A stretch of DNA of 55,395 nucleotides, taken from Nitrospiraceae bacterium. GTDB lineage: Bacteria; Nitrospirota; Thermodesulfovibrionia; UBA6902. Shown here one piece after another: positions 1 through 55,395 of the stretch. How positions within the stretch are numbered: position 1 is the first letter of the stretch; the number at the start of each line of letters is the position of its first letter. The position numbers and the translations under genes were made by a program. The stretch spans positions 1 to 55,395 of the forward strand of contig QZKO01000023.1 of assembly GCA_003599505.1 (NCBI GenBank). The letters are read 5' to 3'. The notes beneath the pieces are model-generated. The model was not told where the DNA came from and did no database searches. It worked only from the letters and a program-made list of their open reading frames with translations.

Positions 1-2
1 CA

Positions 3-341
3 ATTATCAAAACCATTTATGAAGAAAAAATTCCAGAAAATGTTAATTTCTCATTTTATCTATCAAAAGAACTTGATATGGATTACCATTATCTAAGTAC
101 ACTTTTCTCTTCCATCGAAAATATAACCATTGAACATTATATCATTATTCAAAAAATAGAACGCGCAAAAGAACTTCTTAAATATGGTGAATTAACTTTA
201 AGTGAAATTTCTTATAAACTTGGATACAGTAGTGTTCAGCATCTGTCAAATCAATTTAAAAAAGTTACTGGTTTTACTGCAAGTGAATTTAAGGAATTAA
301 CTGACAACTTAAGACAACCAATAGATAAAATCAAAAAGTAA
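3..341 (+). CDS. AraC-family transcriptional regulator, C-terminal part (5' truncated by window edge)
   Basis: The reading frame is open from base 3, so the start lies outside the window; the ATG at 78 is internal. The visible part is an AraC/XylS-type DNA-binding domain with two helix-turn-helix units. The second unit includes LSEISYKLGYSSVQHLSNQF followed by the usual F-K-K-x-T-G-x-T signature. Such domains bind promoter DNA and usually follow a sensor domain, which cannot be seen here. The gene is AT-rich like the next two genes and ends 25 bp from the convergent aldo/keto reductase. The fold is sure; target and ligand are unknown. Confidence 0.85.
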   Translation: MIKTIYEEKIPENVNFSFYLSKELDMDYHYLSTLFSSIENITIEHYIIIQKIERAKELLKYGELTLSEISYKLGYSSVQHLSNQFKKVTGFTASEFKELTDNLRQPIDKIKK

Positions 342-366
342 TCGGGAAATTTTAATAACCTATCTT

Positions 367-1341
367 TTAGTTTGAAGAAAAAATTTCTTTCACAAAATTA
401 AATTCATCATCAGTTAATGGCTTATCAGCAGCACTCAAATTTGTTTTAACTTGATTTAAATTTCTGAATCCGGGAATTACTGCAGCAACTACTTTGTAAT
501 GTAAAACATATTGAAGAGCAACTCTTGCTAAATCCTCTGTATTACTTCCAAAATGTTCTTTTAATTTTTTTAATTTTGGTTCTAATTTTGCTAAATTATC
601 AGGACTAAAACTATCGGAACGAGCACGATGGTCACCTTCTTCAAATTTTGGTGGATGATTTTTTTTATATTTATCAAGAAGCAATCCTTTTGCAAGCGGA
701 CTGAAAGCAACAAAGGAGATTTTATTTTCATCCATTAATTTTCTTGTTGGTGAGTTATCTGCAATAAATCTATCATCAAGTGCATTTGCAAAACTTTGTA
801 ATACATTTGGTTTTACTTTTGGTACAAGTTTCTGAAAGTCATCGTGTGAATAAGCTGATTGTCCAATGAATCTGATTTTTCCTTCTTCTTTTAAACGATA
901 CATCATTTCAACTGCATCATTAAGGTATTCATTGTTATCTCCAAAATGACCATGATGAAAATAATACAAATCAATATAATCTCTTTTCAAATTTACAAGT
1001 GATTGCTCGCATTGGTGTCTGATATGTTGTGCTTCATAAGCGTGTGCTGCAGTTCCGGGAAACCAGCCAACTTTGGTTGCAATGACTACATCTTTATTTT
1101 TACTGCCAAGAATTTTTGCAAGTAATCTTTCTGCTCTTCCATTTCCATAAGAATCAGCATTATCAAAATGATTTACACCTTTATCGAGAGCGTAAAAAAT
1201 TGCTTCTCGCACTTCATTCTCGTCAACATTTGCCCAACCATTTGGCACGCCATTAATCCAATTTAATCCACCAAGCGTCCAACAGCCAAGACTAATTTCG
1301 GATACTTTCAAATCAGTATTTCCAAGATTTCTGTAATTCAT
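367..1341 (-). CDS. Aldo/keto reductase
   Basis: A 324-residue protein with the full aldo/keto reductase barrel pattern: N-terminal NLGNTDLKVSEISLGCWTLG, then FDNADSYGNGRAE with the catalytic Asp and Tyr, the catalytic Lys in VVIATKVGW, and the His in LYYFHHG. The C-terminal part has the cofactor-binding AFSPLAKGLL and the VIPGFRN segment. It should be a cytosolic NADP-dependent reductase of carbonyl compounds; the natural substrate cannot be told. A Shine-Dalgarno sequence AAGGAG sits 6 nt before the ATG. It is divergent from ppc with a 133-bp intergenic space, and convergent with the AraC-type gene. Composition is AT-rich, unlike everything after about 5.6 kb. Confidence 0.9.
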   Translation of the reverse strand: MNYRNLGNTDLKVSEISLGCWTLGGLNWINGVPNGWANVDENEVREAIFYALDKGVNHFDNADSYGNGRAERLLAKILGSKNKDVVIATKVGWFPGTAAHAYEAQHIRHQCEQSLVNLKRDYIDLYYFHHGHFGDNNEYLNDAVEMMYRLKEEGKIRFIGQSAYSHDDFQKLVPKVKPNVLQSFANALDDRFIADNSPTRKLMDENKISFVAFSPLAKGLLLDKYKKNHPPKFEEGDHRARSDSFSPDNLAKLEPKLKKLKEHFGSNTEDLARVALQYVLHYKVVAAVIPGFRNLNQVKTNLSAADKPLTDDEFNFVKEIFSSN

Positions 1342-1474
1342 AATTACTCCTTTTGATTTAAATTTTTTAAATGTATTTACAAAAATATATCATTTTATTT
1401 TAGAAAAAATTATTTCATCTTTATAACTAAATTTGCAAGTAAAATTTTTAATTATCTGAAATTAGAAAATTATT

Positions 1475-4375
1475 ATGAAATTAAAATCAATAAAAATATT
1501 AACTACTCCAGATGAAGATCTATTATTAAATAGAGATATTAGAGAATTAGGGACAATACTTGGCAATGTTTTAAAAGAACAAGAAGGTGAAGAACTTTTC
1601 AATCTTGTTGAAGAACTCCGTCTTTTAACGAAAGATTTAAGATCGCAAACTGATTTACTGTTAATAGATAAAACATATAAAAGAATTGTTTCCATTGTTG
1701 AAAATTTAAATTATGATAAAGCTTTGAAAGTTGTTCGAGCATTTTCAATTTATTTCATTTTAGTAAATGCTGCTGATGAAATTCATCAAATTCGACTAAG
1801 CCGACTAAAAATGTTTGATAAAAATGATTTACTTCAGAACTCTTTTGAGGAAGTTTTAATGAAATTAAAAGCAAAAGGAATTTCTTTTAATTTTATTAAA
1901 AAAATACTTAACGAAATAGAATTAAATCCTGTTTTCACAGCTCATCCAACTGAAGCAACAAGGCAAACAATTCTGAAAAAAATATCCAACATTAGTAATT
2001 TACTATTGAAAAGAGAAATCATTAAAAATACAAATGAAGAAATAGAAAAAATATTTGAAGACTTAAAATCAGAAATTACTCTTTTGTGGCAATCAAATGA
2101 AATAAGATTTCATCGTGTAACAGTTAAAGATGAAATTCAACGTGGTTTATATTTTTTTACAAATGTTTTATATAATGTTATTCCAAATTATTATAACAAA
2201 ATAAATTCAAAGATAAATAAGATTTTTAATTTAGATTTATATAAAAATTCATTGGAAGAAAATAATTCACTTTCAAAATATTATTTACCTGTCTTAATTA
2301 AATTTGGTTCGTGGATGGGTGGTGATCGTGATGGTCATCCTTTTGTTACTACTGATATATCCAAAGAAACAATGATAAATCATCAAAAAAAAATTATTAA
2401 TCTATATTTACAAGATTTGAATAATTTATATGATTCATTAAGTTCATCAACTAATATAATTAAAGTGCAATCCAGGTTATTGCGTTCAATTGAAGAAGAT
2501 AAAGGGAAATTAGAAATAGATTTTGAAGGAAGTTTTTTGCGTGACCCATCAGAAGTTTATCGCACGAAATTATCTTTGATTTATCAGAAATTACAAAATA
2601 CACTCAACCACAAAAATTATTTCTATTCATCTTCGAATGAATTAATAAATGATTTAAATTTATTATTCGAAAGTTTAATTCAAAATAAAGGATTAGTAAT
2701 TGCTGAAACAAAATTGCTTCAATTAATTTATAAAGTAAAAACTTTCGGCTTTCATCTTGCTTATCTTGATATTAGACAAAATTCAAATCTTTTACGCCAA
2801 ACTATAAATGAAATCTTTCAAATAACTGATGTTAGTTCTGATTTTATTTCTCTTCCGGAAAATGAAAAAGTAAAAATATTGTCGAGAGAAATTTTAAACA
2901 ACAGACCTTTGGTAAATATTTTTTCTGATTTATCAACTACAGCACAACAAGTTTTGAATGAATTATCACTTATCAAATGGGGGAAAGAAAATATTTCAAA
3001 TGAAATTACAAATGATTATATCATTAGCAATAGTTCTACTGTAAGTGATGTGTTGACAGCTTTATTATTATCTAAAGAAGTTGGTTTGCTCAAAATATCA
3101 AATGGAAAAATTATTAAATCTGATTTTGATATTCTTCCTTTATTTGAAACAATTAAAGATTTAAGAAAATCATCTTTAGTAATGAATGAACTATTTAATA
3201 ATGGAGCTTATTCGCAACATATTAAATGCAGAAACAAAATCCAAAAAATTATGCTTGGCTATTCAGATAGTAATAAAGATGGCGGCATTGTTACTTCAAA
3301 TTATGAATTATATAAATCACAAATTGATTTGAAAAATATTTGTAATCAAAATAATATAGAATTAATTTTATTTCATGGAAGAGGGGGAAGTATTTCACGT
3401 GGTGGTGGACCAGTTCATCTTTCGATATTAGCACAACCAGTTGGAACTATTGAAGGCAAAATTAAAATCACCGAACAAGGCGAAATGATTTCTTCAAAAT
3501 ATCTTATTCCGGAAATTGCTCTGGATAATTTGGAACTTACTTCTTCCGCAATCTTAATTTCAACTGTAAATTCAGAACTTCTAAAATTAAAAAATAGAAA
3601 TAAATCAAACACAATTAAAAATGAAGATTTACAAATAAATCTGTCCCAAAATGAATTTGACCAATATTTTGAAAAGTATAAAAATATTTTTGATAATATT
3701 TCTAACATAGCATTAGAAAAATATAAAGAGTTAATTGGACTTGCTAAATTTCAGGATTATTTTAGAAATGTAACTCCAATTGATATAATTGAAAAAATAG
3801 AAATAGGTTCGCGACCTCCATCTCGAAATAAAAATATAGATTTCCAAAGTTTGCGAGCAATTCCCTGGGTTTTTGCATGGACGCAAAATCGTCAAAATAT
3901 TTCCGGTTGGTTTGGTTTTGGCTCAGCTATTTTTTATGTGCTCAATAAAAATATTTCGTCATTTGATGAATTGAAAAAAATATATTCAGAGTGGAATTTT
4001 TTTAAAGCATTAGTTGATAATATTGAAATGGTTTTATTAAAAACAGATATGCTCATTGGAAAAGAATATTTAAAATTAGGAAAAGAAAAAATTGAAACAG
4101 AAAAAATTTTTAATATCATAAAAGATGAATATGAAAAAACCGTAAAAGCAATTTTAACAATTACAGAAGAAGAAAATCTTTTAGACTCAAATCGTTCATT
4201 ACAACGGTCAATTCTTTTGCGAAATCCTTATTTAGATCCAATAAGTTTTATTCAAGTTAAATTTATTGAAGAATATAGAAATCCAAAAACATCTTCTATT
4301 CAGAAAAGAAAATTACTTTTTCTTCTCCGTTCAACTGTGAATGGAATTGCTGCAGGATTAAGAAACACAGGATAA
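1475..4375 (+). CDS. ppc: Phosphoenolpyruvate carboxylase
   Basis: Carboxylates phosphoenolpyruvate with bicarbonate to oxaloacetate, refilling the TCA cycle in the cytosol. At 966 residues it is somewhat longer than the E. coli enzyme. Key motifs are all present: the catalytic His at about residue 157 in VFTAHPTEATRQT, GGDRDGHPFVT near 282, the glycine-rich FHGRGGSISRGGGP near 633, RAIPWVFAWTQNR, and the conserved C-terminal end NGIAAGLRNTG. The ATG has no visible Shine-Dalgarno, only A/T-rich sequence in front. Codon use is extremely AT-rich, with many AAA, AAT and TTA codons, unlike the EPS genes downstream. A very confident family call; the odd point is its genomic setting. Confidence 0.97.
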   Translation: MKLKSIKILTTPDEDLLLNRDIRELGTILGNVLKEQEGEELFNLVEELRLLTKDLRSQTDLLLIDKTYKRIVSIVENLNYDKALKVVRAFSIYFILVNAADEIHQIRLSRLKMFDKNDLLQNSFEEVLMKLKAKGISFNFIKKILNEIELNPVFTAHPTEATRQTILKKISNISNLLLKREIIKNTNEEIEKIFEDLKSEITLLWQSNEIRFHRVTVKDEIQRGLYFFTNVLYNVIPNYYNKINSKINKIFNLDLYKNSLEENNSLSKYYLPVLIKFGSWMGGDRDGHPFVTTDISKETMINHQKKIINLYLQDLNNLYDSLSSSTNIIKVQSRLLRSIEEDKGKLEIDFEGSFLRDPSEVYRTKLSLIYQKLQNTLNHKNYFYSSSNELINDLNLLFESLIQNKGLVIAETKLLQLIYKVKTFGFHLAYLDIRQNSNLLRQTINEIFQITDVSSDFISLPENEKVKILSREILNNRPLVNIFSDLSTTAQQVLNELSLIKWGKENISNEITNDYIISNSSTVSDVLTALLLSKEVGLLKISNGKIIKSDFDILPLFETIKDLRKSSLVMNELFNNGAYSQHIKCRNKIQKIMLGYSDSNKDGGIVTSNYELYKSQIDLKNICNQNNIELILFHGRGGSISRGGGPVHLSILAQPVGTIEGKIKITEQGEMISSKYLIPEIALDNLELTSSAILISTVNSELLKLKNRNKSNTIKNEDLQINLSQNEFDQYFEKYKNIFDNISNIALEKYKELIGLAKFQDYFRNVTPIDIIEKIEIGSRPPSRNKNIDFQSLRAIPWVFAWTQNRQNISGWFGFGSAIFYVLNKNISSFDELKKIYSEWNFFKALVDNIEMVLLKTDMLIGKEYLKLGKEKIETEKIFNIIKDEYEKTVKAILTITEEENLLDSNRSLQRSILLRNPYLDPISFIQVKFIEEYRNPKTSSIQKRKLLFLLRSTVNGIAAGLRNTG

Positions 4376-4505
4376 AATCACAAAAATAATTTTGAATTTT
4401 GAATTTCAAATTTCGAATAAAATTTAAATGAATGAATTTCCAAATATAAATGAGCTGAATAAAAAAGTTAATTAAAGAAAATTTTATGTACGATTAATGC
4501 ATCTT

Positions 4506-4742
4506 TCAAAAGTGATTTAATTTATCTAACAATTGTACCATTAATTTATTTGTGTTTTTGGTTAAATGAATTTTTTCTTTCATCCCTTCTTCAGTTTGAA
4601 CAAATTTACCTTCCGTAATATCATCTTTAGCATTTATTATTAATTCATTAATAGATCCTGTGTATTTCCCATCCAGTCCGACGTAACATATATTCTAATT
4701 GTTTCATTTTTTGCATCAAAATACGTAAGACAAAAATTTATT
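4506..4742 (-). pseudogene. Frameshifted, 5'-truncated gene remnant of unknown function
   Basis: Reading the minus strand down from about 4742, one frame gives FCLTYFDAKNETIRIYV. It then loses sense near the sequence ATGTTACGTCGG, where the neighbouring frame continues as VGLDGKYTGSINELIINAKD and runs to a TGA at 4506-4508 (ending LLDKLNHF). The pieces read as one protein end with a single frameshift around 4680-4690, and the 5' portion is cut where the methyltransferase ends (4743). I do not recognise the family. Composition is AT-rich like ppc. The rest of the 4376-4742 gap (4376-4505) holds only AT-rich, partly palindromic sequence of the TTTGAATTTCAAATTTC kind and no gene I can see. Confidence 0.4.
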
Positions 4743-5564
4743 TCAATTTTTCTTAATTGTAATTAACCAGCCCGAACACATAAAAAGCGGCATGTAACTA
4801 GCTAAGTTAGCATTTAATTTAATTAGTCCTCTCGATCTTTCAATTAGGGGAGTCGATATAAAGCCACTCAGAAAAGTCCTGCCAATAGCATCTATAATTT
4901 CAAATCCTTCATTGCTGATCAACTCCTTTAATCTTTTATATAAGAACTTTTGAATATGGGGGCAGCTTTTGTTTAAACTGCCCCCGGGAATAATAGTTTT
5001 TTCCATCTGTGGGCGATTGATTTTATTACTAACGCAACTAAAGTACTTATGAATATTATTAGATTTTAACCATGGTTTCATAGACTCTTTATATTTACTG
5101 AAAATGAATTCTCCTATCTCAAATGAACCATAACCATTTGGAACGGTGACGATACATATCCCTCCAGTCTTTAAAACCCGGTAGATCTCCTTTAACATGA
5201 TTTGAGGTTCTTTAAGATGTTCTAATACTTCCGAGCATACAACAACTTTAAATGAATTGCTTTCTATCTTATTGATATCAATATTCAAAAATTCACCGTT
5301 AGGTATATCTTTTATAAGTTTTATTTTATTAACATAATCTATGGATTCTTTATCCACATCAATGCCAAGAACTGATAATCCATGTTGCACTAATGGAATA
5401 GAAATATGGTCTCCGCAACCGCAACCTACCTCTAAAATCCTTTTATCAGTCAACGCATTTTTTTTTAATTGAGAGATAATATATTTGATCCTTTTTAAAT
5501 TACCCCAGCTATCCTCATTAATACCAATTAAAGCTGACAAATTGTAATTCTTATCTCTTGCCAT
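4743..5564 (-). CDS. Class I SAM-dependent methyltransferase
   Basis: A 273-residue protein with the Rossmann-fold methyltransferase order: SAM-binding motif I ILEVGCGCGDHIS, the acidic end of strand 2 in VLGIDVDKES, FKVVVCSEVLEHLKEP (motif IV region) and the post-motif LKEIYRVLKTGGICIVTVPN. It belongs to the Methyltransf_11/23-type group often found in polysaccharide loci, where members methylate sugars or lipid-linked intermediates; the acceptor here is unknown. An AGAGGA Shine-Dalgarno lies about 9 nt before the ATG. It is the last gene of the minus-strand EPS run, 202 bp after asnB, and is itself more AT-rich than its EPS neighbours. Its 3' end coincides with the compositional junction. 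Confidence 0.85.
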   Translation of the reverse strand: MARDKNYNLSALIGINEDSWGNLKRIKYIISQLKKNALTDKRILEVGCGCGDHISIPLVQHGLSVLGIDVDKESIDYVNKIKLIKDIPNGEFLNIDINKIESNSFKVVVCSEVLEHLKEPQIMLKEIYRVLKTGGICIVTVPNGYGSFEIGEFIFSKYKESMKPWLKSNNIHKYFSCVSNKINRPQMEKTIIPGGSLNKSCPHIQKFLYKRLKELISNEGFEIIDAIGRTFLSGFISTPLIERSRGLIKLNANLASYMPLFMCSGWLITIKKN

Positions 5565-5766
5565 AAATGGTTTCCTCTAATTCGAATAAAATCATATTTT
5601 CAAAATGAATATGCCAGGATAAACGTAAAACTCTTCAACCTAATAAGAATCTTGGCCGTCTAATTCCCCGATCAAAATAACTCTTATCCGAAAGCTATAT
5701 TAATTCCGTATCATGCCGTTAAAAGAGCAAAGCAGAGCAACGACAAATTTTGAAAAATTCTATCAT

Positions 5767-7689
5767 CTATCCCTTATATAGCTGGTCATTTATCTCGCTT
5801 CCCTCTATCCACTTCTCATACCATAAAACAAAATTTAGAACATACCAAAGCCTGACATTTCTGGAATCTATTAAGCGTTCAAGAGAAGTATTATTAAAAA
5901 AATCGGTTCGTTGTGAAAAAGCGCGTATTTTCTTTCCGGCGACATCTCCTAATTTTTCAAAAAGCCATTCATAAACCGGCACATTAAATCCCTGCTTTTT
6001 TCTGTTAATTATCTCATCCGGAATAAGACCGGATACTGCCTTTTTTAAAATATGTTTCTCTTCGCCGTTTTTATTAGTTATAGATTCAGGAATAGACATT
6101 GCCAACTCCACAAATTTGTGGTCTAAAAAAGGTACACGGGCCTCTAAAGAAACCGCCATAGACATCTTATCTACACGCATTAAAAGAAGCTCCGGCAAAC
6201 GTATGTTCAGGTCCAAATAACTCATCCATTTGAGAGGTGTTTTTTCCCATGCTTTCTCATTAAATGAACTTACGAAAGGCCTTATCGCTTCATAGGAACT
6301 AAATTTATGAAATTTATTCTTTAACCTTTGAGAAATCAGATTCTTCTTCTGCCCTTCAGTAAATGCTTCTGCTCCGCCCCAAAAAACAGGTTCACCAGAG
6401 GTAACCCGGCGAAGCCATTCATACCTGATTTTATTTTGCATGCCCATTAACGCCAACAGAGATAATCCCATTTTTTTTATGGGATAAGTGAAAGGTAAAT
6501 TACTTAATTTCTGAAACCTGATAAAGGTGTTCCAACTGGGATAACCGCAAAACAGTTCATCGCTTCCTTCCCCCACCTGGCAAACTGTCACCCCTTTTTC
6601 CCTTGCCAACTTTGAAACATAATAAACAGGCATACATACCGGATCAGCAATTGGTTCATCCTGGTGATAAATAAGTTTTGGCAAAAAATCTAAAAAACTG
6701 CCTTCTGAAAGGCATTTTTCATAATGGATAGCTCCCACGGATTTCGCTATAATGGTGGCATACTTAAATTCATTCTGATAGTTTTGGTATTCCCTGTCAT
6801 ACCCTATAGAAAATGTATTAATGGGATTCTTTTCATCTTCCGCAAATAAGACAGCATTCGTACTCGAGTCAATGCCGCCTGATAGGAAAATTCCCACAGG
6901 CACATCACTCACCTTTCGCAATTTTACCGCTGTACGCAGCTCTGCAAGCAATGCTTCGGCAATATCCTGCTCCGTCAGCCCTGTCAAAAGACGTGTATGA
7001 TCGAACACATCCCAATAACGCATTAGCTCGATTTGGCCATTCGCCTTTACTCGTCCATAAGATCCTGGTGAGAGTTTTTTTATACCATCAAAGAGGGTGT
7101 CCGGACAGGGAGTTGTCATAAAAGAAAGATAGTGGTAAAAGGCTTTCTCATCTACTGCTTTTTTAATGCCAGGATATTTTAATATCGCCTTGATTTCAGA
7201 GGCAAATATAAATTTGCCTTGTTGCTGTGTGAAATATAACGGTTTTATGCCAATACGGTCTCTGAAGAACCATAACTCCTTTGTATTCTCATTCCATATT
7301 GCAAAAGCGAACATGCCTCTAAACCGTTGGACACAATCCTTTCCCCATTCTTCAAATGCATGAATAATTACTTCTGTATCACTATGATCGGTTCTGAATC
7401 TATGCCCCTTTGCCTCCAATTCAGGTCTGATTTCTGAATGGTTATAGATTTCACCGTTGAATACAATCCATACTGTTTCATTCTCATTACACATGGGTTG
7501 GTTGGCAGCTTCAGAAAGGTCAATAATGGAAAGCCTCCGATGACCAAAACCTACGTTTCTGTTCGATGAAATCCATATCCCTGCACCATCAGGACCGCGA
7601 TGCGTCATACAGTCACGCATCCGCTTTAGGATATCTTCTTCAACAGGTTTTGCAAATTCGCAATTAAGTATCCCTACGATTCCACACAT
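5767..7689 (-). CDS. asnB: Asparagine synthase (glutamine-hydrolysing)-like amidotransferase of the EPS operon
   Basis: A 640-residue two-domain protein. The N-terminal class II glutaminase starts with MCGIVGILN (Cys2 nucleophile after Met removal), followed by HRGPDGAG, GHRRLSIIDLS and FNGEIYNH. The C-terminal synthetase domain carries the PP-loop SGGIDSS and the later EGSDELFCGYP motif. AsnB makes asparagine from aspartate, glutamine and ATP, but homologues inside polysaccharide clusters are thought to amidate sugar acids or precursors. A second paralogue lies at 53125-54969 in the exosortase operon. The sequence AAGG stands about 7 nt before the ATG. The gene is 109 bp downstream of the two-domain oxidoreductase. 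Fold certain, true substrate inferred. Confidence 0.93.
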   Translation of the reverse strand: MCGIVGILNCEFAKPVEEDILKRMRDCMTHRGPDGAGIWISSNRNVGFGHRRLSIIDLSEAANQPMCNENETVWIVFNGEIYNHSEIRPELEAKGHRFRTDHSDTEVIIHAFEEWGKDCVQRFRGMFAFAIWNENTKELWFFRDRIGIKPLYFTQQQGKFIFASEIKAILKYPGIKKAVDEKAFYHYLSFMTTPCPDTLFDGIKKLSPGSYGRVKANGQIELMRYWDVFDHTRLLTGLTEQDIAEALLAELRTAVKLRKVSDVPVGIFLSGGIDSSTNAVLFAEDEKNPINTFSIGYDREYQNYQNEFKYATIIAKSVGAIHYEKCLSEGSFLDFLPKLIYHQDEPIADPVCMPVYYVSKLAREKGVTVCQVGEGSDELFCGYPSWNTFIRFQKLSNLPFTYPIKKMGLSLLALMGMQNKIRYEWLRRVTSGEPVFWGGAEAFTEGQKKNLISQRLKNKFHKFSSYEAIRPFVSSFNEKAWEKTPLKWMSYLDLNIRLPELLLMRVDKMSMAVSLEARVPFLDHKFVELAMSIPESITNKNGEEKHILKKAVSGLIPDEIINRKKQGFNVPVYEWLFEKLGDVAGKKIRAFSQRTDFFNNTSLERLIDSRNVRLWYVLNFVLWYEKWIEGSEINDQLYKG

Positions 7690-7798
7690 TGCAAGCCTTC
7701 ATTATTTATTAAGTAAAATTCCAATAAAAACAGCCATTGTTTTTTACTACATAAGGGGTATATAAGAGTCATCTGAATGATTAATCAGTAGTAGATAC

Positions 7799-9937
7799 TC
7801 ATGCGGTAATATTTTCAACTACGGTAAAGGCTGTCTCTGTTGCCTGAATTAGTTGCCATAAAGGTATTGGCGGCTGAATCTCACCTTTTAAATATTTCGC
7901 AAACTCGACAAGTTCCTCCAACTGACCCTTGTCAGAATCTTTAGACTCTACCGGATTAAGTTTCAAACCATACCCATGCAGTGACTTATAATCGTTAAGT
8001 ACAATGTTTTTCCCGTCAAAGTAAATTTGACAAAACTCCTTCGGATACTGATTATTACCGAGCGCAGTATAAGTCAAACTGCACAATGATCCATCCTTGT
8101 ACTTTAAATTCACAACTATATTGTCCTTGGAACTGAAATAGCCGTTCCGGGGCGTAATACAATCTACTGATATAGTATCTAATTCTGATTCAGTTAAGAA
8201 GTTGAATAGATCAAATACATGACAGGCTTCGCCGATAATCCTGCCCCCGCCTTCTTCAGTCTGAACCCAGTTATCGAACGGAATATATCCGGCATTCATC
8301 TGATAATTAATTATCAATGGGTTGATACGTTTTGAAACATGTTTTTTAATTTCCTGAGCATATTTAGAGAATCTCCTGTTAAAGCCGATCATGAAAGGTC
8401 TTTTTGTTTCGTCAATAGTGGTTTTCAATTCTTCCATCTCATATCTGTTAACTGCCATCGGCTTTTCAACAAAAACCGCTTTGCCGGCCTTCAACGCCCG
8501 TATTGCTTCTTGTGCATGTAAGTTATGCCTTGTAGTAATAATAACGGCATCCAGGTTTTTGTCTTCTAAAAGTTGTCCATAGTCAGTAGTGGCATAGTGA
8601 AATCCGAATCTCTCCGCAGTGGCCCTGGCATTGCTTCCTGTCCTGCTCATAACTGCATATAGTCTGTAATAGTTTTTTAATGTACTGAGATTCGGTATGT
8701 GAACTCCTCTGGCAAATGATCCTGCGCCTATAATAGCAATATTTATTAAACCCTCTTTTCTTATAGTCTGCGCCGTTATCTCATATTTCCTTTCAATGTT
8801 GCTCTTCTTTTCCTGATCATATTTAAGCAAAACCATAAACGGCTTACTATCTTCGTTTTTAATTGCTTCATATGCCTTATCAGCCTCTTCAATTTTGTAT
8901 GCTTTTTCTATCAGGGGGCTGATGACTATCTTATTGTCAGCAATAAGTCTCAGATATTCCTGCATGTTCCGGTTCTCTGTCCATCTTACATAGGCATAAG
9001 GATAATCATTCCCATGCAGCTCATATTTATCATCATACCTTCCAGGACCATATGAAGTTGATACCAGGAGATCCAATTCTTTCATATACATGTCGTCTCT
9101 ATTGATTTCCATACCAACTACACCAACCAACACAACTCTTCCCTTCTTCCTGCACATCTGGAACGCCTGGGCGAGGGGCTCTTTAGAACTGGTTGCGGCA
9201 GTAATGATCGCTGCATCAACTCCAAAACCGTCAGAAAAATTGGTGACAGTCTTTAAAATATCTGAAATTACCGGATTCACGCCTGCATCCATGCCAAGTT
9301 CTACGGCTTTCTGCATTCGCCTTTCGTCAAGATCAACACCAATAACCCTGCAACCATTCGCTTTGAGAAGCTGCACGGTAATCTGTCCTAATACTCCCAA
9401 ACCAATAACAGCGATATTTTCTCCTAACCGCGCATCAGCTCTTCTCACCCCCTGCATCGCTATGGCTCCCAGGGTCACCGTTGAAGCCAGATCAAAGTCA
9501 ACACCATCAGGTATTTTGACTAACAGGTTTCTCGGTACCTCGATATATTCCGCATGGTTTGCTATTCCTGCGCCTGCGCATGCTACTCTATCGCCGACCT
9601 CTATGTCTGATATATTCGAGCCGACCTCGACGACAATCCCCGATGCGCTGTATCCCGCCGGCATGGGGGCATCCGATCTTTCCTGAATCTTTTGAATATG
9701 TTTTATTGTTTTGAATATGCCTTCTTTCTTTAATTTTCTTGCTCCCTTCATAACTTTTTCTGGTTTCTCAATTACCTTCTTCAATAGCGTCTTCTCCGAA
9801 GAGCCGATCATTGTCATTTCAGTGCCGATGCTGATGCAGGAATAATAAACCTGTACCAAAACAGTATTGTCGCTTACAACCGGAGCCGGTACATCTTCTG
9901 CAAATACCCTGCCTTTTCTTATCAATACCTGTTTCAT
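7799..9937 (-). CDS. Two-domain oxidoreductase: zinc-type alcohol dehydrogenase fused to Gfo/Idh/MocA dehydrogenase
   Basis: The 712-residue protein joins two dehydrogenases. Residues 1 to about 380 form a medium-chain dehydrogenase: VQVYYSCISIGTEM, AGYSASGIVVEVGSNISD, DRVACAGAG and the nucleotide site IGLGVLGQITVQLL. From about 398 a Gfo/Idh/MocA Rossmann domain begins with NIAIIGAGSFARGVHIPN, with the classic sugar-dehydrogenase Lys in FVEKPMAVNR. Such bi-domain proteins recur in polysaccharide loci and probably oxidise or epimerise a nucleotide sugar. The start codon lies just after the heparinase-like stop (TGATATG), so the two are co-translated. Direct substrate evidence is lacking; whether both active sites work on the same molecule is open. 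Confidence 0.9.
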   Translation of the reverse strand: MKQVLIRKGRVFAEDVPAPVVSDNTVLVQVYYSCISIGTEMTMIGSSEKTLLKKVIEKPEKVMKGARKLKKEGIFKTIKHIQKIQERSDAPMPAGYSASGIVVEVGSNISDIEVGDRVACAGAGIANHAEYIEVPRNLLVKIPDGVDFDLASTVTLGAIAMQGVRRADARLGENIAVIGLGVLGQITVQLLKANGCRVIGVDLDERRMQKAVELGMDAGVNPVISDILKTVTNFSDGFGVDAAIITAATSSKEPLAQAFQMCRKKGRVVLVGVVGMEINRDDMYMKELDLLVSTSYGPGRYDDKYELHGNDYPYAYVRWTENRNMQEYLRLIADNKIVISPLIEKAYKIEEADKAYEAIKNEDSKPFMVLLKYDQEKKSNIERKYEITAQTIRKEGLINIAIIGAGSFARGVHIPNLSTLKNYYRLYAVMSRTGSNARATAERFGFHYATTDYGQLLEDKNLDAVIITTRHNLHAQEAIRALKAGKAVFVEKPMAVNRYEMEELKTTIDETKRPFMIGFNRRFSKYAQEIKKHVSKRINPLIINYQMNAGYIPFDNWVQTEEGGGRIIGEACHVFDLFNFLTESELDTISVDCITPRNGYFSSKDNIVVNLKYKDGSLCSLTYTALGNNQYPKEFCQIYFDGKNIVLNDYKSLHGYGLKLNPVESKDSDKGQLEELVEFAKYLKGEIQPPIPLWQLIQATETAFTVVENITA

Positions 9938-9938
9938 A

Positions 9939-11873
9939 TCACATCCTGATGTAAGTAATTATATTTTGATAATCAGGCGTATGCAGAACATCAGCAGCTA
10001 AAAATTCAGCCTTAATTTTTGCTCCATATTCAGGAGAATAGTCATATTCGCCTTTTTTAAATTCACAGCGCCCTGCAGCCAATGAAGCTACTTTGTTATT
10101 GGATACGTTAGAAACAAGATCATTGCAAATATTTTTCAGGGATGGTGCCAAGTGAAATAAGAGTTCTGCATTCGTCTGATGAGAACTATGAAAATCATCT
10201 GTTATCTGCCAGTGACACGTCTTTTTGTCCAAAGTTATTATCCTTTTATGTGTAACATCAGCGTACCGAATCTCTCCCTCAAAAATCGATTTATCTACTG
10301 TGTCTGTCATCTCCGCCTTAACGATCCTTACCCTGTCAGTAAGGCTGAACATGCACTGCTCCGGAATATCGTTCTGCTCATAACCGTCAAACGCCACTGT
10401 ATTATGATACCCTGTAGAACGGAATTTATTTCTCTCTGACGGATTAGATGTATAGACATAAGTCCCCGGATCAACTATCACATCTTGTCCGTTGATCATC
10501 AACTCAAAACTCAATTTGTCGTTGTGAGCATGCCATCCGTCTCCACCGTTCGGCCCGCAGGAGACAAAACAATAATTATTTTCATGTCTCATAACATACC
10601 ATCCTGCATCCGGGAAAGAATGAGATTTAAGATAACCTTCTCTGAAATCTAAACTATCCCAGATAGTGATAGCTTTTTCACCAAATAACCAAAAGGCCTC
10701 TTCATCTAACTTAACCTGCCTTAACTTAAACGAATCATCTTTGAAATGAAGGGCAGCCAAACTCAGCAAATAACTATGGTCTAATCCGGCTCTTTTTGAA
10801 AACTGCAAGAAACGTCCGCTGTCGTTATCGCCAATCTGGGGGATCATCCCGTTCGGCTTGATGCAATACATCGACGCTTCAAACATTTTTCTAAGCTTCT
10901 TTACGTAGTCCTCTGAAAACTCGATGCCTGCACGCCTGCCAAGCAGTGCAGAATAGAAAAACATCTCAAGGGCCAACCGGTGATAAGATGTGGACGACTC
11001 AAAACTGCAGCCGTCGGGATAAACCTGTTTCTCCATTTCCCGGTGTAACTCGTTGAAGGCAAATTCCCGCCATTCACTGCTTTCCTTAAAAAACGGACAA
11101 TAAACTGATATAAAAAATAATCCTGCTATGTCGGCCAGGTAATGGTTCGTTGTCCATTTTCCGGCGTACTCCAGATGACCGCGAATGAATTTACCGTGCT
11201 CCCGGACACTGGCATGAAATTCCTCAATAAATTCCCCGGAAAACAGATCGTCTTCTGCAAAGTATTCCATTGCCACAAGCCAATTGACCGCCCGTATTGC
11301 AACATCCATTGCACATTTCCAGTTGACCCCAAAACAAAAGCGATTATTCCTTATCCAGTCGGTAATCTGACTTCCGACTTCGTCGGCGTATTTCCTGTTT
11401 CCGGATAAAATGTACGCGTGTCCCAGAATGTTCAAATGCTGGAAGCGGGACAGTTCCCACGGCACTTTGATATCGACACCCTCTTTATGTCCGACGGAAA
11501 TATCACGATAGAAGGTTTCAGTGTCCCATCGATAACCACTTTTGAAATCAATGTGCCAGTCTATGGGTTGATATCCCTTACCTTCGGGACTTAATTTTTT
11601 GTCCCCGCTTCCAAGGAGATCGAAATGATGCCCGCAAATTACATCAGCCTCCTTAATTTTTCTTTCCATATTCGCCGGGAATACCTTCCGGTACATATCG
11701 GCTGCATTTTTTGTACGGGCATCTTCAGGAAGCAGAAACCATCCGGGGACCGAAATTGCCGCACTTTCGGGTCTTCGATAAAAGAAAAGGAAATAGATAT
11801 GCTCTGATTTATTCAATATTGTTTTGAGAATCTTACGGGGTACTTTTATAAATAAAAAGGTCAATGCCTTCAT
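9939..11873 (-). CDS. Heparinase II/III family protein (alginate-lyase type)
   Basis: A 644-residue protein with an N-terminal helical toroid (roughly residues 100-400, including WHIDFKSGYRWD, VPWELSRFQHL, WTTNHYLADIAGL and FESSTSYHRLALEMF). It continues into the heparinase II/III beta-sandwich with GWHAHNDKLSFEL, IVDPGTYVYTSNP and RSTGYHNTVAFDG, which contain candidate catalytic His and Tyr residues. Family members cleave uronic-acid polysaccharides by beta-elimination. In EPS operons they may trim or modify the polymer. No clear signal peptide is visible, so how it would reach exported polymer is unclear. It overlaps wecB by 4 nt (ATGA), implying translational coupling. A longer paralogue is at 50765-53119. 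Confidence 0.88.
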   Translation of the reverse strand: MKALTFLFIKVPRKILKTILNKSEHIYFLFFYRRPESAAISVPGWFLLPEDARTKNAADMYRKVFPANMERKIKEADVICGHHFDLLGSGDKKLSPEGKGYQPIDWHIDFKSGYRWDTETFYRDISVGHKEGVDIKVPWELSRFQHLNILGHAYILSGNRKYADEVGSQITDWIRNNRFCFGVNWKCAMDVAIRAVNWLVAMEYFAEDDLFSGEFIEEFHASVREHGKFIRGHLEYAGKWTTNHYLADIAGLFFISVYCPFFKESSEWREFAFNELHREMEKQVYPDGCSFESSTSYHRLALEMFFYSALLGRRAGIEFSEDYVKKLRKMFEASMYCIKPNGMIPQIGDNDSGRFLQFSKRAGLDHSYLLSLAALHFKDDSFKLRQVKLDEEAFWLFGEKAITIWDSLDFREGYLKSHSFPDAGWYVMRHENNYCFVSCGPNGGDGWHAHNDKLSFELMINGQDVIVDPGTYVYTSNPSERNKFRSTGYHNTVAFDGYEQNDIPEQCMFSLTDRVRIVKAEMTDTVDKSIFEGEIRYADVTHKRIITLDKKTCHWQITDDFHSSHQTNAELLFHLAPSLKNICNDLVSNVSNNKVASLAAGRCEFKKGEYDYSPEYGAKIKAEFLAADVLHTPDYQNIITYIRM

Positions 11874-12964
11874 TTATTCGATAAGATCGTTACAATTCTC
11901 TTTGCAGTTTTCCCGTCCCACAATTCCGGAATGCTGCCCTTCTTACTATCTCCGTTAAGAATATTATGAACATGTCTCATTATTTTCTTATGTTCTCTTC
12001 CGACCAGATAATTTGACCCCTTCGATACAGTGACAGGTCTTTCTGTGTTCTCGCGCATTGTCAAACAGGGAATATGCAGAACGGTCGTCTCTTCCTGTAT
12101 CCCGCCGGAATCGGTCAGGACAAAGAGGGAGTCCTTGACCAGTTTAATAAAATCAACGTACCCAAGGGGGTCAATCATTATAAATCTGTTCAGCCCCTGA
12201 AATTTCTTTAGGAAGCCGTGCAATTTTATCATTTTCAACGTTCGGGGATGGACCGGATAAATTATCTGTACTTTCTGAGCGATTGTCTCAAGAATGTCGA
12301 TTATTTCAGAAAGTGATTCTTTGGAATCAACGTTACTGGGACGGTGCAATGTCATCACGCAATACTTCTTCTTCATTAAATTAAGTTTATTAACGATGCC
12401 GGATTTATTAATTACAGTCCGGTTGGCCAGCAAGGTATCTATCATGATATTGCCCACAAAATGGACCTTTTCCGCATGAACGCCTTCTGTATTTAAATTC
12501 TTCAAACCGCTTTTTTCGCTGACAAACAGGAAATCCGAAAGGGAATCCGTGACTATCCGGTTAATTTCTTCAGGCATTGTCCTGTCAAAGCTCCTCAGAC
12601 CCGCCTCGACATGCGCAACTTTGACATTCATTTTCGACGCCACCAGGGAACAGGCGACAGTTGAATTCACATCACCGACAACAATAACAAGATCAGGTTT
12701 TTCCCTTAAAACCACCTTTTCAAAGGCCGTCATAATCGTCGAAGTCTGGACCGCATGAGACCCCGAACCGACATTTAAATAAATATCAGGCTTCGGAATG
12801 TTCAGATTCTGGAAGAAAACCTCCGACATTTTGTAGTCATAATGCTGACCGGTATGAACAAGATTGACCTTAAAACTATTCCTGTGCTTATTAAACTCCT
12901 TCATCAACGGCGCTATTTTCATGAAATTGGGCCGCGCGCCCGCAACTATAATTACTTTCTTCAT
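11870..12964 (-). CDS. wecB: UDP-N-acetylglucosamine 2-epimerase (non-hydrolysing)
   Basis: Interconverts UDP-GlcNAc and UDP-ManNAc in the cytosol, supplying a precursor for amino-sugar-containing polysaccharide. The 364-residue length fits the family. Motifs: VAGARPNFMKIAPL at the N-terminus, HTGQHYDYKMSEVFF, VVGDVNSTVACSLVA, HVEAGLRSFDRTMPEEINR and the C-terminal DSGGIQEET, all diagnostic of the non-hydrolysing epimerase with its UDP and allosteric sites. An AAGGA-rich leader (GAAGGATTTAAAGG) precedes the ATG. It overlaps the heparinase-like gene by 4 nt and is separated from the upstream epimerase gene by 372 bp, so a separate promoter is possible. Confidence 0.95.
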   Translation of the reverse strand: MKKVIIVAGARPNFMKIAPLMKEFNKHRNSFKVNLVHTGQHYDYKMSEVFFQNLNIPKPDIYLNVGSGSHAVQTSTIMTAFEKVVLREKPDLVIVVGDVNSTVACSLVASKMNVKVAHVEAGLRSFDRTMPEEINRIVTDSLSDFLFVSEKSGLKNLNTEGVHAEKVHFVGNIMIDTLLANRTVINKSGIVNKLNLMKKKYCVMTLHRPSNVDSKESLSEIIDILETIAQKVQIIYPVHPRTLKMIKLHGFLKKFQGLNRFIMIDPLGYVDFIKLVKDSLFVLTDSGGIQEETTVLHIPCLTMRENTERPVTVSKGSNYLVGREHKKIMRHVHNILNGDSKKGSIPELWDGKTAKRIVTILSNK

Positions 12965-13336
12965 CCTTTAAATCCTTCTTTGAAGATTACCGGTTTTAAA
13001 ATCATCTTTTGTCTGTCATCCTGAAAACAAAACAACGAGAGGAGATTGTCCCTGCCTGATTCTCTCCAGCCTTCCGGCCATATTAAACACTGCTCCGCCC
13101 TCTTGGTCACAGAAAATGCAACCGAGAAGAACGCCCCCTGAAAATCTGCTGCAAAAAAATCCCGGACTGACGTAATGCTTCACCGGAAGATAACGATATA
13201 TTAAATAGAAAACAGGCGACAACTAATCGGAAACAATCAAGCTCTCTTCTTCTCCGGATAAATTCTTCAAGCTAAGGAAGCTGAATCAGCCAGGCGCAGG
13301 GTCTGTAAAATATTTTCAGTAATCCTCCCCCTCTTT
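12965..13336 (-). other. 372-bp gap inside the EPS operon, no convincing gene
   Basis: The only long frame (minus, 13016-13222, 68 codons) has an unlikely composition and matches no family I know. No sigma-54 box with correct spacing, no terminator hairpin and no RNA motif could be supported. The gap splits the EPS run into an export/assembly half and a sugar-modification half. It may hold a secondary promoter or the remains of a lost gene. Confidence 0.4.
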
Positions 13337-14266
13337 TCACGCTGTTTTAAAATATTCATACGTCCTCTTTAATCCTTCTGAAATGGAAACTTTCGGTCCC
13401 CACCGGAGTGTTTCTTTTGCTCTTGAAGAGTCAATCACGCTTCGCCTTTGCTCTCCTTTCTTGGGAGGGCCGAATTCCTTTTTGACGGAGGGGGCCATAA
13501 TATCCGCCAGATGATCGAATATTTCATTAATTGATGTCTCCAGACCTGTGCCGACATTAAAAATATTCTCTGAACTATCGCTTGTAAAAGCCAAAAGGTT
13601 GGCCTGAACAACATCTCCCACATATACGAAATCCCTTGTCTGGCAGCCGTCTCCGTTTATGAAAGGTTGTTCTCCACTGAGCATTTTCTGAATAAAGATT
13701 GCGACGACGCCGGCTTCTCCAAAAGGGTCCTGACGCGGGCCATAAACATTTGCGTACCGCAGTATTACGTGGTCCAGATTAAAGACGTTTTTATAATAAT
13801 AAAGATAATGCTCGGCAACCAGCTTTGTAATTCCGTATGGGCTTAACGGCCTCAAAGGATGGGTCTCCGGCGCCGGAAATATATCCTGCTCTCCATAAAT
13901 CGCCCCCCCGGATGAGGCAAATATTACTTTTTTCACGTCATATTTAAGGCAGTTCTGGAAAACATTTATTGCTCCCAGGACATTGACTTTTGCATCAAAT
14001 ATCGGGTCGGATACGGAACGACGAACATCCATTTGAGCGGCCTGGTGGCTGACATAGTCAGGGCGCTCCCTTCTAAACACGTCCTCCAGCCCCACATCCC
14101 GGATATCCAGCCTGTAAAACCTGGCCCTGTCATTTATGTTTTTCTCCTTCCCCGTAGAAAGGTCATCCACGACTATGACCTCGTATCCTTCTTCTATAAG
14201 GCTGTCAGAGATATTTGAGCCGATAAATCCTGCCCCCCCTGTTACCAGTACCTTCACTTTTCCCAT
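13337..14266 (-). CDS. NAD-dependent nucleotide-sugar epimerase/dehydratase (GalE-like)
   Basis: An extended short-chain dehydrogenase of 309 residues. It has the NAD-binding glycine motif VTGGAGFIGSNIS, the DDLSTGKEKN segment typical of UDP-glucose 4-epimerase relatives, the catalytic Ser region FASSGGAIYG and YGITKLVAEHY with the YxxxK pair. RYANVYGPRQDP and GDGCQTRDFVYVGD complete the substrate-binding region. It most likely epimerises UDP-glucose or UDP-GlcNAc (or the uronic acids) at C4 to feed EPS assembly; the exact sugar is not decidable. It starts 16 bp after the Wzz/Wzc-like gene, so it is in the same transcript as the export genes. Confidence 0.9.
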   Translation of the reverse strand: MGKVKVLVTGGAGFIGSNISDSLIEEGYEVIVVDDLSTGKEKNINDRARFYRLDIRDVGLEDVFRRERPDYVSHQAAQMDVRRSVSDPIFDAKVNVLGAINVFQNCLKYDVKKVIFASSGGAIYGEQDIFPAPETHPLRPLSPYGITKLVAEHYLYYYKNVFNLDHVILRYANVYGPRQDPFGEAGVVAIFIQKMLSGEQPFINGDGCQTRDFVYVGDVVQANLLAFTSDSSENIFNVGTGLETSINEIFDHLADIMAPSVKKEFGPPKKGEQRRSVIDSSRAKETLRWGPKVSISEGLKRTYEYFKTA

Positions 14267-14282
14267 TGTCCCGTCATCCTCA

Positions 14283-15902
14283 TCAAGTCAATTTGTAAAC
14301 AATATCGGGAAGAGGAAACTTTCGATTATTCAATATTACACCGATAACGTTGCTTTTCTTTTCCTCAAGCCGGTTAATTATATCTTTAATCACCAATCGT
14401 CTGGTTTCACCTTCATTCAGAACAATCACTACCCCGTCTGTAAGAGCGGAGACCGCCAGCATATCCGAAAGATTCTTCACATGCACATGCCAGTAGATAA
14501 AAACCAGGTCATAGCTCTCCTCAGCCATTTTAATCACATCGGACATCACCGACGTCTCTAATAATGCAAGCGGATGAACGGACGTATTGCCCGAAGTAAT
14601 AATGTTTAAATTTGAGTCCAGACTCTGGATCGAATCCTCAAAAGAGACCCTCCCGTTAAGCACATCCGTAAGACCGATTTTATTATCTGCGTCAGCAATA
14701 TGATTTCTCGAAGAAGAACTCACATTTGCGTCAATGAGCAGCACTTTAAGGCCCGTGTTGCCGTTGAAAGTATGTGACAGGCAATAACTGAGATTGGCAA
14801 CGACAGAAGGAGCGACTTCCGCAGAATCGGTATTTATGATAACAATACTCTTGAAATGTCTCTCTTTCACGTAGAAATATAATTGATTAGATAAATGCTG
14901 ATATGCCTCGCTGACCTTTGCATCAGGACTGAAATTATCATTCAGAGTACTGTTCTTCCGGCCTCTTGTTTTAGGAATAGAGCCTAATAACGGCACATTA
15001 AGATGTGTTTCGATGTCCCTGGGAGATGAAAACGTTTGCTTAAAATGTTCAATTCCAAACGCAATAACAACACCCGACATTATGCTCATAATGAAAGCAA
15101 TAGCGCGTAAACCGGATGTTGAAGGCTTCATCGCCACCGGTGAACTCTCCCTTGCCTGAGCTACTATCTTGACCCCGGCAGGACCAATGGCTTCAATATC
15201 GGGAATCAGGCGGCCATCAAGAGTTTCTTCCAGTTTGTTAATATGCTGTTGTAATTTCTGAATTGTAGAATGTTTCTCGCCATAAACCAGTTGAAGATCG
15301 GCAATCTGCTGTTCGAGGTCAAAGATAACATAAGATCGACTTATAGAGTTGGCTAAAATGACTGCTATTTCAGGATCAAAGTCTCTGACGTTTATTATGA
15401 ACAGGGAAGTTTCCCCGGCCTGATATGCCTCTACTTGTCCGCTTAACTGTTCCAAAGCGTTCTGAAAGAGATATGCCTGCCTCTCCGTCGGGTTCATCTT
15501 ATCAAGCGCGCTTTTGAATTTTTCCATCGATCTGTCAATCAAAATGCGCTTTAGTCTGGGGGCAAAGCGTCTTTCAAAATCGAGGGGGCGGTTATCCAGC
15601 CGGAGAGCATTGACCACTCGTTCCATAACCGGTTTCGCTGTCACCATTTCGATTACAGTATCTATTGGCGAGCCAAAGCCAAAATCCTTAGTATCCTGAG
15701 GGCCTCCCGTGCGTATATCTCTCTGCGTCATTCTGCTCAGCAACATCTTAACCTGTGCCTCGTAAACAGGTGTCCTGAGCTCAGTTGCAATATAAACGGT
15801 TGTCATTATGACGAAGAAACTGCTGATAATTACGGCCTTGTGTCTGAACAAGACTGCTATCACATCCCTGAGAGTTGTTTCTTTTATGTCCATTTTTTTC
15901 AT
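14283..15902 (-). CDS. Wzz/Wzc-like chain-length determinant with degenerate BY-kinase domain
   Basis: Inner-membrane polysaccharide co-polymerase of 539 residues. A Wzz domain has TM1 at about 24-42 and TM2 at about 265-285, flanking a periplasmic region with a coiled-coil stretch near 195-230. From residue about 330 follows a tyrosine-kinase-like P-loop domain (SEAYQHLSNQLYF). However, Walker A, normally GEGKS, reads NTDSAEVAPSV (357-367) with no Gly-Lys-Ser/Thr, and Walker B, normally IIDTPP, reads FIYWHV. Walker A' (VLLIDANV) is kept. There is no tyrosine cluster at the C-terminus. I infer an inactive kinase that keeps the fold for control of chain length. It starts 3 bp after the SLBB exporter gene and belongs to the same operon. 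Confidence 0.85.
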   Translation of the reverse strand: MKKMDIKETTLRDVIAVLFRHKAVIISSFFVIMTTVYIATELRTPVYEAQVKMLLSRMTQRDIRTGGPQDTKDFGFGSPIDTVIEMVTAKPVMERVVNALRLDNRPLDFERRFAPRLKRILIDRSMEKFKSALDKMNPTERQAYLFQNALEQLSGQVEAYQAGETSLFIINVRDFDPEIAVILANSISRSYVIFDLEQQIADLQLVYGEKHSTIQKLQQHINKLEETLDGRLIPDIEAIGPAGVKIVAQARESSPVAMKPSTSGLRAIAFIMSIMSGVVIAFGIEHFKQTFSSPRDIETHLNVPLLGSIPKTRGRKNSTLNDNFSPDAKVSEAYQHLSNQLYFYVKERHFKSIVIINTDSAEVAPSVVANLSYCLSHTFNGNTGLKVLLIDANVSSSSRNHIADADNKIGLTDVLNGRVSFEDSIQSLDSNLNIITSGNTSVHPLALLETSVMSDVIKMAEESYDLVFIYWHVHVKNLSDMLAVSALTDGVVIVLNEGETRRLVIKDIINRLEEKKSNVIGVILNNRKFPLPDIVYKLT

Positions 15903-15905
15903 ATG

Positions 15906-17222
15906 TCAGAGGATGCCTGATGAAACTACCACTATATCATTTGGTTTAAGAAGGATATCAGCCTCCGGATGTCCCTTTAAAACATCATTTATATTAACGG
16001 TTATCCTCTCTATTTTTGTATCATCGGCAGTCTTCCTTAATACCTTAACCCTGCTCTCAGAGCCCCATTTTGTCAAACCACCGGCCATGGTCAGGGCCTT
16101 CATGACTGTAATATCTTTCTCAAGCGGAAATACTCCGACTCTATTTACCTCTCCATACATTAAAAACTCTTTACTGCGTTCAACTATCACAATGTCATCC
16201 GGCTGAAGAAGCAGGTCATCCTGAACAGTGCCGTCAATAATCCCTTTAATGTCAATTTCCATATCATCAAACCCCGGGCCATCCTGCCGCATGCGTCTTA
16301 ATTTAACCTTTCCATATTGTCCGGCATCCTTTATGCCTCCAGCCAATGTAATGGACCGGGATACTGTCATTTCATCCTCAAGTACGTATTGTCCGGGTAC
16401 GGTGACCTCGCCTGCAACAAAAACCGTTTCATTGCGTTCCACGATCACTATATCGTCCGGTTGAAGGAGCATATCCTCGATATCGTTTCTTTTTATGATA
16501 CCTTTCTTCAGACCTGAATCTCCTACAGTTTCATATCCAAATTCTGCCACCCGCTTGCGCCTTACCTTTATTTTCCCATATAACCCACTTTTATCTATTA
16601 TGCCTCCCGCTACCGCTATTGCGCGTGACACAGTCATATCGTCTTCAAGGATATATTGTCCAGCTTTATTAACTTCACCCTGAATAAAGAATGTTTCGCT
16701 GCGCTCCAATATCACGATATCATCCGGTTGAAGGAGCATATCCTCTATGTCTTTATTTTTAATATTTCCTTTATGAAGACCCGATTCTCCTACTGTTTTA
16801 TACCCGCCACCGGGTCCCACAATGCGTCTCACTTTTACTTTCCCGTAAAGACCGCTATCTCTTATGTTCCCCGCCATTGATAATGCCCGTAATACTGTCA
16901 TGCCATCCTCAAGTTCAAGTCGTCCGGGAGATACTATCTCCCCCTGAAGAAAAATTGTTTTACTGCGTTCAACAATTACAATATCGTCCGATCTTAGCAA
17001 CATATCCTCTATATTTTTGTTCTTAATAACTCCTTTATAAAGACCTGATTCCCCTATCGTTCTATATCCGCCGCGGCCTTCAGCGCGTCTCACCTTTACC
17101 GTGCCGTAAAGGCCGGTATCTCTTATACCACGAGCCAACGATAAAGCCATTACCACAGTCATATCTTTTTCAAAAGGTATGGCGCCGGTCAGCCCTACCT
17201 CTCCGTGGATATATACCCGTTT
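15906..17222 (-). repeat. Intragenic tandem repeat, five units of about 258-267 bp (SLBB expansion)
   Basis: Unit starts at protein residues 106, 192, 280, 369 and 455 give periods of 86, 88, 89 and 86 codons. Units 2-4 are the most alike at protein level, sharing GDSG/GESG-L-x-KG-x-IK-x-DIEDMLLQPDDIVI. The likeness points to internal duplication followed by divergence. Confidence 0.85.
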
Positions 17223-17537
17223 ACTTGAGGTTTGCATTAAAGATATTGTAACAACCGGATGCTTAATATAACCCGCGGCGAGTTTTCTCGTTATTTCTTC
17301 CTCCACTTCAGCCAGTGTCCTGTCTTTAACATAGATACTTCCTAAATTAGGGAAAGATATTGTGCCATCTATTGAAATATGAGATAAAAAACTCAAATCA
17401 TCATGGCCCTCAACTTTGATGTTGATCACGTCGTTTATTCCAAGTTTGTATAATTCGGTCTTTTGAGCGTATCCGACTGATAACTGGGTTATTACTAACC
17501 CAATAATTACCAGCATTATGAAAGATATACGTTTCAT
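15906..17537 (-). CDS. Wza-like polysaccharide export protein with five tandem SLBB repeats
   Basis: A 543-residue export protein. Residues 1-24 are a signal peptide (no lipobox Cys, unlike E. coli Wza), 26-103 a Poly_export domain (YKLGINDVINIKVEG, ISIDGTISFPNLG). Five SLBB-type units then begin near residues 106, 192, 280, 369 and 455, each with the pattern GEV-x-G-x(6)-MTV-x(3)-A-x(3)-AGGI followed by KVRR, and most ending in DIEDMLLQPDDIVIVERS. Wza-type proteins normally have one to three such units. It forms the periplasmic and outer-membrane conduit for EPS. It sits between the sugar transferase (39 bp upstream) and the Wzz/Wzc-like gene (3 bp downstream). Confidence 0.92.
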   Translation of the reverse strand: MKRISFIMLVIIGLVITQLSVGYAQKTELYKLGINDVINIKVEGHDDLSFLSHISIDGTISFPNLGSIYVKDRTLAEVEEEITRKLAAGYIKHPVVTISLMQTSSKRVYIHGEVGLTGAIPFEKDMTVVMALSLARGIRDTGLYGTVKVRRAEGRGGYRTIGESGLYKGVIKNKNIEDMLLRSDDIVIVERSKTIFLQGEIVSPGRLELEDGMTVLRALSMAGNIRDSGLYGKVKVRRIVGPGGGYKTVGESGLHKGNIKNKDIEDMLLQPDDIVILERSETFFIQGEVNKAGQYILEDDMTVSRAIAVAGGIIDKSGLYGKIKVRRKRVAEFGYETVGDSGLKKGIIKRNDIEDMLLQPDDIVIVERNETVFVAGEVTVPGQYVLEDEMTVSRSITLAGGIKDAGQYGKVKLRRMRQDGPGFDDMEIDIKGIIDGTVQDDLLLQPDDIVIVERSKEFLMYGEVNRVGVFPLEKDITVMKALTMAGGLTKWGSESRVKVLRKTADDTKIERITVNINDVLKGHPEADILLKPNDIVVVSSGIL

Positions 17538-17576
17538 TGAGCTTGTATCTCCTCTTCTCTGATATTTTACGCTACA

Positions 17577-19061
17577 TTACTTCGCACCGGTCCCCAACAA
17601 TACGACTGGAATGGTCTTAAATAATATCCTCAAATCAAGTCCCAAAGACCAGTGGTCGATATATTCAAGATCGAGTCTCATCCATTCCTTGAAGTCGGAA
17701 ATCGTGTTCCTTCCGCTTGCCTGCCAGAGACACGTTATCCCCGGCCTCATACTGAGCCTTCTCCTTTGCCATGTATCATAATTTTCTACTTCAGACAGTA
17801 ACGGCGGCCTCGGACCAACCAGGCTCATATCCCCTTTTAATACGTTCCATAACTGAGGCAGCTCATCCAGACTGTATTTTCTGAGCCACTTGCCGACGTT
17901 CGTTACTCTCGGATCGTTTGTCATTTTAAAAACGGGCCCTGTCATCTCATTATACTTGAGCAGCTCCTTAACTTTCGATTCAGCGCCCTCTATCATGGTC
18001 CTGAACTTGTAAAACATGAACTTTCTGCCGTAAAGACCGCATCTTAACTGTTTATATAAAACAGGGCCTTTTGAAGTTGCTTTTATCAGGATTACTATAA
18101 GAAGAAATAACGGCAATAATACCACAAGCGCAATCGCCGATGCGGCAAAATCAAATAAGCGCTTTATGAAAAGATGCCCCAGCTTCCCCGGTGTACTGTC
18201 AAACGCAATCAGGGGAAAGCCGTTAAGGTCGGTCTGTTTCGCCCTTGAAAATCTGAAATTGAACAGATCAACAGCAAGATACACTTTTATCCCGGCGCTT
18301 TCACAGTAAAGCATTACATCTTCTATCTTTGTGAGCCATGAGCGCGGCACGACAAATACTATTTCATCCACAATATTATTGTGTATTATTGCGGGTATGC
18401 TTTCCAACGAACCTATCACCTCGTGCCCACGGATATATTCTCCCTCTTTATGAGCATCAATATCAAGCACCCCCAAAATTTTGATGCCCCATGCAGGGTT
18501 GTTGTCAATCAGGTCAATAAAGGTCTTGGCCCTCTTGCTTGTACCTACTATCAGGACCCTTCTGAAGAAGATTAAGGCGCTCCTGAAATTTGAGTCTCTC
18601 TTACTGAGTATTTTAAAAATATAAACAAGCACGATCTTCTCGATACAAATCAGCACCGAGGCAAAAAGGAAAGTAAAACCTATGAATAACCTGCTGATGT
18701 CTTCCTGCATCCTCAAAATAAAAATATAACTCCCCAAAATAATGAACCCGATAATGGCTGATTTCGCTATTATGAACAGCGCATCCGGAATTCTCGTGAC
18801 GCCTGAAAATTTATACATTCCAAAATATGTCAGAAGGCTGCCCCAAACAACTAACATCACAGGTAACAGCCCTACATATACCACATAATAGCCGATTGAG
18901 CGAAGACTCTCATCTGACAGATATATCCTGAGCAAACTTGCAGGGAAAAAATGCAGTATCTCATTTCTAAGGAAGTAACCTATAAAAAAAGCTGCCGCCA
19001 CTAAAACGAGGTCAGTAAAAAGCTGGACTCTTTTAAATAATTTATTCTGTTCTTTAATCAT
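17577..19061 (-). CDS. Undecaprenyl-phosphate sugar phosphotransferase (WbaP/EpsE-type initiating transferase)
   Basis: The 494-residue protein starts EPS repeat synthesis by moving a sugar-1-phosphate from a nucleotide sugar to undecaprenyl phosphate. About four TM segments fill residues 15-145, followed by a CoA-binding-like Rossmann region (RRVLIVGTSKRAKTFIDLI). A further TM at about 280-300 precedes the bacterial sugar transferase domain. Catalytic-domain marks are YKFRTMIEGAE, KYSLDELPQLWNVLKGDMSL, VGPRPPLLSEVE and RPGITCLWQASGRN. This architecture is the exopolysaccharide polyprenyl glycosylphosphotransferase family. It lies 5 bp after the barrel protein gene in the same operon. The transferred sugar is unknown. 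Confidence 0.93.
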   Translation of the reverse strand: MIKEQNKLFKRVQLFTDLVLVAAAFFIGYFLRNEILHFFPASLLRIYLSDESLRSIGYYVVYVGLLPVMLVVWGSLLTYFGMYKFSGVTRIPDALFIIAKSAIIGFIILGSYIFILRMQEDISRLFIGFTFLFASVLICIEKIVLVYIFKILSKRDSNFRSALIFFRRVLIVGTSKRAKTFIDLIDNNPAWGIKILGVLDIDAHKEGEYIRGHEVIGSLESIPAIIHNNIVDEIVFVVPRSWLTKIEDVMLYCESAGIKVYLAVDLFNFRFSRAKQTDLNGFPLIAFDSTPGKLGHLFIKRLFDFAASAIALVVLLPLFLLIVILIKATSKGPVLYKQLRCGLYGRKFMFYKFRTMIEGAESKVKELLKYNEMTGPVFKMTNDPRVTNVGKWLRKYSLDELPQLWNVLKGDMSLVGPRPPLLSEVENYDTWQRRRLSMRPGITCLWQASGRNTISDFKEWMRLDLEYIDHWSLGLDLRILFKTIPVVLLGTGAK

Positions 19062-19066
19062 TTAAA

Positions 19067-20353
19067 TCAAAAACTCACTGACAGCCCTGCACCCACGCCA
19101 ACTCTCGAATAGTTTCGGTCTTCATCAGTTGAAGTTAGGTTTGAATAAGTATATCCCATATGCCCTTTGACCGATTTTCCCAGTTTGTCTTGCCAGAAGT
19201 TGTAGGATATATCAAAAGCTGCCCCGACAAAGGTATCGGTAGTGCCTGCTGATACAAAATCCCCCTGGCCGTAAAAACCTGAGAGGGAAATATTCAAATC
19301 TTTCAGCAAGGCCCTGCTCACGTTGCCCGAGACCTGCCAGTTCTTGAAAACGTCTTCAGTCTGGGGGGATATATCCACTCCTCTGGAATAGGCTAACCTT
19401 GCCGCTGTTTTTTTATCGACCTCGCCTGACAGCGCGGCCTCGATATCAGTGCTTTCATCGTTATTTGATAAAACGTCCATGCCGGCTCTTGCTTCTGCAT
19501 AAAGTCGTTCGGTTATATATTGCCTTATACCTGCTCGGACCCTCTGAATATAAATATTTGATCCGGTCTCATATCTGCTATTTTCATAATCGTATGACAT
19601 CGAAAAAACAGTCGCGGCGCTTAATTCATAATTAGCGCTGAAACTGACACCGTTCTGGTCCGAATCAGTTGTTCCCTCCTCAGGAGACCATCTTCGACTG
19701 AATTGGTAACCGGCTGTAATATTAAGATGTTCAGCTATGTCCCTGCCGTACGTCAAGTTTACAGTATTGCTGTATGAATCAAGCCTTCCGGAGATTCTGC
19801 CGAACTCTTCCGTAAATTTTTCGCATTCTGGAAATAATCTTACTGCCTGGTCCCCGCCGAATAAATCGAACAGCTTCTCACACTGCTCACGGTTAAACCC
19901 CTCATCTATCGTCCCCGGGACCTGGGTATGGGTATAGGTATTGGAAACGGTGACGCGGTCATACGGCGTAAACTCATTTCTGAATATGACGTTTACCCTT
20001 TCAGAGGAATTTTCAAGAGTGCCTTCTTCTGTAAGGATCTGCCTGTTGAGGAGCCCGCTCAGCCCCACTGAATGTCTGGGCCTTTCATATTTCAAGGCAG
20101 CGCCAAGATTAAAATTGGTAAGCAAATCTTCCACCCTGTCTTCATTTTTCGAAGCATAAGTTACGTTATTACTGTAACTTTCGGCTACTTGCCCTTCTAC
20201 CTTTAGGCTTAATCCTTTATAAGGTGGGAATTCGTAAGCATTTGCAGAGGCTGCAATAAACACAATTAAGGCCCAACACACTGCAACACATAACGTCAAA
20301 AAACATCTTTTTGTCACCTGACGATATGTACGTAATAATTTATTAACGTGCAT
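19067..20353 (-). CDS. Outer-membrane beta-barrel protein of the EPS/PEP-CTERM system
   Basis: The 428-residue protein has a basic N-terminus and a hydrophobic signal segment (about residues 18-39, CVAVCWALIVFIAASANA) with cleavage near ANA-YEF. The remainder is made of alternating beta-strand sequences rich in Tyr, Asn and Ser, for example VEGQVAESYSNNVTYAS and NVTYASKNEDRVED, and ends with GVGAGLSVSF, the terminal Phe expected of a BAM substrate. It resembles the PEP-CTERM-associated barrel proteins (TIGR03016-like) placed first in such EPS operons, probably an outer-membrane EPS channel or anchor. It is the promoter-proximal gene of the minus-strand operon. Confidence 0.75.
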   Translation of the reverse strand: MHVNKLLRTYRQVTKRCFLTLCVAVCWALIVFIAASANAYEFPPYKGLSLKVEGQVAESYSNNVTYASKNEDRVEDLLTNFNLGAALKYERPRHSVGLSGLLNRQILTEEGTLENSSERVNVIFRNEFTPYDRVTVSNTYTHTQVPGTIDEGFNREQCEKLFDLFGGDQAVRLFPECEKFTEEFGRISGRLDSYSNTVNLTYGRDIAEHLNITAGYQFSRRWSPEEGTTDSDQNGVSFSANYELSAATVFSMSYDYENSRYETGSNIYIQRVRAGIRQYITERLYAEARAGMDVLSNNDESTDIEAALSGEVDKKTAARLAYSRGVDISPQTEDVFKNWQVSGNVSRALLKDLNISLSGFYGQGDFVSAGTTDTFVGAAFDISYNFWQDKLGKSVKGHMGYTYSNLTSTDEDRNYSRVGVGAGLSVSF

Positions 20354-20381
20354 TTATTAAATAACTTTACAATAAAGTTCA

Positions 20382-20410
20382 ATCGTGTTCTTATCGTACC
20401 GATACACGAT
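20382..20410 (-). promoter_or_regulatory. Nested inverted repeat upstream of the EPS operon (candidate operator)
   Basis: Seven-base arms ATCGTGT and ACACGAT flank 15 bp that include a second palindrome, ATCGTACCGAT. It lies 29 bp upstream of the first EPS gene's start codon, in the 218-bp divergent space shared with trpF. There is no T-run on either side, so it is not an intrinsic terminator. Binding protein unknown. Confidence 0.4.
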
Positions 20411-20556
20411 TCCTTCACATATTCACTTCTGAATATATATATCGGCTGGAAATTAAGGTAGTTTACCTTGATTCTCTTAATAAAGCTTGCCACGATAACA
20501 GAGGTTTTATAATCCAATAGTCTTATTTAAGTATCTTATAGATTAACATAATTATG

Positions 20557-20565
20557 TGCTAAAAT
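20557..20565 (+). promoter_or_regulatory. Extended -10 element just before trpF
   Basis: TGCTAAAAT matches an extended -10 (TGnTATAAT, one mismatch) and ends 6 bp before the trpF ATG, so a start at the ATG itself would give a leaderless mRNA. No Shine-Dalgarno is seen before trpF. I could not support a -35 box. Confidence 0.4.
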
Positions 20566-20571
20566 ACGACT

Positions 20572-21210
20572 ATGGTCAGGGTCAAAATCTGTGGTATCAC
20601 AAATCCGGATGACGCCTTCGCGGCGCTTGATTACGGAGCTGACGCCTTAGGATTTGTTTTTTATCCCAGAAGTCCCCGTTCAGTAAGCCCTGAAGACGCA
20701 AGAAAAATTATCTCTTCTCTTCCGCCTTTTGTTTCTACTGTCGGCGTATTTGTTGACCTGAAAAAGAAAGAGGTTGATGATATTACATGTTATGCCGGGT
20801 TGAATATCATACAGCTTCACGGGTCTGAACCTCCGGAATATTGTAATGATTTTGCCGGCAAAAAAGTCATCAAGGCTATCAGGGTAAAAGAGCTTTCCGA
20901 CCTTGAGCCGTTAAGCCGTTATAAATCAGCCTCGGCATTTCTCCTCGATACATACTCGCCGGGCGAAATCGGGGGGACCGGGAGGATTTTCAACTGGGAG
21001 ATCGCGATTGAAGCGAAGAAGTCAGGACGGATAATCCTTGCGGGGGGGCTTACACCTGACAATATTGAAGAAGCGATACGTTTCGTCCAGCCCTACGGCG
21101 TTGATGTTGCTTCAGGAGTCGAAGGCAAAGAGAAGGGGAAAAAAGATCACAAAAAATTGAGAGCATTCATTGAAAAGGCGAGAAGCGCGGGGTCAGGTCT
21201 TGAAATTTGA
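20572..21210 (+). CDS. trpF: Phosphoribosylanthranilate isomerase
   Basis: Catalyses the Amadori rearrangement of N-(5'-phosphoribosyl)anthranilate in tryptophan synthesis. The 212-residue TIM barrel shows the N-terminal VRVKICGITNPDDA with the catalytic Cys, GADALGFVFYPRSPRSV, LNIIQLHGSEPPEY, the catalytic Asp in FLLDTYSPGEIGGTGRIF and the phosphate-binding LAGGLTPDNI and DVASGVEGKEKGKKDH. The barrel is complete by about residue 200. The last residues and the TGA stop come from a 52-bp palindrome that begins at 21189, so the native C-terminus has been replaced or extended. It is the first gene of a plus-strand run with trpB and trpA but is split from them by the cls-like gene. Confidence 0.96.
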   Translation: MVRVKICGITNPDDAFAALDYGADALGFVFYPRSPRSVSPEDARKIISSLPPFVSTVGVFVDLKKKEVDDITCYAGLNIIQLHGSEPPEYCNDFAGKKVIKAIRVKELSDLEPLSRYKSASAFLLDTYSPGEIGGTGRIFNWEIAIEAKKSGRIILAGGLTPDNIEEAIRFVQPYGVDVASGVEGKEKGKKDHKKLRAFIEKARSAGSGLEI

Positions 21211-22366
21211 CAGGTCTGTCAAATTTCAAGACCTGACCCCATCCCGGATTGAAAGCATCTTAGGAGCGCATTTTACTGAAAACAACAAAGTCAGACTCCT
21301 TCAAAGCGGACAGGAAACGTTTCAGGCAATTCTTGATTCCGTATCAACCGCTGAAAAAAATATTTGTATTGAATTCTACATTTTCAAGGACGACGCAACC
21401 GGGAATAAGTTGGCCGAGGTGCTTAAGGAAAAAGCGAGGCAGGGCGTCAAAGTTTATCTTCTATATGACCATTTCGGCTCCTTTCTCACATCCGCCCGGT
21501 TCTGGTCTGATCTAAAAAAAGAAGGAGTTAAGGTTAGGGTATCACACCCTTTCAGATTTTCGTCGTTTCGCAGCTATCTGTACAGGGACCACAAGAAACT
21601 GCTTATTATTGACGGAAAAAAGGCATTCACAGGCGGATTCAATATCGCGGATGAATATCATGGTTATTTTAAAAAGCGCAGGAATGTCTGGCGTGATACG
21701 GGAATTTATATAGAGGGGACAATCGCCTCCGCGCTGCTCGGCATATTTAAAAAAAGCTGGAAAACATGGAAGGGAGAATCAATGGACCTGAACGTGCCCG
21801 TCAGCATTCCAGGACAGGGCGTCCCGGTCATTCCGGTCTTTGCAAATTCAAGCAGGGGCAGAAGGAGAATGAGGAAGCTGCTTCTTTACAGTATCCGCAA
21901 CGCCAAAGAAAGCATTTATCTGACAACGGCATACTTCATTCCGGGCAGAAAAATACTTATGGCGCTTGTAAACGCGGCTGAACGGGGCGTATATCTTCAG
22001 CTCCTTCTCCCGGGAAAAAGCGATGTTACTTCTGTCTACTATGCCGGGAGAAGTTATTACAGAAGACTTTTAAACGCGGGAGCTGAGATATACGAATACC
22101 AGGAGGCGGTGCTTCATGCCAAGACCTCTGTCTTTGACAGTTGCTGGAGCATTATAGGCTCGGCCAACCTCGATTTTCAGTCATTGGGAAGAAACGAAGA
22201 AAGCAACGTGGGAATCTTCGACGCCGATTTCAGCAAAAAAATGATTGAGGCGTTTCAGAATGATTTGCGAAATTCGATAAAAATAGACGCTGTTAAATGG
22301 ACAAAACGCTCTCTATATCAAAAATTCCTGGAAAAATTCTTTTCCGTAATAATGAGAAAACTATAA
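21170..22366 (+). CDS. Cardiolipin synthase-like phospholipase D family protein
   Basis: A 398-residue PLD-superfamily protein with two HKD motifs: YRDHKKLLIIDGKKAFTGG (first) and VLHAKTSVFDSCWSIIGSAN (second). Around them are the usual ETFQAILDSVSTAEKNICIE and IYLTTAYFIPG segments. Such enzymes condense phosphatidylglycerol molecules (or PG with PE) into cardiolipin at the inner membrane. No N-terminal membrane helices are visible, a common shortened form. The start is uncertain: the only in-frame candidates are TTG codons at 21170 and within the palindrome at about 21200, so the first residues are encoded by repeat DNA. Overlaps trpF by 41 nt. Not a tryptophan gene, so its place here is incidental. 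Confidence 0.87.
   Translation: MKRREARGQVLKFDRSVKFQDLTPSRIESILGAHFTENNKVRLLQSGQETFQAILDSVSTAEKNICIEFYIFKDDATGNKLAEVLKEKARQGVKVYLLYDHFGSFLTSARFWSDLKKEGVKVRVSHPFRFSSFRSYLYRDHKKLLIIDGKKAFTGGFNIADEYHGYFKKRRNVWRDTGIYIEGTIASALLGIFKKSWKTWKGESMDLNVPVSIPGQGVPVIPVFANSSRGRRRMRKLLLYSIRNAKESIYLTTAYFIPGRKILMALVNAAERGVYLQLLLPGKSDVTSVYYAGRSYYRRLLNAGAEIYEYQEAVLHAKTSVFDSCWSIIGSANLDFQSLGRNEESNVGIFDADFSKKMIEAFQNDLRNSIKIDAVKWTKRSLYQKFLEKFFSVIMRKL
21189..21240. repeat. Perfect 52-bp palindrome (24-bp arms, 4-bp loop) inside the trpF/cls overlap
   Basis: The left arm starts GGGGTCAGGTCTTGAAATTT and the right arm is its exact reverse complement ending AAGACCTGACCCC, around a GGTC loop. It supplies the trpF stop codon and the first codons of the next frame. 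A perfect hairpin of this type looks like a REP/MITE-like mobile palindrome rather than a terminator, since no T-run follows. Confidence 0.85.
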
Positions 22367-22401
22367 TTATTTCCAACAGCTATCGTCAGGCCGGGTTTCT
22401 A

Positions 22402-22428
22402 TTGATATTTCTCCTGCTGTGATATAAT
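22402..22428 (+). promoter_or_regulatory. Candidate sigma-70 promoter for trpB
   Basis: TTGATA and a perfect TATAAT are separated by 15 bp, shorter than the usual 17. The -10 ends 35 bp before the trpB ATG. It lies in the 97-bp gap after the cls-like gene, which would let trpBA be expressed apart from trpF. Confidence 0.4.
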
Positions 22429-22463
22429 AGTGCGATTTTGATTTTTCTATTCACAATATAATT

Positions 22464-23660
22464 ATGAAACTTAAAAAAGCTCCGGACAACAAAGGTCATT
22501 TCGGCATCTACGGCGGCAGGTTCGTGCCTGAAACCCTGATGCCTGCGCTTATTGAACTGGAAAAAGCCTATAAAAAATATATGAAGGACAGTGGTTTTCT
22601 TCAGGAACTGGGCCTCCTTCAGAAAAATTATATAGGCAGACCGACTCCGTTATATTTCGCGCAAAAACTTACTGAACATCTCGGGGGCGCAAAAATCTAT
22701 CTGAAAAGAGAAGACCTCTGCCACACCGGCGCGCATAAAATCAACAACGCGATAGGACAGGCCCTCCTTGCAAAAAAAATGGGCAAAAAGAGGATTATCG
22801 CCGAGACAGGCGCGGGTCAGCACGGCGTCGCCACTGCAACAGGCGCGGCACTCGCGGGGCTTGAATGTGAAATATATATGGGCACCGAAGACATGAGGCG
22901 TCAGTCGCTTAATGTCTTCAGGATGCGTCTGCTCGGAGCAAAAGTAACAGAGGTAAGCATCGGCTCTAAGACCCTGAAAGACGCAATAAATGAAGCCCTA
23001 AGAGACTGGACCACAAACGTCCGCACCACTCATTATGTACTCGGCACAGTGTTTGGTCCTCACCCTTTTCCTGCAATGGTAAGGGATTTCCAGTCGGTAA
23101 TCGGCAAGGAGGCGAAGCAGCAGATTTTAAAAGCCGCGAAGAAATTACCCGATTGCCTTATCGCATGCGTCGGCGGAGGGAGTAATTCCATCGGGTTATT
23201 CTATGCCTTTCTCGATGATAATGTAAGGATGATCGGCGTTGAAGCCGGAGGACACGGCATTGATTCCGGCGAGCACGCCGCGCGTTTCGCGGGCGGCTCC
23301 CTCGGGGTTTTTCAGGGCTGCAAAAGCTATCTTCTGCAGAATGACGACGGCAACGTCCTCGGCACACATTCCGTTTCGGCAGGACTCGATTACGCGTCAG
23401 TCGGTCCGGAACACTGCTTTTTCAGGGATGCAAAAAGAGTAGAATATACCTTTGCTACCGATGAGGAGGCATTAAGGTCATTCGCGCTTCTGAGTGAAAC
23501 TGAAGGCATAATCCCGGCCCTTGAATCAGCGCACGCTATCTCGGAAGCAGTAAAAGTGGCCCCTGCTATGCCAAAAGATTCCATTATTATTGTCAACCTC
23601 TCAGGCAGAGGAGATAAAGACGTCCAGGAAGTGGCGAGGATAAAGGGGATTGAACTTTGA
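22464..23660 (+). CDS. trpB: Tryptophan synthase beta subunit
   Basis: PLP enzyme that joins indole and serine to give tryptophan, in complex with TrpA. The 398-residue sequence begins with the family hallmark [19 protein letters not shown] and has the PLP-binding lysine in [20 protein letters not shown], then [14 protein letters not shown], the phosphate-binding [10 protein letters not shown] and [13 protein letters not shown]. This is the classical TrpB1 type. Its stop codon is separated from the trpA ATG by one base (TGAAATG), indicating coupling. Confidence 0.97.
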
Positions 23661-23661
23661 A

Positions 23662-24441
23662 ATGAATAAGATATCTGACACATTCAAACATCTTAAAAAG
23701 GCGGGCGGAAAAGCCTTCATCCCCTACATCATGGCCGGAGATCCTTCGCTTGATGCTACAAAGGGTCTTGTCGCCGACCTTGAATCAGCGGGTGCGGATA
23801 TAATCGAGCTCGGGGTCCCTTTCAGCGATCCTCTCGCTGACGGCCCCACAATTCAGAGGGCGTCTGAGAGGGCCCTGGCGCAGGGTGTAACGTTGAGAAA
23901 AGTCCTCGCGCTCGTGGAGGAGATAAGAAAGGCTTCACAAATCCCCCTTATCCTGATGACATATTATAATCCCGTATTTAAATACGGCATAGAAGCGTTT
24001 GCGAAAGAGGCCGCAAGAGTGGGTGTTGACGGCGTAATAATCCCTGATTTAATACCGGATGAGGCTGAAGATTTCCTGTCCTGTGCCCGTCAATATAATC
24101 TTGATACCATTTTCCTCCTTGCGCCTACAAGCACTGAAGACAGGATCAGGAAAGTTGTAAAGGCCTCAAGAGGTTTTATTTACTATGTTTCCATTACAGG
24201 CATTACAGGCGCGAAGCTCGCAATAGGCGACCCGATGAAGGATACGCTGGACCTGATAAAAAACAGCACCCAAAAACCGGTAGCAATAGGTTTTGGAATT
24301 TCAAATCCCGAAGAAGCCGCGGAAGCCGCGGATCTGGCAGACGGCATAATCGTAGGAAGCGCAATTGTCAGGCTTATTGCCGAAAGCAGGGACATCAAAG
24401 ATTTTGCAAGGTCACTGAAACCCCTAACCCCTAATCCCTAA
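23662..24441 (+). CDS. trpA: Tryptophan synthase alpha subunit
   Basis: Cleaves indole-3-glycerol phosphate to indole and glyceraldehyde-3-phosphate, passing indole to TrpB. About 259 residues, TIM barrel, with IIELGVPFSDPLADGPTIQ (catalytic Glu and Asp region), PLILMTYYNPVFKYG, GVDGVIIPDLIPDEA, YYVSITGITGAK and GFGISNPEEA for phosphate binding. I prefer the ATG at 23662, one base after the trpB stop, over the TTG at 23650 that would overlap trpB. GGGG stands about 12 nt upstream. The last codons lie in a degenerate CCCTAAn run (24421-24446). Confidence 0.96.
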   Translation: MNKISDTFKHLKKAGGKAFIPYIMAGDPSLDATKGLVADLESAGADIIELGVPFSDPLADGPTIQRASERALAQGVTLRKVLALVEEIRKASQIPLILMTYYNPVFKYGIEAFAKEAARVGVDGVIIPDLIPDEAEDFLSCARQYNLDTIFLLAPTSTEDRIRKVVKASRGFIYYVSITGITGAKLAIGDPMKDTLDLIKNSTQKPVAIGFGISNPEEAAEAADLADGIIVGSAIVRLIAESRDIKDFARSLKPLTPNP

Positions 24442-24459
24442 ATCCCTTTTTACTTTTAT

Positions 24460-25308
24460 ATGGCGTGGTTCAAGAAAAAAGAACAATCTGCAATAGCAAA
24501 AAAGGTCAAGGTACCGGAAGGCCTCTGGGTAAAGTGTAATTCCTGCAAGGAGATCATCTATCGCAAAGAGGTTGAAAAAAATCTCAAGGTGTGTCCGAAA
24601 TGCAATTATCATTTCCGGATTTCCGCAAAGGAGCGTATATCCCTTCTCGCAGACGAAAACAGTTTCGAGGAAATGGGACAAAACCTCCTGTCAAAAGACC
24701 CTCTGAATTTCAGGGACCAGGTCCCGTACAGAGACCGTCTCAGTGAATCGCGGAAAAAAACAAACAGCAGGGATGCCGCGATCGCAGGCCACGCGGCGAT
24801 AGGCAATCACAAAGTAGTCCTCGTCGTCCTTGACTTCGAATTCATGGGCGGGAGCATGGGTTCCGTCGTAGGCGAGAAATTTGTTATGGCAGCGGAAAAA
24901 GCGGCTGAGGAGGAATTACCCTTACTATCGGTCGCGTCATCCGGCGGAGCAAGGATGCATGAGGGGATCGTATCGCTCATGCAAATGGCAAAGACTTCAG
25001 CCTCCCTGTCCAGGTTCAAAGGAAGAAGGATGCCTTATATATCGATACTCGCGGACCCTACTTTCGGAGGCGTGTCCGCGAGTTTCGCGATGCTGGGAGA
25101 CGTCATTATCGCAGAACCTAAAAGCCTGATAGGTTTTGCCGGGCCGAGGGTCATTGAACAGACGATAAAACAGCAATTGCCCGAAAATTTCCAGACCGCG
25201 GAATTCCTGCTCCAGCACGGGATGATCGACATGATCGTCAGCAGAAAAGAGCTTAAGCAGACCCTCGTGAGGCTATTGTCGTTGACAGCCGGGAAGTCAA
25301 CTCCGTAA
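24460..25308 (+). CDS. accD: Acetyl-CoA carboxylase carboxyltransferase beta subunit
   Basis: Part of the AccAD carboxyltransferase that moves CO2 from carboxybiotin to acetyl-CoA, giving malonyl-CoA for fatty acid synthesis. 282 residues. The N-terminal zinc ribbon has four Cys in VKCNSCKEIIYRKE and VCPKCNYHF. The crotonase-like domain holds LPLLSVASSGGARMHEGI, ILADPTFGGVSASFA and GFAGPRVIEQTIKQQLPE. There is no clear Shine-Dalgarno, only an 18-bp spacer from trpA. The order trpA-accD-folC is seen in several bacterial groups and supports one transcript. Confidence 0.97.
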   Translation: MAWFKKKEQSAIAKKVKVPEGLWVKCNSCKEIIYRKEVEKNLKVCPKCNYHFRISAKERISLLADENSFEEMGQNLLSKDPLNFRDQVPYRDRLSESRKKTNSRDAAIAGHAAIGNHKVVLVVLDFEFMGGSMGSVVGEKFVMAAEKAAEEELPLLSVASSGGARMHEGIVSLMQMAKTSASLSRFKGRRMPYISILADPTFGGVSASFAMLGDVIIAEPKSLIGFAGPRVIEQTIKQQLPENFQTAEFLLQHGMIDMIVSRKELKQTLVRLLSLTAGKSTP

Positions 25309-25385
25309 TCAAAAAAGCGGGGAGGTCCTTTCCGTGCCCGTTCCCTCTCCGGTCACGTTAACCGGACGCGATTCACGATCATATT

Positions 25386-26744
25386 ATGACCACAAACTTC
25401 GACAAATACGATACTGCCGTCAATTACCTCTACAGCCTGCAGAAGCACGGCATAAAACTGGGGCTGGCGAACACGGAAAAAATGATGCGCATCCTCGGAA
25501 ATCCCCACACCTCCTTCCGTGCGGTCCACATCGCGGGGACTAACGGGAAAGGCTCCACGTCCGCGGCAATCGCTTCAATCCTTCAAGAGAACGGTTTTAA
25601 AACCGGTCTGTTCACTTCTCCTCACCTTGTCAGTTTTACCGAGAGAATACGGATAAATAATACCCGGATAGAGGAAGCTGAAGTTATAAAGATTGCATCC
25701 CTGGTCCATGATTCCATAAAAAGGACTGACTTGACCCCGACATTCTTTGAATTTGTCACGGCTATGGCATTTCATTACTTTTCTGAGAAGAATGTTGATT
25801 GGGCCGTCATTGAAACAGGGATGGGAGGACGGCTTGACGCCACAAACATCATTAAGCCCGAGGCAAGCGTCATCACAAATATAAGCCTTGATCACAATGA
25901 GTTTCTCGGCGGCGCGCTTGCAGATATCACCCGTGAAAAAGCAGGGATAATTAAACCCGGGATACCCGTGATAACGTCTTCAGGAAAACCCGAAGTTACA
26001 GGACAGTTATCGGACATAGCGGAAAAGCGCGGTTCGGAAATTCATGTATACGGCAGGGACTTTAAAGGCTCGCTGCTGAAGATGGACGCCGGCCATATAT
26101 CCTTTGATTATGCCGGCTGTAATAATTACAGCGGCCTCTCGATGCCGCTCACAGGGCGGTATCAGCTCTACAACGGCTGCGCGGCGGTAAAGACATGTGA
26201 AGTCCTCAGAGAGAGGGGGGTCTCCATTTCAGACAACGCTGTCAAAAAAGGCCTGCTGAATGTCCGTCTCGAAGGCCGTCTGGAATGTGTATCGGAAAAC
26301 CCCCGCGTCTTCGTCGACGGCGCCCACAACCCGGAGGCGGCGGAATCTCTCGCCGACTCGATAGGGGAGCTTTTCCCCCGTAAAAAAGTTGTTCTTGTCA
26401 CGGGCATCATGGCCGACAAGGACATCAGGGGGATACTCCAGCCGCTAACAGGGATTTCGGAAACCGTCATACTGACAAAGCCCGCTTACGAAAGAGCGGC
26501 CCCCCCTGAAAGACTCATGGATGACCTCCTGTCACTAAAAAAAGCCGGTCTTGATGTCCCCCGTTTATTATTGACGGCCCCTACTGTTGCGGAGGCGCTT
26601 GAGCTTGCAAAAAAACACTGCGCGGAAGATAATATCATCCTTGTAACCGGTTCCTTTTATACCATAGGAGAAGTCAAGGAGATTTTTGGCGGCAGGGGGA
26701 TATGGTCGACTCTACGGGAAGGATTCGCAGGAAGTGACAACTGA
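25386..26744 (+). CDS. folC: Folylpolyglutamate/dihydrofolate synthase
   Basis: Adds glutamate to dihydropteroate and folates with ATP. 452 residues with the P-loop HIAGTNGKGSTSAAIASIL near residues 45-65, FTSPHLVSFTERIRIN, ETGMGGRLDATN, the Mg-binding TNISLDHNEFLG, and the C-terminal ligase domain with FVDGAHNPEAAESL. It lies 77 bp after accD with no visible ribosome site and overlaps the likely lptD start by 11 bp, so folC and lptD are probably coupled. Confidence 0.95.
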   Translation: MTTNFDKYDTAVNYLYSLQKHGIKLGLANTEKMMRILGNPHTSFRAVHIAGTNGKGSTSAAIASILQENGFKTGLFTSPHLVSFTERIRINNTRIEEAEVIKIASLVHDSIKRTDLTPTFFEFVTAMAFHYFSEKNVDWAVIETGMGGRLDATNIIKPEASVITNISLDHNEFLGGALADITREKAGIIKPGIPVITSSGKPEVTGQLSDIAEKRGSEIHVYGRDFKGSLLKMDAGHISFDYAGCNNYSGLSMPLTGRYQLYNGCAAVKTCEVLRERGVSISDNAVKKGLLNVRLEGRLECVSENPRVFVDGAHNPEAAESLADSIGELFPRKKVVLVTGIMADKDIRGILQPLTGISETVILTKPAYERAAPPERLMDDLLSLKKAGLDVPRLLLTAPTVAEALELAKKHCAEDNIILVTGSFYTIGEVKEIFGGRGIWSTLREGFAGSDN

Positions 26745-28764
26745 CACGATAAAACAGGCGTCCCGCCTGATAATATTTTTCTGCTTCCTCCTGGTCGCCG
26801 CCGCGACGTCCGCTGAAGAGCAGACAACTATTGCTTCGGACCGTCTCGAATATATCTCCGCAACAGATACGTACATAGCAACAGGCTCCGTCAACCTGGT
26901 CTTCGGAGACAAAACCCTTGCCGCCGACGAACTGCGTCTTGACAACAATACCTCAGAATCTGTCGCTTCCGGCCATGTTGTTTATGAGGACCCTGAGGCC
27001 ATTCTGCAGGCGGACCGGATAGAATTGAATTTCGGAAACAAACTCGGAACGGCTTATAACAGTTCTATCTTTTATAAAGAGCATAATTTTCACCTCCACG
27101 GGAAAAATATCAAAAAAACCGGGGACCGGAGTTTCTACCTCGATAAGGCAACCGTCACAACGTGCGATGCAGAGCCTCCCCCGTGGCATATCGCGGGCAA
27201 AGACATAAAGGCAACCCAGCATAAGAGCCTGAGCGCGCGCCATGCAAGGCTTTATGCCGGGAATTTGCCTGTTCTGTATACACCATATTTCTGGGCGCCT
27301 ATTTCAAGGAAACGCCAGACAGGGTTCCTCTTCCCGTCCCTGGGTTACAGCAGCACGAGGGGGTCCTATTATAAACAGGGGTTTTTCTGGGCCATAAAAG
27401 AAAACCAGGATGTGACCCTTTATCTCGATTACTATTCTGAAAAGAAACTGGCCGAGGGGCTTGATTACCGGTACATTTTAACGCCCGATATAAACGGTGA
27501 ATTCTGGTTGTATCGCGCGCGAGACGATGAACCGTCCAGAGACCTTATTGAAGTCAAGTCCTATCATAGCCTGAAACTGCCGCATAACGTATCCGCCTCT
27601 CTGAAAGCGCACGCGGTCAATGAATTCGACTATTATGAAAGGCTCGATGCCACCTCATCCGGAAGGATGGGCCTTGCATCCGGTGGAACAGACCCCTTTG
27701 GTTTTGCTTCTGAGGAGAGACTGCAGAAGTATCTTGAATCCGACCTGCATGTATCAAGGCCCTTCAATGCCGGGAGGACCTATCTTTTGGCCCAGGCAAG
27801 ACAAAGTCTGGAAGGCAGCTCGGCTGAAGTTCCCCAGTCCCTTCCCGAAATAGGATTCATCATCAACACCTTTTCCAGGGGGCCGTATTCTTTTAACGCA
27901 GCCTTTAAGGGGGTAAATTTCTGGAGAAAAGACGGGCAGAAAGGATCGAGACTTGATATTAATCCGAACTTTTATCTCAGTCTCGGCAGGCTGGTCAACT
28001 TTACACAAAGAGTCGGGTTCCGGGAGACAGCCTATTTCCTCGATGAGCCCGCGGCGCACGAAAACAGGCTGCTTTTTGACCTCAGCACCACGCTTACAAC
28101 CAGACTTTCCAGGCAATACGCTTCATTCATCCATATCATTGAGCCTTCAGTGGAATACGAACATATTCCATCCGTTAACCAGGACAATATCCCGTTCTTT
28201 GACTCTGTCGATTTTATACCTCAGACAAGCAATATTAATTTCTCCGTTACCAACAGGATATCAGGATGGACCCGTCTGAACCTCGAATCGAGGTTCAGGT
28301 TCTCTCAGAGTTACAGCCTTCTTGATATCGCGAAGCCTTTTTCACCGCTGCTGGCAGAGGCCGCGCTGACAAGCGACAAAGTGGATTTCTATGCCAACGC
28401 GTCATATGACGTGCATGACAGGCTGGTGGCTGAAACCATAACCTCTGTGCTCTTTAAAAACAAAAAAGGGTATATTGGAATAGGCGAAAATTACAGGCGG
28501 TCTTCATCACTGGACCAGGTCACTTTTGAGGCAGGCCTTTACAGCCCCATTTCAGTTAACGGAAACCATATACCTGTCGATATGCACAGCAAATTATGGT
28601 ATGACCTGAAAGGAAACGGGGTACAGGAAATCAATATCAGAAGCGCCTACACACATCAGTGCTGGGGATTTTCGGTTTCCTACACAAGAAGGCCTGACGA
28701 ATACCAGGTAGCATTCGCTGTCGAGCTCAAAGGGCTTGGGACCTTGCGGGTGGGGACCCTGTAG
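26734..28764 (+). CDS. lptD: LPS-assembly outer-membrane protein LptD
   Basis: Outer-membrane protein that places lipopolysaccharide in the outer leaflet, together with LptE. I choose the GTG at 26734, overlapping folC, because it is followed at once by a signal peptide (residues about 1-29, LIIFFCFLLVAAATSAEE); the TTG at 26686 would add 16 residues before it. GGAAGGA lies about 11 nt upstream. Next comes the periplasmic OstA/LptA-like beta-jellyroll (about 30-140: IASDRLEYISATDTYIATGS, VYEDPEAILQADRIELNF). The LptD barrel follows with the conserved YTPYFWAPISRKRQTGFLFP. At about 676 residues it is shorter than E. coli LptD. Shows the host makes LPS. Confidence 0.9.
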   Translation: MTTDTIKQASRLIIFFCFLLVAAATSAEEQTTIASDRLEYISATDTYIATGSVNLVFGDKTLAADELRLDNNTSESVASGHVVYEDPEAILQADRIELNFGNKLGTAYNSSIFYKEHNFHLHGKNIKKTGDRSFYLDKATVTTCDAEPPPWHIAGKDIKATQHKSLSARHARLYAGNLPVLYTPYFWAPISRKRQTGFLFPSLGYSSTRGSYYKQGFFWAIKENQDVTLYLDYYSEKKLAEGLDYRYILTPDINGEFWLYRARDDEPSRDLIEVKSYHSLKLPHNVSASLKAHAVNEFDYYERLDATSSGRMGLASGGTDPFGFASEERLQKYLESDLHVSRPFNAGRTYLLAQARQSLEGSSAEVPQSLPEIGFIINTFSRGPYSFNAAFKGVNFWRKDGQKGSRLDINPNFYLSLGRLVNFTQRVGFRETAYFLDEPAAHENRLLFDLSTTLTTRLSRQYASFIHIIEPSVEYEHIPSVNQDNIPFFDSVDFIPQTSNINFSVTNRISGWTRLNLESRFRFSQSYSLLDIAKPFSPLLAEAALTSDKVDFYANASYDVHDRLVAETITSVLFKNKKGYIGIGENYRRSSSLDQVTFEAGLYSPISVNGNHIPVDMHSKLWYDLKGNGVQEINIRSAYTHQCWGFSVSYTRRPDEYQVAFAVELKGLGTLRVGTL

Positions 28765-28769
28765 CCGGC

Positions 28770-29537
28770 TTACTCCGCGCTTTTCTTGGCCTTATTCCAC
28801 AGAATATCCATTTCCTCAAGGGTCATATCAGTGAGTTTTCTGCCCTGCAGCTCTGCTTCCTTCTCCATGTAATTGAACCTGTAAATAAATTTTCTGATCG
28901 TCTTCCTCAGCGCGTCTTCGGGGTCCACTTCAACAAAATTCGCGACCCTTACCATAACAAAAAAAATGTCCCCCAGCTCATCCTCTATCTCATCCTTATC
29001 ATCCTTATCCAGGGCCTCCTTCAGCTCTTTTATCTCCTCGTCGAGCTTTGCGAACACATCCCCGATTTTTTCCCAGTCAAAACCGGCCCTCGTCGCCTTT
29101 ATCTGAAGCTTCCGGGCCCTTAAAAGCGCGGGTAGAGATAACGGCACCCCTCCGATAGCGGACTTATGGTCTTTCCCTTCCTTCTTTTTATGCTCCTCCC
29201 ACCACACCTTCACGTCTTCTGAAGTCTTCAGCACCCTGTCGCCGAAGACGTGAGGGTGTCTCTTCACCATCTTTTGCGCGATACCGTCAATAACTTCGTG
29301 AATGTCAAAAATCCCCTCTTCCCTTGCAAGCTGGCTTTGCAATACTATCTGAAAGAGCAAATCTCCGAGCTCTTCCTTTATGCCTTCGGCATTGTCTTCG
29401 TCAAAGGCGTCAATAACCTCATAGAGCTCTTCGACAAGAAACGGTTTAAGGGACTCCCGGGTCTGTTCTTTATCCCAGGGACAGCCCCCGGGTCCGCGCA
29501 GTTTCGCGGCAATTTCAACAAGGTCCTGAAAATTCAT
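28770..29537 (-). CDS. mazG: Nucleoside triphosphate pyrophosphohydrolase MazG
   Basis: Hydrolyses (d)NTPs to NMP and pyrophosphate, a clean-up and stringency role in the cytosol. The 255-residue protein has tandem MazG folds: the first with GGCPWDKEQTRESLKPFLVE, EELYEVIDAFDEDN and EELGDLLFQIVLQSQ, the second with DDKDEIEDELGDIFFVMVR and WEKIGDVFAKLDEEIKEL. The EExxE and ExxD metal-binding patterns are present in both. It is convergent with lptD, 5 bp apart. Confidence 0.95.
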   Translation of the reverse strand: MNFQDLVEIAAKLRGPGGCPWDKEQTRESLKPFLVEELYEVIDAFDEDNAEGIKEELGDLLFQIVLQSQLAREEGIFDIHEVIDGIAQKMVKRHPHVFGDRVLKTSEDVKVWWEEHKKKEGKDHKSAIGGVPLSLPALLRARKLQIKATRAGFDWEKIGDVFAKLDEEIKELKEALDKDDKDEIEDELGDIFFVMVRVANFVEVDPEDALRKTIRKFIYRFNYMEKEAELQGRKLTDMTLEEMDILWNKAKKSAE

Positions 29538-29593
29538 TTGAGAAGTATATCAGATTTCGCTTGATAGAGGCTAACAAATTACAGTAAAATGCT

Positions 29594-30205
29594 ATGGGAA
29601 AAGGAAGAGTTAAATTCGAAGCACGAAATACGGATATGCAAAAAACCGTTACTTATTTTGAAAAAACAGGCCCTGAAAATACTGAAAAGTGTCTCGAAAT
29701 AGCTGGCAGGGCCATCGATGAATCAGGTTATAAGCACATTGTAGTAGCTACCACAAGCGGCAGCGCAGGGGTGCTCTTTGCTGAAGGTTTAAAAGACAAA
29801 GACGTAAATCTCGTTGCGGTGACCCACTCAAGCGGCTTCAAAGAGCCGAACAGCCTTGAACTCACACAGGAAGCAAGGGAAAGGATACAGTCCGCCGGCG
29901 CGACTATTTACACAGGCACCATGATCACGCACAGCCTCGAGACCGCGCTTGCAAAGAAGTTCAGCGGGGTCTACCCTACCCTCCTGATCGCGCAAACGCT
30001 CCGCAGGTTCGGAGAAGGAGTGAAGGTATGCTGTGAGATCGTAATGATGGCCGCTGACGCGGGGCTCGTCCCTGAGGATGATGAGGTTATGGCCGTCGCG
30101 GGGACCGGACGTGGAGCGGATACGGTCACGGTCATACGCTCAGTGACGTCGAAAAGATTTTTAGACCTCAAGGTCCTCGAAATCCTCGCAAAGCCGAGAG
30201 GGTAG
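29594..30205 (+). CDS. Stand-alone pyruvate kinase C-terminal (alpha/beta) domain protein
   Basis: About 190-203 residues matching only the C-terminal domain of pyruvate kinase (PF02887 type): IVVATTSGSAGVLFAEGLK, VNLVAVTHSSGFKEPNS, ALAKKFSGVYPTLLIAQTLR, and VMAVAGTGRGADTVTVIRS at the end. No catalytic barrel or B domain is present, so it is not a pyruvate kinase. In pyruvate kinase this domain binds allosteric effectors such as fructose bisphosphate; stand-alone forms occur in several anaerobes and archaea with no firm function that I know. The start may be ATG 29594 or, better fitting the family, ATG 29636 (MQKTVTYFEKTGPENTE). It is divergent from mazG. Confidence 0.8.
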   Translation: MGKGRVKFEARNTDMQKTVTYFEKTGPENTEKCLEIAGRAIDESGYKHIVVATTSGSAGVLFAEGLKDKDVNLVAVTHSSGFKEPNSLELTQEARERIQSAGATIYTGTMITHSLETALAKKFSGVYPTLLIAQTLRRFGEGVKVCCEIVMMAADAGLVPEDDEVMAVAGTGRGADTVTVIRSVTSKRFLDLKVLEILAKPRG

Positions 30206-30279
30206 AAATAAAACGGTAACTGTATTATTATATTCACATATTTCTGATAATGCATATCGACAATTTAGGGATAACAGCC

Positions 30280-31107
30280 ATGAAAAAACTCTTTCCCGTC
30301 ACGTCACTGCTTCTCCTTATTATTCTCAATATATCAGGCTGCATTCGTAACGAGCCTGCAAAAGAGACAAAAGACCCGGGTATAACGAAAGAAGACGTGC
30401 AGGAAATCAGGGATTTTCAGGCAGAGATCAGGGAAATCCAGACCGGCATGGCAAATTCTATTTCCGACCTGAAGACTACCCTGACAGACATTCAGAATAC
30501 TCAGAAATCAATTCTTGCCGGGCTCTCTGAAATTGAGAAGAAATCCGCATCCCAGGCGGCGCCGCAGGGAAGACCCGCTGTTGATTTCAATAAAGTCTAC
30601 AACCTGCCGGTGGCCCATTCACCGGTAAAAGGCAATAAGAGCGCGCCTGTAACCGTTGTTGAATTCTCCGACTTTCAGTGCCCGTATTGTTCGCAGTTGC
30701 AGACAACTCTCAATGAGGTCCTCAACGCTTATCCCGATAAAGTCAGGCTTGTCTTTAAACACTACCCCTTACCCTTTCACCAGCAGGCCATGAACGCCGC
30801 AAGGGCGTCCGAGGCGGCAAGGGAACAGGGGAAGTTCTGGGAAATGCATGACCTCATATTCCGGAATTTCAATAAACTCACGGAACAATCGTTCAGGGAT
30901 TTCGCGCAGCAGCTTGATCTTAATATGGACAAGTTCGCGGCTGACTTCACTGGAAGCAAATATGACCATCAAATCCAGCAGGACATGGCGCTTGCGAGAA
31001 ACTCGGACGTAAGCGGCACGCCTACTTTGTTCATAAACGGAAAAAGGATGCAGCACAGGTCGTTCAATGACTTCAAACAGACAATCGACGGCATTCTGAA
31101 GAAATAA
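30280..31107 (+). CDS. DsbA-family thiol oxidoreductase, lipoprotein
   Basis: I place the start at ATG 30280, preceded by AGGGAT, rather than 30250. It gives a lipoprotein signal MKKLFPVTSLLLLIILNISGC with Cys21 as the lipidation site. A helical/coiled-coil linker follows (about 35-95, EDVQEIRDFQAEIREIQTG), then a thioredoxin-fold DsbA domain with active site CPYC in FSDFQCPYCSQL, the helical insertion, and the cis-Pro loop in SDVSGTPTLFINGKRM. It should oxidise or isomerise disulfides in the periplasm while membrane anchored. The 13-bp gap to hpt suggests co-transcription. Confidence 0.9.
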   Translation: MKKLFPVTSLLLLIILNISGCIRNEPAKETKDPGITKEDVQEIRDFQAEIREIQTGMANSISDLKTTLTDIQNTQKSILAGLSEIEKKSASQAAPQGRPAVDFNKVYNLPVAHSPVKGNKSAPVTVVEFSDFQCPYCSQLQTTLNEVLNAYPDKVRLVFKHYPLPFHQQAMNAARASEAAREQGKFWEMHDLIFRNFNKLTEQSFRDFAQQLDLNMDKFAADFTGSKYDHQIQQDMALARNSDVSGTPTLFINGKRMQHRSFNDFKQTIDGILKK

Positions 31108-31120
31108 TAATAAACTTATC

Positions 31121-31642
31121 ATGGTAATCGGCAAACCTTTTCTTACAGTTGAACAGATTCAAAACAGGGTGAAAGAACTGGCCCGAAAGATATCCGGCGA
31201 TTTTAACGGAAAGGAAATCCTCGCCGTAGGGATACTGAAAGGGGCCTTTATGTTTTTCGCCGATATTGTCAGGCACATAGACGTCCCGATGAAAATCGAC
31301 TTTCTCATTGCCTCAAGTTATGTCAAATCACAAACCTCGGGTGAAATTAATATCTTTGCGGATGTAAGAGAAGATATAAAAGGCCGGGACGTTCTCCTGA
31401 TCGACGACATAGTCGACACAGGACTCACATTGAAATACATACATGACATGCTCCTCGCAAAAAATCCCGCCTCTCTGAAGATATGCACGTTTCTCGATAA
31501 GAAAACGCGGAGGAAAGCGGACCTGAAGATAGATTATACAGGTTTTGAAATCCCTGATAATTATGTTGTCGGATACGGCCTCGACTTTGACGGCAGATTC
31601 AGAAACCTCCCCTATATCTCAGTATTCAAGGAAAGCATTTAA
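31121..31642 (+). CDS. hpt: Hypoxanthine phosphoribosyltransferase
   Basis: Purine salvage enzyme making IMP or GMP from hypoxanthine or guanine and PRPP. 173 residues, normal size. The PRPP-binding motif VLLIDDIVDTGLTLKYI is perfect. ILAVGILKGAFMFFADIVR and FLIASSYVKSQTSGE match the substrate loops, and the C-terminal DFDGRFRNLPYISVF is typical. Confidence 0.95.
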   Translation: MVIGKPFLTVEQIQNRVKELARKISGDFNGKEILAVGILKGAFMFFADIVRHIDVPMKIDFLIASSYVKSQTSGEINIFADVREDIKGRDVLLIDDIVDTGLTLKYIHDMLLAKNPASLKICTFLDKKTRRKADLKIDYTGFEIPDNYVVGYGLDFDGRFRNLPYISVFKESI

Positions 31643-31933
31643 TTCATTTTATTCAAAGAGCAAGCTTTCCCTGCGCTTCCAATAACATATTTTTGGGCCC
31701 TGTCCTACTGCTCCCCGCATCCCGATAGCCATGGTTGCATGATGTCTACTAAAGTTTCCCGGAAAACAACCGAATATATAGACATTGGGATGATTAACTC
31801 AGGAATGACCTTAGCAATAACTAAGGGAAATCCCGATAAAGAAAAATATAAACCGGGCGGGAAGCATATTAAAGACCATAAACTTTCAAAAACCACCATT
31901 GGTGGACTTAACCTTAAAAGGAGGAACCGAACT
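31643..31933 (+). other. Leader region before the rhodanese gene
   Basis: 291 bp with no gene I can defend. The rhodanese frame stays open upstream to 31739 but lacks family likeness there. A short hairpin CCACCATTGGTGG lies at about 31895-31908, and AGGAGG follows about 9 nt before the chosen ATG at 31934. No riboswitch recognised. Confidence 0.35.
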
Positions 31934-32413
31934 ATGAAAATCACAGGATATTTACTGATCGTGTCATTGGCGGTATTCATGATGGGAGGCGCGTCTTTTG
32001 CCGACCAGTGGTCTGAGGACGTTGTAAAGCAACTGGACGCGATTACCGCGCTTGAACAGGGAAAGCAGGAGATGCCGGCGTCCATGGAGGGAGTGCCGGT
32101 TGTAAACGGCGAAGAAGTGCACAAGATATGGAAGTCGCACAAGGCCGCCATCATCGACACCCGCAACAAGACCCAATATGACACGGAAAGGATCGAAGGG
32201 GCGCATCACCTGTCTTCAGACGACCTCATAAAGGACCCGGCCCTGGCGAACAGCCTTGACAAAGAAAAAGAATACATAGTGTATTGCAACGGCGTCAAGT
32301 GCCCGCGCTCACCGCGCGCAGCCATCATGCTGAAGTCCCTGGGCTTCAAGAAGGTTTACTGGTACAGGGAAGGCATGCCTGACTGGAAAAGCAAAGGCTA
32401 TCCAACGGAGTAA
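31934..32413 (+). CDS. Exported rhodanese-like domain protein
   Basis: I start at ATG 31934, which has a strong AGGAGG ribosome site and a signal peptide MKITGYLLIVSLAVFMMGGA with cleavage near SFA-DQ. The mature protein (about 135 residues) is one rhodanese domain: HKIWKSHKAAIIDTRNKTQY, EGAHHLSSDDLI and an active loop in YIVYCNGVKCPRSPRAAIML with two Cys. Rhodaneses carry sulfur as a persulfide on the loop Cys. In the periplasm the role could be sulfur transfer or thiol sensing. It is followed by a hairpin terminator, so it is probably monocistronic. Confidence 0.88.
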   Translation: MKITGYLLIVSLAVFMMGGASFADQWSEDVVKQLDAITALEQGKQEMPASMEGVPVVNGEEVHKIWKSHKAAIIDTRNKTQYDTERIEGAHHLSSDDLIKDPALANSLDKEKEYIVYCNGVKCPRSPRAAIMLKSLGFKKVYWYREGMPDWKSKGYPTE

Positions 32414-32428
32414 AGAGATAAGGATACG

Positions 32429-32473
32429 GGGGTTCGGGCGATATTTAAAAGCCCGCCCGGACCCCGGTTTTTT
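32429..32473 (+). terminator. Rho-independent terminator after the rhodanese gene
   Basis: Arms GGGGTTCGGGC (32429-32439) and GCCCGGACCCC (32455-32465) pair with one G-U wobble, followed by GG and six T. It ends only 5 bp before the chemoreceptor start. Confidence 0.75.
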
Positions 32474-32478
32474 CAAAA

Positions 32479-34932
32479 ATGACAATAAAGAGCAAACTGA
32501 CGCTGAATGTAATAATTGTCCTCAGCATTGTGGCCGCTGTTTCGGCTACAAGCATCATCGGCATGGGGTTTGTTAAAAGAAAGCTCTTTTACCTTACGGA
32601 GCAGAGTACGCCATATCAGATGAGGACCGTTGAATTCCAGAAGGCCATACAGGAAGTCACCGCCGGCCTGATTAAAGTAAGCGTATCAAAAAATGCAGCG
32701 GAATATGACGCCTATCGCAAAGAGGCCGAAGCGGCCCTGAACGGGGTCAAGAACGCGCAGGCCGCCCTCGAGACTCTGTCGGGCAATACCACAATGTCGA
32801 CATATAAGGAGATGCACGAAATAGCTTCCGAGATCTTCGATATGACACATAACAGACTCCAGGCAGAAGACGAAGCTGAAACGGCAAAAAAGACAATTAT
32901 CCAGAAATTAAAAGAGTCCTCAATCAAATTAAATGAGCTTGACAAAAAGATCAGGAGTCTTCAGCTTAACCGTTCCGCGGCATTTATAGTATCAATGGAC
33001 AACGCAAAAGATATAACAGAGAAACTGAAGCCCGCCCAGTCCCTGCAGTCATCGGTAAAAGATTTGCAGGTTGCCGCCGCTTCAGCGGCAGTGGCCGGAG
33101 AACGAAAGGTTTTGACTGTAATTGAAAATAGAATTAACGTCATTATAGACAGGATTTTAAAGAATGCTCATCTGAAAGAATCAAAGAATGCCTCGGCAAG
33201 CCTGAAAACAACTACAGAAAAGGTCAAAGAGCTTGTTAGGCTGAAGGCTTCCCTTTCAGAGAATGCGAATGAAAACATAATAAAGGAATTTAACGAACTT
33301 AATAAGGAAACCGGGGAAAGGCTGACAGGGGACATGGCTGTTATAGAGCATGATATAAATTCCATAATGGAAACGTTCAAGACAGAGTTTGAAAAACAGC
33401 AGAGCAATCTCGTTCAGGTAAATATAGCGAATAATGTCCTGGGAGGCAACTCGGACCTTATATCACAGGGCATAACAATCGACAGCCTGACTGCGAGACT
33501 TTTTATCTCTTCAACCGATAAAGAGATCAACAGCATCAAACAGGAGCTCGAAAAGATATTCGAGGTCATGGATTCCGTAAAGAAGAACCTGGAAAAATCC
33601 CTTAAAAAACTCAAGGCGGAGGAGGAGCTGAAAATGCTTCTTCAGGCGGAGCATGTCGTAAATTCGACAAAAGGCCTCCTGCTTGCGCGTGACGGCATAG
33701 TGGCAAAACTCCGTCATAAAATGAATATGCAGGAAAATGCGCTGGAGGCCACCGAGAAATTAAAGAACATAGTCGTAAAACAGGCTGAAAAAGGAAGGGA
33801 AACGGTTACCATCGCGCAGGAAGAACAGGAAAAGGCAATCGGCACCGTAAATAAAATGGTCAATTACAGCACGGCCCTGCTGGGATTCATCAGTATCGGC
33901 GTTGTGGTTTTCGGCATAGTTTTCGGCATGTGGGTTTACCGGTCGATTGCGAAACCTTTAACACAGCTTATCCATACTTCCGATGAGGTATCCCACGGGA
34001 ATTTAAAGGACGAGCTGCTCGTTGATTCAAACGATGAAATCGGCACAGTCCAGTCATCAATGTCAAAGATGGTTTCCAATCTCAGGGAAATAGTAGAAAA
34101 AATGAGGGCGGCAACGAGCGGTCTCGCAAGCAGCTCCGAAGAATTATCAGCCACTGCGTCTTTATTGGACAAAAATTCAAGAGAGCAGTCCCTGCAGGTG
34201 GAACAGTCGGCAACGGCCATGACCCAGATGTCGCAGACCATACTGGACGTCGCGAAAAATGCCGCGGACACCTCAAAGACCGCCCATGCTATGCAGGAAA
34301 CGGCGATCCTCGGCAAGGAAGAAATGGACGCCACATTGAATGATCTGACGAAATTTGTTGAGACAATAAAGGAATCCGCGGTCAAAATAGAATCACTGGG
34401 ACAAAAGTCCACTGAGGTAACCAATGTCGTCACCCTGATCAAGGATATAGCGGACCAGACAAACCTCCTTGCCCTGAACGCAGCCATAGAAGCGGCACGC
34501 GCCGGCGAACAGGGAAGGGGATTTGCCGTTGTCGCGGACAACGTAAGGCAGCTCGCGGAGAGGACGACACAGGCAACCAACGATATCACAAGCACGATAA
34601 AAACTATGGAAAAAGAAATAAAGGATTCCGTGAAGGCCATGAAAGAGGAGAGGTCTTACGCTGAAAACGTGCTCAACAGCGTAAAGAACGCCCTGCAATC
34701 CATAGACAAAATAGTCGCGTATGTCGGAGGAGTTACCGATATGGTGCAGAGAATCGCGGCGACAACTGAAGAACAGACTGCAACCTCCGATACTGTCTCA
34801 AACAATATGGAGCATATCTCGGGCGTAACGAGGCATTTGAGCAACTCTGTAGCGGAGATAAAACGCTCTTCGGATGACCTTTCAAAACTTGCGACGGACC
34901 TCAATCTGATGGCGGAATGGTTTAAGGTGTAA
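32479..34932 (+). CDS. Methyl-accepting chemotaxis protein
   Basis: An 817-residue transmembrane chemoreceptor. TM1 is at about 9-31 and TM2 at about 463-485 ([20 protein letters not shown]), enclosing a very large, almost wholly helical periplasmic sensor (about 430 residues, several four-helix-bundle-like stretches). A HAMP domain follows (about 486-540) and the signalling hairpin has the invariant tip at about 653-695 ([20 protein letters not shown], then [20 protein letters not shown]). It would pass a periplasmic signal to CheA/CheW. No che genes are nearby. No ribosome site is visible because a terminator ends just before the ATG. Confidence 0.94.
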
Positions 34933-34940
34933 TTCAGAAA

Positions 34941-35025
34941 TGCCGGAGACCGGACTTGAACCGGTACGTTCTTTTGGAACGAGGGATTTTAAGTCCCTTG
35001 CGTCTGCCAATTCCGCCACTCCGGC
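34941..35025 (-). tRNA. tRNA-Leu (anticodon UAA)
   Basis: The minus strand gives an 85-nt class II tRNA: acceptor GCCGGAG pairing with CTCCGGC plus discriminator A, D-arm GTGGCGGAATTGGCAGAC, anticodon stem-loop GGGACTTAAAATCCC with TAA, long variable arm CGTTCCAAAAGAACG and T-arm CCGGTTCAAGTCCGG. CCA is not encoded. It ends 8 bp from the chemoreceptor stop and is convergent with it. Confidence 0.96.
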
Positions 35026-35472
35026 AATATCTCTGGGACAATCAATATCCTGCTCTAAATAAAGCCACGGGACTTCAATGTAATGACTTGTAAATTGGGG
35101 TGCCGTTCGCTCCCTCCGGTCGCTATGCATTCTTCTCATTGGAAAATTGCCAAAATATTGTAGCTTGATCTTTGAAATTATTCAAGGAAGCGGATTTGCC
35201 TTCGGCAGTTGCACGGGCGAGTACCTCTTTTTGACTTTCTGACCTTGCTGTGACATGGCACAATCTTGTACCGCCAAAACATGTGACAAGTACATCTTAA
35301 AACTCCATAACCCACTTCCCTGATTGACCTTTCTGTCTGTATGTGCCTGATTTTTCAGAAAAGACAAAAATCATCTTTACTGGCACCTGTCTTGCAATAT
35401 CTATTATGTTTCTTGGGGCTAATACAGCTTTGCTGTTATGTTTTACCATTTTATTTGCGAAGGGAATGAAGG
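35026..35472 (+). other. Upstream control region of the DUF1566 PEP-CTERM gene
   Basis: 447 bp without a gene. It contains the sigma-54 promoter at 35381-35396 and, upstream of it, two direct TGTGACA copies at 35249-35255 and 35282-35288, spaced 33 bp (about three helical turns). Their distance from the promoter fits activator sites for an NtrC-type protein. Nothing else recognised. Confidence 0.45.
35381..35396 (+). promoter_or_regulatory. Sigma-54 (-24/-12) promoter of the PEP-CTERM DUF1566 gene
   Basis: TGGCACCTGTCTTGCA matches the RpoN consensus TGGCAC-N5-TTGCA exactly, with the invariant GG and GC 10 bp apart. It lies 77 bp before the ATG at 35473. The sigma-54 activator PrsR is encoded 700 bp away. 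Confidence 0.85.
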
Positions 35473-36141
35473 ATGAAGAACCTGTTAATATTTCTGTTTG
35501 TTCTTGCTGCGGTTTCCGGATTCTCCACGCAGTCTTATGCGGGCCTGGAGCTGCGCGGCACAGACAGCCTCGGCGTCAGGTTAATCTACGACAGTGACCT
35601 TGATGTCACGTGGTACGATCATACGAATTCGTATAATACGTGGCAAAATCAGATGGACTGGGTCTCTGCCCTGACTGTGGATTTCGGTGGGACTATTTAT
35701 GATGACTGGCGTTTGCCGTCGACGGTAGATGGTATATTCTCTTTAGGTTATGACGGCACAACCACAGCCGGCTACAATATAACAAGCAGTGAAATGGGGC
35801 ATCTGTTCTATACCGGGCTTGAGAACAAGGGATATTGTGACGCTTCCGCTAATTGTCCACAGCCCGGCTGGGGTCTGACAAACACAGGGCCTTTTCTGAA
35901 TCTGCGGCCGTACACCTACTGGTCCGGCACGGAATACGCCGCCGATACAGTCTTCGCCTGGAGCTTCAGCAACAATTACGGCTACCAGGGCAGTTACAAT
36001 AAAGACTACAACCCCTATTACGCCGTTGCCGTCCGTCCGGGCGACGTCGCAGTCGTGCCTGAACCGGTGTCAATGATGCTGTTCGGCATCGGCGCTGTGT
36101 TATTGGTTGCGCTCAGGATAGTGATCAGGCGGCGCGGATAA
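35473..36141 (+). CDS. PEP-CTERM sorted protein with DUF1566 (Lcl C-terminal-type) domain
   Basis: A 222-residue exported protein. Residues 1-23 are a signal peptide (LLIFLFVLAAVSGFSTQSYA). The core is a DUF1566 domain: LIYDSDLDVTWYDHTN, YDDWRLPSTVDG, YWSGTEYAADTVFAWSFS and YYAVAVRPGD. The C-terminal 28 residues form the sorting signal: VPEP motif, a hydrophobic segment (VSMMLFGIGAVLLVALRIVI) and a basic RRRG end. XrtA would cleave near the PEP motif and pass the protein to the surface, probably in contact with EPS. A sigma-54 promoter stands upstream. Confidence 0.92.
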   Translation: MKNLLIFLFVLAAVSGFSTQSYAGLELRGTDSLGVRLIYDSDLDVTWYDHTNSYNTWQNQMDWVSALTVDFGGTIYDDWRLPSTVDGIFSLGYDGTTTAGYNITSSEMGHLFYTGLENKGYCDASANCPQPGWGLTNTGPFLNLRPYTYWSGTEYAADTVFAWSFSNNYGYQGSYNKDYNPYYAVAVRPGDVAVVPEPVSMMLFGIGAVLLVALRIVIRRRG

Positions 36142-36175
36142 ACCGGTCCGGCAAACTTATTAGAGCATGAATGAA

Positions 36176-37573
36176 TCAACCTGCTTCATCTTTAATAGTT
36201 AATTTATATTTGTCGATTAAATCATAGAGAGTCGGTCTGCTTATTCCTAATTCTTCAGAGGCCCGTTTAATATTACCTCTGTGCCGCATTATCACGTTTT
36301 CAATAAGGTCTTTCTCAAGCCTGTTGCGCGCTTCTTTCAAAGTCATCTTTTCATACTTCCCGCCCTGATTCTCGCCGGTAATTCCCTTTTTAAACTGGTT
36401 CTCCAAACCCATATGATGAGGCTCTATAATATGAGAATCCGCCGTGATAATCGCCTTCTGAATTTTATTTTCAAGCTCCCTGACGTTGCCCGGCCACGGA
36501 TAGCTACCGACCGCTTCGAGGGCTTCCCGGCTGAAGCCTTTTATTTTTTTCCTGAACACGAACTTATATCGTTCAAGAAATGTTTTCGCGAGCAGCAATA
36601 CATCATCTCCGCGCTCCCGCAAGGGAGGGATGCTGATCGATATTACGCTTATTCTGAAAAAAAGGTCCTCGCGGAACTGTTTTTCCTTCATCGCGTTATT
36701 CAGGTCGATATTTGTTGCCGCTATTATACGTGTATCGATCTCTATATCACTCCTGCCGCCGATTCTCTGGACCTTTTTCTCCTGGAGGAACCTTAAGAGC
36801 TTGGACTGAAGTCTCGGGGACATCTCTCCGATCTCGTCAAGGAAAAGGGTCCCTTTATCAGCGTATTCAAACTTGCCGAGCTGCTGGACATACGCGCCGG
36901 TGAACGCGCCTTTTTCATGTCCGAACAACTCGGATTCCAGGAGGGTTTCCGGTATCGCGCCGCAATTGATCGGGATAAAGGGTCCTTTATTCCTTGAGCT
37001 TTTTTCATGGACCGCGCGCGCCACCAGCTCCTTCCCGGTGCCGCTCTCTCCCGTGATCAGCACTGCCGCGTCAGTTGAGGCGACTTTATGAATCGTTTCA
37101 AAAATTTTCAGCATACCGGCGCTCTGCCCGATCATCCCGGCAAATCCCGCTTCCTGCTCGATAATCGTGTGGAGTTTCAGGTTTTCCCTTTCTATCTCAT
37201 GGAGGTGCCAGGCCCTTTGCAGGATTATTTTAAGCTCATTCATGTTTACCGGCTTGAGATAGTAATCATAAGCGCCTATCTGCACCGCCTTGAGCGCGTT
37301 TTCCCTGTCGTTATTGCCCGTAACTATAATAACTTTTGTATCAGGCGCCTGACTAAGGATTTCCTGCAGGCACGACAGTCCTTCACTTGCCCCGTTTTCA
37401 TCAGGAGGCAGACCGAGATCAAGGGTCACGACAGGGGGGTGTTTTGCCTTAAACAGGTTAATCGCAGAGGTCCTGTCGGACGCCTGAAGGATTTCATATC
37501 CTTCGGACAGTCCCCATTTAATATGGGTCCGGATATCAGGATCGTCTTCAACTATGAGTAACAGTTTCATCAT
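36176..37573 (-). CDS. prsR: PEP-CTERM system sigma-54-dependent response regulator PrsR
   Basis: A 465-residue NtrC-type activator. The receiver domain (about 4-120) has phosphoacceptor Asp52 in VVTLDLGLPP and Lys in YYLKPVN. The AAA+ domain has Walker A GESGTGKE at 174-182, the sigma-54-binding GAFTGA in GHEKGAFTGAYVQ, Walker B GTLFLDEIGEM and the arginine-rich REDLFFRISV. A Fis-type helix-turn-helix ends the protein (IKRASEELGISRPTLYDLI). Matches the exosortase-associated regulator family. With PrsK it is expected to turn on PEP-CTERM genes; two sigma-54 boxes in this window fit. It lies at the 3' end of the run prsK, PP-loop, phosphodiesterase, prsR. Confidence 0.93.
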   Translation of the reverse strand: MMKLLLIVEDDPDIRTHIKWGLSEGYEILQASDRTSAINLFKAKHPPVVTLDLGLPPDENGASEGLSCLQEILSQAPDTKVIIVTGNNDRENALKAVQIGAYDYYLKPVNMNELKIILQRAWHLHEIERENLKLHTIIEQEAGFAGMIGQSAGMLKIFETIHKVASTDAAVLITGESGTGKELVARAVHEKSSRNKGPFIPINCGAIPETLLESELFGHEKGAFTGAYVQQLGKFEYADKGTLFLDEIGEMSPRLQSKLLRFLQEKKVQRIGGRSDIEIDTRIIAATNIDLNNAMKEKQFREDLFFRISVISISIPPLRERGDDVLLLAKTFLERYKFVFRKKIKGFSREALEAVGSYPWPGNVRELENKIQKAIITADSHIIEPHHMGLENQFKKGITGENQGGKYEKMTLKEARNRLEKDLIENVIMRHRGNIKRASEELGISRPTLYDLIDKYKLTIKDEAG

Positions 37574-37594
37574 ACGGAATATTGCGGGAACAAA

Positions 37595-38947
37595 TCAAAG
37601 GTTTTTCATCAAAGATACCCCGTCAAAATAATCGTCCCGGATTTTCAGGAAAGACATCACGGTAGGGCCGACGTCAACAATATTTATGTCGGTTGCCTGA
37701 ATCTTCCTGTTTATATAGAAAACGGCGTCCCCTCTTGTATGGCCCCCTGTCAAAAAACTCCTGCCGGTTATTTGGATCTTGCTGATTGAGCCCTTAAGGT
37801 CATATCCATTATGGGAAAGCGCTACAACATCAGGCGCCTCATCATAATGATCACCGCTGTACAGCTCTTCCCTGAAGAAGACGGTTTTTATTACCTTCTC
37901 ACCGTCAACAGTCAGTGACATGAGGTCTTCTTTCAGTCTCTGCCTTAAATTTTCATAACCGGAAGGGGCGACTCTTCCCCGGGGGTATTTCCCCTTCATG
38001 TGAATATAGAATCTTGAGGGGTCGAGGGCGAAGATCGTGCTCTCCCCGTCGATGTCTTCCAGGGACTGGGGATTATCTTTCATGAACTTGAGATACCCTT
38101 TCCCCCTGAGCCATGCATTCAGGTATATCTCCTGCTTTATAGCCGTGGAGCCGTGGTCGGACAATATGATAAACGGGACATCGTCTCCGGTCTTTTCATA
38201 TGCCTCCCCTATAAACACATCCAGTTTCCTGTAAAAGTCAATAAAAAAGTTGTGCTGGGGATGCTGCGGGTCTTCGAGTGCTGCCCATAGATAGTGGTGA
38301 AGGCGGTCGGTTTCCGTGATTACCCCGATGAACAGGTCCCACTCGTGATTGTCTAAAAAATGCAGTATCGCATTTTTCCTGATGATAAACGTCTGTTCGA
38401 TATCGTCTGCAAGCGCTGATAGGGATTCCTGCGCCTTTTTTGTATCAACGTCCATCTTATATCCCATGCCCGCGAGATATTGATAAGCTGAATCGGGGTA
38501 AGTGGCCTTCTTCAGGTCGAGAGCGACAAAGCCCGCTGTCAGGATACCGTTTAGCGGTTTTGCAGGATATGTGGAAGGGACATTAAGCACTATGCTTTTT
38601 TTGTTGTGCCTCCCGGCGATATCCCATAATGTACTGCTTTTTATATCCGAAGAGTTCGGGAAACGCCATTGATACGTATCCTTTTGCAGCTCCATGAAGC
38701 CATAGATGCCATGTCTTCCGGGGTTTACGCCTGTCATAAACGTAGTCCAGGAAGTTGATGAAACCTCAGGAATCGAAGCCGTCATGTCTGAGAGAGTCCC
38801 CTTTGCTGCAAGTTTCGCAAGGTTAGGCATAAGCCCTTCCTCAATAAAACGCCGTAAAAGACTGCATGGAACACCGTCAATGCCGATTACAACAACTTTT
38901 TCCTTCCTTCCATTCTGTCCGGATTTGCCTTTTAAAAAGCCGAACAT
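37595..38947 (-). CDS. Alkaline phosphatase superfamily protein (type I phosphodiesterase/nucleotide pyrophosphatase-like)
   Basis: A 450-residue hydrolase fold. Metal- and nucleophile-site motifs: VVIGIDGVPCSL (first Asp), SSTSWTTFMTGVNPGRHGIYG (candidate Thr/Ser nucleophile), ETDRLHHYLW, ILSDHGST and a late metal His in GGHTRGDAVFY. The superfamily splits phosphodiesters, phosphomonoesters or sulfate esters. No signal peptide is seen, suggesting a cytosolic activated nucleotide or sugar as substrate. Its start overlaps the stop of the PP-loop gene by one base, so the two are translationally coupled and likely work in sequence. Position between prsK and prsR suggests a part in the same EPS/PEP-CTERM programme (inference). 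Confidence 0.88.
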   Translation of the reverse strand: MFGFLKGKSGQNGRKEKVVVIGIDGVPCSLLRRFIEEGLMPNLAKLAAKGTLSDMTASIPEVSSTSWTTFMTGVNPGRHGIYGFMELQKDTYQWRFPNSSDIKSSTLWDIAGRHNKKSIVLNVPSTYPAKPLNGILTAGFVALDLKKATYPDSAYQYLAGMGYKMDVDTKKAQESLSALADDIEQTFIIRKNAILHFLDNHEWDLFIGVITETDRLHHYLWAALEDPQHPQHNFFIDFYRKLDVFIGEAYEKTGDDVPFIILSDHGSTAIKQEIYLNAWLRGKGYLKFMKDNPQSLEDIDGESTIFALDPSRFYIHMKGKYPRGRVAPSGYENLRQRLKEDLMSLTVDGEKVIKTVFFREELYSGDHYDEAPDVVALSHNGYDLKGSISKIQITGRSFLTGGHTRGDAVFYINRKIQATDINIVDVGPTVMSFLKIRDDYFDGVSLMKNL

Positions 38948-39771
38948 TACATATACCCCAGATCCCTCAGTTTACCCATGATCTCTTCCTTGCCCTGCCC
39001 CCTTCCCGCCCGTTCTGTTGTATTTTCAAGGTCCTGTTCCCATGCGGGGATATCGGACATTTTCACGGTAGAGCCTTTTGCCCCAAGTGACCTGTAGCCT
39101 TCATTATATAAAACACAGAAAGGCACGTTATATTTAAAAATAAAATTCCAGATATCGCGTTCCTTAAAATGCAGGATCGGCTGCACCCTTGTATGCGGCG
39201 GGTTGCTTCTGTCACTGAAATATGTTTCTTCTATCCTTGCTGATTGTTCGTCCCATCTTATCGCGGTTGCAAGCGCATGGACCCCGTAATCTTCCAGGAA
39301 GATATTCATCGCAACCGTCTTCATCAAATGATTGCCGACATACGATTCAGGCTCAAACGGAAATTCAGCATCCTCAAAACCGAGCTTCGCAATCTCGGAC
39401 CTGTTACGTTCATTGAGACTGCTCACCTTAATCATATCACCAACATTTTTCGCTTTATCGCTCACATCGGTATTCTTGGCGATAATCACATTAAGGTCCC
39501 ATTCCTTTTTAAGACGGTTTACAACGTCCCATATCTCTTCAAACACATATCCCTCGTCAATAAACATGATTTTCGGCATAGGCACGGAAAGGTCCCTGCA
39601 CGTTTCCCTGAATAACCACGTCATTGTCGTGCTGTCCTTTCCGCCTGTCCATGCAACAGCCAGCTTCTCCGTTCCAAATTTTTCAATCGCCTCTTTGATT
39701 ACCTTTTTTGACTGGTTGATCTTCTCTTCAAGGCTTGATGCCATAAGCATTTCTCTTTCTTTAAAATCCAC
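38947..39771 (-). CDS. PAPS reductase/CysD-like PP-loop ATP pyrophosphatase family protein
   Basis: 274 residues. The PP-loop LAVAWTGGKDSTTMTWLF (about 34-51) binds and cleaves ATP into AMP and PPi. The core continues with IMFIDEGYVFEE, GVHALATAIRWDEQSAR, RVQPILHFKERDIWNFI and the CysD-like C-terminal ERAGRGQGKEEIMGKLRDLG. The cysteines used by true reductases are missing (GYRSLGAKGST where GxxxC-type motifs would sit), so reduction of PAPS is unlikely. Adenylyl transfer as in sulfate adenylyltransferase CysD is more likely, although no CysN or APS kinase is in the window. Coupled to the phosphatase-like gene. Confidence 0.85.
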   Translation of the reverse strand: MDFKEREMLMASSLEEKINQSKKVIKEAIEKFGTEKLAVAWTGGKDSTTMTWLFRETCRDLSVPMPKIMFIDEGYVFEEIWDVVNRLKKEWDLNVIIAKNTDVSDKAKNVGDMIKVSSLNERNRSEIAKLGFEDAEFPFEPESYVGNHLMKTVAMNIFLEDYGVHALATAIRWDEQSARIEETYFSDRSNPPHTRVQPILHFKERDIWNFIFKYNVPFCVLYNEGYRSLGAKGSTVKMSDIPAWEQDLENTTERAGRGQGKEEIMGKLRDLGYM

Positions 39772-39935
39772 TATATTCCCTCCTTTGGGTTTAAATAGAT
39801 CAGAATAGCCAGCAGGAAATTTTAGCTTACTTTCCTAATTTTAGCCACTATTCCCATAAACTTTTCGGCAAATCCTCTTATTTGCTTAAACCTGAGCGCT
39901 TCACAGCATAATATTGCCTCATCTTCACAAATCTG

Positions 39936-42005
39936 TTATTCTGCCGCAAGCGGCAAAAAGACTGCAAAAGAGGTCCCCCGGCCTTCCACGCTGTCTACTG
40001 TCAATTTGCCGGAATGAGCATCAATTATTGTCTTGCACTGATAAAGACCTATTCCGAGCCCTTTCTTCTTGGTGGTCTGAAAAGGCTTAAAAAGTCTCTT
40101 CTCAATAAAATCCGGGGACATTCCGCATCCGTTATCGGTTACTTTTATAAAAGCCATGGAATTCCCGGCGCCTATGTTAATTTTAATCGCGCCCCGGGTC
40201 CCGGCGGCGTCAATTGCATTCATGATCAGGTTAATAATAACTTTTATTATTTCCTCCCTGTCGATTTTCGTATAAACCGGTCCTGCCTCTGTAAAAGATA
40301 ATTTCGGGTCTCCGTTCATATTAAGTTGAGAGACGGCCGACCTGACGCATGCTCCCAGGTCTGAATATTCAAGTTCAAGACTTGTTTTAGCCGGAAGATT
40401 CTTAAGTCTTTCTATAATCCCCTTGATCTTTTCGGAAGTATTGGAAACCGCCCGCATCGCGTCTCTCTGGAAATCAGGATTATCGATATGCTCCTCCGCG
40501 TTATGCGCTATCAGTGAAAGCATGGAAACCGCGTTCTTGAGGTCATGTATTATAAAAGATGATAACCTTCCCACTGCTTCCATTTCCTTTGCTTCGGTCA
40601 ATTCCACGGAAAGCTTTGAATTCATAATAGCCGAAGTCGCCTGTTTAGCCAGGGTTTTCAGGAGATCATAATCCTCGTAATTATACTCATCACCGCTCAG
40701 TCCTTCCTTCAGGATTACAAACCCTATAAGGTCTTCAATATGAAAGAGGGGGACTATAAGAGATGTTTCCGTATTCTCAAGAAAACTTTTATGGATCTCG
40801 ACAATCTCTTTGCATTTATTGTCATCGACATTCAAAATCCATTTTTTGCTCTGTAAAAACTCTATAAGTCCCTTATCGGGGCCTTCCTTAATCACGTCAT
40901 TTTCAGGGCCTGTAACACAGTGGTATTCTCCATTATCTTTTTCTTTCAGCCATACCGATGCCCCCCGTGAGCCAATGGCTTCTTTAAATTCCCCGGCTAT
41001 CGACTCCAGGAGTTCTTCGGATGTATGTTTCAATGAAATACGCTGCGTAAACCGGAGCCATTGTTCCCTGTAATCATATTTTGAACTGTAAAAATTCTTG
41101 CTTATGAAAACCAGGGCCTTTCTCCTTAACTGCTCCGACAGGAGCGCCGTCATAATCAAAATCGCGCCGGCAAAACCAAGGAAGGTCGTAATATTTTTCC
41201 CAACCTGGGGACCCATATAACGCATTCCCTCGCCTACTATGCCGAGGCCGAGGAGATAGAATCCTACGACAAATATACTGACAGACCTGAAAAGAATTTT
41301 TCGGGATATGGCGATCTCAACATGCAAGGCCTTATGTTTGAAAATGGAAAGCCCTATTAAAAGAGCAGAAACCAGGATAACGCCTTCTCTTACGGGAAGA
41401 AGCTCCATATTCAACGAGCGATAAAGCAGGGCATAACTGTAATAAAAAATATTCATGGCAATGATGCTGCCTGCTCCCATAATAGTGTATTTAATTTGCC
41501 ATTTGCCGATTCCCGAGGAACTTCTTAATGTTGCTTCCAGGTTTATGATCGATACGATAGAGTAAAATAAAAGCAAAAGGTTAAAAATATATCCTGTATT
41601 CTCCAGAAAAAGAGTTTTTTCGATATCGAATTCCGGAGAATAAAAAAAATCCTCAACCGGTTTTGCCGTGAAGAAATAGATAAATAGCGGAGATGCTAAT
41701 AATAATGCCCTGGAGAATTTGCTGACAGCTCCCCAATAGTCAACACGGGCAAAGCTCATCGAAAATAAGAGCCATGAGGTGACCATTACAGCCTCGGCAA
41801 TAAAAACGATCCTTTTCCATGTTACAAGCGATTCAGGTCTAAGCACACACAATGAATCGCCTCCAATCACTACCGCGGTCGAGAGGGCGCTGAGAAAAAA
41901 AGCAATATGGGAAATACGGTGATATTTTCTGAATAGGACCACAAATGCGATGAGGATGAGGGACAGTACCGCGAGTGTTGAAAGTATGACTATAACCGTC
42001 TCCAT
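39936..42005 (-). CDS. prsK: PEP-CTERM system membrane histidine kinase PrsK
   Basis: A 689-residue sensor kinase. About eight hydrophobic segments fill residues 1-300, a GAF-like domain spans roughly 320-470 (LLESIAGEFKEAIGSRGASV, SLIVPLFHIEDLIGFVIL), the phosphoacceptor is His487 in SSFIIHDLKNAVSML, and the ATPase has NLIMNAIDAAGTRG (N box), KVTDNGCGMSP (G1) and KGLGIGLYQCK (G2). This matches the exosortase-associated kinase family that partners PrsR. Unlike the usual adjacent pair, two enzyme genes separate it from prsR. The upstream 269 bp is shared with a divergent Crp/Fnr gene. Confidence 0.93.
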   Translation of the reverse strand: METVIVILSTLAVLSLILIAFVVLFRKYHRISHIAFFLSALSTAVVIGGDSLCVLRPESLVTWKRIVFIAEAVMVTSWLLFSMSFARVDYWGAVSKFSRALLLASPLFIYFFTAKPVEDFFYSPEFDIEKTLFLENTGYIFNLLLLFYSIVSIINLEATLRSSSGIGKWQIKYTIMGAGSIIAMNIFYYSYALLYRSLNMELLPVREGVILVSALLIGLSIFKHKALHVEIAISRKILFRSVSIFVVGFYLLGLGIVGEGMRYMGPQVGKNITTFLGFAGAILIMTALLSEQLRRKALVFISKNFYSSKYDYREQWLRFTQRISLKHTSEELLESIAGEFKEAIGSRGASVWLKEKDNGEYHCVTGPENDVIKEGPDKGLIEFLQSKKWILNVDDNKCKEIVEIHKSFLENTETSLIVPLFHIEDLIGFVILKEGLSGDEYNYEDYDLLKTLAKQATSAIMNSKLSVELTEAKEMEAVGRLSSFIIHDLKNAVSMLSLIAHNAEEHIDNPDFQRDAMRAVSNTSEKIKGIIERLKNLPAKTSLELEYSDLGACVRSAVSQLNMNGDPKLSFTEAGPVYTKIDREEIIKVIINLIMNAIDAAGTRGAIKINIGAGNSMAFIKVTDNGCGMSPDFIEKRLFKPFQTTKKKGLGIGLYQCKTIIDAHSGKLTVDSVEGRGTSFAVFLPLAAE

Positions 42006-42104
42006 AAGATTAAATAATATATAAATTATACTCCTTCCAATCTTTTTTAGACAGTCTGAACTTCAACCGTTTTCATCAAGTGGCTGAAATTCAGGAAGCA
42101 GGAA

Positions 42105-42126
42105 AACTGTAATAATTCTGACAGTT
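42105..42126. promoter_or_regulatory. 22-bp palindrome in the prsK/crp divergent region
   Basis: AACTGT-N10-ACAGTT, a perfect 6-bp dyad with the 22-bp overall size typical of Crp/Fnr operators, between prsK and the Crp/Fnr-type gene. It could be the binding site of that regulator, controlling itself and prsK. The half-site is not the E. coli CRP or FNR consensus. Confidence 0.4.
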
Positions 42127-42182
42127 GTGTTATTATTTTTAAATAATGTATTTTAATCCTGCAATTAACTATTATTTATTTT

Positions 42183-42275
42183 ATGGCTTCTGATTATTCA
42201 ACTCGGAAAAGCAGACCCGATGCCGGAGGACCTTCCATGCAGAAAACATCCGGAATACCCGGGAGAACCGAATAA
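42183..42275 (+). CDS. Possible 30-codon leader peptide ending on the Crp/Fnr start codon
   Basis: ATG at 42183 opens a 30-codon frame (MASDYSTRKSRPDAGGPSMQ at the start) whose TAA shares one base with the ATG of the downstream regulator (TAATG). Such overlap would couple translation. There is no Shine-Dalgarno and no family likeness, so it may be chance. Confidence 0.25.
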   Translation: MASDYSTRKSRPDAGGPSMQKTSGIPGRTE

Positions 42276-42973
42276 TGCAGGACACCCACAAGAATGAATT
42301 CCTGAAAAAGATCAGGCTGTTCTCATCATTGACGGACAGTGAGATTGATAATCTCATAACTAAGCTGGTTGTAAAAAAATTCAGGAAACATGAAACGATT
42401 TTACATGAAGAAGACACGAATGAATTCATGTACATTATCCTGTTGGGGAAAGTTAAAGCCATTCGCGTAACGGAAGACGGCAAAGAAATAATCCTCGCGG
42501 TACATCAGTCAGGTGAGTTCTTCGGAGAGATGTCCCTCATTGACGGCAGGACGACCCCCGCGTCTGTAATAGCAACTGAAGATTCCCTTATTGCTCTGAT
42601 CTCCAAAAATGATTTCTATTCAACCTTACTGGTGCAAAACAAGGTAGTCGTAAACCTGTTAAAAATATTCTGCGTAAGACTGCGCAAATCCTGGGACACC
42701 ATACAACTGCTCAATTTCAACAATGCGTCCCAAAGAGTTAAGATGCTTTTTCTTATGCTGTCTGAAGAATACGGTAAAAAATCACCTGAAGGAGTGACGT
42801 TAAACATCAGGTTGACTCACCAGGATATTGCCGAAATGACGGGTATGACACGTGAAACTATAACAAGGATAATAGACAAATGGCAAAAAAGCGGAGAACT
42901 TGCAGTCCTTAGAGATAAACTTATCCGTCTTAGTCCGCTTTTTTTCCAGAAAGATATTGATATAAAGTTATAA
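42275..42973 (+). CDS. Crp/Fnr-family transcriptional regulator
   Basis: 232 residues: a cyclic-nucleotide-binding-type beta-roll (about 15-125, with GEFFGEMSLIDGRTTPASVIA in the ligand-pocket place), a long dimer helix, and a Crp-type winged helix with LTHQDIAEMTGMTRETITRI as the recognition helix. No Cys cluster for an Fe-S sensor is present, so it is not a classical Fnr. GGGAG stands about 10 nt before the ATG. It is divergent from prsK and convergent with a PEP-CTERM gene; a shared hairpin terminator follows. It may tie EPS/PEP-CTERM expression to a nucleotide signal (inference). Confidence 0.92.
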   Translation: MQDTHKNEFLKKIRLFSSLTDSEIDNLITKLVVKKFRKHETILHEEDTNEFMYIILLGKVKAIRVTEDGKEIILAVHQSGEFFGEMSLIDGRTTPASVIATEDSLIALISKNDFYSTLLVQNKVVVNLLKIFCVRLRKSWDTIQLLNFNNASQRVKMLFLMLSEEYGKKSPEGVTLNIRLTHQDIAEMTGMTRETITRIIDKWQKSGELAVLRDKLIRLSPLFFQKDIDIKL

Positions 42974-43001
42974 TCTGGATTGTCCCGGCAGGTTGAATTA
43001 A

Positions 43002-43045
43002 AAAAGGCTTTTGCAAAATTTTTCATTTGCAAAAGCCTTTTGTCT
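43002..43045. terminator. Bidirectional Rho-independent terminator
   Basis: Perfect 16-bp arms AAAAGGCTTTTGCAAA (43002-43017) and its complement (43026-43041) around an 8-bp loop, with T-rich sequence on the plus side and an A-run (T-run on the minus strand) on the other. It separates the convergent Crp/Fnr and PEP-CTERM genes and can serve both. Confidence 0.88.
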
Positions 43046-43066
43046 TTTCTGTATTGTCTACTTAAT

Positions 43067-43708
43067 TTATTTCTTTCTCCGCCTTGCGTAGAAGGCTGCG
43101 CCGATTAGCCCTGAACCGAGGAGCAGTAAAGTACCGGGCTCCGGAACGGGTGTAAGCTCCAGATCAAAACTGGATTGTCCCGGACCTCTGTGCGTTAAAG
43201 TGGCGATCCCTGTCAGAGAGAAAGAAGCGGGTATTGAAACAGGGTAGCTGTCAACTGAACCGCTGAAAGCTCCGGGGCCGAATACACCTAAGCTCCCAAG
43301 CAGAGTGCCTTCATCAAATAAAGAGCTCCCCATCCACGTTTCAAAGCTTGCCGTTCCACCTGCCGTTCCGCCGACTTTTGTGCTGAACCCGGGTTCGGTC
43401 GCGCTGAATCCCGTGTCACCAAATTTTATCGTCAGGGTGCCGCCTCCCGTGGTATTGACATTAACGGAATTCAGATCCAGATATGGGATGGTGGTCAGGC
43501 CTGTGCTTACATTAATGTCAAACACGCCCACCGCACCGATAAAAGTAACTACACCAGAAGTCGGATTGCTGTCTCCAGCCAAGCCATCGGTAATAGTAAC
43601 GGTATTTTCAGGTACACCATCACTTAATTCCAGTGTAGGTATTGCGAAAACAGATTGAAATCCAAGTCCGACAAATACCGCCAATATAAACAATAATATT
43701 TTCTTCAT
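43067..43708 (-). CDS. PEP-CTERM sorted protein of unknown core
   Basis: A 213-residue exported protein. Signal peptide residues 1-22 (ILLFILAVFVGLGFQSVFA). The middle (about 25-185) is a beta-rich, Gly/Thr/Ser-rich region with no family I recognise; a choice-of-anchor-type sandwich is possible. The last 26 residues are a textbook sorting signal: VPEPGTLLLLGSGLIGAAFY then ARRRKK. Expected fate: cleavage by XrtA and surface display with EPS. It has a strong AGGAGGT ribosome site and a sigma-54 promoter 71-85 bp upstream. Confidence 0.92.
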   Translation of the reverse strand: MKKILLFILAVFVGLGFQSVFAIPTLELSDGVPENTVTITDGLAGDSNPTSGVVTFIGAVGVFDINVSTGLTTIPYLDLNSVNVNTTGGGTLTIKFGDTGFSATEPGFSTKVGGTAGGTASFETWMGSSLFDEGTLLGSLGVFGPGAFSGSVDSYPVSIPASFSLTGIATLTHRGPGQSSFDLELTPVPEPGTLLLLGSGLIGAAFYARRRKK

Positions 43709-43778
43709 TACTTACCTCCTTGTATTTTAATTTTAAATCCCATAAGTTTTATTGGTTACATTATCTTTATTTTTAAAA

Positions 43779-43793
43779 GCAACATTCATGCCA
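43779..43793 (-). promoter_or_regulatory. Sigma-54 (-24/-12) promoter of the second PEP-CTERM gene
   Basis: On the minus strand TGGCATGAATGTTGC has the invariant GG and GC 10 bp apart and matches TGGCAC-N5-TTGC with one change. It lies 71 bp before the ATG at 43708, much like the site before the DUF1566 gene. Confidence 0.82.
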
Positions 43794-44140
43794 TTCATTG
43801 TTTTTTCATAACCCCTCAATAATGAATATTATTTTGGATTCACCATCACAATGCCGTTGCCAGTGAATGTAAACCTATCCGACACAGAATAATGCTCAAC
43901 ATTGTTTATTAAATAGTAAAAAAAATATAACCGTATATTTTTATTAACTTTATTTAAAACGTTAAGACAGATGTAACTATTTTTTCTAAAAGTAAAGAAA
44001 ATCGACACCTTTTAGTGAGACCCTGTTGTTCGATTAATAAATTTAATTGTATAGATTTCCATACAGTTCCACTGTCTTCAAGGATGAACAACTTACACAT
44101 TTTATCTCTAACTAATGGTAAGTTAATAATAATTTATTGA

Positions 44141-44156
44141 TAGCACGTTTATTGCA
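44141..44156 (+). promoter_or_regulatory. Weak sigma-54-like site upstream of the Fn3 lipoprotein gene
   Basis: TAGCACGTTTATTGCA has the spacing and -12 element of a sigma-54 promoter, but the first G of the -24 GG is A. It is 237 bp before the chosen ATG, so it would give a long leader. Confidence 0.4.
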
Positions 44157-44392
44157 ACTATCCCTCAAACTAAGAAATTGAATTATATGATTATTTACTT
44201 TAAAACCATAGCAAGGTCTGCTTTTTTCCTGACCAATACCAGTAAACATTTAACTGTAAGGCAACCTAACTCTATTGTAAAAAAAATAAACATATTGTGA
44301 CTGTGGACACATAAACATGATTGGCTAAATTTTATTATATGAATATGGAAATCACAAATTTAAATAAGCGCTTCTCACTCGGGAGGACAATT

Positions 44393-44785
44393 ATGCCGGC
44401 AAAAGAAAAAATACTGTTAATATTTGCGGCCGTAATACTAATGTCATCGGTTGCGGGATGCGGGGGTGGTGGTGGTGGTGGTGGCTTGTCGGGGAATAAC
44501 GGTGAAAATTCGGGCTCAATACCGAATTCCGGCAGCACTATTTCTCTCTCATGGGATGCTCCGGCAACCAACAGCGACGGCACTCCCTTGACTGACTTGG
44601 CCGGATATAAAATATATATTGGAACTTCAACAGGTATTTACTCGGAAATCGTAGATGCCGGTAACGTAAGCGCCTACACTATTGAAAATTTAACCCCTGG
44701 GGTCTATTATTTTGTTGTAGTTGCATATAATACGTCCGGCAATGAAAGTGATTTTTCAAACGAGGTGGCTTTAACTGTCACCTGA
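44393..44785 (+). CDS. Lipoprotein with one fibronectin type III domain
   Basis: I start at ATG 44393, which has GGGAGG 7 nt upstream and begins a lipoprotein signal: MPAKEKILLIFAAVILMSSV followed by AGC, then a run of Gly from a GGT repeat (about 44463-44485). After a Ser/Asn-rich linker comes one Fn3 domain (about residues 48-130): ISLSWDAPATNSDG, LAGYKIYIGTSTG and PGVYYFVVVAYNTSGNES. Fn3 domains bind polysaccharide or protein at the surface. It has no PEP-CTERM tail. It faces epsI convergently, and its place beside the exosortase operon suggests a link to EPS anchoring (inference). Confidence 0.85.
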   Translation: MPAKEKILLIFAAVILMSSVAGCGGGGGGGGLSGNNGENSGSIPNSGSTISLSWDAPATNSDGTPLTDLAGYKIYIGTSTGIYSEIVDAGNVSAYTIENLTPGVYYFVVVAYNTSGNESDFSNEVALTVT

Positions 44786-44805
44786 GGTTGGAAAAAGCCG
44801 GTTTA

Positions 44806-45432
44806 TTATTCAGGCAAATAACCTGCCAAAAGAGGCAGGAAATCCTGAATGGCGGCCTCTAAAACAAACTTTGCCTCGCCTTTATCTTTTTCAACCGGTG
44901 TCGAAAACCTTATAAAGGCCGCGTCGTTTCTCCCATACCTTACTGAATTCAGTATCATATATAATTTCAAGACATATTCGTTGGTAATAAACGCATCTTT
45001 TATTTGATACCAGTAAATAAACACTTCCCTCTCCGTACCTTTCCGGTAAACGGCCTCTGTAACATCAATCTTTCCTACTCCGTCAATATTGAAACTCCTT
45101 GTCTTCTCGGAAAGCCTGAACCATCCGCCGCCGGGAAGACAATGTTTCGGCGAATGAATCTGCGCCCCTTCCTTCTGGGCGCCGTAATAACCGATATACA
45201 GGTTGATCACGTTATCCCCTTTTTTATATTCTCTCGCCATGTACTCGCTCGCCCGCAGCTTATCAAGCACCTTATCGTCGAAATAATATGCCTTCCCTTC
45301 CCATCCCTTCCACTGAAGCGGAAATTCATCAAATGCTTTCTTCATAGGCACTATTTCATGGAACGGGAATACCTTGATATACAACGCGAACGCGATGATA
45401 ATGATGGATGAAACAATTAATCTTCTGTTCAT
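44806..45432 (-). CDS. epsI: EpsI family protein of the exosortase A system
   Basis: 208 residues: one N-terminal membrane anchor (about 5-22, VSSIIIIAFALYIKVFPF), then a periplasmic EpsI domain with FPLQWKGWEGKAYYFDD, INLYIGYYGAQKEGAQIHSP, KHCLPGGGWF and EVFIYWYQIKDAFITNEY. EpsI is the usual partner of EpsH/XrtA, either as a separate protein or fused to it, and is needed for EPS formation in studied systems; its chemistry is unsettled. It begins 2 bp after xrtA and ends the operon. Confidence 0.93.
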   Translation of the reverse strand: MNRRLIVSSIIIIAFALYIKVFPFHEIVPMKKAFDEFPLQWKGWEGKAYYFDDKVLDKLRASEYMAREYKKGDNVINLYIGYYGAQKEGAQIHSPKHCLPGGGWFRLSEKTRSFNIDGVGKIDVTEAVYRKGTEREVFIYWYQIKDAFITNEYVLKLYMILNSVRYGRNDAAFIRFSTPVEKDKGEAKFVLEAAIQDFLPLLAGYLPE

Positions 45433-45434
45433 CG

Positions 45435-46271
45435 TTATCCTTTGCTCTTGACCTTTCCAAGAACCACGGCGGACAATATCAGCAGCGCGATCGCTACGCC
45501 GAATATCATAAGCCCCCCGAATTCGTGAAAGAAACCTTCTGCTGCTGCGGCTCCATGTCTATCAGCAAGAACGCCCGTGCCTATAATCCTTAAGGCGTTC
45601 ACAAACACGGCGATCGGGACCGCGAGAACAACAAGTATAAACTTTTTTATCCGTCCCTTCTGCGTCAAATATGCAAGGGCTGTTGACAGGGCGAGCAGAG
45701 AAACAACAGACCTTATCCCGCTGCACGCGTCCGCTACCTCAAGCGTCGTACCCGCGAGATGGATAATATTCCCTTCCCGCAAAACAAGAACGCCTGTTAA
45801 GGACAGAAATTCTACCGAGAACTTTGACACAAAGAGCTTCAAAGGAAATGCGACAGAATCATAAAGCAGGTAAGGCATCGGTATCATGAATACAAGATAA
45901 ATGAACGGGAAAGACACGGCTTTGAAAAATCCGGGGCCGAACGAAAATATCACTGCCCCCGCAAGCACAACAAGCATCGAAAGCCTCATGGAGAACGACT
46001 CGCCCGAAAGATTGCCGATCAGGAAAATGACGAGTCCGGAAAACAATATTAAAAGACCCCAGTTCGACGGAGTTATGACAGCCGATTTCAAATTATCTTT
46101 TTTCTGCCAAAGCAGATAACCGGATATGAAAGGTATCAGAAAACCATGGGAGTAATTCTCGTCGTTGTACCAGTCCAAAACTACCTTGTAAGCGGTATCC
46201 CAGTACAAAAATCCAAAGGCGATCAGAGAGAATATGACCGGTACGATGTGGATTCTCTTATAATTTTTCAT
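45435..46271 (-). CDS. xrtA: Exosortase A (EpsH/XrtA)
   Basis: Membrane cysteine protease/transpeptidase-like enzyme that processes PEP-CTERM proteins. I start at ATG 46271, with GTGGAG 6-7 nt upstream, giving 278 residues; the frame is open further upstream, but that part reads as noncoding. About eight TM segments. The catalytic triad is visible: Cys183 in VADACSGIRSVVS, Arg228 in FVNALRIIG and His249 in AEGFFHEFGGLM. HGFLIPFISGYLLW near the N-terminus is also conserved. Followed 2 bp later by epsI. The window contains at least two substrates. Confidence 0.96.
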   Translation of the reverse strand: MKNYKRIHIVPVIFSLIAFGFLYWDTAYKVVLDWYNDENYSHGFLIPFISGYLLWQKKDNLKSAVITPSNWGLLILFSGLVIFLIGNLSGESFSMRLSMLVVLAGAVIFSFGPGFFKAVSFPFIYLVFMIPMPYLLYDSVAFPLKLFVSKFSVEFLSLTGVLVLREGNIIHLAGTTLEVADACSGIRSVVSLLALSTALAYLTQKGRIKKFILVVLAVPIAVFVNALRIIGTGVLADRHGAAAAEGFFHEFGGLMIFGVAIALLILSAVVLGKVKSKG

Positions 46272-46350
46272 AACGACTCCACGCGGAAAGGACTTCACCG
46301 CAAAGGGGGGAGAGCGCCGTCCGTTTCTATGAAAAACCGGCAGCGCAAAA

Positions 46351-46720
46351 TCAGTATCTTGCCCAATACCATAAAAGCTTTGTGTATTCGTAAAACAGCA
46401 ATTCAAACAGCCCGGAATGCTTCCATAAGCGCGATAAATGGATTAGATTTGTAAACACTGAATCGGAAGGGACAAAAATAAATTTCATCTGTTCATCCGG
46501 AGACGACAGCTTACTGAATTTTACTCCCTATCACCATGATCCTGTCGGCATATCCTGCTGTGAACAGTTCAGCGGCCTTCGGTACTCTATCTCCCGCAAT
46601 ATCCCCGCTTAACACTATTATAATATCCGCTTTGCCGGGATTATCCTTAAAAGCGAGAAAATCATAACCTGATTTTATTAAATAAGAATTGGTAAGGAAA
46701 AGCAGCAACAGTACTGCAAC
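46351..46720 (-). pseudogene. YdcF/DUF218 (ElyC-SanA type) gene with internal deletion and frameshift
   Basis: The minus strand first reads a TM segment and the DUF218 entry region (about 46720-46511): AVLLLLFLTNSYLI, then KADIIIVLSGDIAG, RVPKAAELFTAGYADRIMVI and a stop. In the next frame the typical DUF218 end appears (about 46515-46351): DEQMKFIFVPSDSVFTNLIH, LSRLWKHSGLFELLFYEYTK, LLWYWARY, stop. The middle, which carries the conserved Ser/Asn and His region, is absent. So both ends of one gene survive around a deletion. YdcF-type proteins often stand next to xrtA and may take part in envelope polymer synthesis. An 80-bp spacer leads to xrtA. Confidence 0.72.
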
Positions 46721-46802
46721 AGTTTCGCGGGGGTTCCTTCGCCCCGCCCGGAAGGACCGCAAGTCTCGCGATGACGACTCCGTACTCGCAGGGTCCGGAA
46801 TG

Positions 46803-48260
46803 CTAATTAATTGTCCCGCGTAAATACTGAGGAGGTCCCGGAGAACCGGCGGCATCATATTCAAACGCCCCGATGTCATAACCGCCGCTCTTAGGCCTCG
46901 CGACACCGAGATAATCCGTTGTAATGCCGGTATTGACTCCCATATCAATCAGAGGTGAACTGCTTTGTAACCTGAAATCAGCGGTCTCAGGGTTCGTCAT
47001 CACCGGACTTGAATTAGTAAAAGCGTAGCTCCCCGTCTTCCCGGGACTGACAGGATAAACATAATTAGTCTCAATAGTGCCGGAAACTGAAGTTGCGATA
47101 TTCCCGCTGCTGTTGCCGGCGTTGTTATAGAAAATATTATTTCTTATTATTCCACCCCCCCTTAATCCCGCATTCGCTTGAGAACCCGGCACGGTATTAC
47201 TGTATATCACATTATGATAAAATTCATGTCCCGTACCGTTCAGAGAAACCCCATCAGCTCCCCATGTGGCCGGATTTTTGGCATTTCCATAAATCAGGTT
47301 GTTCCAAATCTTCCAGTTTTTCTGATCCTTACTGCCACCCTGGATCAACAGGCCATACCATCCGTTATTGTAAATTTCATTGTTCCATACTTCGAAATCA
47401 GTCGACGGGTAAGAATTATTAGAACCGATCCCGTTGCCCCAGTTGTCATGAATCTTATTATGATGAATTCTTACGTATTGAGTATCCTTCCAGTCAAGCC
47501 CGTCTTCATAATTATCATGCATGTTGTTGTAGGCAATTTCTAAATACTTATAAAAAGTATTGACGTTTATAAACGCATCTTCAGCTACGTCGTAGACTTC
47601 ATTATTATATATATATATTTTTTCGTTCCAGCTTGCCGCCGCCGGACTCCCGTCGAAATTGTAAGCGCCAATTCCACCTCCGCTGCCTGCTGCACTATTT
47701 GGATCTGTCTCATAGGCCCCCATAGTATGAATTACGTTGTTGCTTATAGTCACGTTCTTGCCGGTGTTGATTGCAATACCCACAAAGCCATTATATATCT
47801 CACAATTGTCTATTACTGCTGGGTTATCGTCGATCCTGATACTTGTACCCCAAACCAGTTTTCTTGAAGGACCGCTTGATACCCTGAGCCTGGAAATAGT
47901 TACGCCTTTCACCCCGCTTTGAATTCTGATATTAATGGTTGCGGTCCAATCGAACGCGAGCAAAGGCCTGTTATTGTAATCATCGGCTGTAATAGTAAGG
48001 TTGGCATGATTAACCGGATTGTTTATATATATCGTCCTGGAGCTTAAATTATAGGTTCCAGATTTAATTTTAACGGTATCTCCCGCGGTTACTTTGTTAT
48101 CCAACACATATTGAATGGTCGCGCATTCAGATGTGGCTGAACCGCATGCCGAACTATCTGTCCCGTTTGTTGCGACATAATATGTAGCCGCAAAGACCGG
48201 CGCATTACCCAAAATAAAAGACATTGAAAATGCAGCAAGTTTCAGCATAATGTTCTTCAT
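46803..48260 (-). CDS. Exported right-handed parallel beta-helix protein
   Basis: A 485-residue protein with a signal peptide (about 1-24, LAAFSMSFILGNAPVFAATY), then DUF1565-like YYVATNGTDSSACGSATSEC and beta-helix repeats rich in Asn-Asn and Ile (IYNGFVGIAINTGKNVTISN, HHNKIHDNWGNGIGSNNSY, KIWNNLIYGNAKNPA). The end has the choice-of-anchor Q motif PLIDMGVNTGITTDYLGVAR, then YDIGAFEYD. Pectate-lyase-like helices bind or cut polysaccharide. No PEP-CTERM tail is present although it lies in the exosortase operon; the end after GAFEYD is short (AAGSPGPPQYLRGTIN) and abuts repeat-like sequence at 46720-46802, so the tail may have been lost. Confidence 0.88.
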   Translation of the reverse strand: MKNIMLKLAAFSMSFILGNAPVFAATYYVATNGTDSSACGSATSECATIQYVLDNKVTAGDTVKIKSGTYNLSSRTIYINNPVNHANLTITADDYNNRPLLAFDWTATINIRIQSGVKGVTISRLRVSSGPSRKLVWGTSIRIDDNPAVIDNCEIYNGFVGIAINTGKNVTISNNVIHTMGAYETDPNSAAGSGGGIGAYNFDGSPAAASWNEKIYIYNNEVYDVAEDAFINVNTFYKYLEIAYNNMHDNYEDGLDWKDTQYVRIHHNKIHDNWGNGIGSNNSYPSTDFEVWNNEIYNNGWYGLLIQGGSKDQKNWKIWNNLIYGNAKNPATWGADGVSLNGTGHEFYHNVIYSNTVPGSQANAGLRGGGIIRNNIFYNNAGNSSGNIATSVSGTIETNYVYPVSPGKTGSYAFTNSSPVMTNPETADFRLQSSSPLIDMGVNTGITTDYLGVARPKSGGYDIGAFEYDAAGSPGPPQYLRGTIN

Positions 48261-48367
48261 TCTTCAACCTCCAAATAAATTTTCTTCTATCTATTAGAAT
48301 AATTCAAGACCCCATCATAATATGTGACTGACATCACCAACCTGCTTCCTTGTATGAAGCGCTGAAA

Positions 48368-49543
48368 TCATACAGAATCAAGGTGTTTTTCTATTATTTC
48401 ACTGACCTCTTCTCCTCTTGCTTCCCAGGTGTCTTTTTTAACGAGCCTTTGCCTGTTCTGAATGAATGCCTCCGTATTAAATGCAAAAGACTTTTCTATT
48501 TTACTTAAAAAATCTGAATGACCATACCCTATCATCACGGCATCCGGATTTATTTTGTTAAACTCCTCAACAGGGGGCAGTGCTGAAGAAACGACCGGCT
48601 TGCCCATAGCAAGGTACTCTTTCAGTTTTACAGGAAAGACATGCCGGGTCAATTCATTAAGCAAGAACGGGATGAGAGCAACATCAAACTTTTTACCATA
48701 AGCCGGCAATTCAGAGAAAGGTCTCTGACCCAAAAAATGTATATTGGGCTCATTATCAAACAAGGAAATATCGACTACAGTCTTCCCGATAATAACAAAT
48801 GACCAGTCCCTCCTTTGTTTGACAAGATAATGTATCAGGTCCAAATCCATCCACCTGTCAACCGCTCCGAAGTACCCTATCACCGGCCCTTTAATATTTA
48901 TTATGTCTTCGGGAATCGTTAGAGCAGGGTCCTGAGCTTTAGAGAAATTATCATAATCAACCCCGTGCATGCTCAAGTAGAACGACGAGTTGATTTTTTT
49001 CTTCTCTTCCAGTATTTGTGGGGAGGTTGCAAAGCCCAATGTTACTTTCTTGAGAATCTCCATTTCCATCCTTTTAATAGAACTTCTGTCAACTCCCGGA
49101 AATTGTGAATGCTCATCTGTGCAGTAATAAACAGACAATACCTCCTTTAATCTGCCGACGACCCCATACATTGACGGCAGGAATATAAAAAGAATCGGTT
49201 TCCTGAAACCAAGAAAAAGACAGACGGCTCTGATATATAAAACAAGGAGCATCTGATTCAGCTTGCTTACAACCGGGACGTGATGGAATGGAATAACTAC
49301 CGGACTTATGACATAGAACCTTTCATTAATTTTCTTTGGTAACCTGAAAAACCGCTTCACTTTCCTTAAGATACGTCCCATATCATTTTTATTCATGCGG
49401 GGACTGCGCAAACCGACGGATTCGACATACAGAACGCGGTTATGTACGGACAACTGACCGGCAATATGGTCCGTGCTTATCTTGCAGTCCGTCAAATTAT
49501 AATCGTGACCTGCCATGTAGATTATGTCGTGGTTTTTAAGCAT
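48368..49543 (-). CDS. Glycosyltransferase family 4/1-type (GT-B fold)
   Basis: A 391-residue GT-B protein. The C-terminal donor-binding half is clear: GPVIGYFGAVDRWMDLDLI, WSFVIIGKTVVDISLF, NIHFLGQRPFSELPAY and FPVKLKEYLAMGKPVVSS. The N-terminal half has VHNRVLYVESVGLRSPR and CTDEHSQFPGVD, as in the exosortase-associated GT subfamilies. It adds a sugar to the lipid-linked EPS unit at the cytosolic face. Only 1 bp separates it from the preceding glycosyltransferase. Donor and acceptor unknown. Confidence 0.88.
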   Translation of the reverse strand: MLKNHDIIYMAGHDYNLTDCKISTDHIAGQLSVHNRVLYVESVGLRSPRMNKNDMGRILRKVKRFFRLPKKINERFYVISPVVIPFHHVPVVSKLNQMLLVLYIRAVCLFLGFRKPILFIFLPSMYGVVGRLKEVLSVYYCTDEHSQFPGVDRSSIKRMEMEILKKVTLGFATSPQILEEKKKINSSFYLSMHGVDYDNFSKAQDPALTIPEDIINIKGPVIGYFGAVDRWMDLDLIHYLVKQRRDWSFVIIGKTVVDISLFDNEPNIHFLGQRPFSELPAYGKKFDVALIPFLLNELTRHVFPVKLKEYLAMGKPVVSSALPPVEEFNKINPDAVMIGYGHSDFLSKIEKSFAFNTEAFIQNRQRLVKKDTWEARGEEVSEIIEKHLDSV

Positions 49544-49544
49544 T

Positions 49545-50768
49545 CTATTGATTGCTTATGAGCTTCTCGTATATTTCCTCATAACGGGGTGTCAGGACCT
49601 TCCACTCCCTTTCTTCTCTTACCCATTTCATACCGTTTGCTTTGAGTTTTTCATAAAGTGCAGGTTCTTTCATCAGCCGCATAATTTTATCCACCAAAGC
49701 ATCTTCGTTTTCACACTCAAATAATAACCCGTTATATCCGTCTGTTATCAGCTCCATTAAGCCTCCGACGTTGCTTCCTATACACACCTTTCCCATCGAC
49801 ATTGCTTCAAGGGGCTTTAAAGGAGTGACCGCCTGATTTATTTTTGCGTTAATCCTCGGAAAAACAAAAACATCAATAACCGAATAATAGTTCAGTATCT
49901 CATCATGCGGGACCCTGCCGGTGAAAATTACCTTGCCGGTCAATCCGAGCTCTTTTGACATGACCTCAAGATTATTTTTCTCGGTCCCCTCCCCGACAAT
50001 AAATAAAACCGTCATAGGTTCTCTAAGGTTAATCTCTCTGAAAGCCTTTATTAGATGTTTCAGCCCCTCAAGTTTACGGATGGACCCTATATACCCGATG
50101 ACAAGATGATCTTCAAGTCCGAACCTTGCAAGAAGTTCATCGTCCTTTTCCGCCGGCCGGAAATTGCCGGTATCGACCCCGTTCGGAAGAATATCTATTT
50201 TCGCACCAGGAATACCTCTCGAAACAATTTCTCTCTTTATTCCTTCTGATATCGCAATAACCCCTGAAGCATTTTGAATGGCCTTCATCTCCAACCGCCA
50301 TATCATTCTGTATTTTAATGAATCAGGCTTAAGCCCTTCATCAACAACTGCGCTCTCGCCCCAAAGGCTCCTGAGCTCATATATCGAAGGAATACGTGTT
50401 TTAGCTGATGCGTAGTTGGCTGCAAGCCCGTTTGTGTATGAAGAATGGGCGTGAATAATGTCCGGTTTCTCGCTCTGCACAATTTCAAGCACGGCTTTTT
50501 TGTACATGTTCAGCATCTTGACCCTGGTCAGATAAGACGCTACTTTGTTCATGTCCTTTTCAGGACGCCTTATATGGTTGGTCCTGAAATATGTTATGCC
50601 GTTGATATTCTCTTTTCCCGTTTGAAGGCCCCCACCTTTAAAAAAAGGTGAGGTTACGACAACCGGATTGATTCCATGCTTCTTCTGGTTCTCAACAATA
50701 TATTTGGCCCTTATTGTATAACCCGCCAGATCAGGAATCGACGTCTCTAAAACATGCAGGATTTTCAT
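49545..50768 (-). CDS. Exosortase A-associated glycosyltransferase (GT4, Daro_2409-like)
   Basis: 407 residues beginning MKILHVLETSIPDLAGYTIR, the opening typical of the PEP-CTERM/exosortase-associated glycosyltransferase group. Acceptor half: HAHSSYTNGLAANYASAKTR and IYELRSLWGES. Donor half: IDILPNGVDTGNFRPAE, HLVIGYIGSIRKLEGLKHLI, VIFTGRVPHDEILNYY and PLKPLEAMSMGKVCIGSNVG, with the ExxxxxxE region. It overlaps the heparinase-like gene by 4 nt (ATGA). Confidence 0.92.
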   Translation of the reverse strand: MKILHVLETSIPDLAGYTIRAKYIVENQKKHGINPVVVTSPFFKGGGLQTGKENINGITYFRTNHIRRPEKDMNKVASYLTRVKMLNMYKKAVLEIVQSEKPDIIHAHSSYTNGLAANYASAKTRIPSIYELRSLWGESAVVDEGLKPDSLKYRMIWRLEMKAIQNASGVIAISEGIKREIVSRGIPGAKIDILPNGVDTGNFRPAEKDDELLARFGLEDHLVIGYIGSIRKLEGLKHLIKAFREINLREPMTVLFIVGEGTEKNNLEVMSKELGLTGKVIFTGRVPHDEILNYYSVIDVFVFPRINAKINQAVTPLKPLEAMSMGKVCIGSNVGGLMELITDGYNGLLFECENEDALVDKIMRLMKEPALYEKLKANGMKWVREEREWKVLTPRYEEIYEKLISNQ

Positions 50769-53119
50769 ACGCTATTTTCCGGAAAGATCAAACCATCCTT
50801 GATCCGATGCCCCTTCCCGTTTACTTTTATATTATTGAAAGCCCCACCTGCCATTCTTAATCCGGCAGTTTTGTCGCCGTCAATGTTAATACTGCAATTT
50901 CGCTCTTCAATCGCGAGTCTCTTTATTCTACTCTTCGAATAAATGTCCAGGTCTCCCTTTATCATCAACTTATCGAAACCGTCTGCGTACAGATAAATCA
51001 ATTCACCATGTTTTCTTTTTATAAAAAGGAAATCTCCGTTAAACGAAAATGTTTCATGCTCTATATTCTTTTGACCGAAAGAAGGACAGGACAAAGTATC
51101 TTCTGTATTCTCTTCCTGATCAAGGACCGTTAATAAAATCGGGGTAACGCTTTTAAGGCTAACTTTCTTTTTCGATGCGCTTATGAGCGAGATAAACATG
51201 GTATTGCCTTTATTTTGTTTCCAGAACCTTATCGTGTGCGCCGGGACCTTTACACCGTAGTTTTCAGAAAACCAGCCGAGTTTCGTTTTTTCATCCCCTT
51301 TGAATAACTCGTATTTCAGATCGTTGTCTTTAACCTGGATAAAATCCAGATGGATCTTTTTATCTTTTCCGGAAACCACTTCAATAGAATTACCCGCAGG
51401 ATCTATCGCAGGTAAACAGTCAGGATGTACATGGAGATGGTGGTCGAAAGTATGCTCTCCCCTGCATGCAAGAAGGTCAATAATGACCCAATACCTGTTC
51501 TTGTCAAAGAAAATAATCCTGCGATGCACAACAGGGTCTTTCAGCCTCCTGTATCCGTCATGCTCGCCGTCGACCAAATCAAACCATTCCGTGCTCAGCC
51601 AACGGTTGCATTTGGCATTCGCAAAGGTCCTCCACGACATTCTGTCTTTAATCTCGGACTGGTTCAAGCCGTCAACGGTGATGGTGTTATGCGCAGGAGT
51701 CGACCTGAAGTAATCCCTCCATTCATAATCCAGATTGTAAGAGTAGGTCCCGGGATCAACAAAATAGTTTATTCCGTCCGAGCACAATTGAAAGCTCAAT
51801 GCGTCGGCATGACCATGGCCTCCGCTTCCATGTCCGAGAGGGCCGGAGTCAAAAATCAGATAATTCCCGTCTTTTTCCCATCCGCTTCTCATAATATAAT
51901 ATCCGCCGTCCGGATATGCCTTCGATTTGGTCTTCGGAATTATTTCATCTATCCGCTGATATTTTTTTACTCCGTCTTCCCCCAGCAGCCAGAGCACCTC
52001 TTCGCTCATCCCGCCGGCTGCGAACTTAAAATCACCCCGTTCAAAAACAATTGCCCCTAAAGAAAGCAGTCCGCGGTAATCGTTCACGCAATTCTTTTTT
52101 ACACTTATCCCCCTTGCATCGTCGGCATCACCAAAAGACGGCGCCGAACCGTCCGGTTTCAGCGCATACATCAGAAACCCGGTCATTTTCTCAACAGTTA
52201 TATCGATATTCCCGGCATAATCAATTTTGTTTTTTTTAAGTAAAATCAGGGTCAAGTAATAATAATCGAGAAAAAATCTGTGATAATTCAAACTTTGCTC
52301 TTTATCAATCCCGTCGTTTAATACCTGATTGTCGATCTCTGCGGATAAAATCTCAAGCCCTTTTGATACCCATTTCCCGCTCCCGGATGTTTTAAGAAAC
52401 AGACCCCCCATAATCAGTGAAACAGCCTCTCCGATCAAATGCGTATTGGCATATCTGTCTCTGGAAAGATTTTGCTCAATAAATTCGATCTGTTGAAATA
52501 AGGAGTTGAGCATTTTTTCGCGAAATTCGTCAGTTATGCTGTTTCTGACAAACGGATATGCCATTATCCAGGAAATGACCCTCATCCCGATCTCAAGAGA
52601 ACTCACCCAGTTGATTCCTTTATAAACCGGATTGTCGTCGATCCATGAGTCAATATGACGAAGAATCGTGTCGCAATAGACCTTGTCCCCGGTTAACCAG
52701 TAACATTTTCCCAATGCAAAGAAATATTGATGCTTGTTAAGTTCCCATGGAAGTTTAATATCCCCGAGCCGGTTTGTACCCCTGAAAATTACATCAAACG
52801 AGAAAACATCTTCCCAGTCCTTCCCTGATACCGGGTCCATTTTCCAATCGACCCTGCAACCATGGTTAACTTCGTACCCCAAAAAAAAGAACTTGTGCCC
52901 GAGCAGGTCCTTTGCGGTTTTCATATCGCCGGCAATCTTTTCTCCGAAATACTTCCTGTATGTTTCGATGAGATACTTGCTGTTATCTGAATCATAAAAG
53001 AACCGGTTGTCCTTATTGACTTCAATGTTTTTTACCGGCTTAAAACGGGTGTTACATCTCTTTCTGTAAATTGTCTTTCTGTATTTTTTGACAACCCTGT
53101 CGAATAAAGGCATGCTCAT
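50765..53119 (-). CDS. Heparinase II/III family protein, long form
   Basis: I start at ATG 53119 (MSMPLFDRVVKKYRK), five bases beyond the asnB stop; an upstream start would run 52 bp into asnB. About 784 residues. Toroid part: DIKLPWELNKHQYFFALGKC, WVSSLEIGMRVISWI, RYANTHLIGEAVSL, NDGIDKEQSLNYHRFFLDYY. Beta-sandwich part: GGHGHADALSFQL, FVDPGTYSYNLDYEWRDYFR, TPAHNTITVDG, with the His/Tyr set of the family. About 140 residues longer than the paralogue at 9939-11873, mainly at the C-terminus, including a beta-rich tail (KSRIKRLAIEERNCSINIDG). A likely EPS-modifying lyase or related enzyme. Confidence 0.88.
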   Translation of the reverse strand: MSMPLFDRVVKKYRKTIYRKRCNTRFKPVKNIEVNKDNRFFYDSDNSKYLIETYRKYFGEKIAGDMKTAKDLLGHKFFFLGYEVNHGCRVDWKMDPVSGKDWEDVFSFDVIFRGTNRLGDIKLPWELNKHQYFFALGKCYWLTGDKVYCDTILRHIDSWIDDNPVYKGINWVSSLEIGMRVISWIMAYPFVRNSITDEFREKMLNSLFQQIEFIEQNLSRDRYANTHLIGEAVSLIMGGLFLKTSGSGKWVSKGLEILSAEIDNQVLNDGIDKEQSLNYHRFFLDYYYLTLILLKKNKIDYAGNIDITVEKMTGFLMYALKPDGSAPSFGDADDARGISVKKNCVNDYRGLLSLGAIVFERGDFKFAAGGMSEEVLWLLGEDGVKKYQRIDEIIPKTKSKAYPDGGYYIMRSGWEKDGNYLIFDSGPLGHGSGGHGHADALSFQLCSDGINYFVDPGTYSYNLDYEWRDYFRSTPAHNTITVDGLNQSEIKDRMSWRTFANAKCNRWLSTEWFDLVDGEHDGYRRLKDPVVHRRIIFFDKNRYWVIIDLLACRGEHTFDHHLHVHPDCLPAIDPAGNSIEVVSGKDKKIHLDFIQVKDNDLKYELFKGDEKTKLGWFSENYGVKVPAHTIRFWKQNKGNTMFISLISASKKKVSLKSVTPILLTVLDQEENTEDTLSCPSFGQKNIEHETFSFNGDFLFIKRKHGELIYLYADGFDKLMIKGDLDIYSKSRIKRLAIEERNCSINIDGDKTAGLRMAGGAFNNIKVNGKGHRIKDGLIFPENSV

Positions 53120-53124
53120 GGAAA

Positions 53125-54969
53125 TTAAGTCTTGAAAAATTCCCTGCGCCACAATTCGATATTGATAAAAGACCACAACTGATGGAGAAGGCTGTCGTTA
53201 CCCTGTAAAAACTCATTGAGCGTATTTTCAACAACCTTATAATTCAGAAAGCTGTTCCTTTTCGTGTCGCTGTCCAGGAGCACTTCCATAAAAGGACTGT
53301 TCTTTTCCCTGAACCATTTATCAATCGGCACGGGGAAACCCATCTTTTCCCTGTAAACTATGCTTTCAGGCAGCACTTTTTCACATGATTTCTTGAAGAT
53401 ATACTTGCCCTGATTTCTCTTTATCTTGAAGGAAGCCGGGATTTTGATCGCCAGCTCAACGAACAGGTGGTCAAGATACGGGACCCTCGTCTCTATGGAC
53501 GCGGCCATGCTCATTTTATCCTGTTTCATAAGAAGGGCAATCAGATATGTCTTGACCTGAAAATATATCAGCTTGTCGAGAAATGGACCGTTGAAATTAT
53601 TAAATCCTATTTCCTCATCGAGCGTGTCGGCCATAGCGCTTTTCCGGTCACTCCAGGAATACATATGCGAAATTTGTTCATCATTGCAGATTTGAAAAAA
53701 TGAATGTATCAGCTCTTTCTCATTTAAAGTCATTTTATTCAGAATAGCTTTATATTTTGAATTTACCGGAAGTTTCATAAAACCCTTGAGGATTGCCGGG
53801 GGCATCATGCTGCCGATTTTATTCAGCCTGCCGGCCTTGATATTACTTGTATAACCCGCAAAGATTTCATCGGAACCCTCCCCTGAAAGCATTACCGTAG
53901 CGCCGTTCTTTGAGTTTTTAGAGAGAATATACAGAGGGATGCTCGCAGGGAATATCAGAGGCTCATCATGATGCCAGATCAGCTTTTTAAGCAATGAAAA
54001 AAAGTCTCCTGATTCAAGAAAGTACTCATGGTGGTCCGCATGCAGATAATCCGCAACAATTTTAGCGTATTTCAGCTCATTAACTTCTTCAGGAATAAAG
54101 CCGATTGAGAAAGTTTTTACGTTTTCCGCATAACGCGACATTAAAGCCGCGATCATGCTCGAGTCGACTCCTCCGCTCAGAAACACCCCCAGCGGTACGT
54201 CGCTTATCATTCTCAGCCTGACCGATTTTTCAAGCTTATCAACAAGCTCGTCTTTCAAACGATCAATATTCCGTGGTCCGGAATCAGCTCCTCCGCGCGG
54301 GGTTATGTTCCAATACTGCGTCATCTTAGTTCCCCGGGCGTTTACAGTCATGTAATGTCCGGGGAGCAGTTCAGATACTCCCTTGAACATTGTACGCCGG
54401 CCATATACGAACCTGTATTTCAGAAGACGATAAAGTCCGCTCTCGTCGATCTCAGGCTGAAATTGCCCGGAAAGCAGCAGAGACTTGATCTCGGAAGCGA
54501 ACAGAAACACGGCCTTGCCTTGATAGTAGTAAAGCGGTTTTACCCCTAATCTGTCCCTTGCAATAAAAAGCTCGCGCTTTTTTTTGTCCCATATTGCAAA
54601 AGCAAACATGCCTCTCAGATGTTCCACGCAGTCAACGCCTTTTTCCTCATAAAGATGGATAATAACTTCGGTGTCGCTCCTGGTTTTGAAGGCATGCCCC
54701 TTGTCGATCAAGGGCTGTCTCAGCTCCTGAAAGTTATAAACCTCCCCGTTGTAAACTATGATTACCGAGCCGTCCTCATTCGTCATCGGCTGGTGTCCGC
54801 CGGCAAGGTCGATGATCGACAGCCTCCTATGGCCGAGACCGATGAGCTCATCCATAAAAATCCCCGCGTCATCCGGCCCCCTGTGATGCATGGAATCTCT
54901 CATGCGAAGAAGCGAGTCCTGGTCGACAGGCTTGCCGTCAAAATTTAAATATCCGCAAATGCCGCACAT
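53125..54969 (-). CDS. asnB: Exosortase A system-associated asparagine synthase-like amidotransferase
   Basis: 614 residues, class II glutaminase MCGICGYLNFDGK (nucleophile Cys2), HHRGPDDAGIF, GHRRLSIIDLAGGHQPM, VYNGEVYNFQE, then the synthetase PP-loop VFLSGGVDSSMIA and LSGEGSDEIFAGYTS. It fits the amidotransferase that accompanies XrtA/PEP-CTERM EPS operons (TIGR03108-like), thought to amidate a sugar or amino-acid decoration. The paralogue at 5767-7689 belongs to the other EPS operon. It is followed by the heparinase-like gene and preceded by a glycosyltransferase 9 bp away. Confidence 0.93.
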   Translation of the reverse strand: MCGICGYLNFDGKPVDQDSLLRMRDSMHHRGPDDAGIFMDELIGLGHRRLSIIDLAGGHQPMTNEDGSVIIVYNGEVYNFQELRQPLIDKGHAFKTRSDTEVIIHLYEEKGVDCVEHLRGMFAFAIWDKKKRELFIARDRLGVKPLYYYQGKAVFLFASEIKSLLLSGQFQPEIDESGLYRLLKYRFVYGRRTMFKGVSELLPGHYMTVNARGTKMTQYWNITPRGGADSGPRNIDRLKDELVDKLEKSVRLRMISDVPLGVFLSGGVDSSMIAALMSRYAENVKTFSIGFIPEEVNELKYAKIVADYLHADHHEYFLESGDFFSLLKKLIWHHDEPLIFPASIPLYILSKNSKNGATVMLSGEGSDEIFAGYTSNIKAGRLNKIGSMMPPAILKGFMKLPVNSKYKAILNKMTLNEKELIHSFFQICNDEQISHMYSWSDRKSAMADTLDEEIGFNNFNGPFLDKLIYFQVKTYLIALLMKQDKMSMAASIETRVPYLDHLFVELAIKIPASFKIKRNQGKYIFKKSCEKVLPESIVYREKMGFPVPIDKWFREKNSPFMEVLLDSDTKRNSFLNYKVVENTLNEFLQGNDSLLHQLWSFINIELWRREFFKT

Positions 54970-54978
54970 AGTTATGGA

Positions 54979-55395
54979 TTAATTTTTATATTTTGAGACA
55001 AGATCGTAGTAAAGTTTTTCCAGATCGAGCATGCATTTTTCATAGTCTGCCTTCTCTTCAACAAGTCTCCTGTTTGTTTTTCTGATTTTTTCCATTAGTG
55101 GCTTGTTTTCATACAATTTCAATATTGCGTCAGACAAAGCCGGAGAGTTTCTTGCCGGTATAAGGACCCCGTTTTCTCCATTGACAAACCATTCGGAAGT
55201 GTAATCAAGTTTTGTAATTATCATCGGACATTCGCAAGCCGAAGCCTCCAGAACAGTCACGGGAAATCCGTCCGTCGAAGTAACCGACAAAACAATATCA
55301 GCAAGATTGTAAAAGTAGGGCATCTGTTCATTATCGACTGCCTTTACCATCATATAATTCCCGGCTACTCCAAGATCTTCCGCCATCTTTTCAAA
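54979..55395 (-). CDS. Glycosyltransferase (GT-B), C-terminal part, cut by the window edge
   Basis: The frame is open through base 55395, so the 5' end lies outside. The visible 139 residues are the donor-binding end of a GT4-type enzyme: MPYFYNLADIVLSVTSTDGF, PVTVLEASACECPMIITKLD, NGENGVLIPARNSPALSDAI, with the ExxxxxxC variant of the usual EAMAxGxPV stretch. Probably another sugar-adding enzyme of the exosortase EPS operon. Confidence 0.88.
   Translation of the reverse strand, partial: FEKMAEDLGVAGNYMMVKAVDNEQMPYFYNLADIVLSVTSTDGFPVTVLEASACECPMIITKLDYTSEWFVNGENGVLIPARNSPALSDAILKLYENKPLMEKIRKTNRRLVEEKADYEKCMLDLEKLYYDLVSKYKN

Follow-up and report, generated by a model that had tools for sequence, protein, structure and literature searches.

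In the textbook model, a cycle of tyrosine phosphorylation assembles and disassembles the Wzc ring and so controls capsule and exopolysaccharide. In Wzc and CapAB this control works through the Tyr tail, which undergoes transphosphorylation. Phosphorylation has been found to affect the octamer (PMC11986026), and the known ring interface is formed in roughly equal halves by the EX2RX2R motif and the Y-cluster (PMC3795738). An experimental precedent for a phosphorylation-independent co-polymerase was reported in 2025 for EcpK/EpsV of Myxococcus xanthus (PMC12004946). A second precedent, described in that paper, is HfsB/HfsA, in which the dead domain of HfsB is needed along with the kinase-less co-polymerase HfsA; fused pseudokinase PCP-2 proteins (SMc01795, BCETI_6000729, Mlr8439, and VV1_2305) were noted earlier by Cuthbertson et al., cited there. 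Pseudokinase co-polymerases as such are therefore not a new phenomenon.

The co-polymerase gene of the window

The window is the whole stretch of DNA that was analysed, 55,395 nucleotides in length. Our analysis concerned an ORF on its minus strand (14283–15902), which starts with ATG and encodes 539 aa without an internal stop. The gene and its neighbours are as follows.

9939–11873, minus strand: heparinase II/III-like protein (same position in locus L065)
11870–12964, minus strand: UDP-GlcNAc 2-epimerase (same position in loci L065 and L116)
13337–14266, minus strand: NAD-dependent epimerase, next in the operon (same position in most Nitrospirota relatives whose flank is long enough)
14283–15902, minus strand: putative Wzz/PCP-2-type polysaccharide co-polymerase fused to a BY-pseudokinase domain, 539 aa (ORF, weak TIGR01007/TIGR03007 matches, AF2 model, Foldseek)
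15906–17537, minus strand: OPX/Wza-type outer-membrane polysaccharide export protein (Poly_export and SLBB domains, five GE[VI] repeat starts)
17577–19061, minus strand: initiating phosphoglycosyl transferase (TIGR03025 above cut-off)
19067–20353, minus strand: putative outer-membrane beta-barrel, BBP2_2 (same position in relatives)

Only 3 bases lie between the end of the OPX gene and the start of the co-polymerase gene. In most loci whose flanks are long enough, the barrel gene is again followed by those for the phosphoglycosyl transferase, OPX (SLBB), and co-polymerase; the epimerase usually comes next in Nitrospirota loci. In the relative G014, trp genes stand beside the operon as they do in the window, and Wzy_C and flippase genes are present too. 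The available flanks of the loci, which range from almost nothing to 10 kb, showed no further BY-kinase-like ORF, and an intact kinase adjoining the operon was likewise sought and rejected for the flanks examined. The length of the OPX protein differs by branch, being about 500–570 aa in 10 of the 11 loci measured in the Nitrospirota branch (the contig truncates the other one). Most Omnitrophota loci have an OPX protein of about 195–240 aa, yet the periplasmic domain of the co-polymerase stays within 206–245 aa.

No match to the window protein was found upon a Pfam search at 1e-3. In NCBIfam, TIGR01007 matched residues 332–527 at 1.5e-23 with 83.4 bits, below its cut-off of 108, and the rest of the protein gave weak Wzz-type matches, all under their cut-offs. 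Against TIGR03018 (XrtA-associated tyrosine autokinase) the protein scored 54.4 bits, the cut-off being 230.65, and it is not a member. A phmmer search of PDB matched CapA1/CapB1 (4jlv, 8.8e-19). The AlphaFold2 model from a 56-sequence alignment had a mean pLDDT of 87.1 and a pTM of 0.72; all structure models here are monomers. The predicted layout is as follows.

15780–15839, minus strand: first transmembrane helix, residues about 22–41 (model helix and hydrophobic sequence; limits approximate)
15117–15773, minus strand: short periplasmic domain, residues 44–262, 219 aa (family range 206–245 aa)
15042–15119, minus strand: second transmembrane helix, residues about 262–287 (AF2 model helix 262–287)
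14286–14930, minus strand: BY-pseudokinase domain, residues 325–539 (Foldseek target-normalised TM-score 0.79–0.91 to kinase domains)

In Foldseek the whole chain matched Wzc (7nhr) at 6.5e-25 with a TM of about 0.6, and the kinase-like domain matched those of Wzc, CapA/CapB, BceF, and Etk (3la6, 4jlv, 6z0p, 3cio) at the TM-scores listed. The kinase-like assignment made in the preliminary description has statistical support from the TIGR01007 (below cut-off) and 4jlv matches, and the kinase fold is predicted to be intact. Two predicted transmembrane helices flanking a periplasmic domain, with a BY-kinase-fold domain fused to them, correspond to the PCP-2a architecture. The periplasmic domain of intact-kinase co-polymerases measured 282–428 aa in nine of ten; that of the tenth, L025, is 213 aa.

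The motif positions were read from an alignment with intact BY-kinases of related genomes, and are listed below.

14889–14909, minus strand: alpha2 helix at the EX2RX2R site, EAYQHLS, residues 332–338
14805–14834, minus strand: P-loop remnant NTDSAEVAPS without Gly-Lys-Ser/Thr, residues 357–366
14718–14744, minus strand: Walker A' remnant VLLIDANVS, second Asp replaced by Asn, residues 387–395
14487–14507, minus strand: Walker B remnant LVFIYWH, Asp replaced by Tyr, residues 466–472
14286–14348, minus strand: predicted C-terminal strand and helix with the family signature, VIGVILNNRKFPLPDIVYKLT, at the site of the Tyr tail (family pattern count and AF2 model)

In the P-loop (N357-TDSAEVAPS-366), A364 stands at the position of the catalytic Lys and V363 at that of the Gly. 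The position of the Walker B Asp is taken by Y470, and only one Tyr, Y536, is found in the last 30 residues (0–3 in relatives). The preliminary description had already read a Walker A without GK[ST], a Tyr for the Walker B Asp, and the absence of a C-terminal Tyr cluster, and all three readings hold. It had also considered Walker A' as kept, which is right for the first Asp (D391) but not for the second, which is N393, so that there is no DxD; the usual Arg is S395. Since the second Asp and the Arg are also replaced, all three nucleotide motifs are damaged. Not on that earlier list is the loss of EX2RX2R, the alpha2 oligomerisation motif, whose positions read E332-Q335-S338 in the window; the ring motif is absent. 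As read from the alignment, then, the catalytic motifs are lost along with the ring motif and the Tyr tail, and the domain would presumably operate without ATP hydrolysis. The reading as a pseudokinase co-polymerase free of tyrosine phosphorylation, proposed in the preliminary description, is the best supported one, and the part about ATP hydrolysis is deduced from sequence.

Relatives across phyla and their conserved C-terminus

Our first search covered 61 related genomes and found full-length relatives at 32–46% identity in 14 other genomes; the one at 32% (L025, genome G019) carries intact kinase motifs. The wide scan covered 84,980 species genomes with two patterns, TLRDYLR.. and ANSVSRSYVI, both lying solely within the co-polymerase part, which means that the kinase defect played no role in choosing the sample. 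It gave 61 loci, nearly all from MAGs, in Nitrospirota, Omnitrophota, Planctomycetota (including Brocadiales), Auribacterota, Spirochaetota, Elulimicrobiota, and a few others, and the definition of the family rests on similarity to the window. The counts refer to 56 full-length relatives (18 in the Nitrospirota branch and 38 outside), which come from Nitrospirota, Omnitrophota, Planctomycetota with Brocadiales, Spirochaetota, and Auribacterota, with 11 intact kinases as controls. The window protein and all 56 relatives are single chains, not the bipartite arrangement with a separate pseudokinase.

None of the 56 relatives has the P-loop Lys, which is present in 11/11 controls. The first Arg of EX2RX2R is Q/H in 41/56 relatives and Arg in 11/11 intact kinases, and the second is S/A in 49/56. 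In Walker A', the second Asp is replaced by Asn in 46/56. Outside the Nitrospirota branch the loop Gly is retained in 29 of 38 relatives, and relatives outside Nitrospirota have a Lys-less loop which is often GTTT/GSTT. Judging from these counts, the losses look stepwise: those of the Lys, second Asp, ring motif, and tail would be family-wide, and those of the loop Gly and Walker B Asp would belong mainly to the branch of the window. Because the nucleotide site is largely kept outside the Nitrospirota branch, absence of nucleotide is not established for the family as a whole. The domain might then be a nucleotide-sensing scaffold, in which loose nucleotide binding, with no phosphorylation, switches ring assembly. 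The common GTTT/GSTT loop, the first Walker A' Asp (D391 position, kept in 53/56), and the Walker B Asp kept in 31/38 are consistent with this, but the Nitrospirota branch, where the loop Gly is found in 0/18 and the Walker B Asp in 1/18, argues against it, and we regard it as unlikely.

A shifted ATP-binding motif, which the preliminary description had named as an alternative, was looked for, and no candidate was seen in the sequence. GK[ST] strings are present within region 320–539 in 30/56 relatives, but, judging from the alignments, they appear to be an NEGKT stretch that follows a late strand, where the window has NEGET and an intact kinase GGKT, and were rejected as a shifted P-loop.

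In a tree of the kinase-like domains, a single branch (SH-aLRT 98) separated the pseudokinases, 57 rows which take in a distant Pelobacter row (L101), from the 11 intact kinases, and a set with a support of 98 was made up of 18 rows, most of them from Nitrospirota and one of them the window, in a quick search without bootstrap that left many inner branches unresolved. The dN/dS of the dead domain was 0.037–0.182 (NG86, nine pairs), similar to that of the co-polymerase part (0.053–0.263). The dead domain is therefore under purifying selection in the pairs tested; among the relatives collected, none was close enough to the window gene for a dN/dS of its own.

These results bear on the possibility that the gene decayed recently in a single lineage and that its kinase domain is a passive remnant. 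The branch of the window is long (0.87), so its domain may have drifted beyond the rest of the family, and more motif residues are missing from it than from most relatives, both as such decay would have it. However, the ORF is intact, the same losses are found in several phyla, related pairs are under purifying selection, and the window retains the conserved C-terminal signature. As the loss is common to a cross-phylum clade and the dN/dS of close pairs is low, we reject recent decay as extremely improbable, also in the form raised in the preliminary description, a recent pseudogenisation explained by an intact partner.

Three side observations were made among the loci. Some genomes carry two pseudokinase co-polymerase copies on separate contigs: L045/L047 (G010), L048/L050 (G030), and L052/L053 (G013). 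The Brocadia carolinensis gene lies in two overlapping frames (L093:1016–1873 and 1734–2621), owing either to a frameshift or to an error in sequencing. There is also a second group of Wzc-like proteins without the Lys, apparently an independent one (L039:343–3525 and L040:1495–3525, both minus strand, genomes G043 and G038), with the loop AGCSTT and Walker B FHAAP; the L039 frame runs on into an apparent cobalamin/radical-SAM-type domain (CxxxCxxC) to 1061 aa, which may be a real fusion or an assembly error.

Where intact kinases have the Tyr tail, the family ends in the signature LNNR-x-[YF]-x-IP-x-x-IY, and the tail is absent. This C-terminal pattern was found in 50/56 relatives and 0/11 intact kinases. 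In the window the end is predicted by AF2 to form a strand (519–527) and a short helix (533–538), with a pLDDT of 86 for the last block; in the predicted structure, an ordered helix takes the place of the Tyr tail.

Similar ends were found on Lys-less domains beyond the family. Our plasmid search showed a stand-alone 222-aa domain beside a kinase-less co-polymerase in Komagataeibacter (end ...LNRRHFYVPNYIYKHI), and fused domains in Azospirillum (end ...LTGRHFHIPQVIYRWL) and the acidobacterium Granulicella (end ...LNRRTYPIPHWLYRVL); the genome scan added one from a Pelobacter MAG (end ...LNRRRFFIPEFLYRIA). A Lys-less stand-alone protein of Hyphomicrobiales has a weaker version of the signature. 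The Alphaproteobacteria are represented among these similar ends by dead domains of both fused and stand-alone form. With HHalign, the Komagataeibacter and Azospirillum proteins matched the family alignment at 2.8e-13 and 1.3e-12, respectively. Plasmid matches in Rhizobium and Novosphingobium were rejected as extra pseudokinases, both having an intact GK[ST]. Tentatively, Lys-less domains ending in [LN]-x-R-x-[YF]-x-[IV]P-x-x-[IL]Y might form one old lineage of many phyla, in which the phosphorylation switch (Lys, EX2RX2R, and Tyr tail) gave way to a different interface of the ring, constitutive or contact-driven, when fused and stand-alone forms had not yet separated, the window family being its compact fused branch. 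The wider matches are few and were chosen by similarity, so they illustrate this idea and do not prove a general rule.

Other BY-kinases in the source genome and relatives

Two intact BY-kinases were found in the source genome, on contigs C7 and C57, and both are accompanied by a co-polymerase and export genes of their own. Contig C7 encodes an XrtA-type chain-length protein (TIGR03007), a tyrosine kinase (TIGR03018), an OPX protein, and a transferase; contig C57 encodes a 789-aa Wzc with intact motifs, an OPX protein, and a flippase. With two other export loci in the genome, the window operon is considered a third pathway with its own co-polymerase. A gene adjoining the intact Wzc on C57 (L115:10363–11133, minus strand, start MMIDIHSHILPAIDDG) resembles PHP-type tyrosine phosphatases (CpsB/YwqE). 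The window itself also carries, at 35473–36141, 36176–37573, 39936–42005, 43067–43708, and 44806–46406, an XrtA exosortase, an EpsI-like protein, a histidine kinase with its response regulator of the PrsK/PrsR-like kind, and a pair of proteins whose ends are PEP-CTERM-like; the XrtA polysaccharide core genes TIGR03007, TIGR03018, and TIGR03013 are on contig C7, away from these.

The presence of two intact kinases raises the question of regulation in trans, in which the C7 or C57 kinase would phosphorylate the pseudokinase, for example on Tyr 536. This residue is conserved in at least 90% of the family alignment, and the Brocadia and Kuenenia relatives carry an intact-motif Wzc as well. On the other hand, each intact kinase has co-polymerase and export genes of its own, Tyr 536 is single and helical in the model, and the relative G014 (MAG JdFR-81, also G075; 96% complete) keeps the operon although no other BY-kinase was detectable in it, the next match being ParA-type. 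We consider regulation in trans very unlikely.

The proteins concerned in Brocadia pituitae (L164:782–3307, minus strand) and Kuenenia hertensis (L165:735–3287, minus strand) are Wzc-like, of 842–851 aa, with intact GEGKT, DAD, and VDAPP; in both, a long insert separates Walker A' from Walker B and the Tyr tail is very short (DYYYG, GYYYKS). The idea that Brocadia pituitae (complete genome) has no active kinase agreed with the TIGR01007 search but was rejected when a looser TIGR03018 search led to this intact-motif Wzc with its large insert; the claim of no other kinase is therefore limited to G014/G075. LMW-PTP was absent from both G014 and the source genome. As the latter has intact kinases, this protein was discarded as an uninformative marker of phosphorylation control.

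Proposed mechanism and comparison with known systems

We propose that the window protein is quite probably the dedicated co-polymerase of one exopolysaccharide pathway, a phosphorylation-independent ring scaffold whose kinase has been dead since before the family spread across phyla. Its cytoplasmic domain would descend from a BY-kinase which lost catalysis before the family entered several phyla. Eight copies may still assemble beneath the membrane into a ring that is kept together by the fold along with the substituted surfaces of alpha2 and the C-terminus, which would take over from the EX2RX2R salt bridges and the Tyr tails. This assembly would set the position of the co-polymerase relative to the polymerase and export protein, and its assembly and disassembly would be governed by protein contacts (with OPX, the polymerase, or the growing chain) and not by a phosphorylation cycle. 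A contact-regulated scaffold is proposed because both halves of the known interface are missing while other conserved sequence is present. Computation shows or predicts the missing catalytic motifs, the retained fold, the selection, and the gene context, whereas the octamer, its interface, and its regulation are inferred; with the ring motif lost, it may equally be that no octameric ring forms.

That a large, old, and selected family keeps the domain while the chemistry is gone suggests a separate job for the shape of the domain. The C-terminal signature offers a simple handle for annotation, as databases may label such proteins autokinases, and a concrete site for mutagenesis. Extracellular polymers matter for granule formation in anammox bacteria, whose order Brocadiales is represented in the family.

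Compared with E. coli Wzc (PCP-2a), the window protein has the same fold and domain order (Foldseek 6.5e-25), but Wzc has active Walker motifs, EX2RX2R, a Tyr tail, and a larger periplasmic domain. The TIGR03018 autokinase accompanying TIGR03007 on contig C7 has a related domain, but it is stand-alone, with intact motifs, and scores above the family cut-off. The window protein combines a predicted BY-kinase fold with no catalytic residues and no Tyr tail, as expected of a phosphorylation-independent PCP-2. EcpK likewise has a BY-kinase fold in which catalytic motifs and Tyr tail are missing, ends in a C-terminal helix, and acts in a Wzx/Wzy exopolysaccharide pathway, which in M. xanthus includes an OPX protein and an outer-membrane beta-barrel as in the window operon (PMC12004946). 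By the description given there, however, EcpK is a separate protein with several secondary-structure elements missing and no Tyr in its C-terminal helix, and EpsV has a large periplasmic domain (PMC12004946). The same paper describes HfsB of Caulobacter crescentus, like the window protein, as a dead BY-kinase domain with a C-terminal helix, but HfsB and HfsA are two proteins; the examples of Cuthbertson et al., as cited there, resemble the window protein in joining co-polymerase and dead BY-kinase in one chain. The window family is a large branch, apparently undescribed in the open-licence literature, of these recently recognised pseudokinase co-polymerases.

Follow-up and report, generated by a model that had tools for sequence, protein, structure and literature searches.

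The window, that is, the whole stretch of DNA that was analyzed, is contig C12 (55,395 bases) of a 2.64-Mb genome that is 95% complete. Its features are summarized in Table 1. The gene starting at position 35473 is preceded by an intergenic stretch that extends from a tRNA gene on the opposite strand (34941–35025) to the ATG. The C-terminal tail of its product, VVPEPVSMMLF...RRRG, has the PEP motif, a hydrophobic stretch, and a basic end. In profile searches, the protein barely passed TIGR02595 (16.1 bits; cut-off, 16), in agreement with the preliminary description, which had placed a PEP-CTERM gene downstream of the promoter. The cut-off of PF07589 was not reached in the Pfam search, and the Lcl_C-like domain scored slightly below its Pfam cut-off (33.0 versus 34.9 bits). 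A broken copy of the Lcl_C/PEP-CTERM family with several in-frame stops is located at G000 C2:37210–37876 (− strand). As had also been described, prsR lies next door. It is convergent with 35473, and the two genes are therefore not in one operon. Among named records, this PrsR is closest to proteins from Nitrospirae, Nitrospiraceae, and Thermodesulfovibrionia MAGs (67–79% identity). Further along the window (44141–44320), a fibronectin type III gene adjoining the exosortase gene is preceded by TAGCACGTTTATTGCA, which comes close to a sigma-54 site, and by a stretch reading TGTGACTGTGGACACA.

Table 1. Positions of the features in the window and of the small CYC protein copies at other loci
Feature	Position	Strand	Remarks
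14-bp palindrome TGTGACATGGCACA	35249..35262	+	core of predicted activator site; p = 0.002 with a palindrome model built from sites adjoining activator genes
Middle half-site TGTACC	35267..35272	+	degenerate, weak copy (family consensus TGTGACA); +18 from palindrome start
Third half-site TGTGACA	35282..35288	+	at +33 (family mostly +34); second TGTGACA repeat
Sigma-54 (−24/−12) promoter TGGCACCTGTCTTGCA	35381..35396	+	76 nt before ATG at 35473
PEP-CTERM protein gene	35473..36141	+	predicted target; 222 aa; Lcl_C/DUF1566-like
prsR, response regulator of PEP-CTERM system	36176..37573	−	TIGR02915, 635.5 bits
prsK, histidine kinase	39936..42005	−	TIGR02916, 547.9 bits
Crp-type gene	42275..42973		
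PEP-CTERM protein gene	43067..43708	−	tail PEPGTLLLLGSG; behind PrsR-type promoter
Sigma-54 promoter TGGCATGAATGTTGCT of gene 43067–43708	43778..43793	−	
PrsR-type box GTCGGATAGGTTTACA	43868..43883	−	ends 74 nt before sigma-54 site; contrast case in window
EpsI	44806..45432		TIGR02914, 139.3 bits
Exosortase	45435..46406	−	TIGR03109, 218 bits (cut-off, 208); XrtA model cut-off exceeded
Small CYC protein copies	L293:658-846, L295:3527-3715, L307:3078-3275, L289:5057-5467	− (all)	

The sigma-54 promoter and its upstream sites

The GG and GC of the sigma-54 site of 35473 are at 35382–35383 and 35394–35395, respectively, and the transcription start is predicted to lie near 35407. The exact consensus TGGCAC-N5-TTGCA recognized in the preliminary description was confirmed; it occurs only once in the window (0.02 expected in shuffled sequences). 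In the whole genome, TGGCAC-N5-TTGCW occurs five times and the backwards pattern not at all. The preliminary description had staked the promoter on the presence of rpoN, and this gene was found on contig C20 (PF04552, 205.8 bits). Among 16 perfect sites of the form TGGCAY-N5-TTGCW in the genome, four have PEP-CTERM genes downstream (35473, 43708, C7, and C45). Less perfect sites precede the PEP-CTERM genes on C71, C80, and C51, the last of which is apparently split across two contigs. No sigma-54 site was found before the PEP-CTERM genes C2:80727 and C59, the latter with only ~210 nt of upstream sequence. In this survey, the PEP-CTERM gene on C58 is truncated by the contig and C2:37225 is broken.

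Two TGTGACA direct repeats (35249–35255 and 35282–35288) are present; their starts are 33 bp apart, as described, and precede the sigma-54 site by 132 and 99 nt. Their comparison to TGGACA was wrong, as this hexamer is absent from the 220 nt upstream. TGTGACA by itself is no rarer than chance in the window (3 seen, 3.7 expected), so that the two 7-mers as such are not significant, and TGTGACA was rejected as a stand-alone motif. The observation is significant because the first repeat is one half of the palindrome TGTGACATGGCACA, which is separated from the downstream sigma-54 site by 118 nt.

The PrsR-type box in this genome has the form GTCGG-N6-TTACA, which was equated with the motif of Haft et al. 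(PMC1569441), ending in TTTACA, from its description in the text. At gene 43067–43708, the spacing between box and sigma-54 site agrees with the range given in the promoter passage of that report. The same box form was found before C45, C71, C42, C14, and the second C7 promoter, where the nearest full box is 52–105 nt before the sigma-54 site, and one relative (L037) has two boxes. A box of this kind, GTCGATATATTTTACA, precedes a PEP-CTERM gene on a Vibrio alfacsensis plasmid that carries prsR; the stretch examined of a Nitratidesulfovibrio plasmid region with a PrsR-type activator contained no box. Upstream of 35473, no PrsR-type box was detected (best leave-one-out score, 2.8; p = 0.72).

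The 11 promoters scored in this genome fall into two upstream-site classes. The palindrome class consists of 35473, C7, C80 (weaker, p = 0.010), C51, and C63, the score of the last being partly circular because its site is identical in sequence to sites used for the scoring model. The PrsR-box class consists of 43708, C45, C71, C42, C14, and the second C7 site (p = 0.002–0.005). One cross-match was observed: on the opposite strand of the C7 palindrome promoter, a sequence weakly resembles the box (p = 0.035). PEPGT tails were found in three of the four PrsR-box PEP-CTERM genes (43708, C71, and L037) and a PEPVS tail in C45, small numbers in any case.

Distribution of the palindrome in related genomes

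A search of 61 genomes for TGTGNCATGGCACA gave 44 rows; seven perfect palindromes appeared once per strand, and merging these left 37 places. These places are distributed over 23 of the 37 genomes of the family. None of the 24 genomes outside the family has a match, and the reversed TGTGNCATGGCACA control did not match in any of the 61. A strict sigma-54 site (TGGCAY-N5-TTGM) is located 50–200 nt from 20 of the 37 places, compared with 1.6% of random positions at the same loci. A PEP-CTERM reading frame ends within 1.5 kb of 21 places (control positions, 7/595). The tails of these 21 frames, a small sample, comprise 16 PEP[VIL]S-LF, four PEPGQV-LF, and one PEPSSYILF, and none is PEPGT-LLLGSG. 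The relatives' set comprised 72 genes whose match begins close to the N-terminus, leaving out own rows, the contig-edge rows G044:C261 and G024:C161, row G002:C47, and partial matches.

The additional half-sites are also shared. Among 42 promoters with a palindrome of at most one mismatch 40–186 nt upstream of the sigma-54 site, TGTG appears again at +18 (19 promoters) and at +33/34 (23 promoters). Because these loci are related to one another, and because having the palindrome or the activator was in part the ground for selecting them, binomial p-values for this recurrence are overstated. Since the half-sites recur at +33/34 in other genomes, the 33-bp spacing of the repeats is a feature of the family. 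The genes downstream of the 42 promoters encode PEP-CTERM proteins (16), a conserved small CYC-motif protein (17), or neither (9). The small protein (~60–80 aa; CP...CYC.KM.S.DIE..V..C..NF..C.IY) is encoded directly 3' of a C63-type activator gene, described below, and in some genomes ahead of a PEP-CTERM gene. Two copies were searched, and neither matched a Pfam or NCBIfam model at cut-off.

PrsR, searched as a match at 1e-150 with the best 27 candidates per genome scored, was undetected in seven of the 23 palindrome genomes (G001, G003, G007, G008, G012, G016, and G033). Four of the seven are at least 92% complete (G003, 96%; G007, 92%; G008, 99%; G016, 92%).

A version of the element was found at an N-acyl synthase locus. 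In 16 genomes, a C7-like PEP-CTERM gene is divergent from an acyltransferase gene, which was identified by TIGR03694 in the genome itself (184.7 bits) and by resemblance in the others. The two genes are separated by a conserved block, TGGCACTGTAAC..GTGTGCA.CTTTTGCCATGTCACA, which includes a half of the palindrome or a variant thereof. The far half of the block is weaker in G001, G002, G020, and G023, and a TATTAT-like box follows the block toward the acyltransferase gene. The element here probably overlaps a sigma-70-like promoter. Two promoters may be controlled jointly through this block, or it may mark a sigma-70 promoter that has a separate regulator. At L237:3438–6702, an N-acyl synthase-like gene (TIGR03694) is followed by genes for a histidine kinase and a sigma-54 activator and is divergent from a PEP-CTERM gene, an arrangement that looks like a signal-synthase plus two-component operon.

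Candidate activator and alternative binders

The genome encodes 24 full sigma-54 activators. The C63 activator (567 aa) consists of REC (PF00072), PAS, AAA (PF00158), and Fis HTH (PF02954) domains; its domain composition is that of the NtrC family, and its GAFTGA loop reads GSFTGA. It reaches no NCBIfam equivalog cut-off (AtoC model, 420.6 bits versus 714), and no plasmid matches were found for it. A putative 660-aa histidine kinase, named from sequence reading, is encoded just upstream, and downstream are a near-palindrome, a sigma-54 site, and a small CYC gene. Orthologues with at least 66% identity are present in 29 of the 37 family genomes. Of these 29 loci (L329–L357, a set that excludes G042, which belongs to another family, and the second activator copies of G016 and G011), 18 have a palindrome with no more than one mismatch within 360 nt of the activator gene end (shuffled, 0.07%), and 23 have one with no more than two mismatches (shuffled, 1.1%). 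Outside the family, a 65% relative of the activator in G042 is beside a palindrome without mismatch, which is followed after 131 nt by a sigma-54-like site and by a PEP-CTERM gene. The C63-type activator occurs in 21 of the 23 palindrome genomes (Fisher p = 0.022) and PrsR in 16 (p = 0.10), both within the family, and the occurrences of the two are themselves correlated (p = 0.034); the Fisher tests ignore kinship.

Here, we propose that the 35473 promoter belongs to a second, PrsR-independent sigma-54 regulon of PEP-CTERM proteins, and that the C63 protein is the likeliest activator; we regard this reading as probable, with appreciable room for doubt. The sigma-54 promoter with an enhancer of spaced repeats, as the preliminary description had it, is supported. 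The upstream sites appear to be part of a second, so far undescribed activator system for many cell-surface proteins in one Nitrospirota family. In the proposed mechanism, an enhancer-binding protein would bind the upstream array, which is composed of the palindrome TGTGNCATGNCACA and half-sites ~18 and 33/34 bp further on and is usually positioned 74–132 nt before the −24/−12 site. The bound activator would then drive RpoN-containing RNA polymerase to form the open complex. The likeliest candidate for this role is the C63 REC-PAS-AAA-Fis response regulator with the putative histidine kinase just upstream; neighborhood and co-occurrence suggest that it may bind the palindrome and the TGTGNCATGNCACA array. 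Counting against this reading, eight family genomes have the activator without an exact palindrome, and G030 and G033 have the palindrome and only a 54–63% relative of the activator. The version of the element at the N-acyl synthase locus also counts against it, as do the 17 of 37 exact palindromes without a nearby strict sigma-54 site.

The same regulon could instead be served by another enhancer-binding protein, such as the C47 paralogue (64%), the C7 activator, the GlrR-like C44, the activator adjacent to the C80 PEP-CTERM gene, or others near some sites. This is a minor alternative, which we consider unlikely. With 24 activators, the choice is wide; the C7 activator begins ~2 kb from a palindrome-class promoter, and another genome has a C44-type activator close to a locus of this kind. 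The C7 activator, of the N-acyl synthase operon, was considered as the binder because the element lies between the synthase and PEP-CTERM genes in 16 genomes, and was retained as a rival candidate. However, in two genomes in which a C7-type activator follows the synthase (G001 and G002), the far half of the element at that locus is weak, and the C80 activator has GAFTDA instead of GAFTGA. Among the site loci examined, only C63-type activators recur adjoining an exact palindrome (twice in G016 and once in G011), and one also adjoins a one-mismatch site in G000.

The protein at the palindrome might also not be an enhancer-binding protein at all; a Crp/Fnr-type dimer or a repressor, for example, could act over an otherwise driven sigma-54 promoter. 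The symmetry and 14-bp length of the palindrome are compatible with Crp/Fnr-type sites as well, and the window contains a Crp-type gene. The probable overlap with a sigma-70-like promoter at the N-acyl synthase locus and the 17 exact sites lacking a strict sigma-54 site nearby point in the same direction. Such a role is nevertheless improbable: the palindrome is strongly linked to sigma-54 sites at distances like those of enhancers, the three half-sites keep register, and in 18 of 29 genomes the palindrome adjoins the gene for the C63-type activator. In the reading of the preliminary description, PrsR would act at the TGTGACA repeats and so control 35473. This is suggested by the neighboring prsR and by PEP-CTERM genes under PrsR in other bacteria, in the passages on this point in PMC3333781 and PMC9012009, but was rejected as very improbable: PrsR-type boxes of the form GTCGG-N6-TTACA occur in the genome and in the window and none at 35473, the element is found in seven genomes with no PrsR detected, and the convergent prsR is not co-transcribed.

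Relation to known PEP-CTERM regulation

In the promoter passages of Haft et al. 2006 (PMC1569441), a proteobacterial 17-nt motif, sometimes repeated, is located 32–92 nt (mean, 62.8) before a sigma-54 motif; the average distance of the latter from the start codon is 71 nt. The system proposed here resembles PrsK/PrsR, as described in such passages, in having a sigma-54 promoter ~70–80 nt before a single PEP-CTERM gene, an upstream activator site, and a response-regulator activator. This genome has PrsK/PrsR itself as well, for PEP-CTERM genes other than 35473. In contrast, the site at 35473 is the TGTGNCATGNCACA array instead of GTCGG-N6-TTACA, its 118-nt distance to the sigma-54 site exceeds the range cited above, the likely activator has an extra PAS domain, and the element occurs without detected PrsR. 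NtrC-family systems are similar in that a REC-AAA-Fis regulator is encoded next to a putative histidine kinase and palindromic sites ~three helical turns apart lie upstream of the −24/−12 site, whereas the C63 protein stays below the equivalog cut-offs and its predicted targets are genes for PEP-CTERM and small Cys-rich proteins. The pepA gene of Aquincola tertiaricarbonis is likewise an RpoN-dependent PEP-CTERM gene; according to the section of PMC9850573 on its promoter, its start was mapped after TGGCAC/CTGCTT and requires RpoN1. This gene is, however, proteobacterial and is said in that report to have the previously predicted enhancer. RpoN dependence and PrsK–PrsR control are described for floc-forming Proteobacteria in the corresponding parts of PMC9850573 and PMC9012009.

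Two sigma-54 activators may divide the PEP-CTERM proteins of the family, a reading to which we give an even chance. PrsR with GTCGG-N6-TTACA would serve mostly PEPGT-LLLGSG tails, and the new pair of kinase and REC-PAS-AAA-Fis regulator with the TGTGNCATGNCACA array would serve PEP[VI]S-LF tails, the small CYC-motif protein, and the locus shared with the N-acyl synthase. If true, the cells could swap sets of sorted surface proteins in response to a signal. Haft et al. state, in their remarks on regulation, that additional regulators of PEP-CTERM genes, and additional DNA motifs, are still to be found (PMC1569441). The present proposal would name one of them with a precise site, a target gene set, and a candidate activator; at the time of that work, their box had not been reported from this phylum. 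In a search of the open-access literature, with subscription journals mostly outside its scope, no paper on a second PEP-CTERM activator or on the palindrome site was found. With the proposed site and activator, the regulation of exosortase substrates becomes testable by simple binding assays. The case of 35473 is also a warning that adjacency is no ground for assigning sigma-54 promoters to PrsR.

The boxes in this genome indicate that the PrsR box extends beyond Proteobacteria into Nitrospirota. Near 34082 of G000 C7 (L012 and L237), a PrsR-box sigma-54 promoter precedes a short frame of CCGTAKNPCIEVELHPVVAEN repeats. At G000 C42:10429–10571, paired PrsR boxes and a sigma-54-like site precede a PilZ-like gene, so named from its sequence, which suggests that PrsR may also control a c-di-GMP-linked gene.
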